A stretch of DNA of 64,000 nt from Panopea generosa (taxonomy: Eukaryota > Mollusca > Bivalvia > Adapedonta > Hiatellidae): positions 52,543,250 to 52,607,249 of the forward strand of contig CM055895.1 of assembly GCA_029582155.1 (NCBI GenBank). Reading direction: 5' to 3'. The notes below the pieces were generated by a model. It ran no database searches and was not told where the DNA came from. It saw nothing but the letters and a program-made list of their open reading frames with translations. Made by a program: the position numbers and the translations under genes. Below are positions 1-64,000 of the stretch, one piece after another. Position 1 is the stretch's first letter. Each line of letters starts with the position of its first letter.

Positions 1-1454
1 TCGCCAGCATACGATGTCATACTTAAAATTCAAAGACTAACTACCGTATTTTGTTGAAAGAGTAAGATAAGTCCAAATATTATTAGTGACTTAGAATGTC
101 AACTGTATTTTCACTTGTGACGAAATGAAATCAATGCTCATCAAAGGCTCGCATTCATTACTTTTCTTACAGTCACTAAAATTCATCTGCCATTCTGAGC
201 TACTAACCATGTAATTCTTATTTATTTAGATATATATATATTTTCCATAACATATTTTAAAACAAAACTAACTGTCGCATATAGCTTATCTAAAATTGTA
301 AGCGTCGCCATAAAATGCTGCTAGTTCATGAATATATTGATGGCATATACTTGGCTAGTTGTATATGATTATTGATTTAACACACGGAACGTAATAGATA
401 TTATCCAAATAGGACAAAACATATTTTTTCTATATTTCACATTAATGTAATAGAACATTACCTCAATATTCAATATTCAAAGAAATCAATAAAAAATAAT
501 AATAGTGAGTTCTTAAATGACGAAATGTTTAGTTTATGATTATGATAAAAAGTGGGGGCTCATTACTATGAGAGTGAGAAGCATTAAGACATGAATACCA
601 TAAGAATGCTCGGGAGCATCTGTAAAATGTTTATTTCACTCTTAAGTGCATATAAATTACTGTTTGGAAATGAAAACCAAATTCAATGAGCAAACTGTGT
701 TTTTTTTTGGAAGCTCAAAAGTTTGTCAAAAATACAAAACGTTTCCAATAAAACGATAACACTTGTGTTATTGTCCATTCAAATGTCTTTAACTCGGAGA
801 ACTATGAGACGGGGTGCGGGTCACGGATGAGCTTGGCGTTTTTATTTATGAAACATTCATATTTTTTTCCATTTACCATACATAAGCATTTTGAACTTGA
901 AATATAATTAAGAAAAATCTGTGATTTTTTTGTTCAATTAATCTGCCACAATGGGGAGAGCTGTAACTAATGGTGTAAAAACTTGTAGCCCAACCCATTT
1001 GCTTATGTTATGTTTGTAATTGTATGGATGGCTATATGTATATATTGTATAAAATATGATTAAACTAACTTTACTTAACTAAATGCTAGAACAATAACAA
1101 GGGATATGCCATGTATAATATATATAACTAAACAAACAACCGAGTGAAATAATTAAATTAACTTACTTAAAGTACAACCCTTCAAAGAACTCTCGCGGTT
1201 AGAAATATATAACTTCAACCTGTGAATGCTCTTTTGAAATGCATTGCGGTAGACGGATTTGGGTAACTCATACGGCACTGGCTTACGGCTGAACCAAGTG
1301 CTTGTATTGACGTCACACACAACAATTAATTTTGTACTGTTCTACATATAGAGACAAGCACTTCTGGAACATTGGATACATTACCAATGGTTCTAAATGT
1401 GCCTTGTTCCCATACATAGCCCTCTGTTAGCCTAATAAATGCAGAAAAAAACAT
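1..1454. other. AT-rich non-coding sequence, no gene seen
   Basis: No exon, transposase motif or tandem array could be recognised. If the channel gene begins upstream, this is intron of that gene. The ankyrin-repeat coding exons expected N-terminal to the first recognised channel exon were looked for here and not found. Confidence 0.5.
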
Positions 1455-1760
1455 GAGGTTGACCAGGTTGCTTTTTCACAATTTTGATGGTTTGATGGCA
1501 CCCCTTCATTTCAGACAATTTTACCCATGTGTTGCAGTGTATCACTACGCATCTTTAAACTGTTATAGCTTCATTAAACAGTTCCCAATGTCATCCAAAC
1601 TTAGCTGAAATCATGGAAATGTTCCAATGTTCTCATATGCACAAAGATATGACATTTTATGCTTTTTTAACAAAAAAAATGTTCTAATTTCTTGGGCGTA
1701 AGAATCTTGTTGCCGTCATGTAAGGGGAGGTAATTCTTACGTGAGAGCTTGAGTGGAATC
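1455..1760. repeat. Dispersed repeat, copy 1 of 2
   Basis: About 270 bases closely match 25355-25625. Shared runs include the stretch ending in atcactacgcatctttaaac and the later tgtcatccaaacttgg-like segment, in the same orientation. It lies next to a mariner transposase fragment on the minus strand, so it may be the non-coding end of that element. The family is not identified. Confidence 0.6.
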
Positions 1761-1958
1761 CACTACCAAACAAATTGATTTGGTAACTTTTGCGGTAAAA
1801 CGGTAACACGCTAACCTTCTCTGAATTAAAAAAACCAACAATTTCAGACGTATATGTACTGGTGCATTATCATGCAGTAAACGGACGTGTTGATATCCTG
1901 TGCCTTTTTCGATCATTTTTATAACAGTGTTCAACGACTGACTGTATTGAAATGACAA
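1737..1958 (-). pseudogene. Mariner-like transposase fragment
   Basis: Read on the minus strand, this encodes a short segment with LLHDNAPVH, the motif around the second catalytic Asp of mariner transposases. It is preceded by a TGYQHV-like stretch and followed by a hydrophobic FL segment, in the order usual for the family. Downstream the expected SPDLAP region is not readable in the same frame. Only about 70 residues remain, against roughly 340 for an intact protein, so this is a relic. Residue matching is by eye. Confidence 0.55.
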
Positions 1959-2311
1959 TTATTTTAAAACTAAGTTTAACCTGAGATTCATGTATATATC
2001 AGTGTCAAGGTAATTAATAGAACAACCCATGTGCTTCAATATCGATGTTTACTTCCACGTGATGATCGTGTTGTAGTCTAATACATATAACATATCGTAT
2101 AGCATAATGCAATACATACATGTAGTATCTACACTCATTCAACAATCTGACAAAAGAATTCCTCGGAAGAAAAAGAACATAAACAAGAATAAAATAGCAA
2201 CCTCAGTTTGTTTTATCAAGTATGTTTATACAGGGTAATGCAGTGCACGACATAACGCAAGCCCCGTACTACCGCCATAAACATTATTGTAATATCAATC
2301 AATATTAAACA

Positions 2312-4040
2312 AGTTACATGATTCAAAAGAATTAGAAATAATAACAACACTAAATGAGCTACGCAATTCCAAAGAAATAGAAATAATGAAACACTAAATA
2401 AGATACGTGATGCCAAAGAAATAGAAATAATGACTACACTAAATGAGCTTCGTGATTCCAAAGAATAAGAAAGAATGAAACACTAAATGAGCTACGTGGT
2501 TCTAAAGAATTAGAAATAATGAAACACTAAATGAGCTACGTGATTCCAAAGAATTAGAAATAATGACTACACTAAATGAGCTACGTGATTCCAAAGAATT
2601 AGAAATATCGAAACACTAAATGAGCAACGTGATTCCAAAGAATTAGAAATAATAACAACACTAAATGAGCTACGCAATTCCAAAGAATTAGAAAAAAATG
2701 AAACACTAAATGAGCTACGTAATTCCAAAGAATTAAAAATAATAATAACACCAACTGAGCTACGTGAGTTCAAAGAATTAAAAATATTGACAACACTAAA
2801 CGAGCTATGTGATTTCAAAAAATTAGAAATAATGACAACACTAAATGAGCTATGTGATTTTAAAGAATAAGAAATAAGGAAACACTAAATGAGCTACGTG
2901 ATACCAAAGAATTAGAAATAATGACTACACTAAATGAGCTACGTGATTCCAAAGAATTAGAAATAATGACTACACTAAATGAGCTTCGTGATTCCAAAGA
3001 ATAAGAAATAATGACTGCACTAAATGAGCTACGTGATTCCAAAGAATTAGAAATTATGACTGCACTAAATGAGCAACGTGATTCCAAAGAATTAGAAATA
3101 ATGACTACACTAAATGAGCTATGTGGTTCCAAAGAATAAGAAATAATGAACACTTAATGAGCTACGTGGTTCCAAAGAATCAGAAATAATGAAACATTAA
3201 TGAGCTACGTGATTCCAAAGAATTAGAAATAATGACTACACTAAATGAGCTACGTGATTCCAGAGAATTAGAAATATCGAAACACTAAATGAGTTACGTA
3301 ATTCCAAAGAATTAGAAATAAAACAACATTTAAATGAGCATTGTGATTCGAAAGAATTAGAAACAAGAACAACACTAAATTAGCTACGCAATTCCAAAGA
3401 ATTAGAAAAAATGAAACACAAAATGAGCTACGTGATTCCAAAGAATTAGAAATAATAATAACACCAAATGAGCTACGTGATTTCAAAGAATTAGAAATAA
3501 TGACTACACTAAATGAGCTACGTGATTCCAAAGAATTAAAAAAAAATGAAACACTAAACGAGCTATGTGATTTCAAAGAATTAGAAATAATGACAACACT
3601 AAATGAGCTATGTGATTTAAAAAAAAAAAAAAATGAAACACTGAATGAGCTACGTGATTCCAAAGAATTAGAAATAATAACTACACTAAATGAGCTACGT
3701 GATTCCAAGGAATTAAAAATAATAACAACACTAAATGAGCTACGTGATTACAAAGAATTAGAAATAATGAAACACTAAATGAGCTACGTGATTCCAAAGA
3801 ATTAGAAATAACAAAAAAAAACACTTAATGAGCTACGTGATTCCAAAGAATAAGAAATAATGACTGCACTAAATGAGCTACGCGATTAGAAATAAAGACT
3901 GCATTAAATGAGCTATGTGATTCCACAGAATTAGAAATAATGACAACACTAAATGAGCTATGTGATTCCAAAGAATTAGAAATAATGAAAATACTAAATG
4001 AGCTACGTGATTCCAAAGAATTAGAAATAATGAAAACATT
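2312..4040. repeat. 45-bp tandem array, about 38 copies
   Basis: The unit reads approximately aatgagctacgtgattccaa followed by agaattagaaataatgacta and cacta. Period is 45 bases with some 43-44 base units and substitutions. Because 45 is a multiple of three, both strands stay open over long stretches and give artefactual ORFs (a 15-residue NELRDSKELEIMTTL-type repeat on +, a SRSSFSVVIISNSLE-type repeat on -). The array stops about 170 bases before the acceptor of the first recognised channel exon. Confidence 0.95.
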
Positions 4041-4209
4041 GAAATGTGAAAGAAGGTATCAACCTATAACAGCAGGTAATATATATTAAGTTTCCTAATG
4101 CAAATATTCACATTTCGAAAAAGAGTGGGTATTAAAATGGTCGATATATCTCAAAATTATCAGTATATAACAATTTTATAATTCCAGTGCTTAATAATTT
4201 ATATTTCAG

Positions 4210-4377
4210 TTTGTTGCTCATCCGAACTGTCAGCAGCATATGACGAGTATTTGGTACGGGTCGGAGATGGGGTTTCTCCAATCTTTTAACTGGTTGAGAG
4301 AGAGTATCTACGCCATCATGTTTCTTCCCGCCATCCCATTTCTCTGTGCCGTCTATATCATCTTTCCAAACACAAAG
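4210..4377 (+). CDS. TRPC exon: pre-S1 elbow
   Basis: 56 codons, phase 0 at both ends, between a tttcag acceptor and an aag/gtata donor. It encodes [16 protein letters not shown], the hallmark TRPC motif just before the membrane domain, then a hydrophobic stretch ([19 protein letters not shown]) matching the pre-S1 elbow of the family. The preceding exon is not visible. Confidence 0.93.
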
Positions 4378-7300
4378 GTATAAATATATGTATTTCTAAT
4401 CATGCCCCGATTTATGCTATTTCTATTTTTAAAATTAATTTCTATAAAGCATATTATATATATTGTATGCAAAACTATTGAATGACCAAAGCAGATTCAT
4501 AGCAATATACTAAAGTATGCATTTTAATGATAATAATGATTTATTTTATGGTTCGTTTTTCTATAACTTTTTTATCTATATATATACTGGAACAGCTAAC
4601 CCGCCACATGTATCATATATATTTCAGCTTATCCCTCACCTGACATTTTATCAAAAGTAGCAATGCAATTTTCATGAAATTTGGACGTGAATAAAAAAGA
4701 ATATTAAGGATAACAATGATTAATCGGGCTACGTAAAATGAATACATAATTATCTGTTAATGGCGTGTACAAAGTTTAATAACGATACTCAATATTTTGA
4801 CGAATATATTGGAAATACACAAGTCACGACCGGGTTAGCTGTTCTGTTCAGTAAAGTTTGTTATATAGTAGGTAGTATGATTTAATACGTATGATAAGTT
4901 AGCTCACACCGTCGTTTCTTTATATTACAGTTGGGGTCAATAATGCGTTGCCCGGTAACGAAGTTCATCACGCACACTACGTCACACATTACCTTCCTCG
5001 TGCTTCTTGCAGTGGCTACATTCCGCCTATCAGAAAACAACGTTTCCATTACGTCCACTAAGGATCTTAACGAATCACACTTCGCCCACCTCACACAGTA
5101 AATATTTCTTTATTTGATTGGAAATGTTGGAATCACGTTACCTATAATGATTAAAAAATTTGCTCAGTTTTAAATTATAATATATAAAAAAGTAGTTAAT
5201 GGGCGGATCCAGGATTCCAGTTTAAAGGGGCGTACTTGAGGGGGAGGAGGGTGCAACACCAAATCTGAACAAGAACACCATGATTTTCAGTAAAATAAAG
5301 TGAATTTTACTTTACTACTAGAGTTAAAGAGTAGATTCACCAATTTGCTAAACATTGGTAACCTAATGAGTTTCGGTCATTTGTTATGCGCATCGTTGCA
5401 AAAGCAAAATCACTTCTAATGCAGAAACTACATTATAAATGTCATTTATATATGTTTTTTAGCATTATCCCGAAAGTGTGTTTGCCTATTTATTATGTGT
5501 ATTGTTACAATTAAAATGTGTACCTTCTGCGGAATAATATCGTATTTGCATAAATGGGCACCTAGTTTCAAATTTACCATAATTTATATATTTGTTTTCT
5601 TATTCCGTGTATTTTAGAAATTAAATATTTTATCATAAAGATTTTAATTATTTTCTCCAGCGTAATGACCGAGTAGCCAAGGAAAACGTCTGAGGAACAC
5701 TTACCTCTTGCTGTTTGGGTTGTGGGTTCGAGTTTAGCTCGTTATAAACATTTGTCAGTTTGTCAGCTACTTCCACCAGTTAATCTACTCAGATTCTTGT
5801 ATGTGCATTAAACACTGACCTCATATATAACCTGTAATATGTTGAAAAATTCATTAAACGCTATCCAAATAACACATGATGTACTTACTCCCCCTGTGTG
5901 ACCTAGATGCAAAATAAACTGACTGAAACGGTCAATACTTCATCTTAAGGTGTGCGTTTGTATTCATTTTTGACATCAGTAGTGGTGCATCGCAACTTAA
6001 AGTGCAATGAACTGATTGTATTACATTAAGCTGAAGCACGCCAAGAAATTAAAACCTTCATCGTTTTTTCACGGAATGGGTTATAAATGGGTTGTATCAT
6101 TAAAATATCATTTATACGTGAAGAAAATCAAAACAAAAATTCTTTTAATTACTTTATTTTTACATTTTGAACAAAATAATTGAATGGCATAATCTAAAAC
6201 ATGTCAAATATTATTTTTATAAAAATGCAATACAAAATTGTGTAATATATAGCATATTCCCTTTCATTATCTTCCATGGCTTCTGATAAAATGTGTTACA
6301 CGCCATAAGATGTACATCTTTCAGCGTCCTCGAGTTTTACAAGATTCTTGAAATATCAAACTATTCAAACATTTTACTACATTACGACATGATGACGATT
6401 TTAACTGAAGTCATTCTGCTATTTTTCATCCACAATAGCTTGTATGTAAGGTTTTAAATACATGTATGTCTGTTTACTTACATGTCCTTTGGCGCATAAT
6501 ACATTAATTTATAGATCTATTTATACTTACTTTGGAAATACAAATGCCTGTAATAATTTACTGAAATATGTTTAAACTATCATACCATGGTTTTTATTGT
6601 CAGTTGATAATAATAATAGTAATAATAAACATAATAATAATTATAATGATAATAATGTCTTTATTTAAACTCATTAAGTTTTATTTATAATATAAATGTT
6701 ATTTTGAATGTAGCCCTCTGAATAACACATTTAAAATCAATAATATCAAGATCACAATGTTTTACATAAAACATTTTTTGAAGCAGATACCAGCTAAAAT
6801 CTATACAATGTAAACAATGAAAAAGTGCGATATTTGATTTTCATGCGAAAGATGTTTTAGTAATCAGAAATTCTTTGTACACATATTTAAAAGAAGCTAC
6901 GTTATTCTGTTTTCTGATTGGTAAATCAAATTCCTTACGTAGATCCAAAAACACACTTCCTACAAGTTCCCCCTTATCATTTCCCTTATGTAAGACGTCG
7001 GTTTGTTCAAAATGGGTATGTAACTGGTTAGATATATGTCTTTCAAATATCTTTGATAATGTTGACAATATAAAAATAGGTCTAAAATTACCAAGATCGT
7101 TTTAAGGTCCATCTTTTTAAATTGGTAGGAAACACGCCTTTTCCAGTTTATCCGGAAATAAACCATGATTAATGCTACTGTTAATTAAGTTTGAGTTTGC
7201 TTTTGTATCAGTGTCTGAGCACAGTTTTAAAATACGTGGACCGATACCATCTTGACCAGTAGATTTTCTAATATTCAGCGAATCCATAATGTTCTTGACC

Positions 7301-10300
7301 TCAAAAGGGGTAATTAAATTGTTGGAAAATTCACTCTCTTTGAGTTTGTTATCTAAAGATGTTTTCAGATTTTAAATGTGTGTTTCTGTAAAGGCAATTT
7401 TGTAATCATGTCTGCCACATTTATGAAATAACAATTCAGTTTTTTTTCAAATTCTTGTAAATCGGTCGTGACATGATTACCAATGTTAAGTTTATTGACA
7501 CTGGTTCTGCCCTTATTGCTATCTGCAGATTAGATTTTTCTCATGTGTTTATTAAATGCGTAAAAGTTCAATTATTTCAAAAATACTTTCAAACCTTAAA
7601 CGTTGACTGAGAAGAATAAAGAGTTCCACAAGAAATGCTGGGAGCGATTGTTATCCAGTAACAATTCAAGATATGATAATGTTTGCTTTTGTTGTATAAT
7701 TTTACTTGAAACGATTTGTTAAATATTTGTACTCTAAATTAACGCTTGAAGTCTGTTTTATTTGTCATTATATCTGGTATTTAGGAGTCACAAGGCTTAT
7801 TGCACGTGGTTAAAAATAGAAATCTATTTAAGCCGTTGCTAGGAGAGGAATGTAGACCTTATGAACTCCATAAAATAGAATCTGTTATTTTCTTTTCTTT
7901 GTTGGGTCATTTTTTTAGATATTATATCAGTGGATAAAATTCGCTGATTGTGTAATATTTTTTTCTGTTTCAGGGAGGAAAAGAGTGAAAGCCTGCTGAA
8001 GGAGACTCTCCGACCTGCAAACACCTTATTAACACATGTACAGATTTGTATAGTATTTTGGATATTAGGTGAGTAAACTTTTTAATACATGTGCATATAT
8101 GTGTAGTATTTTGGATATTAGGTGAGTAAGCTATTCAATACATGTGCATATTTGTGTAGTATTTTGGATATTAGCTGAGTAAGCTATTTAACAAATGTAC
8201 ATATTTGTGTAGTATTTTGGATATTAGTTGAGTAAGATATTTAACACATGTATATATTTGTATAGTATTTTGGATATTAGGTGAGTATGCTATTTAACAA
8301 ATGTACATATTTGTATAGCATGTTTGATATTAAGTGAGTCTGCTTTTTAACAAATGTATATATTTGTAAATTATTTTGGATATTTGGTAAGTAAGCTATT
8401 CAACACATGTGCAGATTTATATAGTATTTTTGATATTAGTGATATTTAGCGAGTAAGCTATTTAACACAGGTACAGATTTGTATAGTATTTTTGATATTA
8501 GAGATATTAGGCGAGTAAGCTATTTGACGCATCTACATATTTGCATAGTATTTTGGATATTAAGCGAGTAAGCTATTTAACAAATGTACAGATTTGTATA
8601 ATATTTTGGATATTAGGTGAGTAAAATATTTAACGCATGCACATATTTCATTAATATTTTGGATATTAGGTCAGTAAGCTATTTAACACATGTACAGATT
8701 TGTATAAAATTTTGGATATTAGGCGAGTAAGCTATTTAACGCATGTACATATTTGCAAAGTATTTTGGATATTAGGCGAGTAAGCTATTTAACACATGAA
8801 CGGATTTTATAATATTTTGGATATAAGGCGAGTAAGCTATTATACGCATGTACATATTTGCATAGTATTTTGGATATAAGGCGAGAAAGCTATTAAATAC
8901 ATGAACGGATTTTATAATATTTTGGATATTAGGCGAGTAAGCTATTTAATATATTCATATATCAACGTGGTAGGGCAAATGATTTTAGCATAACGTAAAT
9001 GAGAACTTCAGCATCAGGTTTTTTGTGTGTATATTTATCTCAGCGTCTGTGTATCACATTATACTCATGAACAGGATTACGTTTTTGTAAGAGGGTAGTC
9101 CGGCGTGGCTTATTTTGTATTGATATCGTTTCGTTTTATGATGCGACTATGGAGATAAGAGCCGGATTGGATGGTCCAATAAGCCAGGCTATATCCTTAG
9201 TTGATGACCGTTCCTAGTTTGGGAACTATGTTATCACTTCTTTTGTATGTTTGTTTTGTACGTATTATGATTTTTTCCATTGATTGTGTTTGTACTTTTG
9301 CGATGACTATATATCTTTTGACTCATTGATACGTCTCCTGTAAACATATATATTTCTGATTGTTTTATTTGTACATACATGACAAGCATACATAATCAAA
9401 TGATATATCTTTAAAGTAGTTCAATTTCAACAAATATTTGCCTTACTATTAAAATAAATATTTCAGCCAATTATGTTAGTACATTTGGTAACTTTGTTCG
9501 TTATATATTATCTAAACATAGGAACAACTGATTTTACAATCAGTATGTTAAAATTTGTTTTTTTCTTCTATGAAACTAAGACAAAAAAATGTCCGTGATT
9601 GAAATATAATAAACTGCAATGTTACAATGATGGAAAACATTTCCTTTAGTTGTAAAACAAAGATTAACTGTAATTCTTTACTACAAGTTCATAAGTAACA
9701 TGTTATTTATATCTTATTACATATTGTATAAACACAATTGACGTTAGCCGTTATACAATAATAAGAACATTTGTGTCCTTGTGTAAAAACCTATGATATA
9801 TTTAGTTATCTCAGAACAATCACTGTTAATTCTAAGATTAATGTTTTGGGTTTTCAAAGTTACAAGATATCGTTCTGCAGATTTTACAATTGAGACCAGA
9901 AGTATAAGATTAAAATATCATATTTCAAGTCGCAATTATTACCATTTAACTCTTTAGAAAAAAGTTTTAATTCTTGTTTCTAAAGTCACTTAATGTATTT
10001 ATGTTATCGCAGCTGCACGCCATTTTGTTGCGGTAAAGTGTGCGTCTTCGGGCAGTTTTATTAATAATGTTGTCTGCATATCGTGTTTTGTAAATTTACT
10101 TCGGAATTCAAACTCTGTAAATGTAACGTATAAACGGTTCGTCAATCTAAACGCAGCTAGGAAAGCGACAGGGTGACGTATCGATCGTCACAAGCCTACT
10201 CTATACAGGAGTGCTGCAATGTTATTAACAACAAGTGATGGGGTTTGCGTGTGGTCAAAGATCAAATGCAAATGACTGACCATAGCATGAATGCCCGGGA

Positions 10301-13300
10301 AATGAGTCATGAAAAACATGTCAAAGTCCTTATGAATATTAACGTGTGTTTAAATATGGCCATAGTGTAACACAGTCATACAGTTGAATTGCAAATATAT
10401 TTTGCATGCGCGTGCATTGGTGTATGTATTATAACAATGTTTTATAAAGAAATCGGATTTAGTGTCGTTTAACTATCTAACTTGCAATTCGTTTTGGAAA
10501 TATAGCTGTATGATCAGAAACTGAATAGGACAACACCACCATGTTGAATCTATACTCATGGTATAAATGTTTTTTGTTTGTTTTATAAGTTGTATATGCT
10601 AATACCGTTCATTATTTTGAAAAAAAAAGTAACATGCAACTAACGATTATGCAGGAAAATGCCATAAAGTGACTGTTTTGTAATTTATACTGAATACAAA
10701 AAAAAAGTTATAAATGTGTTTAACGGAAGACTTAGGTATTCAAATGAAACAGCAATCAATACACAAAATAGTTATATATGTAGAAATAAAACAAACAAAA
10801 GAGGTGAAAACAGGTGTCCCCGCCTATTTAATGACAGTAGGAGAGTTTCAAATGAGAAAAGAAAAAAAGACAGTCAAACCTGTGCAAGCGGTCATCTCTA
10901 TATAGCAGCTAACTATCAGTCACATTTGCTATTTTTAAAATGTAAACTGTATTAAGCATCAGCCTGTCTTAAAATTCAACTTTTGTTCATTCTCTTGACT
11001 GGCTATTTCAGACAGGCTTGACTGTACATATCAAACAAGAAGCCAAATGACGGGGTAACCAAATCTGCATAAACGTTATTAATATAAATATAATATTCAT
11101 ATTCATATAACATAGTTCATTTATACAGAAGGAGTAGCAACAAGGGGTCGACCAAAGTATAGTCAGGAGCAACACTTGGGATGGGGGTGATGTAAGAAAA
11201 TATATTAAACAGGGTTGTAGCATGTAAAGGACACATCCATCAACATATAACTGCAATAGTGAATATAAGAAATAGTATGTGCAAAACATACATACAAAAG
11301 AAGCGACAATAGGGTGTCACCACCGCGGGCGGGTCGGTAAAAAAACACCATGGAGAGCTCACAACCAGGTTTACAGGTGCACCCAACCTTGCTCTTTCAC
11401 CATTGTCACATGTTCAAAGAAACAATGTTTAAAAACAAATATGAAGATATAACAAAGCAACCTTCAAACAATAACATTAACAAACCAAATGTTACTATAT
11501 TTTAGTAGATACATCTGCTTATCGGACTGGCAGGCAGGCCGTGTAATGTAAAAGAGCTATATAACACTCTACACAATCTTTAACTTACTTTCCCTGGATA
11601 TTCCTTGGTGCCAGGCATCCTCTTATGGATGAAATTGGCAATTAAATTGAGTGATGAAATGTACTTTTTATCAGATATACTATTTCGCCTAATCTACATC
11701 GAATAACATCATCGTGTGCCAATAAACTCTAAGGAAGTTGATTGCTCTTGGTTATTGCAGGAAAGCAAACAGACAGCTTATTAAAATTGATGGTATAACA
11801 ATTGTAACTAATAACATAACTATGTCGGCCTACACCACAATTTCAAATCTCTGTTTGCTTATTATCGTATCTAGATCATCAGTCTATCATATCTTGATAT
11901 AAGTGCGTCTGGAAAAGAAGTTTTGACCGAAGACGAAGTTAAATTTATCCTTAAATCTCCAGTTGCGGAATAAAAGCAACAAGATGGTGGTTTTGGGACA
12001 ATCTATACATGAATCAATATTTTTGTTTATTATTTCACAGTCACAAATGCTTTTTTTGTATTAATTTAGTAAACTACATTCATATTTTAAAAAGATATGT
12101 GTTATAGACAGTTTAAAAAAATGAAATTTTAGTGACCCACAAAAACTTCTTTAAACTTTCTACCAGAGCAGAGAATATTAGGGCTTTTAGCTCATGCATA
12201 ACAGCAATTATTTAGAAGCGTATAAATGAGTTTCATGTTAGCAAACATACAATTATGAATCGATGCATTCTTTTCCCCCGGATTTATGCCAAGGTATAGC
12301 CCTGCTTATGTCGTCGTGATCAAGCTTTGCAGTGTTGATCACCGCCACAATTATCATACGCCACAGGGACTACTTTTTATTCCTCGAATATAATTTTTCA
12401 TGTATATCATATATGCAAACAGAAATAAATCAAACAATAGAAATATATTGCGGACATTGTATTATGTCATTACTAAAATTGTTGCATAAAATACACCAAA
12501 CGCTTCAATACTATCAATCAAATTAGGGAGGCGTATGAATATTTATACACCGGCGTATGAATATTTATATACCGGCGTGTGAATATTTATGAAAGCCCTG
12601 CTATCAGTACTTTCAAGTACTTTGATTAATTTATAATTGATAATCTAATTTATTTAATATATTTCATGCTGTTATTTTTCTATTAATTGTTTACTTGATG
12701 TTTTAATACATTTTTTCATTCTTGTCATATATTCTATCATTCTCAATCAGGTTAGCTCTTTATATTTGTTTAAATGAATCAAATATCATACATTCTCTTC
12801 AATAAGTTGTATATACTATATATATGTATATATTGATTTCTTAATGTATTTAAAGCGAGTCAATATAGCTGGTGTTGTGATCGTACGACCGATGGTAATC
12901 GGAAAACCTCTAATGTGACAATTTGATACTTTTATATCGCCATCGGAATCAGCAGTTTTTAAACAGTGGATGGCAGACATTAAAAGACGGTTAATTCATG
13001 TTCCCTACAGGAAGAGACAGCGATGAAGCGAACAAAACACAAGTCATAAACAATGAATACTATATAAGCCTTAATGTTCAGTCTTTATTATTAAGATGCA
13101 CGCGCGCGCAAATTCGAATTCGCACGATTTCTGAAAAAAGGAGGAACTATGTCATGTGGACTACTAAGCACGTGTTAAAGGAAATTGACATTAACAACAA
13201 CAATTAGCCTCAAATTTGCCACTTTTATTTACCATCTGTCTTTTATATTCTGCAATATTGTCAGACAATTTAAGCAGACACGATTTCTTAGTTTTGTATT

Positions 13301-16300
13301 TATAAAACTAATATTTTAGAAGATGTAATTCTTCATTCATTGTAAAATCCTGTAATACGAATAAAAAATGAAAATTGGAATAAAACTAGGAACAAAAAGT
13401 TGATAAGTTGATAACAGAAAATCACAAACTGTTTTTAAAAAAAGCCATTTCCATATGTGATGTGGTTTCTCAACTTTATAAAACAAATACATTTTTTAAG
13501 TTTAATCGCCTTCCATAGTTGGAAAAAGTCCTATTTTAAATAAATTAGTATTTTGATAGAACCGCTAGTGAAATGATTTGCAAAGCCGTCGGGGTTTTAT
13601 ACAAAACACTTTTGAAAAACCATGTCATTTAATTGATATTATTCTGAGAGTTAAGATATCAATATATACTTATTATTGGACCTTATGGACATAACTCTAC
13701 TATCAAAAATTTTTATATCAATCCGCAGAGCAAAGATATATCAGTATAGTAGTAAACATATTTTTAAATTAAAGAATCAATGTGCTGACTGATTCTTTCC
13801 ATCCCCGCATGCAATTGAATATAAAACACATGGTACCACAACAACACAAACACAGTAAATATGTTGCAAAATCATTATAAAGAAAACAAAAAAGGGCAAA
13901 TAAGAAACCACTTTCAGTTTTTTTATTCATGTAGTATGTTGTACATTCATATATTGTCTTAATTGAAATAGGATCCGTCTGTCTAATCCGTCTTAATGAT
14001 AAACATGATTCTGTTCTACATAGCTTGTATTAGTCCAGCATTATCGTTTTGTTATGTCACATGCGCTATGATATATTGCATACAATATGCATTATTCCAC
14101 ATAACAGTAGATTGTTTACCATTTTGTAGTATCAAGTATAATAATATAAATTCAAGGCACGTTTTTAATTCATAGCCAATGTTGATTATGTCAGTTGGTT
14201 GGTGATATTTACATTAATCTCTTCAAGGTGTGCCAATTACTAAAGCATATATCAAACAAATCAAATAAATAGAAAAACAATATGATATATTATATTAAGT
14301 CGCACATCGATCAAATTAAACAATCAAATTAAACGACCAGGTAGAACGTTTTAATATACATTGAGTCAAGTGTCTTTTTGGTCACCCACCAGCATTTTTC
14401 AGAAACGGATGATTAAGTTAATCTAACAAATAGGACTGAATCATATACACCAAATAGTACGTATTTGAAAATTTGATAGCAATATCATAAAGAATGAAAA
14501 CGTCACACTGCTATAAAAACAGCCACCCTCTTATAAAAAAAACACACAACTGTTGACATTGGCAATATCCTGTATGTATGTACATCATCCTCACGCGGAG
14601 ATGACAGCCAGACATTGATAATATATACCTGTGAAGGGATGTTTGAGGGACACCATTTGAAGCCTGCTGGACAGTTCCGTCCAATTCATTGCAGATGAGA
14701 CTTCTATGACAGAGCCCTTACACGACGCTTAAGCAGGTCCCAAACAATCTCAATTGGATTGAGGTCAGGACTTTTGGCAGGCCACTGTATACTCCTGATG
14801 TTGTTTAATTGTAACATTTATTGAGTGTTTTTCGCGGAATGATCAGGTGTATTTTCTTGCGGTAACGATATTCCTCGGTTTGCCCTGATATATGGAATAA
14901 GTCACTGGGCAATGACCTGGTTTTGAAGGTACAGTGCAGTAAGGTTGCCACTACCAGTAACAATGCGGCGTCGCCATAGCTGTGTGACGTTTTGATAAGA
15001 TAATGGCCTTCTTTATAAAACTGTTACGTTTTCATTGTTTATGATATTGTTATAAAATTTAACTCATGTACACAATTAATTTATGTACATGATTTGCTCC
15101 TTCTTGTGATATTTACCATATTCATTTTTGAAATATGGTTAGAAGATCAATTAGAAATTCGACTTAGTGTATTAATTATTGAGAACAAAATTAGACAGTT
15201 ATATAATTATGATGGATATGTTGAAATGAGTAAAGATAAATATTATTTAGTAAATAGTGTCATAGTAAAACATGACTCGATGAAACAGAGTCGGCTTTTT
15301 ACTCATGGATACATTCTGTGCTTCTAATGGATGTCATCATAGAGTATTGGCCTTCACATCGGCAGTCTCCGTACGTGCTGAATGATGTTCATAAAAAATC
15401 GCTCTTTTCACTCGGTGATTTGTCATTTCCGATTTCCTAGAAACATGACTCTTAACCGGTATTCTTCGACAATATAACGCTGTACTAGGGGTGTGATGGT
15501 GTTGTATAGTTGTATTCCTCGACAATATAACGCTGTACTAGGGGTGTGATAATGTTGCATAGTTGTATTCCTCGAAAATATAACGCTGTACTAGGGGTGT
15601 GATGGAGTTGTATAGTTGTATTCCTCGACAATATAACGCTGTACTAGGGGTGTGATGGAGTTGTATAGTTGTATTCTTCGAAAATATAACGCTGTACTAG
15701 GGGTGTGATGGAGTTATATAGTTGTATTCCTCGACAATATAACGCTGTACTAGGGGTGTGATGGTGTTGTATAGTTGTATTCCTCGACAATATAACGCTG
15801 TACTAGGGGTGTGATGGTGTTGTATAGTTGTATTCCTCGACAATATAACGCTGTACTAGGGGTGTGATGGTGTTGCATAGTTGTATTCCTCGACAATATA
15901 ACGCTGTACTAGGGGTGTGATGGTGTTGCATAGTTGTATTCCTCGACAATATAACGCTGTACTAGGGGTGTGATGGAGTTGTATATTTGTATTCCTCGAC
16001 AATATAACGCTGTACTAGGGGTGTGATGGAGTTGTATAGTTGTATTCCTCGACAATATAACGCTGTACTAGGGGTGTGATGGAGTTATATAGTTGTATTC
16101 CTCGACAATATAACGCTGTACTAGGGGTGTGATGGTGTTATATAGTTGTATTCCTCGACAATATAACGCTGTACTAGGGATGTGATGGTGTTGTATAGTT
16201 GTATTCCTCGACAATATAACGCTGTACTAGGGATGTGATGGTGTTGTATAGTTGTATTCCTCGACAATATAACGCTGTACTAGGGGTGTGATGGAGTTGT

Positions 16301-19300
16301 ATAGTTGTATTCCTCGACAATATAACGCTGTACTAGGGGTGTGATGGAGTTGTATAGTTGTATTCCTCGACAATATAACGCTGTACTAGGGGTGTGATGG
16401 TGTTGTATAGTTGTATTCCCCGACAATATAACGCTGTACTAGGGGTGTGATAATGTTGCATAGTTGTATTCCTCGAAAATATAACGCTGTACTAGGGATG
16501 TGATGGTGTTGTGTAGTTGTATTCCTCGACAATATAACGCTGTACTAGGGGTGTGATGGAGTTGTATAGTTGTATTCCTCGACAATATAACGCTGTACTA
16601 GGGGTGTGATGGAGTTGTATAGTTGTATTCTTCGACAATATAACGCTGTACTAGGGGTGTGATCGAGTTATATAGTTGTATTCCTCGACAATATAACGCT
16701 GTACTAGGGGTGTGATGATGTTGTATAGTTGTATTCCTCGACAATATAACGCTGTACTAGGGGTGTGATGATGATGCATAGTTGTATTCTTCGACAATAT
16801 AACGCTGTACTGAGGGTGTGATAATGTTGCATAGATGTATTCCTCGAAAATATAACGCTGTACTAGGGGTGTGATGGAGTTGTATAGTTGTATTCCTCGA
16901 CAATATAACGCTGTACTAGGGGTGTGATGGAGTTGTATAGTTGTATTCCTCGACAATATAACGCTGTACTAGGGGTGTGATGGTGATGCATAGTTGTATT
17001 CTTCGAAACTATAACGCTGTACAAGGGGGTGTGCTAATGTTGCATAGTTGTATTCCTCGACAATATAACGCTGTACTAGGGGTGTGCTAATGTTGCATAG
17101 TTGTATTCCTCGAAAATATAACGCTGTACTAGGGGTGTGATGGAGTTGTATAGTTGTATTCTTCGACAATATAACGCTGTACTAGGGGTGTGATGGAGTT
17201 GTATAGTTGTATTCTTCGACAATATAACGCTGTACTAGCGGTGTGATGGAGTTGTATAGTTGTATTTTTCGACAATATAACGCTGTACTAGGGGTTTGAT
17301 TGAGTTGCATAGTTGTATTCATTGACAATATAACGCTGAACTAGGGATATAATGATGTTGCATAGTTGTATTCCTCGACAATATAACGCTGTACTAGGGG
17401 TGTGATGGAGTTGTATAGTTGTATTCTTCGACAATATAACGCTGTACTAGGGGTGTGATGGAGTTGTATAGTTGTATTCTTCGACAATATAACGCTGTAC
17501 TAGGGGGGTGATGGAGTTGTATAGTTGTATTTTTCGACAATATAACGCTGTACTAGGGGTGTGATGGTGATGCATAGTTGTATTCCTCGACAATATAACG
17601 CTGAACTACTGGTGTGATGGAGTTGTATAGTTGTATTCTTCGGCAATATAACGCTGTACTAGGGGTGTGATGGAGTTGTATAGTTGTATTCCTCGACAAT
17701 ATAACGCTGTACTAGGGGTGTGATAATGTTGCATAGTTGTATTCCTCGAAGAAAATATAACGCTGTACTAGGGGTGTGATAATGTTGCATAGTTGTATTC
17801 CTCGACAATATAACGCTGTACTAGGGGGTGATGGAGTTGCACAGTTGTATTTTTCGACAATATAACGCTGTACTAGGGGTGTGATGGAGTTGTATAGTTG
17901 TATTCCTCGACAATATAACGCTGTACTAGGGGTGTGATGGAGTTGTATAGTTGTATTCTTCGACAATATAACGCTGTACTAGGGGTGTGATGGTGTTGTA
18001 TAGTTGTATTCCTCGACGACAATATAACGCTGAACTATGGGTGTGATAATGTTGCATAGTTGTATTCCTCGAAAATATAACGCTGTACTAGGGTATGATG
18101 GAGTTGCATAGTTGTATTCTTCGACAATATAACGCTGTACTAGGGGTGTGATAATGTTGCATAGTTATATTCCTCGAAAATATAATGCTGTACTAGGGGT
18201 GTGATGGAGTTGTATAGTTGTATTCTTCGACGATATAACGCTGTACTAGGGGTGTGATGGAGTTGCATAGTTGTATTCTACGACAATATAACGCTGAACT
18301 ATGGGTGTGATGGAGTTGCATAGTTGTATTCTTCGACAATATAACGCTGAACTATGGGTATGATGATGTTGCATTGTTGTATTCCTCGACAATATAACGC
18401 TGTACTACGGATATAATGATGTTGCATAGTTGTATTCCTCGAAAATATAACGCTGAACTAGGGGTGTGATGGAGTTGCATAGTTGTATTCATTGAAAATA
18501 TAACGCTGAACTTAGGGTGGGATGATGTTGCATAGTTGTATTCCTTGAAATTATAACTCTGAACTATGGGTGTGAGGATTTTGCATATATGTATTCCTCG
18601 ACAATATAACGCAGAACTAGGGGTGTGATGGAGTTGCATAGTTGTATTCCTTGAAAATATAACGCTGAACTTAGGGTGGGATGATGTTGCATAGTTGTAT
18701 TCCTCGACAATATAACGCTGTACTAGGGGTGTAATGATGTTGCATAGTTGTATTCCTTGAAAATATAACGCTGTACTAGGGTTGTGATGGAGTTGTATAG
18801 TTGTATTCCTTGAAAATATAACGCTGTACTAGGGGTGTGATGGAGTTGTATAGTTGTATTCCTCGACAATATAACGCTGTACTGAGGGTGTGATAATGTT
18901 GCATAGTTGTATTCCTCGAAAATATAACGCTGTACTAGGGATATAATGATGTTGCATAGTTGTATTCCTCGACAATATAACGCTGTACTAGGGGTGTGAT
19001 AATGTTGCATAGTTGTATTCCTCGACAATATAACGCTGAACTATGGGTGTGATGGAGTTGTATAGTTGTATTCCTCGAAAATATAATGCTGTACTAGGGG
19101 TGTGATGGAGTTGCATAGTTGTATTCCTCGAAAATATAACGCTGTACTAGGGGTGTGATAATGTTGCATAGTTGTATTCCTCGAAAATATAACGCTGTAC
19201 TAGGGGTGTGATGGTGTTGCATAGTTGTATTCCTCGACAATATAACGCTGTATTAGGGATGTGATGGAGTTGCATAGTTGTATTCCTCGAAAATATAAAG

Positions 19301-22300
19301 CAGAACTAGGGGTGTGATGAAGTTGCATAGTTGTATTCATTGAAAATATAACGCTGTACTGGGGTGTGATGAAGTTGCATAGTTGTATTCATTGAAAATA
19401 TAAAGCAGAACTAGGGGTGTGATGAAGTTGCATAGTTGTATTCCTTGAAAACATAACGTTGAACTTAGGGTGCGGTTAAGTTGCATAGTTGTATTTTTCG
19501 AAAATATAACGCTGTACTAGGGGTGTGATGAAGTTGCATAGTTATTTTCCATGAAACTATAACGCTGAACTTAAGGTGTGGTCAGTTGCATAGTTGTACT
19601 TTTCGAAAAATATAACACTGTTCTAGGGGTGTGGTGAAGTTGCATAGTTGTATTCATTGAAAATATAAAGCAGAACTAGGGGTGTGATGAAGTTGCATAG
19701 TTGTATTCCTTGAAAACATAACGTTGAACTTAGGGTGCGGTTAAGTTGCGTAGTTGTATTCCTCGAAAATATAACTCTGAACTTAGGGTGTGATGAAGTT
19801 GCATAGTTGTATTCTTGGACAATATAACTCTGATCTTAGGGTGTGATGAAGTTGCATAGTTGTATTCCTCGACAATATAACGCTGTATAAGTGGTGTGAT
19901 GAAGTTGCATAGTTGTATTTTTCGAAAATATAACGCTGAACTAGGAGTGTTATGATGTTGCATATTTGTATTTTTCGAAAATATTACGATGAACTAGGGC
20001 TGTGATGATGTTGCATAGTTGTATTCCTCGAAAATATAACGCTGAACTAGGGGGTGTGATCATGTTGCATAGTTAGTTACTCAATAAAACCCTGTCTGCT
20101 ATTTTCTTTTTGAAAATAAAAACAAACAGTAAAATATAAAAGGTTTTGCTGTCTTTTATAAAAAGCCAAAACCTTATATACACACGCGAATATTGATGCT
20201 GACACATCGCGTGTATATTGAAATATTGATTATTTATATAACATGTATTGGTTAGAAAGGATATGTACAAATAAGTTTTTAAAAGTATATTTTATAGAAA
20301 ATGAAATTATGATCAGTCTGATATTGATTTATTAAAAATATCAATAAATCAGGTTAAGATACAAGAAATAATCTCATTCTTTGCTGCATGATTAATAAAA
20401 AGGTCAGCATTAATTGGATTTAACAAATCAAAATTAATCGTACTTGTTTACCACATATTGTGTAGATCTATATCTCTCTTTGAACTACCCCATCGTAAAT
20501 CTAATATATGCAACCAATATAAACCAATCTTAAACTATACGTAAATAAAAACATTTTGGAGATTTAAAACCACAAATCTTAATACACAGGTACATGCATA
20601 ACTTATGTTTTTGAACTAATTGGAGTGAAAAACATTCTTCCAAATATGATTTGTATTTGCTTGAATATCGATTTTGGTTTATTGATAGAAATAACAAAAA
20701 ATGGATATTTACATTTCATTCATATTCTAACCAATTTATCACAAACTGCGATTTTAATTAAGATATCAGAACATTTGTAAATCTAAGTGCCTCAATTCCT
20801 GGGGAAGAGGGAGGGGTTTTTGCTGATATAGATTGCTCTAATACCGTTCAGGAAAACTCGTGGCGTTTATTGGTGCTATTTTGCGAGTGATATTAGTTAT
20901 TAGTTAACTATTCCATCGCAACCACATAGCGTTCCAATAGGTTTTCTAATTACATATATAGCATATGTATTTGCTCTTAATGTTCCCCGTTAATTAATTC
21001 TTTCCTCAATTTTGGCTTTTTCTTCTTCCAACTTTGTACTTATATGAATCAGGGCTTGGTCTCCTTACAGCCAGTGTGTATTACAGTCTAATAGCCTCGT
21101 TGTATCTTTAAACTGACTAAATACAATTCATTCTTTACAATTTGAAAAGCATGTAGTACTATCGGTATCATGGTTATAGTCGGTATGTCTATTTAAATTT
21201 ACACTGTCTTGTTTTATGATGTGACGCCGGGGTAAGAGCGAGGTTGAGCGCATCCATTAACCAGCTTCGAGCTCTCCAGTGTCGGTTGGGGTACTGACCG
21301 CTCCAACAACTTCGTTTGTATGTATTGACTGTACTAATTATGTTTAGATCATATGCGTAGAGCATCGAACCCAGGATCCAAGGGTCGTGGGTTTGTTCGA
21401 TCCCCTGTCAAGACTATATATAGTGTCATTGAGCAAGACACTTTATCCGCATATGCTTAGTACTGGTTCTACTCAGAAAGACATAGAGCGCGTTTTAAAA
21501 TCTTGTCTCACAATCATGGTAAAATAAATAAGTTTTAAAATTCATATATTTATTACGATTATACTGTTGTATTGGCAGTAACCTTTGAATGCTCTTACGT
21601 ATCCTGTTGGGTGCATGTGTTCTCATTCTAAACCATAAACATTTACCGCAGATTGCTATATAGGTGAGAGTTGGTTTGCTGTTATAGCACTTTAATGCTA
21701 AAACAGCAGTATTCATACAGATATGATTATGAAAAGAACTTATTGGACGCATAAACCATGGTATATTATGTAATAACCCCACAATTACACAAAACAACAT
21801 ATAAAGTAACAGTATGGGTGTAATAAAAATTCAATATCAGCATTGATTCAAACGGTAAATACATGAAGTTAAATACCGCAGTTCTCAAAATCAATTTGTT
21901 TTATATTTATTGCTTAAATTTCCTAGACTGTGCTACATTTTATAAAATGTGATGAGACCATATTCGCCGTCAGAAAATAGAATGGTACAGTGTCAGAGTT
22001 TCAATAAAGGATAATTCACAATCTCTGTTTATTGCAATATTGCATGTGATGCCAACATCGTATACCAGCGGTTAAGAGAGATTTTATCAACGACGATAAC
22101 AATATTGATGAATTACGTCATTAATTAAGCGGAATATTTTATAGGGGTAAATAACTTGAGAAAAGATAGTATGTAAATTAAATAAACTGTATTCAAAACA
22201 TGTTCCTATTCTTAAGATTATATCAACCGTGCAATTCTCCGCAGCTATTTCATCATATGAATTGCTTTCTCTTTTGCTAAAAGCACAACCAACAAGTTAA

Positions 22301-25300
22301 CGATGAACTTGAATTAAACGATCTTTGCGGATGACTGATCATGTGACACCACGTATCAAGATCAGCTGTTGCTAACCAGCTAAGAAAATGTAATTAACCA
22401 TATTCAATATAACGGATAAGTTGTCAGAATAAAATGCAACACGAAACATACTAAGTAGAATTGTTAAAAGTCACATTGCAAATATTGACTTTCTAGACAA
22501 CTCTTTCACGATTCAAACCCATGTATAATTAGTGTCGTAATCAGATATTACATGAACTGTTATGCTAGTCTATCCCAGAACCTGATATCTCCCGAATCAG
22601 GTCTATTAACCACCAAAGAAAGGTAAGGAATTCTATGCCTGTCCAACATTGCATAGCAGTTGGACGGGTTGACTAAACTGTGACGTCATTGAAACTTTGA
22701 GTTGACGCAACTGACCAATCAACGTGCTCAAATGGGTCATTCCCAACATTGCTATATAAAATATGCTGTCGTATCTGTAAGGTAATATTCTGGCGGGGTA
22801 ACGTATATTTACACTGTCTCGCTTTATGGTGGGACGACTTGTGTAGATACACAAGGTATTAGTCTTGATCATATGCGACGCTTGCTTTTCTAAAAGACAA
22901 TAGTTTTGACAAGTTCGACAAAGAATAAAAGTAAAATATTTTAGCGATTATCTAATAACGTGTTTTATTGGTTTATTTAAACAATCGGACTACCTCGGAG
23001 ATTTCCATAGTATTTCAAAAGATGTTTATTTCTATATTCTTTATTTTTATATTATTAGATATTTTCTATGGCAAAGATCTTGTACAAGATAACTGCCATG
23101 ATTTATATTTTTAAATTTCATTGTAACAAAATCATTGCAGAGGTGTATTTGTTTCAGCCAATCAGATCTTACATCCTGATTCAAACGTTTCTTCTGCACA
23201 AATGTCACGACGTTTGTCTTTTAGAAAAGCATGCGTCGCATATGATCAAGACTATATATAAGCTCTCCAATGGTTGTTTTGCTATTTGTCGTTACAAGGC
23301 GAGTGAATCTATTGTCACTTCTTCTGTATGTATTTATTGTACTTTTATTTTATGCTTTTTGATGAATTATAGATATTTCTCTATTCTATCTATTATATTT
23401 CTATATATATTTCCAAACAGTGAAATTATGAAGAAAAAACAATTGTCCTTGCATATGAGATATAATTTAAAAAATATATTTTAAAAAAATATAAAAAAAA
23501 AATGCTTTAATTTTTTTTTATCCAATAATATCTAATGGCGAATTGAGGTTAAAAATCTAAAAATAAGACATTTGGTGAAATATAATTCGATCTTACACCA
23601 AAACAACAAAGTTCCTCTATATTTTTACTACTTTATTTTCTATCTAAAATATGTACTGTTTTATGTTTGGAACCGAATATCTTATCGCATATCTTGTATT
23701 TCCATTAACGCTAAACTGGAATATATGTTATATATGGAGTATATAATAAATAACCAATATCTGAAAATGGATAGTGTTTTGGGTTTTCTAATTGCAGGTT
23801 TATTATGGATAGAATGTAAACATATCTACAGCTCAGGGGGTCTGTCATATTTCACGGATTATTACAACTTTATGGATTACAGTGTATTGTCCATGTACCT
23901 AGCATCCTATGTACTGCGGTTCTTTACTGAGTATATGGTGTCAGACGCTGACAAGTAAGTACTTAACTCAAAGACTAGAGAGATTAGTATTGTCTCGTAT
24001 ATACTCCTCCCAGTTATTTGCCCTAAATGTTGGATACTGAAAATAAAATAGTTATCACATATAGTGAGTACTATTTCTGAAATTATAAAAAATGTATTAA
24101 AACCAACTCGGGTTCATGACCACACTGCCTTATCCGTGGTATATTCCTAGTATTAGTATATATAGTTCAAATCATCATCATCATTCATGATTCGTGGTTT
24201 GTAGCAGCAGCATGATAGTGTTTCACGTAGGTATTTTGTACTCAATATATACAGCATAATTGTCGGTTTTACTCACCTATCATTGAGTTCTAATGTGGTA
24301 TGACCACCAGTGGCAGGGCTACAAGCAAGCATGCCTGTTTCAATGTTCCAGACTGGTATATAAGGTGGTATTACTACCAGTGACAGGGCTACAAGCAAGC
24401 ATGCCTGTTTCAATGTTCCAGACTGGTATATAAGGTGGTATGACCACCAGTGGCAGGGCTACAAGCAAGCATGCCTTTTTCAATGTTCAAGACTGGTATA
24501 TAAGGTGGTATTACTACCAGTGACAGGGCTACAAGCAAGCATGCCTATTTCAATGTTCCAGACTGGTATATAAGGTGGTATGACCACCAGTGACAGGGCT
24601 ACAAGCAAGCATGCCTTTTTCAATGTTCAAGACTGGTATATAAGGTGGTATTACTACCAGTGGCAGGGCTACAAGCAAGCATGCCTATTTCAATGCTCCA
24701 GACTGGTATATAAGGTGGTATGACCACCAGTGACAGGGCTACAAGCAAGCATGCCTATTTCAATGTTCCAGACTGGTATATAAGGTGGTATGACCACCAG
24801 TGGTAGGGCTACCAGCAAGCATGCCGATTTCAATGTTCCAGACTTGTATGTAACTGATATTTCACTGAAACCAATCTTTTCAGATTTTTTTTTTTTTAAA
24901 TATAGATTTGCATGACATTTTAAGAGTGGCCCATGAACATTACACCATAATCTTATATACTGACCTTAAATATTCATTCGTCACATTGCAAGATTCATAC
25001 CAGCATCCTTTTAATACAATGCGATAAAGAGATCCCTTAAAAGCAATCAAAAGAAGAAAAAAACAGACTCATTTTATTGCAACTGTTCATGATGGGTAAG
25101 AAAATGTGCACCAGCCGTCAAGCCTGATAACACCGACTTAGCAGTATTATTTCCCGAGCCATGCTGCTTGTTCTACACGATTCCTCATTCAAATTACATT
25201 CTGTTTATATAACGTATTATTCCACGATCGTTTATTTGCATGACTCGATTCCTATACTCTTTGTCATGTTTAGAAAGGTTGACAATTGTCATTGACGAAT

Positions 25301-25949
25301 GCTTTGATTTAAATCACGCCTTTTTAATGCTCAAAACGTGCTTATCTCAAACTAAATACAAATTTGATGTTTTGATGACACCCCTTCATTTTTGACAATT
25401 CTGCCCATTTGTTACAGTGTATCACTACGCATCTTTAAACTGTTATATCTTCAACAAACAGTACCCAATGTCATCCAAACTTGGCAAAACTCATGAAAAT
25501 GTTCCAATGTTCTTATATGTACATATGTACAAACATATGATCATTTTAAGCATTTTCAACAAAAATTAGTTATTAAGGGGAGATAATTGGTAAATGAGAC
25601 CTTAAGCTCTGCATATTTAAAAGTCAGAAATTTCGTTGTTGTGAATTGAATTATCACCCTCTATGAAATAAAAAAACATATGGATTCACTGTATCTTCAT
25701 GATCGAACGGGTTTCTAAATTTGTCCATTATATAACATGTGAGTAGTCATGAATCCTTAACTGGATCCTACTCATATAAAGATAGATGTGTTGCATGTAA
25801 AACCATAATATATAAGTCATTGTAGGCATCAAATTTATTGGTTTTGCAGAGGCCTTGATATTGTATCTATGGTTTACATTGTAGCTAGGCGCGCTCGCCG
25901 TAGTCTGGGCTGTACATTTATGTCTGATTACTCACAAATAATTATCTCC

Positions 25950-26027
<78 letters not shown>

Positions 26028-29000
26028 ACATTTATCAACCATGTAAAAAAGTAGGATCGCTTTATTCTTCTGTACCATACATCCTTTATACTTACAGCTT
26101 TTTCCAAGGCACAAATCGTGCTAGAGCGTTCTTACGTCAAAAGAATCACACTGCACTAAATTTACTGCTTGAGGAAATTAAGGACTCCAACAACAACTCT
26201 AGAAACTATTTCATGGAGGCGTGTAAGTTTGACTTCTTTATGGTCATTTACGTGTTGACCTTATTTTACACCTACTGGTTATAGAAGCTGGTACAGCTTT
26301 TAACCACCATATTTGTATACTGATATATTTAGATTGAATAAGCTAACATATATAATGTTTGATCATGCCGCCTTCTGTCATGATGATCATGTGTGATAAA
26401 GGTAGTATTGAAGGAAATGAAAGAAATATGAAACTAATATTTACAAATATGGTCAAAATGTCAGAATTGGGTCAATTACTTCTGTTTCAGTTTCAGTTTT
26501 TAAGTGTAGTGTGTCTCTATTGTCTACAAAGATCTATAGCCAGGTACACTACACAACTAAGCAGATGCATGTCCTGGGAAACATGTTGGAACACTTAGCG
26601 AAGTTGATCTATAGATGTACTGGTTATGAAATATATGGACTACTTTGCAAAGTATAGTTTAACCATTCATGAGACATGTTGGAGTATCCATGGCAAAATA
26701 TATTTAACCTTGTATTAGTCATGTTGGACTACTTTGCAAAATATATTTTTAACTATTTATGAGATATGTTAGACTACTTTGCAAAATAAATATGTTTTAA
26801 ACAATTATGCGACATGTTGGTGGAATCTATGTTTAACTATTTACAAGACATGTTGAACAACTTTGCAAAATATGTTCTTAAGTACTTATGATATATCTTG
26901 GAGTGATTTATCAAATATATTAATATCAATTTATGATATATGTTGAACTGCTTTGCAAAATATATTTTAAGTAGTATTAGACATGCTGGTGGATTCTATT
27001 TTTAACTATTTATGAGACATGTTTGACTACTTTGCGAAATCTTATTTATCTATTTATGACACAGCACGGTTCAAGTGGAAGATGGACGACCCCGAAATAG
27101 TATCTGATGTTTTGTTTGCCATTGCTAATGTGATAAGTTTTGCCCGAACTACCTACCTCATGCCAGCGTTCGAAGTGCTGGGTCCTTTGCAGATATCACT
27201 TGGTAGAATGATAGGCGATATTACTAGATTCTTGGTGCTCTTTACTTTGGTAAGTTGTATTGGTTGTATTGTGTAAATACGATGAGAATATGTAACTTTC
27301 ACAGACAGTATACATTTCACGTATTGGCATTCTCTCTTCATTTGTAAAGTGCACACAGGTGAAAATGACACGTATGTTAAACATATGTTGTACAAAACAT
27401 ACGTTAAACGTGCGGCAAAAACATATGTTAAACGCGCGTGGTACTATTTAAATGAGAAACGTACGTTTTGACGCGCATGCTAAATTTACATTTAACGTAC
27501 ATTTAACATACATGGCATTTTAACCTGACTACACTTCATATATGTGTGATAATCTAAGGATCATTCACTATCTTGCCTTTGTAACAAATATATTGAACCA
27601 TACTGTCATACTCTATACAAAGGGTTGTATACGTGTGTGATATACATCAACAAATAGGAATTATTCACAATAAAGTACACGAATGAATACATTTCACATT
27701 TACGTAGGTAAGTTGTATACGTCATATAGTATATTTATACAAATAGGAATTATTCAAATAAAGTACACAAATAAATAATGTTTTATATTTATATAAAGGT
27801 AAGTTGTATATGTCATTGTAGAATGTTTAAACAACCAATATGAATTGTTCACAATAAAGTATATAAATTAATACATTTCACATACCATCATGCGTTTCAT
27901 ATGGGTAAATTGTAAACGTCATATAATATTTATATATAAAAAATGGGAATTATTCACAATAAAGTACACAAATAAAGTTATTTCACATACCATCATGCGT
28001 TTCACATAGTTGAGTTGTATACGTCATATAGTATATATATATAATGGGAATTTTTATATTTCACATACTATCATGCACTTTTCAAAGACAATTTGTATAT
28101 ATTATATTGTAATACAGTACACAAACAAATAAATTTCACATGTTATAATGCTCTTTTTAAAGATAACTTGTTTATATTATATTGTAATACAGTACACAAA
28201 CAAATATATTTCACATGTTATCATGCTCTTTTTAAAGATAACTTGTATATATTATATTATAGTACAGTACACAAACAAATATATTTCATATACTATCATG
28301 CTCTTTTCAAAGATTACTTGTATATATTATATTGTAACTAAGTTTATTTAAAATAAATATATTTATAAAAAGAGATCTTCTTCATATTGATATTCAAAGC
28401 AAAAAGCACTAAATTGGTTGATTTATGTTTGTTCATAAATAACATAAATAAACATATCTGTATTCATTGATTTACTTGTTTTGATATGTAATACATTACT
28501 TTATATTTATTACTTTAGGTACTGTTTTCGTTTATGGTAGGTCTACACAACCTGTATTGGTATTACGGTACACAGCGAATTAAGATGACGATGAACGGCG
28601 AGACCGTGTATGTGTACGCTGCCGAGGCATTCCAGGGGTAATGCGTATTTACAGTTTTAATGAATGCTTTTTGTTCTAAAACTTATTCTGTGAAATATTA
28701 ACTATGGCTACATGAATTAAACAAATAAAGTGTTTGGAACGAGCTGACTCATGCGGCAAGTGACCTTGGAAGATGTATTTGTCGCTGAGGGTCTACTTTA
28801 TTTACATACGCAAATATGCAGAGGTTAGAATTTATATGGATTTTCTACTGGCTTAGATGCTTGTTACTTTCTCGTTACTGGAGCGATTTCTTTGGCTGAG
28901 AACGTAGGTCAATATCTACTGACGTTCACGACATTCTATGTAAACTGGAATGCTCTATTTTGAAAAATGTTAAGAGGCAAGAAAGAGTTTTTATACGCTG

Positions 29001-32000
29001 CAGATTTATTTCATGGAAAGGACATTACATAATTAAAATAAATCGTATGTATGCTAGAATTGTGGATACAATCGCTATGTTACGTCTGAACCGCTTACAA
29101 CAGGCACGAATTATAGACACCACTATTACTTGATAATAGACACCACTATTTCTGGATAATAGACACCACTATTTCTGGATAAACAATATGTGTGTTCAAT
29201 AAAAACATACGTATTATTTATTATATATTTTTCAGATTAAAGCAGACATGTTCATATTGCAAACTTTTTTAGACTAAATAAAATATTTATATGTGAGACA
29301 TACGTTTTTTCTCCAAAAATTGTGAAGGTGCATAACGTGTTGCCCATGTCCTCCAATCTGTCTGTCCGTGCGTCCTTTGGGGAGGTAAGAACTAGGTGGT
29401 GTGTAGCTGTATAATGCAGGTCGAATTCGGTATCTGTCAACGTCAGTCAAATATTACAGGAGTTAAGGCTCTTTTTCAACTTAATATTATGTAAAATTTA
29501 TTCACATATATCAGGGGCATTCGTGTCCTATGAATATTTCCAGTTTAATTTTCATAACTGATTATGGACTAAAAGCAGGCATTTTTACAGTTTGGAATAA
29601 TTACCTAGCTAAAGACACCTGTATCTGGACGTATATTTTTTATATTTATAATATATTATAGGCTGAAGCAGACGTTTTACAGTTTGTTCTGGTCTATATT
29701 TGGTCAAGTTAGTATTACAGACATTAACGTCAAACATCCGGGGCCTGGCGGAGGTATGTCACATGTTTTACTATTAGGCATTTGAAATAATGAAGTAATT
29801 TGTCAATACATAATGTAACGAAAAAAGCTCTAAATAATGAAAAAGATGATGTATAAGTAAATGCTATTTCATGTCTTTCTCAGCTTTATACACCTTTTAT
29901 TGTTCAGTAACATAATATTTAAGAGAAAAACTTCATTATATAGTTTACATTAAATGCAATATCATATATATTACACCATTCAAATCCGCTCCATATGCTG
30001 TATGCAATATTACAATGTTTTCCACCCATGTCCGCTATGTTAAGCGGTATGCAATACCATATACGAGTATATTACATGTATATTCAATCTATCATGCGGT
30101 TTGCAGTATACTTGACTTTGTGGAGTTCTATATTTACATATATTGCATGCATATCCAACCTATCATGCGGTATGCAGTTTACACTCGCTTGACTTTATGC
30201 AATATCACATATAACATCAATTTGATTTGTTTTTTCTCCGGGTTACTATATCATAATCTAAAGTGTGTATGTTGAATTACTTTTATACGCATTGTGCCTT
30301 TATTTATATGTGTTTAGATAATCTACAATGATGTTATAACATTTCTTTACATAATAATTTAAAATGCTTTATGATATGTGAAAGACATATTCGTTAGAAA
30401 ATGTATGACAAATATGCAGGAAAAAATGTATTTTGAATTTAGATTATAAGAAATTTTAAATCTTTCAGTAGATATAGAACGGTATCACAATGTAATACAT
30501 ATTTGTAAGTGATAATAAACTAGAAGAGCGTTACTGATTTTGAAATGTAAAGGAAAATATTGATAAAGACAATCATAATGCAATGAGACAATTATCTTTG
30601 GAAGTTTCCATCAATGCAAAGAATCAATGGAACTCATGATAATATTCTATGGCATGAATAAACGGAAACGCATCAATTATTTAAAGATTTTTTAAAGATA
30701 TTGATGACCTGTAAGTGTTCTTTGGAATCTATCATCTACGTAAATGTATTCAGGGTGGCGAACTTGTGACGAGACATTATTGTATAGAATTTTCAAAAAA
30801 TATATTTCGCTTCAGGTAAGATTTTACTTTAATAACCTTTTAATTCCCAACGGTATTTGACCAAACAAAACGCAGATGTCCTTAGAACAAGTCATTTTCG
30901 TGCAATTTTAAGTCGTCGAAATATATAAGGTATTTATTTGAACACTTCAACCAATTGTTTTAATTGAGACGAAATGTTATGATATAGTCCACATGCAGTC
31001 CGGACATTCAGTTGATGGAAGTGTTAGAGATAAGTACTGAACATATCTAGACGACTACAGATTCCTTGGATCGCACTTTTGCACTGGGATGTATATGTTC
31101 AACTCCCAAGAGTATTCAGAAAGTTATGAAAGAAAACGAATTTACGTGAAGTGTTATCTAATTTTAGAAACGCATAGAAGTGTGCGACGCAAAAAAAGTT
31201 ACGTGTGTTTGCCACCCTGATAATTATGCACCACATGAATTTTTTTCAACAGAACACTTCATCGAACTCACTCGATCAGCATTCTCAGTGTCCTCTGTAT
31301 AATGTATACATATATTTTTATTCCGACTTAATAAATGTAAATAAAAACATTTTTATCTGTTTTTTTTCTATATTTAGTAAGCGCCGATTTCTTCACTAGT
31401 AAAAGTAGAATATCTAAAACTAGTAAGTCCAATGAACAGATACAGTTTGTTCTTACAATATTTTAACTAACCAATGTATCCGTACTCACTCGTTGTTTTG
31501 AGCTTCCGTCTGTTGTCATTATATATGTATGTAGTTTTATACTATAACCGGAAATGCTTGTTCTTTCTCGTCCGGTTCCAAATATCACAAAAGATGATTT
31601 TATGAAGGAACTAGGCCGATGAGGACAAAGTTTATACTTTTTTATCTATTCCCATTTAACTAACTTTACTTTCTTTTACTGTCACAAAGATTTGATCCAT
31701 GATTTCCTTTATTCCTTGTCCAACGCCCAAATTCACCTTTGTCGATGTCTCAGCTTTAGAAAAATTTTGTAATATCAAAACTACTCACACATTAGACAAA
31801 ATTAAGATATTATATGTGGCGATTTTAACTAATTATATTCAAACTAAATCTTTATTTATATTTTTACATATGTTTTAGAATGAACTTATAAACAGAGAAG
31901 ATACATCCTTGCAAAATAATCCTACAAATAAAGCTAACTTAAAAACTTTAAAAGATATATAGATCTACTACCTTTGAAAGATAAATGCAGATTGATATGA

Positions 32001-35000
32001 TATATTAACTTAATATAAATATCTAATTTAAACTGGCTGTTTTTGTTATTTTGCCAAAGTGAAGAGAATATTTGATATTGCAAGATTCTTGCAAAACCGG
32101 ACACGTTAAAAGTTGGGAATGGGGCGTAATACAAGGATTCTTGGAAGGGATTGTTGTTTACAATGTTTTCTTGAAAAATACATGCTACATGTACGTTCTA
32201 GTGTTTACTATGTTTTGGCTATATTGATTATTCGCCTTGTTTAACGTTTGTTGCTGGCGTTACAGAGTAAATCCCCGTACACATGCACAATTTATACACG
32301 TAAGTAATTATACATATATGCAAATTTTGCTAATGTGTGCAAAAGTATTTTTACTAAGCGTTAACATGACTTTGAAGATTCTAGATCAAAATATCAGTGC
32401 AATCAAAATGAATGGACTATTCAGGTTAAGGGGAAACAGAATGTTTCCATATTATATTGGTTTAGGCTTTGTTGTTGGATTTGGACATGAAAAAAGGATA
32501 AAAAGCACACATAAAAAAGATGATTGGTATGACCGTGTTGTTTTGGGGACCTTTGAACAATGGGTTGAAAACTTCAGAATGAGGAGGCAGATATTTAATT
32601 CTTTATTCAGGATCCTTGAAGCTAGCTTGTCTCCACGCGATAAAGTGAAGCTATTGCTGGACAGAAGCAAGTTGCCCTTGCCCTTCATTGGCTTGCTTCT
32701 TAGCGGAGTATAGAACAGTGTGCAATCTGTTTGGTGATGGAAAATCTACTGTTTACAAAAGTGTTTACGACATTTGTGAAGCTATAGAAGAACATCTCCT
32801 TGAAGAGTATGTATCATTTGCAAGCGGATACGAGCTGAAGAGCGTCGTTAAAGGGTACCAGGATTCTTGGAGCTTTCCAAACTCTGATAGAGCAATTGAT
32901 AGCACCAACATACCGATTATTGTTCCAGTTGAATCCCACGATGACTACCTAAACATATATTATTTTTTGATATTACAAGGGATTTGTGACTATAAGTACA
33001 TATTTCGTGATATTAATATAAGCTGACCGGAAATCGTCCATGACGCACGTGTGTTTGCAAATTCTAAAGTTTTCTACAGAGGAGAAAACTCTTTGCTTTT
33101 CCGTTACTGGATGAAGAGGTTTCGTTTGCCATACAAGGAATCGGCAATGCCCATTGTCTTTTGGGTATACCCACTCAATCCTTGGTTGATGAAACCCTTT
33201 TCAAATACGGTTAACTTTACGAATGTTCAAACCCTTTTCAACTTATACCCAAGCAGAGCTAGGATGACAATCGAAAACTTCTTTGGACTTCTTAAAGGTA
33301 GATTGAGATGCTTACAGAAACACCTTGATGTTGACGTTGAGTTTGTGTGCACAGTGATAATCAACTTGGTATCAACATTGTGCAATTACTTCAAAAATTT
33401 ATTGTTCTGATTTAGAGATTATACAGTTGTACTCTCTCGACACCTTAAAACTTGAATCAATGTCTCTCGAGTTTGTATTTTGACATTGTGGAGCTAGCAA
33501 ACCATATGGTACAGAAGCGACGCTGTAGGGAGCGCTGGGTCCAGGTTGAGCTGTTGGTCTAAGTCTGACAGCACCAATGATCATGTTCACCATATTAAAA
33601 TGAAGATCTTTCTTTTCACGTTTTTTTTTTGGCGTCCGTTAGAATCTATCTTTGCTTTTTCGAAGTCAAGTCTCTTTTTTCCAAATCCAGCTTTTGTCGT
33701 TCAAGATAAATGAATTTATCTTCATCCTTTATATTGGCATTACCCAAGCCCTCCATGATGGAACCAATTGCAACTTCAAGTCTGGTTTTTTGCACCTTCA
33801 GTCTCCTTCCATTGGCTTCTTTGTAACATTCACGTCTTTTTTTTCTTAAGATGACGCTGGTCTTGACCCGAAGATTATATCTAGCTCTTCAAAAACTGAC
33901 CTGTTTCTCTGTCCTTACCACTTTTCTTCAAGTTCCCTTTGCTATCTCTGTACATTTTCTTCAGAGAGTGAATTCTTATCTTACATTGTTTAGGTGTTCT
34001 TTAGTATCCTTTCTCAGCCATTTCAACAATAGTTTTTTTATAAATAGTTGCATTGTTGGCATGATGATTGTCGAATTGTTCTTCAATGTTGTTTTCTTCC
34101 CATATGCTTAAAAGTGTTTTGGTTCTTCTTCTGACCATGAATTACCTCTTATTTTTAGCATTGCAGATTTATTTGGTAGCCATTTTATGTGGATTAATCA
34201 TCGAGACTGAGAGCACTCAATCATCATAAATGACAAATATCCATTTGTAGTTCACACAGGTTCTATAAATATATTGATTATATGATAATTTTATAGAATA
34301 CTTATGTAAGCAAAAGTACCAGAGCGTTTACGACAACAGAAATACACGCGCTTTATATTTACATATATGCAAAAGTTAATTTGCATGTGGTTCCTTCTAG
34401 GTGCAAATTTGCATATGGAGTAAATTTACACACGTACGTAAATTCTTTACATGACTATATTTGCACCTGTGAGCAAATTTGCATATATGCAAATAAATAC
34501 GCCTGTGTGCAATCAGGTGCATGTGTACGGGGCTTTAATTAAATTCATGTTCCTAATGAAAATATCCATGGCATTGAAAATTCATGATCTTTTTTGCTAC
34601 TGAAAAGCCAATTTAGAAATGGTCATTAATGCAATTATATCATATGAGCAAAAGATGGTATCCTGTTTTCACTAATGAGTTTAACTTTTTTACTTTGTTC
34701 TTTCCTCTGATTGGAATAGCATCTATTCTATAGTTTACACGACATCGCTATATTAACTGTCAATTTGCGGCTTAAATAACACAATTATATGGCAGCCAGC
34801 TGTCTTTATTCATACTCTCGTTTAAAGCCAGTACCGTTTTACGTGGCGCATCATGTCAGTGTTGAAATACATCAACATATCTCTGCTGTCGTTATTAAAA
34901 TCATGCGACATTTCAAACAGATCAGTTGTAACATTGACAAATGTATAATGAAATGTAAAAAAACTAGTTTTGTAACAAATATCAAAATACCAACATAAGG

Positions 35001-38000
35001 TAGCATAATAAAACGAACTCATAATTACGTTACAAAAAGAACCTTAATGGTATCTCAACATGGTACATAGATGATGTCACGTGAACTATTTTTCTAACTA
35101 ACATCCGTACTTACTCTTGGTGTTCTTCTTTCTTGCTCGCCTCGCCGTAGTGCGTAAGTGCATGCTCCTAGACAGTGACAGGATGAAAATACTCTGCACA
35201 GACGGCGTGTACAATAACAAATCCAGGGCAGGTACTAACACGCCAAGCGGAGACACGCGTCAGTATTTTATCTTAAAGCGTTTCTTTCAATATATCATTA
35301 CGTCTTGCATAACAAGTTATGTATTTTCCTAATAATTTTAACCGAGCAATATTGCCATTGAAGGTAACATGTCAATGTTGCACGTAAATGACGATAGTAG
35401 TGCAGTATAGCAATCAACTTTTATTTATTCTCACACGCGATTGGTCGGATTCCCGTTAGCTTAAAGAAATGTACGTTAATATGCTTCACTTTTCAAATGC
35501 TTAAACGTTGTTTTGACTGAAAGGTCGGTTTCAATGCCTAATCGTTATTAAAATAATTATTTTTCTTGTGACGTGTGAACTATCCAAACAAAATGTTCAG
35601 AACATAATTGAAAATGTATCTTGATATGCAAGTCGTATTATAAGATGTATTTGAGGTATTTCAATTAAAGCATTTATCGAAACTTTGCATCATAGTGGTA
35701 TAAAGCACGACATGTCATGTAATGAATATGTTACTTTAAAACGATAATACTTATATTCTGTATGCATTTTCAACTGACCACTAAAGTCTGATTCATGAAG
35801 AACTTGGCATACGTAAAATTTGAAAGATTTTATTTATTTGCCTGAATGTTTTATTTTTTATTTAGATAATAAATATTTACATATTTAATAGAATTTTATT
35901 AAGCAATGCATTCACTATAATTCGTATGATGAAAATGACATATTGACATGTGGTACATTATCTGTAATTGTTCAATTAAAATTGGTCATTTGGTGACTGG
36001 TGACCAAGCTGCCTGACTCTTGTCTCCTGATTGGTTGATTTCTTAGTAAAGCAGAATGTATAGTAAGTTGATGTTAGTACCTGTTAAGAAACTGACAATA
36101 TTTAAAAAAAAACTCTTTACTGTATAACAATAAATAGATAGATAAATACTAAAATGAATATACTATTTAACTTCTAATATGTTTCTACCAATTGTTTGGT
36201 AAGTCAGTTACCACTATTGATAATGTTGAAGAAATTTCGATTTAAGGATCAAACGTGTGCTGTTTAACTATTTTTTTACTTTTTGTTCTTTTTTACTATA
36301 CATCAAATTAAATTTAGTAGGTTTCTTTACATTATCTGTTATATTATAAGTATAAAAATAAAGTTGTAAGCATTTTACAATCATACTTATTTTAATAATT
36401 AATTTACATACCAATATTTTTTTTAACCTTTAAACATTTTTTTGTATACATTCACCTTGTTTTCTTTATGAAACAGTATATAGTGCGGGTCAATCTCCTG
36501 GTTCCGGACTCACAGAGAGCAGTACGGACATTGTAGAAGCAGTGGGTTTGTTTCTGTTTGGTATATACCACGTGGTCATCATTATAGTCCTGATCAACAT
36601 GCTTATTGCCATGATGAGCCATTCCTTTGAAGCAATACAGGTAGGAAATCAGAAAGTCTAGTAGTACACATGTGACCAGAAAGTCCAGTATTAACGTAAC
36701 CAGAAAGTCTTGTATACACGTGACCAGAAATTCTAGTATACACGTGACAAGAAAGTCTAGTATGCACGTGATAAAATGATGTTTATCATTTTTACCGTTT
36801 ATGAGTGATCCATAATTAAAAAATAAAAATGTGTCTTGTGATTCTTTGTTCAGAAAGGCGCAGAAATGTAACGTCAATTAGATATCGACTCAATTTGGTT
36901 CGATTTTAAATACAAAAATGGTATTATCAGTTACTTTAGATACATTGTTAATGAAAGAATGAAATCGCAATTCTAAGAATAGTTTGTCAATAATTAAAGA
37001 TTTTAAAGCATATGAGTATACATTTCTTAGTGTTTAAAACAAACAATGAATTCGTTAGGTTTTTTTTCATATTTTCATAAGTTACAGATTATTTTAATTA
37101 ACAATATTTAAATAAAATATATTTAAAAGCAACATTCCATAAATAATTCAATTCAATATAGTTTACATACAGGAAGTATACTCATAATTCATATACTCTA
37201 CAAAATAAGTTAAGGACTTTGTAATTTATTTCCCACAGATGTTACATTAAAATTGGGATATGAATAGTATTCAAAAAGCTGTTTGGAGCTGCTCTGATAT
37301 TTTATGTAAAAAAAAGATACTATAGCAAATATGAACAATATATGCGAAGAAAATATTTTTTAATTCACATTATTAAAAATAAACGTTTATTTAAAATAAA
37401 TAACAGTTTTTGCCCAAAGATTTTATTTCTTAACATTTTATATGTTTCTTAGCAACATAAGTTCTTATTTTTCATATCAAGAATAAACCATGTGCTTTCA
37501 ACATCAAACTCAATTGCAAAAACTGTTTTCACAACACCCATTTGAACTGGACCATTCTCCGATTTTCAAAAATCTCCAAAATAAAACGTATATATATATA
37601 TATATATATATATTGGTGTGAAAAATCGGGTATACTGTTGTTTAATACTCTATATCTTATCTCTTACATAAGAGGATTTCCAAATTTTACATACTTATTG
37701 AGCATATAATCAACTTATGACCCCAATTCATGAAATTCTTGGGGTTAATAAATTTTAAAATTCAATTATTTTCAAAAGATATCTTTTTAAGAATTTGCTG
37801 AAACTTAGTTAACTTATTTTCAATGTTTACCTTTTCTTGGTATTTCAACAGAACGATCTGAATTTTAGTCCAGTAGTATGTATACTGATTCATCAACTAC
37901 AATCACGTGACCCAGCCTCAATCACGTGGCCCAGTCTCAATCGTGGGACTACCTTCACGCACACTTATACACGCACACACACACGCACGCACACACTCAC

Positions 38001-41000
38001 GCACCCTACCCATACACAAACCGTCTAACATTACGAAATAAGCAAGGATTACACAAATCTATACCGATATACCATTCATGTCTAAATGAATGTTGGGAAT
38101 GTATGTTTGAATGTTTCGTCTCCTACTGGACACACATACATATACTTATATTTTTACTTTTTGATAAGGGTGACTGTGACGTCGAGTGGAAGTTTGCACG
38201 TACGAAGTTATGGATGAACTACATGGACGATGGCAGCACTTTGCCGGTTCCATTCAACATGATCCCATCGCCCAAATCATTTTGTTATGTTTGGAAATGT
38301 GGGGCGAGACTGTTTAAAAGAAAGAAAAATGGAGATAGTATTTACGAACACAGAATTAGAAAAACTTTTATAAAGGTAAAGACCAATACTCTAGTTCAGA
38401 GTATTTTTTGTATTTTTTTAAGAAAAAATATTTTCAATACTATATTACCGTTGTACTTTATTGCCTTTTCACGCTTAGCCAGTTGTAATACTATTGTCAG
38501 ATATAGTTTAAGTAATGTTTCTCGGCAATATCCTTGATATGCTTACATGCCTTAGCATTATCAGTTTACGCTTAACTGACTCGGCATTACCTTGTTATGC
38601 TTAATGGACTCGGCATTTCATTTTTATGCTTAACTGATTTGGCATTACTGTTCCTTGGCATCAAGTACTATTTTTACCCTAAAGCAACGTTTAATGCTAT
38701 TTTCAGTTTCCATTCATGTCAGATATATTTTAAGTTTTGTTCCTCGGAATTACCCTTTTTATGCTGAATGGGTAGTAAGGGTATTGTCAGTTTCCATTCA
38801 TGTCAAATATAGTTTAGCAATACCCATTTTATGCCAAATAGATAGTAAGGGTACCCATGTATGTCCCTGTATATTGCCTTTTTAAGTTTGACTGAATACA
38901 ATGATATTTTTACTGTTCATTTATGACAAATATATTTAAGTGGTGTCCATTGATATTACGTGTGTATGCTTAACCGCATGACTAATACTTTCAGTTTTCA
39001 TTCATGTCAAATACATAAGTAATGTCCCTTAGTTATACACGTTTCATTATATAATTTACTAAATGTAATATTACGAAAATGGTTATGTTTCAAAACTTTA
39101 TACGAAGGTAAATGTCCAAGTTTAACATAATTACTTATACCAGGCACAATATGTAATCAAATACACTACGTAAATGCGCCGGTTTCCAGGGACATATCTC
39201 CCGATTTTGATATAAAAACCTCAGCTGTCAATGCAACATGCATAATTAGCATCAATCATTATTTGCTAATTCTGAAATCAAACATACAAAATTATGAATT
39301 TAAAAAAAAAGATTGTATGGATACGATGCGTTGAGATGTATCACGTGAGACGAGAACAGACTTATTGTACTAGAAAGGTGTTTCATGGGCGCTACAAAGT
39401 TATAAAAGTGGCGCCGTGGAAACATCTATCTCGTGCCATAAAGTAATCAACAGTACCGGAGTTAGTGCGCAAGTCATCCGAGTATCAGACGATCCGAGTA
39501 GCAGACAACAAGACAATCTACAATAATGAAACATAATGTTAATTATGGATAATTAGATATTTATGTTTCTATTTTACATTTAGATCAATGAAAATTAAGA
39601 TTGCCTGCAAATTGTTTAGCAATTCAGATCAAATTGAAATAGATGCAAGTCGAATGTTTCTCATCCTAAAGTCATATCACGATGGCGCCCCCTTGTTGCT
39701 GTAGATAATCCTTTTAAAAACATACATGCATTTCTATAAGCTCGTAGTATTAAATAGAAAATCTAAACTGAAGCAAGTTACGTGTAGGGTTATCAAGTAA
39801 GACCTGCGTTTGTTATTATATATGGTATGTGGGTATGTCATATCACTCATTCCAATAGGTGATATCACTCATTCCTATAGGTGATATCACTTGATAAAAA
39901 TGGATATATGCTTACCTGTTTGACGGGTTAATAAACAATAATTTGGGAGGATGAGAGTATATTTTCATTTGAGAAGAAAGATACTTTAATAATAAGTTGA
40001 CTGCATTAATTATATACGTAAAACACTTTAATATCCTCTTTTATTCCTGCTAGTCGTTTGTTCACAGCTTGATACTCCATGCAGAACACTTCATGCAGAA
40101 GAGAGCATTATGTTATTATTGGTATAACCCATTTGAGAATTAGCGATATCATTGAATCAATTAATTCCTTTTAAATGGATTATTTCGCATATTTGAATGT
40201 TTGTTATCACTTATATCCGAATGTTTATATCACCTTTATTCGAATTATTGATATCACTTATATTTGAATATTTGATATCACATATATTTGAATTATTAAT
40301 AGCACCTATATTCGAATGTTTGCTATCACATATATTTGAATATTTGATATTCCCTATATTCGAAGATTGATATCACCTATATTCGAATGTTTGATATCAC
40401 ATATATTTGAATAATTGATATCCCCTATATTCGAAGATTGATATCACCTACATTTGACTGTTTGATATCACCTAGATTTGAATATAGATATCACCTATAT
40501 TCGAAGATTGATATCACCTATATATGAATGTTGGATATGACATATATTTCAATGTTTGGTGTCACCTATTTTCGAAGATTGATATCTCATATAATTGAAT
40601 GATATCACCTATATTCGAAGATTGATAACACCTATCAGGGCCGTAGCCACTCTGAGGCAAACGGAGGCACTTGCCTCCTGTATAATGTGTGGAGGTACAC
40701 ATGTGTATTAGTGTTTTTGTAAAAATAATAAAGTTATATCTAAAATAGGAATTACTCTTTAGTGCAAAAATATGACATATCCTTCACATATAATATTTTC
40801 AGTATGAATGTATCATAATAACCAGCAAATACTTGTCTACTAAGAGTTGATATTTACTGTTATGTCGGGTCTAAAAAGTTAGCAATGTGTATTCAAGAAA
40901 TGGGTAATTGTATAAAATGCAGATTGTGTAAAAGATTTGAACGGTTTAATTGTCTCAGAAATATCATAAAAACGCATGAAATGCATGCCAGAAGCTAAAT

Positions 41001-44000
41001 AATTGTTCGTGGGAGCATGCCACTGGACATCCCTAGCAAAGCTAGGATTGTGCCTCCTGTAAAATCAAACTTTGGCTACGGCCCTGCCTATATTTGAATG
41101 TTTTATATCACCTATATACGAATGATTGATTTCACTTGTTATGATTAACTAAAGAAACGACGTCGTCACATACCATTGTTACATTTGATATATCTGTATT
41201 GTAATCAGTGTTGTCTTGATGAATGTCTAACACTACTAACTATAGCGTTTATATTGTTTCTAGCAGTTCTAACTCTCAGTTATTCCATTCAGTTCTGTTC
41301 ACAAGACCTCATACATTGTTACCTTGATTTTAATATTTTAAATATTTTTTTTGTTTTTATTTGACCTTGAATCTAAGTATTTTATCTTTTTAACTATGAA
41401 AAATATCTGTAATTCGAAAGACTGCCTTTTTATCATTTAAACTACCGTTATTTGGTTTAAATGTTATATGTTTTGTTTATCGTGTTTGATCACTTGTATG
41501 TTGTACGTTTTGCTTACAGAGAGAGCGCGAAATAGACGCAAACTTCAAGTCGAGTAGCGCAAGTCTTCAGGTATAATGCCTACCAATCCCTACTGTTGAA
41601 TCATTGAGGATATTAACAACTAATTCACGTATTGCAATTCTGCTTCTTTATTCAGCTTCTATATCTAACCGTTCAACAAAGGGCTTTCATTGCTCGTCAG
41701 CCAAGAACGTTGATTTGTACTGCTTCTCGACTGTATGTTTTATAATCACGTTTTACGCATTTTAGATAATGAAACTATAACACCGCTTTACGTGTGCTAA
41801 GTTTAATATACTATGTAGGCAATATACGTATGTCATATGTGTAAACAAACATTTTTATTTTATTAACATGACATGTAATGCATAATATTTAACAAGTGTT
41901 CTGAGGCTTCGATTTAAAGTTATAAAAATGAACAATGGAATACTTTTACTATTACAAAAATCATTTTTCTTTTGTTGTTTGTTTTTGATGAGCAAAATAT
42001 AGTTTGTTAGTTTTGTGTTCATAGCAGTCACTGTGTATTAATTAAATATATGTTTTTAAAATTAATTTTCCTTCTTATCAATGTCTAAAGCAAATGTCTA
42101 AAACAGAGTATAGCTCTGTCTAATAATATGGAAGAAAAATCTACTTTAAATTTGACAAAAAATAACATTGTCTCCACTCTCTGCCCAATCAGTCTACTCA
42201 TGACCTTTTATCAAATCAATATTTAAAGACAAAGACGCATAAACATGTGGAGGTAGAAAGAAATACCCAAGAATTTCATATTCAACACATTCTCTAGTTT
42301 TAAAAATATGATGCAAAAATTTTTTTAAAAAAAAAATGATAAATTTTGTAGATTTTTATCTAACATATCGATAACAAGTGGAAATGAATATATGACCACG
42401 AATATTTGAAATATGATGCCTTTCAACCATATACAAGAGTTATGCCACTTTTACAAAAAAAAATGGAAACGAACTTACACACATATTGGGATATCCTAAT
42501 TTTATATTTGCACCAAGTGGATATATCATTTTATTTTTGAAAAAAAGTTTATGAAAATTGCCGTGTGACCTTTTAAGCATTTAACATAACAAGCTTTCTG
42601 CATGCACAATTTAGGTAAATATCATATCCGAACAAACATTAATAGCCATTTTGAGTCCCATTTTATCTCCACACATGTGTTGTCACGCTATATTATGAAG
42701 TAAGTGGTATGGATCACTCGTGTTTGTGCTAACCGTCAGAAGTTTCGCTCTGTCAGTTGAAGAGTTATTAATATTGTAATATACTCTCCCGAAAATTGAT
42801 TATAATATTGATAAATTACATCATATTTTGATATCAACAACATTTTAATTGTTATGACAACGACCTAAATCAAGGAATTATATAGAATGGGAAAGGCAAC
42901 TGATTGATAGTTTATGAACGCTCGTGTATTCACGCAGAATCTTGCAATATCTCGTTTCCAATTTGTGAAAAAGTAGGGAGATACTGTCACAATATAAATT
43001 CACGTTTCGTTCTTTAAAAGTTTACACAAATTTGTGAATACCGAATGTCATTTTTTTAGATATTTGTTTTTCAAATTATCTCCCTTTACATTGAAATGCT
43101 GTTGATTTGAGAAGTTTAATAACTTTCAACTGAATGTATAAAATGAAACAAAATTTAAGACATCTAGTGTTTGACACCAACCGGTTATTACAAATACGAT
43201 TCACAGTAAATGATGCCAAGTTTTATGAGGCACCGACAGACTCAAATACTAACGGCTTAATATTTTTGCCAAACTTTTGGCTTTCAGTATATATAACCAT
43301 TTATTAGTGTTCGAGAATGTCTAGGAAATAGAACAGTAGCAGGAACGTAGATGCACGGCGTGGGCGTGTTGTGTGTGTTGCACGTATTTTCGTATGTTAT
43401 AGAATATTGTCGTGTCAAAAAGCTTTATTAAAACAAATAAAACATTCATCAAATATTCTGGAAGCTGGCCTCGAGGTTATTAAACTTTTTTGTGCTCAAC
43501 TCAAATCCGTACCCAATCCCAATTTAAAGGGTTTATATAAGCACACAAATTAAAGCACAAATACTGAATTTGAAAGCATTAATGCTGATTTGAGAAAGAA
43601 AGCTAATAACAAGTCCATTCGTTTTTTAGTTGAGCATGGAACAAAGTTTTGTAACCTCAGACGCAGGAAATGTGCGTTAGGGTGTTCTTTCTACATGTGA
43701 GATAGGTGAAATGTTACTTATCTACATATGGAAAGGTGAAATGTTACTTATCTACATATGAAATAGGTGAGATGTTACTTATCTACATATGAAATAGGTC
43801 AGATGTTACTTATCTACATATGACATAGGTGAGATGTTACTTATCTACATTTGAAATAGGTGAGATGTTACTTATCTACATATGAAATAGGTGAGACGTT
43901 ACTTATCTACATTTGAAATAGGTGAGATGTTACTTATCTACATATGAAATAGGTTCGATGTTACTTATCTACATATGAAATAGGTTCGATGTTACTTATC

Positions 44001-47000
44001 TACATTTGAAATAGGTGAGATGTTACTTATCTACATATGAAATAGGTGAGACGTTACTTATCTACATATGACATAGGTGAGATGTTACTTATCTACATAT
44101 GAAATAGGTGAGATGTTACTTATCTACATATGAAATAGGTGAGATGTTACTTATCTACATATGAAATAGGTCAGATGTTACTTATCTACATATGAAATAG
44201 GTGAGATGTTACTTACCTACATATGAAATAGGTGAGCTGTTACTTATCTACATATAAAATAGGTGAGACGTTACTTATCTACATTTAAAATAGGTGAGAT
44301 GTTACTTATCTACATATGAAATAGGTGAGACGTTACTTATCTACATTTGAAATAGGTGAGATGTTACTTATCTACATATGAAATAGGTGAGATGTTACTT
44401 ATCTACATATGAAATAGGTCAGATGTTACTTATCTACATTTGAAATAGGTGAGATGTTACTTATCTACATATGAAATAGGTGAGATGTTACTTATCTACA
44501 TATGATATAGGTGAGATGTTACTTATCTACATATAAAATAGGTCCGATGTTACTTATCTACATATGAAATAGGTGAGACGTTACTTATCTACATTTGAAA
44601 TAGGTGAGATGTTACTTATCGACATATGAAATAGGTCCGATGTTACTTATCTACATATGAAATAGGTGAGATGTTACTTATCTACATATGAAATAGGTGA
44701 GACGTTACTTAACTACATATGAAATAGGTCAGACGTTACTTATCTACATTTGAAATAGGTGAGACGCTACTTATCTACATATGAAATAGGTGAGATGTTA
44801 CTTATCTACACATGAAATAGGTGAGATGTTACTTATCTACATATGAAATAGGTCAGATGTTACTTATCTACATTTGAAATAGGTGAGATGTTACTTATCT
44901 ACATATGAAATAGGTGAGATGTTACTTATCTACATGTGATAAAGGTGAGATGTTACTTATCTACATATGAAATAGGTGAGATGTTACTTACCTACATATG
45001 AAATAGGTGAGCTGTTACTTATCTACATATGAAATAGGTGAGACGTTACTTATCTACATTTGAAATAGGTGAGACGTTACTTATCTACATATGAAATAGG
45101 TGAGATGTTACTTATCTACATATGAAATAGGTGAGATGTTACTTAACTACATATGAAATAGGTCAGACGTTACTTATCTACATTTGAAATAGGTGAGATG
45201 CTACTTATCTACATATGAAATAGGTTCAATGTTACTTATCTACATATGAAATAGGTGAGATGTTACTTATCTACATATGAAATAGGTGAAATATTACTTA
45301 TCTACATATGAAATAGGTGAGACGTTACTTATCTACATTTGAAATAGGTGAAACGTTACTTATCTACATATGAAATAGGTGAGACGTTACTTATCTACAT
45401 ATGACATAGGTGAGATGTTACTGATATACATATGAAATAGGTGAGATGTAACTTATCTACATATGAAATAGGTGAGATGTTACTTATCTACATATGAAAT
45501 AGGTCAGATGTTACTTATCTACATATGAAATAGGTGAGATGTTACTTACCTACATATGAAATAGGTGAGCTGTTACTTATCTACATATGACATAGGTGAG
45601 ACGTTACTTATCTACATATGACATAGGTGAGACGTTACTTATCTACATATGAAATAGGTGAGATGTTACTTATCTACATATGAAATAGGTGAGATGTTAC
45701 TTATCTACATATGAAATAGGTCAGATGTTACTTACCTACATATGAAATAGGTGAGCTGTTACTTATCTACATATGAAATAGGTGAGACGTTACTTATCTA
45801 CATTTGAAATAGGTGAGATGTTACTTATCTACATATGAAATAGGTGAGACGTTACTTATCTACATTTGAAATAGGTGAGATGTTACTTATCTACATATGA
45901 AATAGTTGAGACGTTAGTTATCTACATTTGAAATAGGTGAGATGTTACTTATCTACATATGAAATAGGTCCGATGTTACTTATCTACATATGAAATAGGT
46001 GAGATGTTACTTATCTACATATGAAATAGGTGAGATGTTACTTAACTATATATGAAATAGGTCAGATGTTACTTATCTACATATGAAATAGGTGAGATGT
46101 TACTTACCTACATATGAAATAGGTGAGCTGTTACTTTTGCATGTGTTTGTGTCACACCTGACTGATATGATCGATGTAAGCACCAATGTTTGCTTATATG
46201 CAGACAGATTTTTTTCACAAATTTGTTGATGGCAAAGAAATTGCGCCAAAAATGTCTCCGAGACATAAAAGCTATATTATGATTTGACAGATGAATTCGT
46301 AAAATTGCTAGTGGCGCGATTTATTGTCATACAAAGGATAGTTATTGATAACAGTAAACAGTACTCCAGGCACCGTTGTAAATCAAGTGCAATTACTCCA
46401 GTTGGCATTAAACTCAACAACTGATTTGTCAGCAGTACTGCGGCGTGGATGCTGTGGTAACAGTGCATTGTTTTATTTATAAAAAAAAGTTAAATATTTT
46501 AAGTGTGTTACATTATTTGAAATGATTCACATATTTACTTTATCAATTTCTACTTTATGAAACTCCCTAATGTAATAATGAAATTATTTGTAAATATGAA
46601 AACGTATTCATATTCTGTTGGTAGTTTTCTTTTTGTATGTTTTATTTTTCAATTATACAACCCAATCAGTTTTTTAAATTTTGTCAAATATTACGGGTAC
46701 GTATAATTTGAGAAGATCTAATTAAAACAATATAAAATCATAATAAAAGTTAAAAAAGAATCAAAGGACTAATTATTTTCTGCTTTGACAAAATAGTGTC
46801 AAAGCTTTATGTCAGAATAAACATGTGATGAAAACCAGAACTGGTGATACCTCTATGCTAAAATTCACGATCATGTTCAACTTTTTGTTTGCGATGACAA
46901 AACATTCTGGGAAAAGAGAAAAAAAAACATATGAAATAAAAGAATAACTATTGTTTATTTCCGGTAAATCCAGAACTCAAACAATAGATGCAACATTGGA

Positions 47001-49452
47001 GTTATGTATTAACCTATTAAAACCTCTTCGTAAATTCTGTAAAAAAAACAAACACTGCAATTACACTTAATCAGGGACACGTTCGTGAATAGAAACAAAA
47101 GTTTTTTTTATCTCATTAACGTATGCAGTTCGGTCTTAGTTTTCAATACGACAGTCAAAGTGTGTATTTACTTTAATTCCATATTTGCATATAACGCCAT
47201 AGTAGATGTAAACCTATACCAATTTTTTATACTTTCTGTAATATATCGGTTATTACAGAGACGGAGAGAGACCGTGTGTAAGACGTTAGAACTGAAGCCT
47301 GATGACACGTCATATTGTGATATAATGCAGCGACTCGTAAAGCGGTATCTCTTTAAGTTAGAGAGGGCCAAGGATGAAACAGAACGTTGTACGTTAATTT
47401 CCGTCAAATTGTAAAACAGTATACTGTGTTTAATCGATAGTGAGTGAACCCCGTTCACTGATACTTTTTCATAAGTAATGGAATAGCAGAACATGAATTA
47501 CATGCACATGCGCACACTCTCGTATTTGTAAGGAAATAGTGTAATGGACAGACTGTTATTTACATTGTCCCGTGCTGTGGTGCGATGACAGGGGCATATG
47601 CGAGGTTGGGTGCTCCGGCTAAGCAATGTTCTCAGTGGCATGTTTGGCTACTGATTATTCCAATACGTTGGTCCATATTACAAATTGTTGTACCAGTAAT
47701 GGAACAGCAATACATTATATGTTTTTGTGAATGCATACACATGTGCGAACTGCCGTATTTGTAAGGGACTAGTCAGGTGGATAAACTTTTATTCACACTG
47801 TCTCTATTTATGATGTGATGACAGGGGTAAAAGCGAGGTTGGTTGCTCCCGGTGGCATATTTTGCTACTGATCGTGCCAATGCATTGGTCCCTTATTGCA
47901 ACTTCTTCTCTATGTATTGTACTTGTTATAATCATGCTGTATATTAAGGGCGTTCATGCTGCTGTGGTGACTGGGTCCTTTGAATGCTTTGTCCCCTGTT
48001 GGTTGTATAATATGGTCTTATTTAATTGAGTTCGGAACGTAAAAACATAATTCACACTTTACAAAAACTAACAAAAAATGTCATGATTCGAGAGTACACG
48101 TAGTCTATTCCAAATTTTTAAGCAAGACATATGGATGGTTCACCGTAACACTGTTCTATCTACATACACACAATTTAGGAAATAGAGCTATGATGTGTTG
48201 AACATCCATGTGATAATTGCTTAATCAAACTGAAAGGTTGTCCAAACATGATATACGTGTTCAACAGAAGACATAACATTCAAACACGAATAAGGAGATG
48301 CAGAATGCAAACAACAGAGCCACAACAACAACACAAACACAATAAATGAATAAAATAATCATAATATATACAAAACGTATACGTGCTGAACACGTGACAA
48401 TAGAAAAAAAACACCCATACGGAACACTCAGTAGCAAAAGAAACACCACTGAGGGAGTTAAACCTTGTTTTCGGGTACACACTCCAACCTCGCTCTTCCG
48501 TCAATTTTGATATAAGTGTAAAGAAAGAATGGTACAATAGAAAAAAATACATACATTTTAAAAAACAGACAATTATATAATATCGGTTGTACAAACTCAT
48601 CTATGTTTTAAAGCATTTGAAATTAAACCTGACGCTTGTTACTTCTATATAATTAACTGTACAATTAACATACCCGATAGAACATATACTAGTACTAATG
48701 TCGCTGCTTGTTTCAGTGAAGGACGGTTCAGCCAACCTCGGTAACATACGTACAGAGGAGATAGAGCTGGTGGACGACGAGGATACACCGCCGCCAGTCC
48801 CGGACACGCCCAGGCGTATACAGTTTGACAGAAACTATGAGAAGCCTCAAACGATTCACGAGGACCAGGACACAAACCATCAGAACAATTTCAGGCGTAT
48901 GTATAACAGTGGTATGTCCGTTGGCTCAGCTCAGTATGGAGAATGGTAGAGACAAATATGCATTTCAACTAAGAACATCTGATTGAAATATATTCTGGAA
49001 GCACAGAATGTGTTCAAGAAAAGCAAAAAGCAGACTTGGTTTTGTTGAGTAAAAGTAATGTTAAATGCCAAACCAACAATATGGCTTAAAATAAATTATA
49101 TTAGATATAACTTTAATATCAGGATTTTATAATAATATATGGTGGTTTTGATAGAAATAGTATAGTAGTAGAAGTTTAAAGTATTAAAAGCAGTTAAATA
49201 GGTCTAAACTTGTAGCCATAGCATCAGCAGCAGCAACAGCAGCAGCAGCAGTAGTAGTAGTAGTAGTTGTAGTAGTAGTAATAGCTGCAGCAGCAGTAGT
49301 ATAGTATAAGTAGCAGTAGTAGCAGCAGTAGCAGCAGCATTAGTATAGTAGTAGTAGTAGTAATAGTAGTAGTAGTAGTAGTAGAAGTAGTTTTAGCAGT
49401 TACAGTAGTAGTAGTTGTTGTAGTAGTACAAGTAGTAGCGGCAGCAGTAGTA

Positions 49453-49545
<93 letters not shown>

Positions 49546-49695
49546 TAGTATAGTAGTAATAGTATTGTAGAAGTAGTTTAAGCAGCAACAGCAACAGTAG
49601 TATTAGTAGAAGTAGTAGTAGTAGTAGCAGCAGCAGCAGCAGAGTAGTAGTAGTAATAATAGTGGTAGAAGTATTGAAAGTAGAAGCCCCAGTAA

Positions 49696-49780
<85 letters not shown>

Positions 49781-49817
49781 TGTTGTTGTTGTTGTTGTAG
49801 TAGTAGTAGTAGTAGTA

Positions 49818-49887
<70 letters not shown>

Positions 49888-52733
49888 AAGTAGTAGTAGT
49901 ATTTTAAACTTTTTATTTTACAGTATCAAAAGGAGTCAAATCTTTCAGAAACTCAATTAATTTCTTAATGGACCCCGACGGTTTTATTTGTCTGCCCACA
50001 ACAAAATATATAAGTACGATAAATAGTCCACACACCACAGACGCAAAAGCTGTGTCTGTTTAAATGATGTTGCTATCTCGAAACTAAATCAAACGTAGAT
50101 ATTCTCTTTTATGTCCTTCAAGTATTAATAGTAGGATTTCTTTATAAATAATATGATTAAATGTATTTATTTCGATTACTTTAAAAGCTAAAACTCTTCT
50201 TTCAGACTTCATGTCTTATTGTGTCGATAACTTTTCAAATAACGTTGATTTACAAACAGACAAAAAAATTGTTCTTCCCTGCATTTTACCTTTCAAACAA
50301 GGATGGGATTGGTTTTATATTAACATGTTTTTATAACAAGGTGAATTTACCACAATATCCTTAATAAATATCCATACGCCTTCCTAATTTAATTAGTACT
50401 ATTGTAGCGTTTGGTTTATTTTATGCAACATATTTTTAAAAATTACAGATTACAATGACCACCATATATGTTATTGTTTGATTCGTTTCTACTAGCAAAT
50501 ATAAAATACATAATAAAATAATAAAATTCGAGGAATAAAAAGTAGTCCCTGTGGGTATGATCATTATGGCGGTAAACAACACTGCCAAATTTGAGCAGGA
50601 TTGTGCCTCTGGCATAAAGCCTAACTTAAAAACAACTTAGCTTTTGTTGATTTATAAACACAAATTAACTCATTCATTAAAAACCTATATCTAATATTAC
50701 GCATTATCGTGATCGACATTTTAGATTAGGTCAAAGTGTTTAATAAACAAAGTGTTTGTGATATATTACAATATATTTACGATGACAGATATTTCGCAAA
50801 TAAAAAAGATATTAACACAAAGTTATGTATTGTCCGTAAGGTTTGACCTGACACTCGTTAATCTTCGCCAATATGTTCGGGCGTTTAAACACCTTCTCCG
50901 TACAGCTTTTCGTGAGTGCCGATATGTTGCCGATTTAATAATGCATTGGCATCGGTTATCAACAGAAATATCAATATTTACGTTCGCACACCGAAAATTA
51001 ATTTACAAATGCACGCGGAATATTCAGGAGTGCCAGGTAAACTTTACAATTATATATAATAATGTCGGGATATTCTTGGTGCACTTGTGGTTGGCTTACA
51101 TTGCACGTGGTATAGGTAAGGTCATATGTCATGAACGGTCAACATATAACTGTTTTATTTAAGTGTGCTCCAGACACAATACGATGTTCTATAACGAGCA
51201 CACGAGCAAGACGCCTAATTGGCGGAAATCCATACTTCTCAGACTGCTGGTCGCATTTTCGTGCGGTAAACGGAAGTTGTGACGTTCTCGCTTTCACGTC
51301 TTTAAAATATAGGTGGATTTAATTTTATATTTATTCTTTTGACAGGAAACGTTGTTTTTTAAAAAACAACACTTTTTTCTCGTCAGTCTTAAGATTGGAA
51401 CACATGATGCTGTAATGGCTAGGATTTTAGTCTAGTGACTTCAGACTCCCTGTCATATAAGTTTGATTTGATAGATTTAACAATGCAAGTGGAGACATCT
51501 CCGTTTTACATCTTTAAATCTAACTCGACACTACATGGTATCGTTTACAATAAAAAATACTATATTTTCTAACACCACGAGCAGTTTTATTGCCTTAATG
51601 GCAACATGTTGCAACAACAAGACAGTGTTTAAAGTGACTGGCCTGTTAATCAGACGGTTTAATTTTGTGTTGTTGTTTTTTTCTTACAGCAATATTATAC
51701 TAACGATCAAATCGCACACATGCTTCTGTCTCCTTGGAGTATTTCTATTCTTATTTCACACGCAATTAACGAATCTAATAAGTAGTTATTTTAAGAAAAA
51801 AAAACGATATATCATCATCTGAGTTGATGCTTTAGTTGCGCTAAAATGGATTACCACAAAGGAACATACCGATATAGTGAGAATTTATAATTACATAGTC
51901 GCGATATTTGAACATAAATATAAGTAGACGAATCAAAATAAGTTACCGTTATTTTCTAAATTGGATGAAATCACAATTAAAAGATTGAGGAAAAGCTTAT
52001 ATAATTAGTTTGCTAGTTTTAAATCTGAACTGGTATTTTAAATTTAGAGTCCCTGTGTTTGGTGTCGATAATCTCATTGGAAGTAAAAAATGAATACAGT
52101 CAAACCTGTCTTAAGCGGCCACTTAAGGGAAATAGCAAAATATTACCTCTTAAGACAGGTGGCTGCTGTATACAGTTTAATAAAACTTACATAATAAAAA
52201 TGGTAAATAGACAATATGACTGTTTAAAACAAGTGGTTGCTTAATAGAGGTGACCGCTAACACAGGTCTTACTTTAAGTTAAGCCAATGTTAATCCTATT
52301 TACAGATAATAGATCTTCAATGCGCAGACGAAAAGATCGTGGACGAGGTCAAGGCCGGAAGATATCCCACAGTGCAACACAAATTGCTACAACGCTCGCC
52401 ATTCCACAGCTCGATGCCATACAAAGACAACAGAAACTTCTGGACGTCAGGTTACAACATCTGCAAGCTAGTAGTAAAGAAAACAACCGAATTATTGACG
52501 ACGTTGATTTCTTGCGTAGGGTGATGACTGAAAATCAGAAAGCCATGTTTAATATTATCCACGCATTGTCGAACATGCAGAGTGAAATAGTCAGTCTTGT
52601 AAAATGTCTATCTCCCGCGTCTCCTACCCCACCTCCCACCACGAATGCTCACAGTGTTACAAACTCGGTAGGAAAGTCGGGTACTGGAAAAAAGAGATTG
52701 AGTCAACAGGACGACGACGAAAGCAAGTTTTGA
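4210..52733 (+). CDS. TRPC-family cation channel gene, 3' part (14 exons in window)
   Basis: Six-transmembrane, Ca2+-permeable cation channel subunit of the plasma membrane; TRPC channels are known to assemble as tetramers gated downstream of phospholipase C. Fourteen exons join in phase: 4210-4377, 4931-5097, 7974-8068, 23798-23954, 26098-26222, 27065-27249, 28519-28637, 29662-29753, 36477-36640, 38169-38375, 41520-41570, 47259-47385, 48717-48911, 52306-52733 (2280 nt, about 759 aa plus stop). Diagnostic motifs in order are FVAHPNCQQ before S1, [11 protein letters not shown] at the S4-S5 linker, LFWSIFG in the pore, LINMLIAMM in S6, EWKFAR in the TRP helix, PFNMIPSPK, and QRLVKRY. The N-terminal ankyrin repeats and start codon lie outside the window. 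All boundaries are GT/AG; the donor at 47386 is weak. The exact TRPC subtype (photoreceptor TRP, TRPgamma-like or other) cannot be decided by eye. Confidence 0.93.
4378..4930 (+). other. Intron of the TRPC gene, nothing further seen
   Basis: 553 bases between canonical splice sites. AT-rich; no repeat family or ORF recognised. Confidence 0.7.
4931..5097 (+). CDS. TRPC exon: S1 and start of S1-S2 loop
   Basis: 167 nt, phase 0 start, two bases left over at the donor (gtaaat). It encodes [19 protein letters not shown] then [10 protein letters not shown], aligning with the S1 helix, and an extracellular stretch with two potential N-glycosylation sequons (NVS and NES). Extracellular glycosylation of the S1-S2 loop is known in TRPC3. 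Confidence 0.92.
5664..5935 (+). repeat. tRNA-related SINE candidate
   Basis: Within 5664-5742 there is a tRNA-like head: gagtagccaagg resembles an A box and gtgggttcgagtt a B box, spaced about 50 bases apart. A body follows to about 5935. The sequence lacks a foldable complete tRNA, so it is read as a SINE rather than a tRNA gene. Confidence 0.5.
5936..6840. other. AT-rich intronic sequence
   Basis: Intron of the channel gene. A short imperfect taa/ataata microsatellite lies at about 6605-6655. No gene or known element recognised. Confidence 0.5.
6842..7560 (-). pseudogene. Non-LTR retrotransposon (LINE) reverse transcriptase fragment
   Basis: On the minus strand the conceptual translation contains, in order, a [14 protein letters not shown] block, a [14 protein letters not shown] block, [18 protein letters not shown], and FLDLRKEFD, matching the linker and fingers/palm region of CR1/Jockey-like reverse transcriptases (the GxxxFRPIS..LSKIFE motif and the F.D..KAFD Asp motif). 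Several stops and an internal deletion break it, including loss of the SGFR segment. It is antisense to the channel gene inside one of its introns. The clade cannot be fixed by eye. Confidence 0.75.
7974..8068 (+). CDS. TRPC exon: S1-S2 loop end and start of S2
   Basis: 95 nt between ctgtttcag and g/gtgagt. It completes a Gln split across the junction, then encodes an acidic extracellular stretch ([12 protein letters not shown]) and [16 protein letters not shown], the first half of S2. It ends after the first base of a Gly codon. The last ~44 bases and the donor are the founder copy of the downstream 53-bp array. Reading past the donor gives a TAA at 8074-8076, so failure to splice truncates the protein in S2. 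Confidence 0.92.
8025..8955 (+). repeat. 53-bp tandem array made from the exon 3' end plus splice donor, about 17 copies
   Basis: The unit starts in coding sequence (aacacatgtacagatttgta, then tagtattttggatattag) and continues into the intron (gtgagtaagctattta). The first copy is the genuine exon end; 16 more follow in the intron with period about 53. Donor-like GTGAGT or GTAAGT is kept in copies 1, 2, 5, 6, 7 and 11, GTCAGT in copy 12. Copies 8-10 and 13-17 read GCGAG, and copies 3 and 4 lost it. Two copies have a small internal insertion duplicating gatatta. Confidence 0.93.
9090..9320 (+). repeat. Unnamed dispersed repeat (family F), copy
   Basis: It shares a block order with 21185-21345, 23255-23360, 47556-47690 and 47785-47945: a ttttatgatg(t/c)gac segment, a gagataagagc-like segment, then ttatcacttcttttgtatg. 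It is found on both strands elsewhere in the window. No coding capacity was seen. Confidence 0.5.
9321..10868. other. AT-rich intronic sequence, nothing recognised
   Basis: Within the 15.7-kb intron 8069-23797. No array, element or exon found. Confidence 0.5.
10870..11026. mobile_element. MITE with acagtcaaacctgt termini (family T), copy 1
   Basis: The left end reads acagtcaaacctgtgcaagc. The right end is the inverted gacaggcttgactgta. Two further copies with the same termini occur at 52095-52273 and 55023-55190, so this is a real family. About 157 bases, no coding capacity. Confidence 0.65.
11105..11420 (-). repeat. Unnamed dispersed repeat (family F), reverse copy
   Basis: In reverse complement it contains gagcaaggttgggtgc, the ctctccatggtg block and ctattgtcgcttcttttgta, the same order as the + copies near 21.2 kb and 47.6 kb. 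Confidence 0.5.
11421..14467. other. AT-rich intronic sequence
   Basis: No exon or transposon recognised. A small direct repeat of about 23 bases (ggcgtatgaatatttata) is present three times at 12532-12592. Confidence 0.5.
14468..15060 (-). mobile_element. Truncated Tc1/mariner-like element with inverted ends
   Basis: The left end (14468-14516) and the reverse complement of the right end (15012-15060) align over about 49 bases with few mismatches, sharing caatatcataa, aatgaaaacgt and ataaa. Between them the minus strand encodes a Tc1-type C-terminal transposase region with [20 protein letters not shown], preceded by an [11 protein letters not shown] block. Several stops and frame breaks are present. 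About 593 bases is too short for a whole Tc1 element (about 1.6 kb), so it is an internally deleted, decayed copy. Confidence 0.85.
14600..15005 (-). pseudogene. Tc1-like transposase, C-terminal fragment
   Basis: The readable blocks are a [18 protein letters not shown] segment, then [18 protein letters not shown] and KRRVRAL. The SPDLNPIE motif with its final catalytic acidic residue is characteristic of Tc1 DD34E transposases. The central DNAPxH region is degraded and stops interrupt the frame. Confidence 0.8.
15455..20075. repeat. 53-bp tandem array, about 87 copies
   Basis: The unit is ggtgtgatggagttgtatag, ttgtattcctcgacaatata, acgctgtactagg. It is nearly perfect from 15.5 to about 17.9 kb; divergence grows toward 20 kb (ctgaacttagg, attcattgaaaatataaagc variants). 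Because 53 is not a multiple of three, minus-strand ORFs of 60-100 codons cycle through all three frames with a 53-residue period and are artefacts. Satellite-scale block inside the S2 intron of the channel gene. Confidence 0.97.
20076..21184. other. AT-rich intronic sequence, nothing recognised
   Basis: No exon, array or transposase motif seen. Confidence 0.5.
21185..21344 (+). repeat. Unnamed dispersed repeat (family F), copy
   Basis: It contains ttttatgatgtgacgccggg, taagagcgaggttgagc and cgagctctccagtg, followed by ttcgtttgtatgtattg, the family F block order. Confidence 0.55.
21345..21490 (+). repeat. tRNA-derived SINE, family S2, copy 1
   Basis: A tRNA-like head contains a B-box-like gggtttgttcgatccc. 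It is followed by a conserved body, gagcaagacactttatccgc and tagtactggttctactcaga. The same body occurs on the minus strand at 58738-58880, which establishes a family. Confidence 0.65.
21491..22799. other. AT-rich intronic sequence, nothing recognised
   Basis: Short ORFs only, without recognisable domains. Confidence 0.45.
22800..23360. repeat. Long inverted repeat flanked by family F sequence
   Basis: 22861-22899 and 23215-23253 are reverse complements over 39 bases with about one mismatch (agtcttgatcatatgcgacg against cgtcgcatatgatcaagact at the tips). The inner flanks remain loosely similar. The spacer is 315 bases. The outer flanks are partial family F copies: ttacactgtctcgctttatg on the left, and ctattgtcacttcttctgta on the right. 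It may be a MITE or two oppositely oriented copies. Confidence 0.6.
23798..23954 (+). CDS. TRPC exon: S2 end and S3
   Basis: 157 nt between ttgcag and aa/gtaagt. It encodes [19 protein letters not shown], then [20 protein letters not shown]. The WxECK..W/Y..G motif after S2 and the N.MD start of S3 are typical of TRPC. Upstream open frame is intronic. Confidence 0.95.
24294..24852. repeat. 70-bp tandem array, 8 copies, alternating dimer
   Basis: Copies start at 24301, 24371, 24441, 24511, 24581, 24651, 24721 and 24791 (phase of accaccag). Units alternate tgaccaccag and ttactaccag for the first seven copies, so the true repeat is a 140-bp dimer. The shared core is gggctacaagcaagcatgcc. Confidence 0.95.
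24853..25354. other. AT-rich intronic sequence, nothing recognised
   Basis: No feature beyond a poly-T tract near 24886. Confidence 0.45.
25355..25625. repeat. Dispersed repeat, copy 2 of 2
   Basis: Matches 1455-1760 in the same orientation over about 260 bases with substitutions, ending with ggggagataattgg. The mariner coding fragment found beside copy 1 was not found here. Confidence 0.6.
25955..26024. repeat. (TA)n microsatellite, about 35 units
   Basis: Uninterrupted ta dinucleotides lying about 75 bases upstream of a channel-gene acceptor. Tyr/Ile-repeat ORFs across it are artefacts. Confidence 0.97.
26098..26222 (+). CDS. TRPC exon: S3-S4 extracellular segment
   Basis: 125 nt between cttacag and t/gtaagt. 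It encodes [20 protein letters not shown] and [20 protein letters not shown]. It corresponds to the S3 extension/S3-S4 loop and is longer than in Drosophila TRP as recalled. An NHT sequon is present. Skipping this exon would shift the frame (157-nt exon ends with two bases, the next needs one), so it should be constitutive. Confidence 0.88.
26620..27064. repeat. Degenerate ~45-bp tandem array running into a splice acceptor
   Basis: About nine to ten copies of catgttggactactttgcaa, aatatatttttaactattta, tgaga with substitutions and length changes. The last unit continues without a break into the acceptor: its tatttatgacacag replaces the usual tatttatgagacatg, so the AG of the next exon sits in repeat-derived sequence. 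Confidence 0.85.
27065..27249 (+). CDS. TRPC exon: S4, S4-S5 linker, start of S5
   Basis: 185 nt, acceptor acacag, donor ttg/gtaagt. It encodes [32 protein letters not shown] and [19 protein letters not shown]. The [12 protein letters not shown]...F block is the most strongly conserved part of the TRPC membrane domain. Ends in phase 0. Confidence 0.97.
27600..28345. repeat. 75-bp tandem array, four clear copies plus older diverged copies
   Basis: The copies at about 28045-28345 have atgctctttt/atgcactttt landmarks at 28073, 28148, 28223 and 28298, an exact 75-base period. Related but more diverged units (ttcacataccatcatgcgtt, aataaagtacacaaat) extend back to about 27600. As 75 is a multiple of three, two frames stay open with a 25-residue repeat; no coding role is inferred. 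Confidence 0.88.
28519..28637 (+). CDS. TRPC exon: S5 end and pore turret
   Basis: 119 nt, acceptor actttag, donor ggg/gtaatg. It encodes [20 protein letters not shown], then [34 protein letters not shown] is a classic TRPC S5/turret signature. Confidence 0.96.
28638..29661 (+). other. Intron of the TRPC gene
   Basis: 1.0 kb, AT-rich. A 23-base direct repeat (tagacaccactatttctgga type) occurs three times at about 29112-29180. Nothing else recognised. Confidence 0.6.
29662..29753 (+). CDS. TRPC exon: pore helix and selectivity region
   Basis: 92 nt, acceptor attatag, donor gag/gtatgt. It encodes [20 protein letters not shown] followed by [17 protein letters not shown] is the TRPC pore-helix/filter motif. 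Confidence 0.97.
29754..30750 (+). other. Intronic sequence with a short degenerate direct repeat
   Basis: At 29990-30215 a roughly 75-base unit with atcatgcggt(a/t)tgcagt and cgcttgacttt-like blocks is repeated about three times. The rest is AT-rich without recognised content. Confidence 0.5.
30751..31219. mobile_element. Possible hAT-like MITE (cagggtggc ends)
   Basis: 30751-30759 cagggtggc and 31211-31219 gccaccctg are perfect inverted ends, with weaker similarity for a few bases more (gaac/aaac). CAGGG-type termini are usual for hAT elements. No clear 8-bp target duplication and no coding capacity, so this is tentative. Confidence 0.3.
31220..32270. other. AT-rich intronic sequence, nothing recognised
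   Basis: No exon or element seen before the Harbinger insertion. Confidence 0.45.
32400..33410 (+). pseudogene. Harbinger transposase (HARBI1-like DDE nuclease) remnant
   Basis: In order: a [14 protein letters not shown] region, an [32 protein letters not shown] helix-turn-helix, [15 protein letters not shown] (first catalytic Asp context, AIDGTHIPI in the family), then [20 protein letters not shown], and [17 protein letters not shown] with the last acidic residue. A frameshift occurs near 32690. An in-frame TGA lies at 33024-33026, where the family usually has Trp before the VHDARVF block. Close to full family length (about 350 residues) but not translatable as one protein. Confidence 0.9.
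33600..34140 (-). pseudogene. Harbinger Myb/SANT-like DNA-binding protein remnant
   Basis: On the minus strand from about 34135 the translation gives a W..EE block, [31 protein letters not shown], an in-frame stop, then [20 protein letters not shown] and [14 protein letters not shown]. This is the trihelix/Myb_DNA-bind_4 type domain with its spaced Trp residues. Further frame breaks follow; the C-terminal part is rich in Lys/Glu/Arg. In active Harbinger elements this partner protein is known to help the nuclease bind DNA and enter the nucleus. Confidence 0.8.
34540..36476 (+). other. Intronic sequence, nothing recognised
   Basis: AT-rich. Short ORFs (for example around 34789-35332) show no domain and are not supported. 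Confidence 0.5.
36477..36640 (+). CDS. TRPC exon: outer pore loop and S6
   Basis: 164 nt, acceptor aaacag, donor cag/gtagga. It encodes [20 protein letters not shown], then [20 protein letters not shown] and [22 protein letters not shown] is the S6 signature of TRP channels. Phase 0 at the end. Confidence 0.97.
36648..36775. repeat. 24-bp tandem array just after a splice donor, about 5 copies
   Basis: The unit is cagaaagtctagtatacacg plus tgac, starting seven bases inside the intron. Units vary in length in the first two copies. It is the third array in this gene that touches a splice site. Confidence 0.85.
36776..38168 (+). other. Intronic sequence
   Basis: AT-rich; a (ta)n run at about 37591-37612 and an imperfect CA-rich tract at about 37955-38010. 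An ORF spanning 37926-38537 covers the next exon; its first part is intron. Confidence 0.6.
38169..38375 (+). CDS. TRPC exon: TRP helix and post-TRP region
   Basis: 207 nt (69 codons), phase 0 at both ends, donor aag/gtaaag. It encodes [20 protein letters not shown] followed by [23 protein letters not shown] is the TRP box core. A basic stretch ([19 protein letters not shown]) follows. The acceptor gataag/ggt has a short pyrimidine-rich tract upstream. Confidence 0.96.
38376..40190 (+). other. Intronic sequence with degenerate local repeats
   Basis: About 38555-39010 holds diverged copies of cttaactgactcggcatta and cagtttccattcatgtcaaa-type units. The rest is AT-rich with no recognised gene. 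Confidence 0.5.
40195..41135. repeat. 24-bp tandem array interrupted by a MITE
   Basis: The unit is about gatatcacctatattcgaat plus gttt. Roughly 18 diverged copies occur at 40195-40635 and about two more at 41087-41135, split by the insertion at 40636-41086. Confidence 0.88.
40636..41086. mobile_element. MITE with cagggccgtagcca terminal inverted repeats
   Basis: 451 bases. The left end cagggccgtagcca and the right end tggctacggccctg are perfect 14-base inverted repeats; gcctcctgta lies inside each end. The sequence cctat flanks both sides (40631-40635 and 41087-41091) and could be a 5-bp target duplication. The CAGGG start recalls hAT, but a 5-bp duplication is unusual for that group, so the superfamily is left open. 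Non-coding. Confidence 0.85.
41520..41570 (+). CDS. TRPC exon: short C-terminal exon
   Basis: 51 nt (17 codons), phase 0 on both sides, acceptor cttacag, donor cag/gtataa. It encodes [17 protein letters not shown]. Because it is phase-neutral it could be skipped without a frameshift, so a cassette role is possible. Support is from splice sites and phase only. Confidence 0.7.
41571..43690 (+). other. Intronic sequence, nothing recognised
   Basis: AT-rich, with patches (for example 42180-42900) that read like old interspersed repeat but match nothing else in the window. Confidence 0.45.
43691..46136. repeat. 31-bp tandem array, about 79 copies
   Basis: The unit is gaaataggtgagatgttact plus tatctacatat. 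Variants (gagacg, cagatg, ttcgatg, ccgatg, catttg, gacata) recur in groups, suggesting block duplications. Almost every unit contains ttatct (GATA-factor site AGATAA on the other strand), catatg (an E-box), and taggtgag, which resembles a splice donor. It lies in the intron between two C-terminal channel exons. Confidence 0.97.
46137..47258 (+). other. Intronic sequence, nothing recognised
   Basis: AT-rich; no element identified. Confidence 0.5.
47259..47385 (+). CDS. TRPC exon: conserved C-terminal KRLVKRY-like segment
   Basis: The acceptor is ggttattacag. It encodes [20 protein letters not shown], then [20 protein letters not shown], matching the (K/Q)RLVKRY segment of TRPC C-termini. The 3' boundary is inferred: c/gttgta at 47386 is the last GT before the in-frame stop (47412-47414) that fits the phase-1 start of the next exon, but it is a weak donor. 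A better donor (gtaaga at 47278) has the right phase but would remove the conserved block. Unspliced reading adds about nine residues and stops. Confidence 0.8.
47556..47945 (+). repeat. Unnamed dispersed repeat (family F), two adjacent copies
   Basis: 47556-47690 and 47785-47945 align to each other: ttcacactgtctc/ttacattgtccc, gcgatgacaggggcat, gcgaggttgggtgctcc, tttggctactgat, then attggtcc and cttcttctctatgtattg. The second ends in ttgttataatcatg. Confidence 0.65.
48240..48520 (-). repeat. Unnamed dispersed repeat (family F), reverse copy
   Basis: The reverse complement contains gaagagcgaggttggagtgt and a gacaatag-containing stretch in the family order. Confidence 0.45.
48717..48911 (+). 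CDS. TRPC exon: acidic, proline-rich C-terminal linker
   Basis: 195 nt between cttgtttcag and g/gtatgt. It encodes [20 protein letters not shown], then [16 protein letters not shown] and a Gln/Asn/His-rich stretch ending RRMYNS. It starts needing one base and ends with one base of a codon, joining exactly with 52306. If the donor is not used, the frame runs on to a stop at 48947-48949 ([12 protein letters not shown]), a possible alternative terminus. Confidence 0.82.
49090..49095 (+). terminator. Possible polyadenylation signal for an alternative 3' end
   Basis: AATAAA about 140 bases after the read-through stop at 48947-48949. It would serve a short isoform ending in intron sequence. In AT-rich DNA this hexamer is common, so support is weak. 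Confidence 0.25.
49215..49905. repeat. Trinucleotide microsatellite (agt/gta with gca blocks)
   Basis: Long tracts of gta/agt interrupted by gca, gaa and gtt. Homopolymeric Val, Ala or Thr ORFs on both strands are artefacts. It lies in the last intron, or in the 3' UTR region of the putative short isoform. Confidence 0.97.
49906..52094 (+). other. Last-intron sequence, nothing recognised
   Basis: ORFs at 50752-51162 and 51535-51822 have no recognisable domain, and composition is like the surrounding intron. Confidence 0.5.
52095..52273. mobile_element. MITE family T, copy 2
   Basis: The left end reads tacagtcaaacctgtcttaa followed by gcggccac. The right end is the degenerate complement (ggtgaccgctaacacaggtc). 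It ends only about 32 bases before the last channel exon, so its right part overlaps where the branch point should be. Confidence 0.75.
52306..52733 (+). CDS. TRPC terminal exon: basic segment and coiled coil
   Basis: 428 nt from the tttacag acceptor to TGA. It begins with a basic cluster ([14 protein letters not shown]), then a long predicted helix with heptad character ([19 protein letters not shown], then [38 protein letters not shown]), a Pro/Thr/Ser tail and an acidic end DDDESKF. A C-terminal coiled coil supports tetramer assembly in TRPC channels. The last residues S-K-F fit a loose class I PDZ ligand, which would suit an INAD-like scaffold (inference). Phase matches the 48717-48911 exon. 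Confidence 0.82.
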
Positions 52734-52771
52734 CATGACAGTTTTACTTTAAATGTTTTATTAATCTCTAC

Positions 52772-52777
52772 AATAAA
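52772..52777 (+). terminator. Polyadenylation signal of the TRPC gene
   Basis: AATAAA 39 bases after the stop codon of the terminal exon, the first such signal downstream. A short 3' UTR is implied. Confidence 0.6.
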
Positions 52778-55022
52778 CGTTTCTTTCATATCTAGAGACT
52801 ATTTAGAGTTTTCAAAATCTGTAATGATTTCTTTTTATCACCTTTATAGCTAGTATTTTTCTTATTACAGATATGTTTGGTTTTATTTAGTTTGATTTGT
52901 TTCTATGTTTAAGCAATGCTTTTGCTCATTTAAGAAGTTTGAAACACACTCTAAGACTTGCAAAAATGATATTTGTATTTGTTTCTGTTAACCCTTTAGG
53001 TATCACTATACACTTCCGCCCCATTTTTTGTCATGGTAGCAAGATTCTTGCACGTAAAAAGTCCTATGTAATTAAAATTTGAAATATTTTTAAAATGGTT
53101 TATTTAGGCTGTGATTTCTTGAAGCAGATGCGTAAAGCAAATGCTGGCATAGTATATACTGCAAAAAGACAGCATAAATGTTAAAAAATTACTTTTATAG
53201 GATTTTAAACAAATGCATAATTTATGAGCATTTGACGACTTTTTTTTTAAAAAAAAATATTGGGGTGTCACCGCACTGTCTTTGAAACAACTAGTTAATA
53301 CGAATTTTATGTGCTGATACATTACTGCTATGGAAAAATTACTATGTAGCAATTATTTATCGTGCAAATCCTAGACCTTATTTTATAAAGATCAAAGAAC
53401 AAAAAACGTTCAACTGTGTGGTGAGACTTTAGTGGGTTGATTATCCTTACCTTACGTATATACAACACTTTCGTGTTTCAAGTGCTATCTTATCTTTACA
53501 TCACACGTGTTTATATCAACTTTAACATAAATATATTATATGATACATAAAACGATAAAAAGCAGTGTATTTATATAAACGTGATATCAGTACTTTACAA
53601 TGTATTTAATATGTTTTTGTCGTATGCCTATGTGTAAACATAGTGTCTTTGGAAAAGCATGAGGGGTGATACAAAATTTCTGTAAGATCTTCATTCATTG
53701 ACGAATATTAAACATAATGGTTTCTGTATATAAAAGGGAAATGATAACATATCGAGTTTATCAGCCATGCTTTATATCACGAAAACATATATTCAAATCC
53801 GTTGCCAACGTAACAGCATTAATCGCCATCCTGCCCAGCAGTAAGAAAGCGTTATGATAAGTACATGTTTTGTGTCGATTCTATTGCGCATATATACAAC
53901 ATTTGCCTTTAGCTTCATGATATTTTTAGCCTCTCTGTGGAAGGAAATACAGTTTTGACATAACTTCAGCAGTGTTCTACAAAACATATCTGAGATTGAA
54001 CGCAGAACGACAGGCGACCATTCGTGAATGGTAACCAATTTTATTTCTATGAGGACACTTCATCAGGGAAAATAAAAATAAATCGCATGTGGCAAACCTA
54101 TGTTGTCAAAGTTCCATGTGCAAGCGTCTTATTGTGATGGAGCATAATAGCTAGGAGTCGTGACCGATCTTTGTTTAAAATTGAACAGCTGTTAAAAATT
54201 TTGTAAATAATGGCTGACAAGTACTGTAGCGGCGTTGTTAAAATGCAAAATGGCGTCAATGATGCATTCTACTTTCATTTGCATTTATTCCCCAAGCCTT
54301 AAGTAATATTTTCAATTTAATCGTAATCGTTGTGACGTCATAAAACATGCCCTTTATCAATATGGAAAACGTTCGATGGCCCGCGTGACACTACATGACG
54401 CAGCATTGGTGACGCATGAAAAGAAGAGTTTGAATCAAATATGTGACATTTTGTCTCTGAACAGGAAATTAATTAACTAATTACTGAAAAAATATATAAT
54501 TATAATCGGCCCACAGATAAAGATTTTATAGCACTTTTCCTGGAACATTTTGACATTTTGACCGCCCCTCATATTTTACATTTTATCTTCTTTTTTTTTA
54601 ATTAAAGATTGAAACGGTGTTGTGGCTAGCCGTTTCCAAATTCCCCTTCTATAACTTTCAACATTTTTTGTTTCAAGAACTGTTTTGTCACAACACCATA
54701 AGTTGTGTGTGGGAAAACTTGAACATTATTGTATTGTTATAAAGATTTAAACTAAAATGACAAAAATCAGTTATAGTGTATGACATTTTCTATGTATATC
54801 AGTGACAACATATATTATGTATTTGTTTAATTGATAGATGAACACATTCTTGTTCAATATAATGATTTTGGGGGAAAATGATATCATATGTGCGTATGTT
54901 CAGTTTAAAACGGTGTTGTGTACACGTTTGCAATTAGCAGACCGTGCGTCCGTGCAGCTGCACATTTGATCAATGTTTTCAGTCTCGTTATAATATATAT
55001 GTATAACCAACTCTGATTCAAA
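52778..55022. other. Intergenic sequence, nothing recognised
   Basis: AT-rich; ORFs such as 53793-54038 (minus) show no domain. Confidence 0.5.
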
Positions 55023-55190
55023 TACAGTCAAACCTGTCTTAAGAAGCCAGTCAATGGAAGAAGCAAACGTAGCGTTTTAAGACATATTGTTGCTTAATAC
55101 AGATTAATTTGCACTGAAAACATAAAAAATGGGACATAGCAAATGTGGCTGCTTAAGACTTGTGGCCACTTACACAGGTTTGTCTGTACA
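55023..55190. mobile_element. MITE family T, copy 3
   Basis: The left end is tacagtcaaacctgtcttaa. The right end, tggccacttacacaggtttgtctgtaca, is its imperfect complement. An internal cttaagac palindromic motif is shared with copy 2. Confidence 0.75.
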
Positions 55191-55616
55191 TGTATTCTCA
55201 TACATACTGATTCACTATTGGATTTAGTTTGCATGTCTTAAAAACAATGCACGTTACGAGTCAACAAAATATTTAGGTTTTATTATGTATTTATTATTAA
55301 TACACAGTATATACATTATATAAAACAATACTTACATCTAACAAATAACCATGCCATTCTATAAAGAATTATAAGAGAATACAAAATAGTTTGGGAATTG
55401 ATCAATCAATGCTATGATATCTTTCCACTTGAATACTCTGCTTGTACTGTTAACGCTGTTTCTTGTTTGAACTAAATCAAGCGTCGACATCAAGTGATAG
55501 AAAACACGTAAATGTGTAGCACGTGGGTGATATGTTTCAAATATCAAGCAAGAAATTTAAAACATTGCTCTTTTTCTTCAAAGTGTATATTACAATAATA
55601 AGAAAATATACAACTA
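55191..55616. other. Intergenic sequence, nothing recognised
   Basis: AT-rich; no element recognised. Confidence 0.4.
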
Positions 55617-56212
55617 ACCAACAGGACCTAAATATAAAACTAACCAACAGGACCTAAACATAAAACTAACCAACAGGACCTAAATATAAAACTAACCAAC
55701 AGGACCTAAATATAAAACTAACCAACAGAACCTAAATATAAAATTAACCAAAGGACCTAAATATAAAACAAACCAACAAGACCTAAATATAAAACTAACC
55801 AACAGGACCTAAATATAAAACTAACCAACAGGACCTAAATATAAAACTAACCAACAGGACCTAAATATAAAACTAACCAACAGGACCTAAATATACAACT
55901 AACCAACAGGACCTAAACATAAAACTAACCAACAGGACCTAAATATAAAACTAACCAACAGAGAATAAATATAAAATTTAACAAACAGGACCCAAATATA
56001 AAACTATCCAACAGGACCTAAATATAAAACTAACCAACAGAGCATGAATATAAAATTTAACAAACAGGACCCAAATATAAAACTAACCAACAGGATCTAA
56101 ATATAAAACTAACTTACAGGATCTAAATATAAAACTAACCAACAGGACCTAAACATTAAACTAACCAACAGGACTTAAATATAAACTAAGAAACAGGACC
56201 TAAATATAAAAC
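55617..56212. repeat. 26-bp tandem array, about 23 copies
   Basis: The unit is ataaaactaaccaacaggac plus ctaaat, very regular at the left and with variants (gagaataaat, gagcatgaat, aacaaacagg) to the right, some repeated as a block. Confidence 0.95.
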
Positions 56213-56804
56213 TCATGTTCAAACTCTGAAATTTTGTAATTTGTATTAAAGCTAATTTACAGGAAATCAACAACATCAAAAACAATCAATTTCAATGTAA
56301 CATTATCAGAAAATAAAAATAAAACATTTTAAACTAAATATTTAGCTATTAAAAAGGATTTAAAAATCGGCAATTCTGAGTTTGTGTCGTGTTCTAGACT
56401 CAAACGTTTGATGAATTTAAGCGCGGGAGACGTAGCAAAGGACACCACTACCAATGCATCATAAAACATTCAGAATTAGTTGAATTAGGTTTGTAAATAA
56501 TTTTGATTGAAAACAGCTGCACCAATAAGTTATCCACTGAATTACTTATACTCATTGTATTTTGATTTATTTTTAATTGGATTAAAACATCATTAAATCT
56601 GGTCAGTGTATTATCATTGTGGAACATGCTCGTGACAAAGGAGTTGAAATAAAACACATTTAGTTAAAAAGTTTGCTAGCATGAAAGTCATTTGTTTGAG
56701 AAATCTGATCTGAGTTCCTACATGTGAACTAAAAATAAGAGTAACATGAAACTGTTATGAACATGAAATGGTATTCATCCCTGCAAAATAAACAGATAAC
56801 TTCA

Positions 56805-57088
56805 CTGATGATGTTCCATTTGCAGAGACGAAATAACATTGTTTTCTTTTTCTATGTGGTTTCACGTCATTTTCAGCAACTGACAGGTTATATATGCTAT
56901 ATCCAGTTTTATTGATAGAGGAAGACCCAGTTTGAATCTGAGTAGAACCACCCTTCTTCAAATACTTTGCAAACTTTCTCACATAAAGTTTTTGGACTGA
57001 GCTGAGCTCGAACCCTCGACCTCTGCCCTGGTAAATGGTCAATAGACGGCAGCACCTTCGACCGCTTGGCCACAAAAGAGCCTTATAT
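56805..57088 (-). repeat. tRNA-derived SINE, family S5, copy 1
   Basis: The reverse complement begins ggctcttttgtggccaagcg (A-box-like, Ser/Leu tRNA style) and has gagggttcgagctc as B box. The body follows with actttatgtgagaaag, ggttctactcagattc and ataaaactggatata. A second copy lies at 58005-58185 in the same orientation. Confidence 0.7.
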
Positions 57089-58004
57089 GTGTACTTTGTA
57101 TGGCAGATTCTATCTAAAACAAATGTTTTAACGTATCCGCCTCCTAGTCCATGTCATGTAATAAAGAATAATTGCTGGGTTCAGTGATATAACGTATACA
57201 TTTACTTCGTATTTATTACATCGAAAGAGCCCTAAAGTGATATGGCCACGTGTAGTAAAGTCACTCCAAATGTATGCCATGTCCTTTTTATCCAATATTT
57301 CATCAGTGTAGTTTAATTACCAGCGCCCCTGTGGGTTCTATGGGATCACATCAGTGGTAGCAAGAATATGGTCATTTTGGTTGACACATGCCGTAGGGGG
57401 CGAGCAATTGAGATTTCAATAAGAAATTTGCTGGATGTTTGCAGTTTTAGAATGCAAAAATTATGGGTTTATTCTTTATGTCCATATATGTTTATTTTAT
57501 TTAGTTACTACTGATTTTAAGTTGTTTTTTTTTTCTTTTTAATTTCTTTTTGTGTATGTACATTTACACGGAGAGTTACTTCATTTCCAAGCCATGTAAC
57601 CTTTGTGTGTTGCTACACAATTTTCATTAATTGATTAGTTTAATTTGTTTTCTCTGTGCGTGTGCGCGTGTGTACGTGTGTACGTGTGTATTTTTAAAGA
57701 AAAAACTATTGTTTCTGTTACAGTACTTTCCCTTAAGACAAATATCGACCGTTGATGCGATGTTGTTGAAATTATTATTTCAAGTTATTCTGAATTTTTC
57801 CCTCTCTGTTCCTTTGTGTCGAGGGCTAATTTTGTATAAACGATCGATAGCTATATTTGGAGTGTAATTTTGTTTATTATCGTTTATTTGAAACTATCAA
57901 TAAAATAAACTATAACTGACTTGGATACGCTTGTTTGTGTTTTGATTTTGTTTATTTCCAACTCCGTTTATCGTTTGTAAAAGATACATAAATATTTGCA
58001 TATT
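57089..58004. other. Intergenic sequence, nothing recognised
   Basis: Short tgtgtacgtg tract at about 57659-57690. No gene seen. Confidence 0.45.
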
Positions 58005-58185
58005 ATTTTTTTAATGGGATTTCACTACATTTTCAACCCAATTCATGTTGCATATCTAGTTTTTAATGGTGGAGGAAAACTGCATAATGAATCTGAGTTT
58101 ACCCACCGTCTTTTAGCTAGTAAATGGTAATTTTTCTCACACAAAGTATTTGGAGCGAGCGGGACTCGAACCTACGAGCGTAGAA
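58005..58185 (-). repeat. tRNA-derived SINE, family S5, copy 2 (partial head)
   Basis: The reverse complement holds taggttcgagtcccgc (B box), then ctttgtgtgagaaa, aaactcagattcat and ttttcctccaccatta, aligning with the 56805-57088 copy. Confidence 0.65.
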
Positions 58186-58407
58186 AATATTAAATCAGTA
58201 GAATAGTCGTTCATGAATAATTACATCAATGAATCAATGATTACCTTATCAAACTAGAACTATGTCCCTGAGGGCATACGAAATAAGAGCATATATCCAA
58301 CAGAAAACGTAATATTCAAAGAACATAGCCATCACAACAGCATAAACATAAGTTAACGACAGAATAATCTTAACACCAATGAGTACAATATAAACATACA
58401 GCCGGAC

Positions 58408-58695
58408 CCAATTAGCTCAGTCGGTAACGCGTCTTACTATCAATCCAGGGGTCGTGAGTTTGAATACCCGCGGCAACAGTTTCCGTGATGATTGATATAC
58501 GACATTGTACCACAGTCTCATTATCATTCGTCTCTCACCGCTGATTCAAGTGAGAAAGTTATCAGTTACTTGCAGAAATGGAGTGTGCTCGAGTACTGGT
58601 CAACCTTTCAGGATCCCAGTGGTTAGGTTAACTGATCGTCTGTTAGCCCTCGATGGCATAAAATGACGCTAAATATTCAATCAATCAATCAACCA
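58408..58695 (+). repeat. tRNA-derived SINE with (aatc)n tail
   Basis: The head resembles a tRNA: attagctcagtcggtaacgc (A box) and ggggtcgtgagtttgaatac (B box, with insertions). The body continues through gtgctcgagtactggtcaac to a caatcaatcaatcaa tail. Deviations from the cloverleaf (short D arm, altered T loop) argue against a functional tRNA gene. Confidence 0.7.
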
Positions 58696-58737
58696 ATAAA
58701 CAATCAGCACACAGAAGAGGTGTTAAACGTATTTATG

Positions 58738-58880
58738 TGTTAAAACATCGATCGTCTTTCTGGGTAGAACCAGTACTAGGCTTATGCAGATAAAGGGTCT
58801 TGCTCTACACATAGCCGTGACGAAGGATCGAACCTACGGTCCTCCGATCAGAGGATCTACCACTAGACCATGCGTTCTAC
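58738..58880 (-). repeat. tRNA-derived SINE, family S2, copy 2
   Basis: The reverse complement reads gcatggtctagtggtagatc (A box), ccgtaggttcgatcct (B box), then the shared body gagcaagaccctttatctgc and tagtactggttctacccaga, matching 21345-21490. Confidence 0.75.
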
Positions 58881-59341
58881 AATAAGTATTAACCCCAGTA
58901 ATTAAGACCCTCGTAATGTTTTTTATTTGTTTGTAACGTTGTCTTATTCAATAACCCATTCAATGTATTTTATTGTTTTAGGTTGTGAAATAGTTTACTG
59001 CACCACGAAATAAAGTTTGAATTTTTGACACATTTACTTCTGTTTCAAATATCTATACTGTGTTTTCTTTCAACGGCTCGACATGCTTTGATAATTTCTT
59101 TTAACAATCAACTCAATGAATCTTAAAAAAGGGAAACCTTACACCGTGTTTCATTCATTGAATATACCGCTTAATTAGAAGGGGTATACTTATACTTAAA
59201 GCGTACATATACACCTTGGATATATTGGTTTTAAACAATCACAGGCATAAACAGTACATAGTATATTTTAAATTAAAATGAAATACATAAATGTAACAAT
59301 ATAATATATGATAAAGATATAGTTTAGGGAACTTATAAAAT
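58881..59341 (+). promoter_or_regulatory. Upstream region of the 1198-aa gene
   Basis: AT-rich, no clear core promoter. The ttataaaat directly before the ATG is too close to be a TATA box for this start. An in-frame TAA at 59336-59338 fixes the 5' limit of the ORF unless an upstream exon exists. Confidence 0.3.
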
Positions 59342-62300
59342 ATGGGCTCGGTATCTTCACACCTGTTTAGTCGCAGTACAAAGAGTGTCAAAATCGTCGA
59401 TGAAAGAAAACCAAAAGATGTCGTTCAATCAATGCCACAGGATGAAACTAAAGCAGTAAATGGTAAAACTGACGGTTCCGAATTAAGGGCAGATGAACCT
59501 GATGTGAAAGGCGACAGTCCAACACCGCATGTCTTAGTGAGTATCATGAAAGATAAGACTATTATTATAAGCGAGGGGAAAACTGCAGCAACACAAACAC
59601 CTGATTTTGAAAAAGAAATTGAAGAAAGTGCAGATTCGAGATTAGATTATCTGCCGCGATTAAATAGTCTTGAAGAAGAAATAAAAAGAAGTGACACTAG
59701 CGAACCGCCTTATTCAACACGGATTTATGAATATGGTGATAGAGTAAATTTCAAAAATAGCCGAAATTCGAAATATGAAGACTTGCAGACACCTACTTTA
59801 GAGGATGAATTGAAGTACGAATGTGAAGACAATGTAGATACTAAAGAACATGTTAAATTAGAGCCAAAATCAAAAAGTGTTGCTTTCGTAAACATAGCAG
59901 TTGGAACAGACGAAATAGTTGATGATACATCTCCAACAATAGATAGGAAAGATAAAAGATACGAAACAGAAGATGTTATTACAACGTTTGAAGATAAAGC
60001 AGTTGGGACTGTAAACGATAAATCTGTGAATACGGAAATTGAACCAAGTTACGAATCGGAAAACGGTATTACAACCTATGAAGATAAAGCAGTTGAAACT
60101 GTAAATGACAAATCTGTGAATACCGAAATCATATCGAGTTGTCAATACAAATCAGGGAGAGGCAGTGCAACGTTTGAAGATAAATCAGTTGGAACTATTA
60201 ATGATAAATCTGCGAATACCGAAATTGTATCGAGTTTACAATACGAATCAGGGAGAGGTAGTGCAACGTTTGAAGATAAAGCAGTTGGAACCATAAATGA
60301 TAAATCTGTGAATACTGAAAGTGTATCGAGTTACCAATACGAATCAGGGAGAGGCAGTGCAACGTTTGAAGATAAAGCAGTTGGAACCATTAATGATAAA
60401 TCTATGAATACCGAAAGTGTATCGAGTTACCAATACGAATCAGGGAGAGGCAGTGCAACGTTTGAAGATAAAGCAGTTGGAACCATAAATGATAAATCTG
60501 TGAATACCGAAATTGTATCGAGTTTACAATACGAATCAGGGAGAGGCAGTGCAACGTTTGAAGATAAAGCAGTTGGAACTATTAATGATAAATCTGTGAA
60601 TACCGAAATTGTATCGAGTTTACAATACGAATCAGGGAGAGGTAGTGCAACGTTTGAAGATAAAGCAGTTGGAACCATAAATGATAAATCTGTGAATACT
60701 GAAAGTGTATCGAGTTACCAATACGAATCAGGGAGAGGCAGTGCAACGTTTGAAGATAAAGCAGTTGGAACCATAAATGATAAATCTATGAATACCGAAA
60801 GTGTATCGAGTTACCAATACGAATCAGGGAGAGGCAGTGCAACGTTTGAAGATAAAGCAGTTGGAACCATAAATGATAAATCTGTGCATACCGAAATTGT
60901 ATCGAGTTTACAATACGAATCAGGGAGAGGTAGTGCAACGTTTGAAGATAAAGCAGTTGGAACCATCAATGATAAATCTGTGAATACCGAAATTGTATCG
61001 AGTTTACAATGCGAATCAGGGAGAGGCAGTGCAACGTTTGAAGATAAAGCAGTTGGAACTATTAATGATAAATCTGTGAATAACGAAATTGTATCGAGTT
61101 ACCAATACGAATCAGGGAGAGGCAGTGCAACGTTTGAAGATAAAGCAGTTGGAACTGTAAATGATAAATCTGTGAATACCGAAATCATATCGAGTTACCA
61201 ATACGAATCAGGGAGAGGTCATGGAACTTATGAAGATAAAGCTTTTGTAAATTATGTTACTGTGAATAAAGATGAATCTGCAATGAACGACAGTGATGAA
61301 AAGAAGACTATTGCATTTTTTGAAAATAAAGCAGTTGGTACTCAAGAAACTGCAAATGAGAAAAGTATAAAAGAAAGCAGTGAGAAAATAAAAAATGTTA
61401 ATTCTGATTTTGGAGATAAAGCTGTTGGAACTGAATGTGTTCAAAATGGGAAAATTGTGGATAAATTTAATGAAAGGAATATGACACCATGTACCGATGA
61501 TACTTTTGATGAAGCATATCCACTTAAAAAAACTTACTATTATTTAAAACGTGAACAAGAAACAAACACGTTTTCTTTGGGAGACAAAGAAGTTGGAACG
61601 CAAACTCCTGTGGATAAAGCAGTTGGAACTGAAGAAAATGTGGATGCAACAGCTAAAGTTAGTCGAAATGTTATGAATATTTATCATAACGACCATAACA
61701 TAGAAACTAGTAGTGAGAAAGACCAACAAAAGACGTCAAATGAAGAGTTGACAATAAATCAAAAACAATTTACAGGTACTTTAAAAGATAAAGCAATTGG
61801 AACTGAAGAATTTGTCATTGAGACGACTGAAAAAAATATTAAAGAAAATAAAAATAGTACGAATAAAAGTGCCAGTAGTTCATTCGATTTTAAGAATGAT
61901 CAAACAGAGACCGAAAAAGTCAATACTAAAAGCGTGAAACACAAACAAGAAACAGTTATTGTTTCTGGTGAAGAAAAGGCTAAAGGGACTGATGAAATAC
62001 TGAAAAACGGTAAAGGGGTAGAGATTGGAGATAGTGATTCAAACACGGATGAGGAGGAGAACAAATCATCGAAATGGTTTGATAATATTGAACCAATTAG
62101 ACCATTCGGAGAAGTTTCTTTGGAAAGATACGGCAAATACAAAGTAAGATTAGACAGTGAGAATGAAAATTGTATTATATCTGCAGCAACATTCTTAGAC
62201 ACTGGTGATATGGTTGCTATAGATAGAAGTAATCAAAAAATAAAATTTGTTGATTCTCAATTTAGATATATTTCATCGGAAAAGTTACCTGCGAAACCAT

Positions 62301-62938
62301 GGGCAGTGTGTGTCAGAGGTATTGACGTATACGTGACTATGGGCAATACTCAAATACAACATCTGTTTATTAAGGACATGACGTTTGAACTTGAGCGTGT
62401 TATTGACATCAAGGGAAGATGTTTGGGGATATGTTTGTTTGAAGAACATTTAGCTGTAGGTCTTCAAGTCGGCGAAGTGTGTTTAATTGATACTATGGGT
62501 GAAGTGCGTGGTACAATACAATTGCCACAAGTAGACGGCGGCAAACCTTGCAATCCGTGGCACCTTTGTGAAACTCTAGAACACAATCTACTTGTGACTG
62601 ATTCCGATGCACAGATGATATTTTGTCTCAACAAAACTGGTGATATTGTCTTTACGTTTAAGGGTCTAAGCTCACCACGTAGTACAGTAATCGACTCTGG
62701 GGGCAATATAGTGATAGTGGGGCGGGATAAAGAAACAGGAGTCGTGGTGACGATGTTGCCCAGAGACATGGAACTGCATAACATGCTTCACATCGAGGAC
62801 AAACCAGAGACGCGGTGTAGGGCATTATTGACGTGGGAACAACTGGAGTTTGTGCCGTACTGTGTCAGCTACAGACGAGACAATACCGTGGTGCTGGGAG
62901 GTTTGCAGGAGATACTTAAAATAATGAAAATGGTGTGA
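59342..62938 (+). CDS. Myristoylation-motif protein with DKAVGT repeats and a TRIM/NHL-like propeller
   Basis: Single-exon ORF of 1198 residues; an in-frame stop sits two codons before the ATG. The N-terminus MGSVSSHLF fits the N-myristoylation pattern (Gly2, Ser6), suggesting membrane attachment. Residues about 1-214 are charged and low in complexity, with ATQTPD near 83. Residues 215-244 are a 30-residue unit, and 245-628 are twelve 32-residue repeats (TFEDKAVGTINDKSVNTE, then SSxQYESGRGSA). Degenerate DKAVGT motifs continue to about 880. Residues about 930-1198 form six propeller-like blades (LDTGDMVAIDRSNQKIKFVD; PWAVCV; CLGICL; NPWHLCE; LLVTDSDAQMIFCLNKTGD; TVVLGGLQEILKIM), resembling the C-terminal NHL-like domain of mollusc TRIM proteins. 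RING, B-box and coiled coil are absent. The function is unknown; the repeats look disordered and acidic. Confidence 0.93.
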   Translation: MGSVSSHLFSRSTKSVKIVDERKPKDVVQSMPQDETKAVNGKTDGSELRADEPDVKGDSPTPHVLVSIMKDKTIIISEGKTAATQTPDFEKEIEESADSRLDYLPRLNSLEEEIKRSDTSEPPYSTRIYEYGDRVNFKNSRNSKYEDLQTPTLEDELKYECEDNVDTKEHVKLEPKSKSVAFVNIAVGTDEIVDDTSPTIDRKDKRYETEDVITTFEDKAVGTVNDKSVNTEIEPSYESENGITTYEDKAVETVNDKSVNTEIISSCQYKSGRGSATFEDKSVGTINDKSANTEIVSSLQYESGRGSATFEDKAVGTINDKSVNTESVSSYQYESGRGSATFEDKAVGTINDKSMNTESVSSYQYESGRGSATFEDKAVGTINDKSVNTEIVSSLQYESGRGSATFEDKAVGTINDKSVNTEIVSSLQYESGRGSATFEDKAVGTINDKSVNTESVSSYQYESGRGSATFEDKAVGTINDKSMNTESVSSYQYESGRGSATFEDKAVGTINDKSVHTEIVSSLQYESGRGSATFEDKAVGTINDKSVNTEIVSSLQCESGRGSATFEDKAVGTINDKSVNNEIVSSYQYESGRGSATFEDKAVGTVNDKSVNTEIISSYQYESGRGHGTYEDKAFVNYVTVNKDESAMNDSDEKKTIAFFENKAVGTQETANEKSIKESSEKIKNVNSDFGDKAVGTECVQNGKIVDKFNERNMTPCTDDTFDEAYPLKKTYYYLKREQETNTFSLGDKEVGTQTPVDKAVGTEENVDATAKVSRNVMNIYHNDHNIETSSEKDQQKTSNEELTINQKQFTGTLKDKAIGTEEFVIETTEKNIKENKNSTNKSASSSFDFKNDQTETEKVNTKSVKHKQETVIVSGEEKAKGTDEILKNGKGVEIGDSDSNTDEEENKSSKWFDNIEPIRPFGEVSLERYGKYKVRLDSENENCIISAATFLDTGDMVAIDRSNQKIKFVDSQFRYISSEKLPAKPWAVCVRGIDVYVTMGNTQIQHLFIKDMTFELERVIDIKGRCLGICLFEEHLAVGLQVGEVCLIDTMGEVRGTIQLPQVDGGKPCNPWHLCETLEHNLLVTDSDAQMIFCLNKTGDIVFTFKGLSSPRSTVIDSGGNIVIVGRDKETGVVVTMLPRDMELHNMLHIEDKPETRCRALLTWEQLEFVPYCVSYRRDNTVVLGGLQEILKIMKMV
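60074..61225 (+). repeat. 96-bp coding tandem repeat, 12 units
   Basis: Twelve units of exactly 96 bases with very few differences. Unit types by residue signature: A (NTEIVSSLQY), B (NTESVSSYQY) and C (MNTESVSSYQY). Their order from unit 2 is A B C A A B C A, so a four-unit (384-bp) block is duplicated. Each unit carries two DKxVxT motifs (DKAVGT and DKSVNT), implying an older internal doubling. Confidence 0.96.
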
Positions 62939-63253
62939 TATTGAACACAAACTGTTGAACGTAACGAACACTGAACAATTCCAAAATGATGTAGCAAATT
63001 GGACATCAAAAATAAAAGATAAATTAAATTTAAACCCACTAATGAGACATAAAGCGTTCTTTTTAAAATTGGTATGATAAACAAAACGTTTGGAGAAAGT
63101 TTCAAGATATGTTATATACTTCAAGATTTACAAGAGAAATTGAACTGTAAACAATTTATTATTAAATGTCCATCAATAATTTGTATGATATAATAATGTG
63201 TTAAGTTTCAAGGTCGCTCGTGCTAAGCATTAATGGGTACAGTGTAAAAATGA

Positions 63254-63272
63254 AATAAAAAATATAAATAAA
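63254..63272 (+). terminator. Polyadenylation signals of the 1198-aa gene
   Basis: Two AATAAA hexamers (63254-63259 and 63267-63272) lie about 320 bases after the stop. An earlier one is at 63011-63016. Which is used cannot be told. Confidence 0.45.
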
Positions 63273-63479
63273 ACTGTTCTCCCATTTTCGTTATAGTTAA
63301 AAGTGTTGATTTGTAAAAAGCTTTATGCCATTTATTCATTCATGCATTTATTCCAGAGTAATTTGGTCAGTATGTATAGTGATGTCATTTGTGTAAAACA
63401 TCGTTAATGCATGTGTTATAATTTAAAACATACAAATGAAGGCAATTTTGATTATGCAACGGAAATAACTTGGACATTT

Positions 63480-64000
63480 AAGTTTGGCCTGTTGAGGTAT
63501 TTCAGATATATAACTACTGTGTAAGTTTGGTGACAGTCAAATGAAAACTTCAGGTGCTAGAGTGCACATAACTTCAAATAATTTTGAAAACTTCAACATT
63601 AATTATTCAATTCGGCTGTTGAAATTGTTCAATATAGTATTGCTTTAAAACAACTTTGTAAGTTTTATTTTTTCAAGTGAAAACTGCATGTGCTGGCGCA
63701 CACTCCAGTCAAATAACGCATTATTTGATGATTCAAGTGTCAAAATTCCAACCATGTTAAACCGAGTTGGACAGTTCAAGATATCGTCAGAAATATTTTG
63801 GTGATATAACTAGTGTGTATTAATTTGGTAATATCAAATGAAAGCTGCGAGTCCTAGAGCGCATATAATGCCAAAATCACCATTTTTTACCATTTCTCCA
63901 ACATCCAGTTTGACCAGTTCAAGAATTCGTCCGAGACATTTCGGTAACATAATAACTGTACTGTGTAAGTTTGATTTAGATTAAATGAAATCTTCGAGAG
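63480..64000. repeat. Degenerate interspersed repeat running off the window
   Basis: Blocks of the form gtgtaagtttggtgacagtc, aaatgaaaact..aggtgctagag and cgcatataa recur at about 63519, 63656, 63815 and 63963 with strong divergence. No coding capacity. Confidence 0.5.

Follow-up and report, generated by a model that had tools for sequence, protein, structure and literature searches.

TRIM2, TRIM3, TRIM71, Brat and Thin are TRIM-NHL proteins with a C-terminal NHL propeller, and the propellers of TRIM2, TRIM71 and Brat bind protein or RNA. Profile comparison places the same kind of domain at the C-terminal end of the protein described here, which differs from these proteins in having no RING or B-box and, instead, a predicted lipid anchor and a predicted-disordered arm of ~900 residues. 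Neither anchored NHL propellers nor LC8 motifs in TRIM-NHL proteins were found in the titles and abstracts of the open-access literature searched. In its arm the protein resembles the multivalent LC8 partners ASCIZ and GKAP, which are described as carrying several short motifs one after another in a disordered stretch; in contrast to these, the conserved glutamine is missing from its repeat array. Neither ASCIZ nor GKAP is known to combine a membrane anchor with a propeller.

The gene lies in a 64,000-nucleotide stretch of the Panopea generosa genome (contig CM055895.1, positions 52,543,250 to 52,607,249), which we call the window. TRIM-like propellers in this genome number well over a hundred. 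Among them, L015, L040, L027 and L042 likewise carry a propeller homologous to that of the window protein in a long open frame, whereas they have RING or B-box matches (weaker in L027 and L042), lack an MG start and fall elsewhere in the propeller tree. The window protein belongs to the NHL/TRIM domain family, has no RING or B-box, shares its MG start with its whole propeller group and has a motif-rich arm private to itself. Judged from its sequence, its most likely role would be that of a membrane-tethered adaptor.

Gene structure and C-terminal propeller

An earlier note on this DNA had described an intact frame of 1198 codons behind an in-frame stop, and the exact span in Table 1 confirms it, with exactly one codon separating the upstream TAA from the ATG. 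The encoded protein starts with MGSVSS, continues as a predicted-disordered acidic arm and ends in the propeller. Also as the note had claimed, a Pfam scan of the whole frame at E up to 1 found neither a RING nor a B-box, and ubiquitin-ligase activity of its own is therefore not expected of the protein.

Table 1. Features of the window gene (positions within the window)
Feature	Position	Strand	Basis
Complete ORF of 1198 aa, open throughout and ending in a stop	59342..62938	+	in-frame TAA at 59336
Residues 1-17, MGSVSSHLFSRSTKSVK, predicted N-myristoylation signal, basic residues nearby	59342..59392	+	match to PROSITE-like pattern; MG start common to the propeller group
Residues 1-214, acidic predicted-disordered N-terminal segment	59342..59983	+	sequence, charge-hydropathy
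TQT, residues 84-86 (KTAATQTP), LC8-type anchor, non-consensus flanks	59591..59599	+	motif from PMC3078936
96-bp tandem array, 32-aa unit such as SATFEDKAVGTINDKSVNTEIVSSLQYESGRG	60072..61242	+	TRF: 12.2 copies, 93% matches
Residues 662-884, dispersed single [DEN]K.[VIK]GT copies, linker otherwise non-repeated	61325..61993	+	motif counts
TQT, residues 753-755 (KEVGTQTP), LC8-type anchor overlapping a DKEVGT copy	61598..61606	+	motif scan
Residues 919-1198, NHL/TRIM-type beta-propeller, insertion near C-terminal end	62096..62935	+	family profiles

Family profiles bear out the proposed TRIM/NHL-type propeller. A profile built from the window propeller and its four group relatives matched the solved NHL structures of TRIM2 (2.9e-19), TRIM71 (4.1e-15) and Brat (3.7e-12), with TRIM3 also among the supporting structures and designed propellers ahead of TRIM2 as the best hits. 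On its own the window propeller gave weak matches to the designed Pizza (8.6e-6) and to PknD (1.7e-4), and its Pfam NHL match, at 13.2 bits, falls short of the 20-bit cut-off, which counts against our preferred reading. Comparison of the profile with itself yielded a single confident internal repeat, with a 91% probability and an offset of 81 residues at the alignment start; further ones, near offsets 126 and 166, were weak at 16% or less. Jointly these fit units of ~42 residues and probably about six blades, a count that is not firm. The insertion near the C-terminal end is absent from all four group relatives. An AlphaFold run on residues 899-1198 without alignment gave a pLDDT of 33.4, too low for use.

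The MG-start propeller group

The novelty that had been proposed for this combination of parts applies to the arm and not to the pairing of predicted anchor and propeller: its group relatives L010, L011, L012 and L050, all from this genome, have both, with other arms, so that the window protein is, on sequence grounds, not a lone oddity. These four share its acylation-type N-terminus and have no RING or B-box (E up to 0.1), and differ from it in their linkers, which are 44-307 residues long, of other sequence and without the DKAVGT repeat. The group was recovered from a propeller-only tree of 44 rows, in which the five MG rows lie on one side of one branch (support 95/90) and the MG start requires 1 change, a value as low as which was reached in 0/500 shuffles. 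The same group returned when four long rows were left out (40 rows, 95/86) and when the window and L059 were removed (42 rows, 97/87). Because the root of the tree was not inferred, calling the group one clade assumes a root outside it. Five propellers under 215 residues (L016, L017, L044, L047 and L056) had been dropped before the tree was built, which leaves L047, a protein with an MG start that fits the myristoylation pattern, unplaced; L001 and L034 are fragments of the window gene, and the window row was used in their place.

Several measures of similarity tie the window propeller less closely to its group and count against the preferred reading. Its row has a long branch (1.98), its identity to the four relatives is 22-27%, the row closest to it by pairwise identity (28%) is L024, of B-box type, and the group member L050 ranks low among matches to it (3.5e-12). 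In favour of that reading, the two best propeller matches elsewhere in the genome, L002 (E 3.4e-21) and L003 (1.5e-19), have MG starts, and are followed by L004 (four CxxC, B-box-like; 3.1e-16) and L005 (MG; 4.3e-16).

The acylation-type start suggested by the earlier note is likewise supported, since the four relatives grouped by their propellers have such starts too. Next to MGSVSS in the window protein, they read MGGASS (continuing as MGGASSVKKK), MGGCFQ with six cysteines (MGGCFQKLRACCCCCC), MGNAAA with arginines (MGNAAAAS then RRRRRRKK) and MGCKGS (MGCKGSK then lysines), a shared pattern in which a basic or cysteine-rich stretch accompanies Gly2. All 5/5 genes have a stop codon within 7 codons upstream of the ATG. 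MG stands at the first methionine in 7/49 frames. A PS00008-like Met-Gly pattern fits the window protein, L010, L012, L050 and L047; it fails for L011 at position 6 and for L058, in a neighbouring set, at position 3, both of which count against the preferred reading. Overall, the predicted anchor looks like a trait of the group. Such an anchor, predicted to stand where other family members have a ligase head, would make for a concrete functional split, with the same propeller at another location in the cell.

The acidic arm and its repeats

Residues 1-918 fall on the disordered side of the charge-hydropathy index (residues 215-634 only just, at -0.035) and residues 919-1198 on the folded side. 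The DKAVGT motif occurs in 13 exact copies, and the looser.K[AES][VIK]GT in 18 copies between residues 218 and 883; eleven full 32-residue units occupy residues 275-626. The repeats of the earlier note are thus present and their stated length of about 660 residues is not, since the tandem array covers ~390 residues and the motif copies are spread over ~700. A simple count gave a dN/dS of 0.39 among the eleven full units. Several columns of the unit that do not belong to the motif are no more variable than the motif columns, and the array may therefore represent a recent neutral expansion. In residues 1-214 and 636-908, which lie outside the array, [DE]K.[VI]GT is present in 4 copies where composition shuffles predict 0.006; 0/20000 shuffles reached this number.

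Residues 1-214 and residues 641-905 match nothing else in the genome at an E-value of 1 or below. Searching the genome with the repeat unit gave 25 matches, 9 of them in the window gene and 16 weak ones elsewhere (best 9e-6); the four of these 16 that were inspected were all low-complexity arrays and were rejected as further occurrences of the unit. By these searches, the arm is private to the window gene.

On balance, we lean towards the view that the gene encodes a lipid-anchored adaptor with a myristoyl anchor, a motif-repeat tether and a ligand-binding NHL propeller. The initiator methionine would be removed and Gly2 myristoylated in vivo, and the myristate, with the nearby basic residues, would hold the protein at a membrane. 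The acidic arm of ~900 residues would act as a flexible tether repeating the short linear motif [DE]K[AS]V[GN]T, and these repeats may capture a partner multivalently, a step we infer because the motif persists in copies outside the array. By analogy with TRIM2, TRIM71 and Brat, the propeller would bind a second ligand, protein or RNA, such that the protein could cluster cargo at the membrane or sequester it there, or else act as a competitor of its many TRIM-like paralogs.

LC8-type motifs and alternative readings

In PMC3078936 the LC8 motif is given as [D/S]K-x-[T/V/I]-Q-[T/V]-[D/E], with DKSTQTD as a natural consensus peptide, and the anchors TMT, TSP and IGV are on record as lacking the glutamine; the VAT anchor in SAO-1 is also reported as a site of this kind. 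The window protein contains 0 matches to the full motif. DKSVNTE and DKAVGTE match it except for the glutamine at position 0; with that position free, [DSE]K.[TVI].[TV][DE] occurs at 12 sites, and the more degenerate [DSEN][KR].[TVI].[TV]. at 27. The anchor [TVI]Q[TV], which keeps the glutamine, occurs at two sites. That LC8 motifs characterise the MG group was considered and rejected, as the arms of 4/4 relatives contain none. Genome-wide, an LC8-type pattern gave 43 matches against 15 for a backward control. Thirteen loci on contig 16 (34.6-62.1 Mb) account for 26 of the 43, and in 13/13 the motifs lie directly before a propeller; these TRIM-like paralogs, which are more distant from the window gene than the MG group is, each have between one and three K.TQT motifs, as in the peptide DSKLTQTE, for the most part spaced 11 residues apart. 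Eight of the other 17 matches were inspected: L061-L064 lie in frames that span 20-107 residues and could not accommodate a propeller, and four at 2.1-2.7 Mb of contig 16 lie in frames of 21 residues with no propeller. Across 28 de-duplicated N-terminal parts, the window excluded, [TVI]Q[TV] is not enriched (14 against 10.8 expected), whereas TQT (8 against 2.1) and K.TQT (6 against 0.19) exceed expectation, the K.TQT copies coming only from L027, L037 and L042, of which L027 and L037 are close kin.

LC8 binding by the window protein is possible, and an alternative reading is that the arm is a multivalent scaffold for LC8 (DYNLL, dynein light chain), whose dimers would pair two chains through up to 27 degenerate DKxVxT-type and the two TQT sites, yielding dimerised anchored propellers, perhaps tied to dynein. 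We regard this as unlikely. The near-matches, the reported glutamine-free anchors, the placement of K.TQT before the contig-16 propellers and the multiplication of LC8 genes in this genome are in its favour. They are offset by the missing full motif, by the LC8Pred paper, which states a clear preference for glutamine at position 0 and that peptides with anchor deviations do not bind, and by the 8-residue spacing of paired motif starts, closer than the ASCIZ sites noted to have three-residue linkers. The motif-free arms of the relatives and the state of LC8 residues 61-80 (given below), which gave no clear groove variant to fit the glutamine-free motif, also count against it.

Another account, which we consider rather doubtful, is that an ordinary anchored propeller gene had its linker lengthened by a coding 96-bp minisatellite, leaving the arm as a spacer only. 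The near-identical, recent-looking units, the lack of a paralog of the arm in the genome and the range of linker lengths in the MG group, from 44 to 918 residues, would all be expected from such growth, but the dN/dS among units, a frame intact across all of them and the excess of motif copies outside the array speak for more than a spacer, unless those copies are old decayed units. It is very improbable that the gene is a mis-modelled or decayed TRIM gene, in which RING and B-box exons upstream splice in or were recently lost. At least two CxxC precede the propeller in 28/44 rows, and Pfam on four rows with several CxxC placed the RING of L015 and the B-box of L040 over the cut-off and the B-boxes of L027 and L042 below it, which is in favour of this account. 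Against it, no AG, and hence no in-frame acceptor, occurs from the upstream stop to the ATG (an acceptor inside the ORF is conceivable), four group relatives share the short MG form, and the Pfam scan of the window ORF was negative.

The lipid-anchored adaptor remains the reading we prefer. A broader picture, improbable in our estimate, would have lipid-anchored NHL propellers evolving within a TRIM-like family in this bivalve, the window arm acting as a many-site glutamine-free LC8-type zipper, and the contig-16 paralogs gaining canonical LC8 arrays as the LC8 gene multiplied, to form a propeller-LC8 network; no such network was found in the open-access literature searched. The LC8-type motifs, which follow the consensus in the contig-16 paralogs and depart from it in the window protein, suggest that some propellers may be LC8-dimerised scaffolds. 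Twelve LC8 genes are clustered on contig 2. LC8 residues 61-80 are identical in 12 full-length copies (L081-L092; 13 rows aligned with L094), and changes are found in the full-length L093 (several) and the partial L094 (one), while L095 and L096 are divergent partial LC8 matches.

Reading frame and relatives with a predicted anchor

The earlier note had described an intact open reading frame, and this was confirmed at 1198 residues, with an in-frame stop one codon before the ATG. Position -3 relative to the ATG is A and position +4 is G; downstream of the stop codon, AATAAA signals start at distances of 73, 316 and 329 bases. A random frame of this length would not be expected at about 35% G+C; the frame is real and intact.

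Features of the window and of the Panopea generosa genome
Feature	Position	Description
Propeller protein frame	window 59342-62938 (+)	1198 residues
In-frame stop	window 59336	
Repeat arm, tandem array	window 60072-61242	96 bp x 12.2
Large tandem array	window 2315-4046	45 bp x 39
Large tandem array	window 8029-8949	53 bp x 17
Large tandem array	window 15459-20074	53 bp x 87
Large tandem array	window 43683-46136	31 bp x 79
Large tandem array	window 55604-56213	26 bp x 23.5
Open frame, 151 codons	window 52278-52730	product rich in glutamine and charged residues
LC8 cluster	C2:42369897-42660019	12 full-length copies (within L082-L094)
L007	C2:42513365-42514075	propeller-only frame
Motif-plus-propeller loci	C16 34.6-62.1 Mb	13 loci

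Seven of the 49 distinct propeller frames (48 plus that of the window) have MG at the first in-frame methionine: the window frame, L010, L011, L012, L050, L058 and L047 (L003/L010, L002/L012, L005/L011 and L013/L050 are duplicate fetches of one place). In a propeller-only tree of 44 rows, the first five group together (95/90), where the MG label, read from the N-terminus and thus from a part absent from the tree data, was given to these five rows only, L058 being entered as 'other' and L047 omitted as too short. This grouping was recovered with four long rows omitted, and the four relatives likewise grouped without the window protein. L058 starts MGPKFSK, with an unfavourable position 3, and falls in a neighbouring set of four (L058, L041, L007, L054). 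Pfam searches (E up to 0.1) detected no RING or B-box in the four relatives, L014 or L058; L015 (RING) and L040 (B-box) had matches above cut-off, whereas those of L027 and L042 fell short of it.

The second signals beside the MG start differ by member: lysines in L010 and L050, arginines in L012, a six-cysteine run in L011 and scattered basic residues in the window protein. A varied second signal beside an acyl-type start resembles dual-signal membrane proteins. The linkers of the group are wholly different in sequence, suggesting that it keeps the predicted anchor and the propeller while the linker varies freely, the exception being one recurring short motif in the window gene. Judged by sequence, the window protein is one of a few NHL propellers with a predicted lipid anchor that form a small group as yet without a name, and no report of such a protein was found in the open-access literature searched. 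L010 lies about 3 kb from L012 on contig 14; in L012 the linker carries its own xFYxDxxG tandem repeat, and the MG start is followed by an arginine-rich run.

Identity of the propeller

Compared with known structures, residues 871-1198 alone gave weak matches to designed Pizza propellers and PknD, and their Pfam NHL match was below cut-off. Profiles of 31 and of 5 propellers from the genome matched the solved NHL domains of TRIM2, TRIM3, TRIM71, Brat and Thin, ranked behind designed propellers. Comparing the 31-row profile with itself revealed one internal repeat with confidence, at offset 81 (91%); further repeats, at offsets of about 126 and about 166, were weak. This pattern is consistent with, though not proof of, six blades of about 42 residues; structure prediction was uninformative. 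The domain is abundant: across 1.47 Gb in 39 contigs, the window propeller had at least 121 other matches (E up to 0.001), and L003 as query at least 130 at 1e-6, itself counted.

The repeat arm and LC8

The arm array holds eleven full 32-residue units, between which dN/dS is 0.39 by simple count, weak evidence because the units are recent and near-identical. Stronger evidence comes from recurrence outside the array, where shuffling predicts 0.006 copies of [DE]K.[VI]GT and four occur (residues 692, 748, 758 and 816), a count that none of 20000 shuffles reached. Searched against the genome with E up to 1, residues 1-214 and 641-905 matched only themselves, and the repeat unit had 16 weak matches elsewhere, the four inspected being low-complexity arrays. 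The motif-rich arm is private to the window gene.

Binding of LC8 (DYNLL, dynein light chain) could alternatively explain the arm. Excerpts of PMC3078936 give the motif as [D/S]K-x-[T/V/I]-Q-[T/V]-[D/E], with a Kd of 5.6 uM for Ac-DKSTQTD and a few partners lacking the glutamine; those of PMC6607443 describe this central glutamine (Q0) as clearly preferred and deviating anchors as nonbinding, and those of PMC12797016 report VAT and CQT anchors in SAO-1 and two sites joined by a three-residue linker in ASCIZ. A pattern scan of the window protein found no full motif and two TQT anchors; looser patterns gave 12 or 27 sites. Outside the array, two looser LC8-type patterns gave 3 sites against 0.14 in shuffles (8/20000) and 5 against 1.0 (71/20000).

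Across the genome, D-x-K-x-T-Q-T-[E/Q] has 43 matches versus 15 for the backward control. Of these, 26 fall in the C16 loci L027, L033, L037, L065-L072, L097 and L098, directly before a TRIM-like propeller in 13 of 13, mostly as two or three motifs per gene (e.g. DSKLTQTE) with 11-residue spacing in most; among the other 17, none of the eight inspected lies in a motif-plus-propeller gene. LC8 itself matches 17 places, all above cut-off, including the C2 cluster and one full-length copy on C6. The C2 frames are intronless in the matched part, eleven being nearly identical and L093 more changed, and fragments are also present. Within the cluster lies L007, which carries SGIQMD, near the GIQVD class of LC8 motifs. 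The canonical C16 motifs, the multiplied LC8 genes and the position of L007 make propeller-LC8 coupling plausible in this species. For the window arm, however, we retain it as an unlikely rival explanation, because none of the four MG relatives (L010, L011, L012, L050) has an LC8-type motif and the window array lacks Q0.
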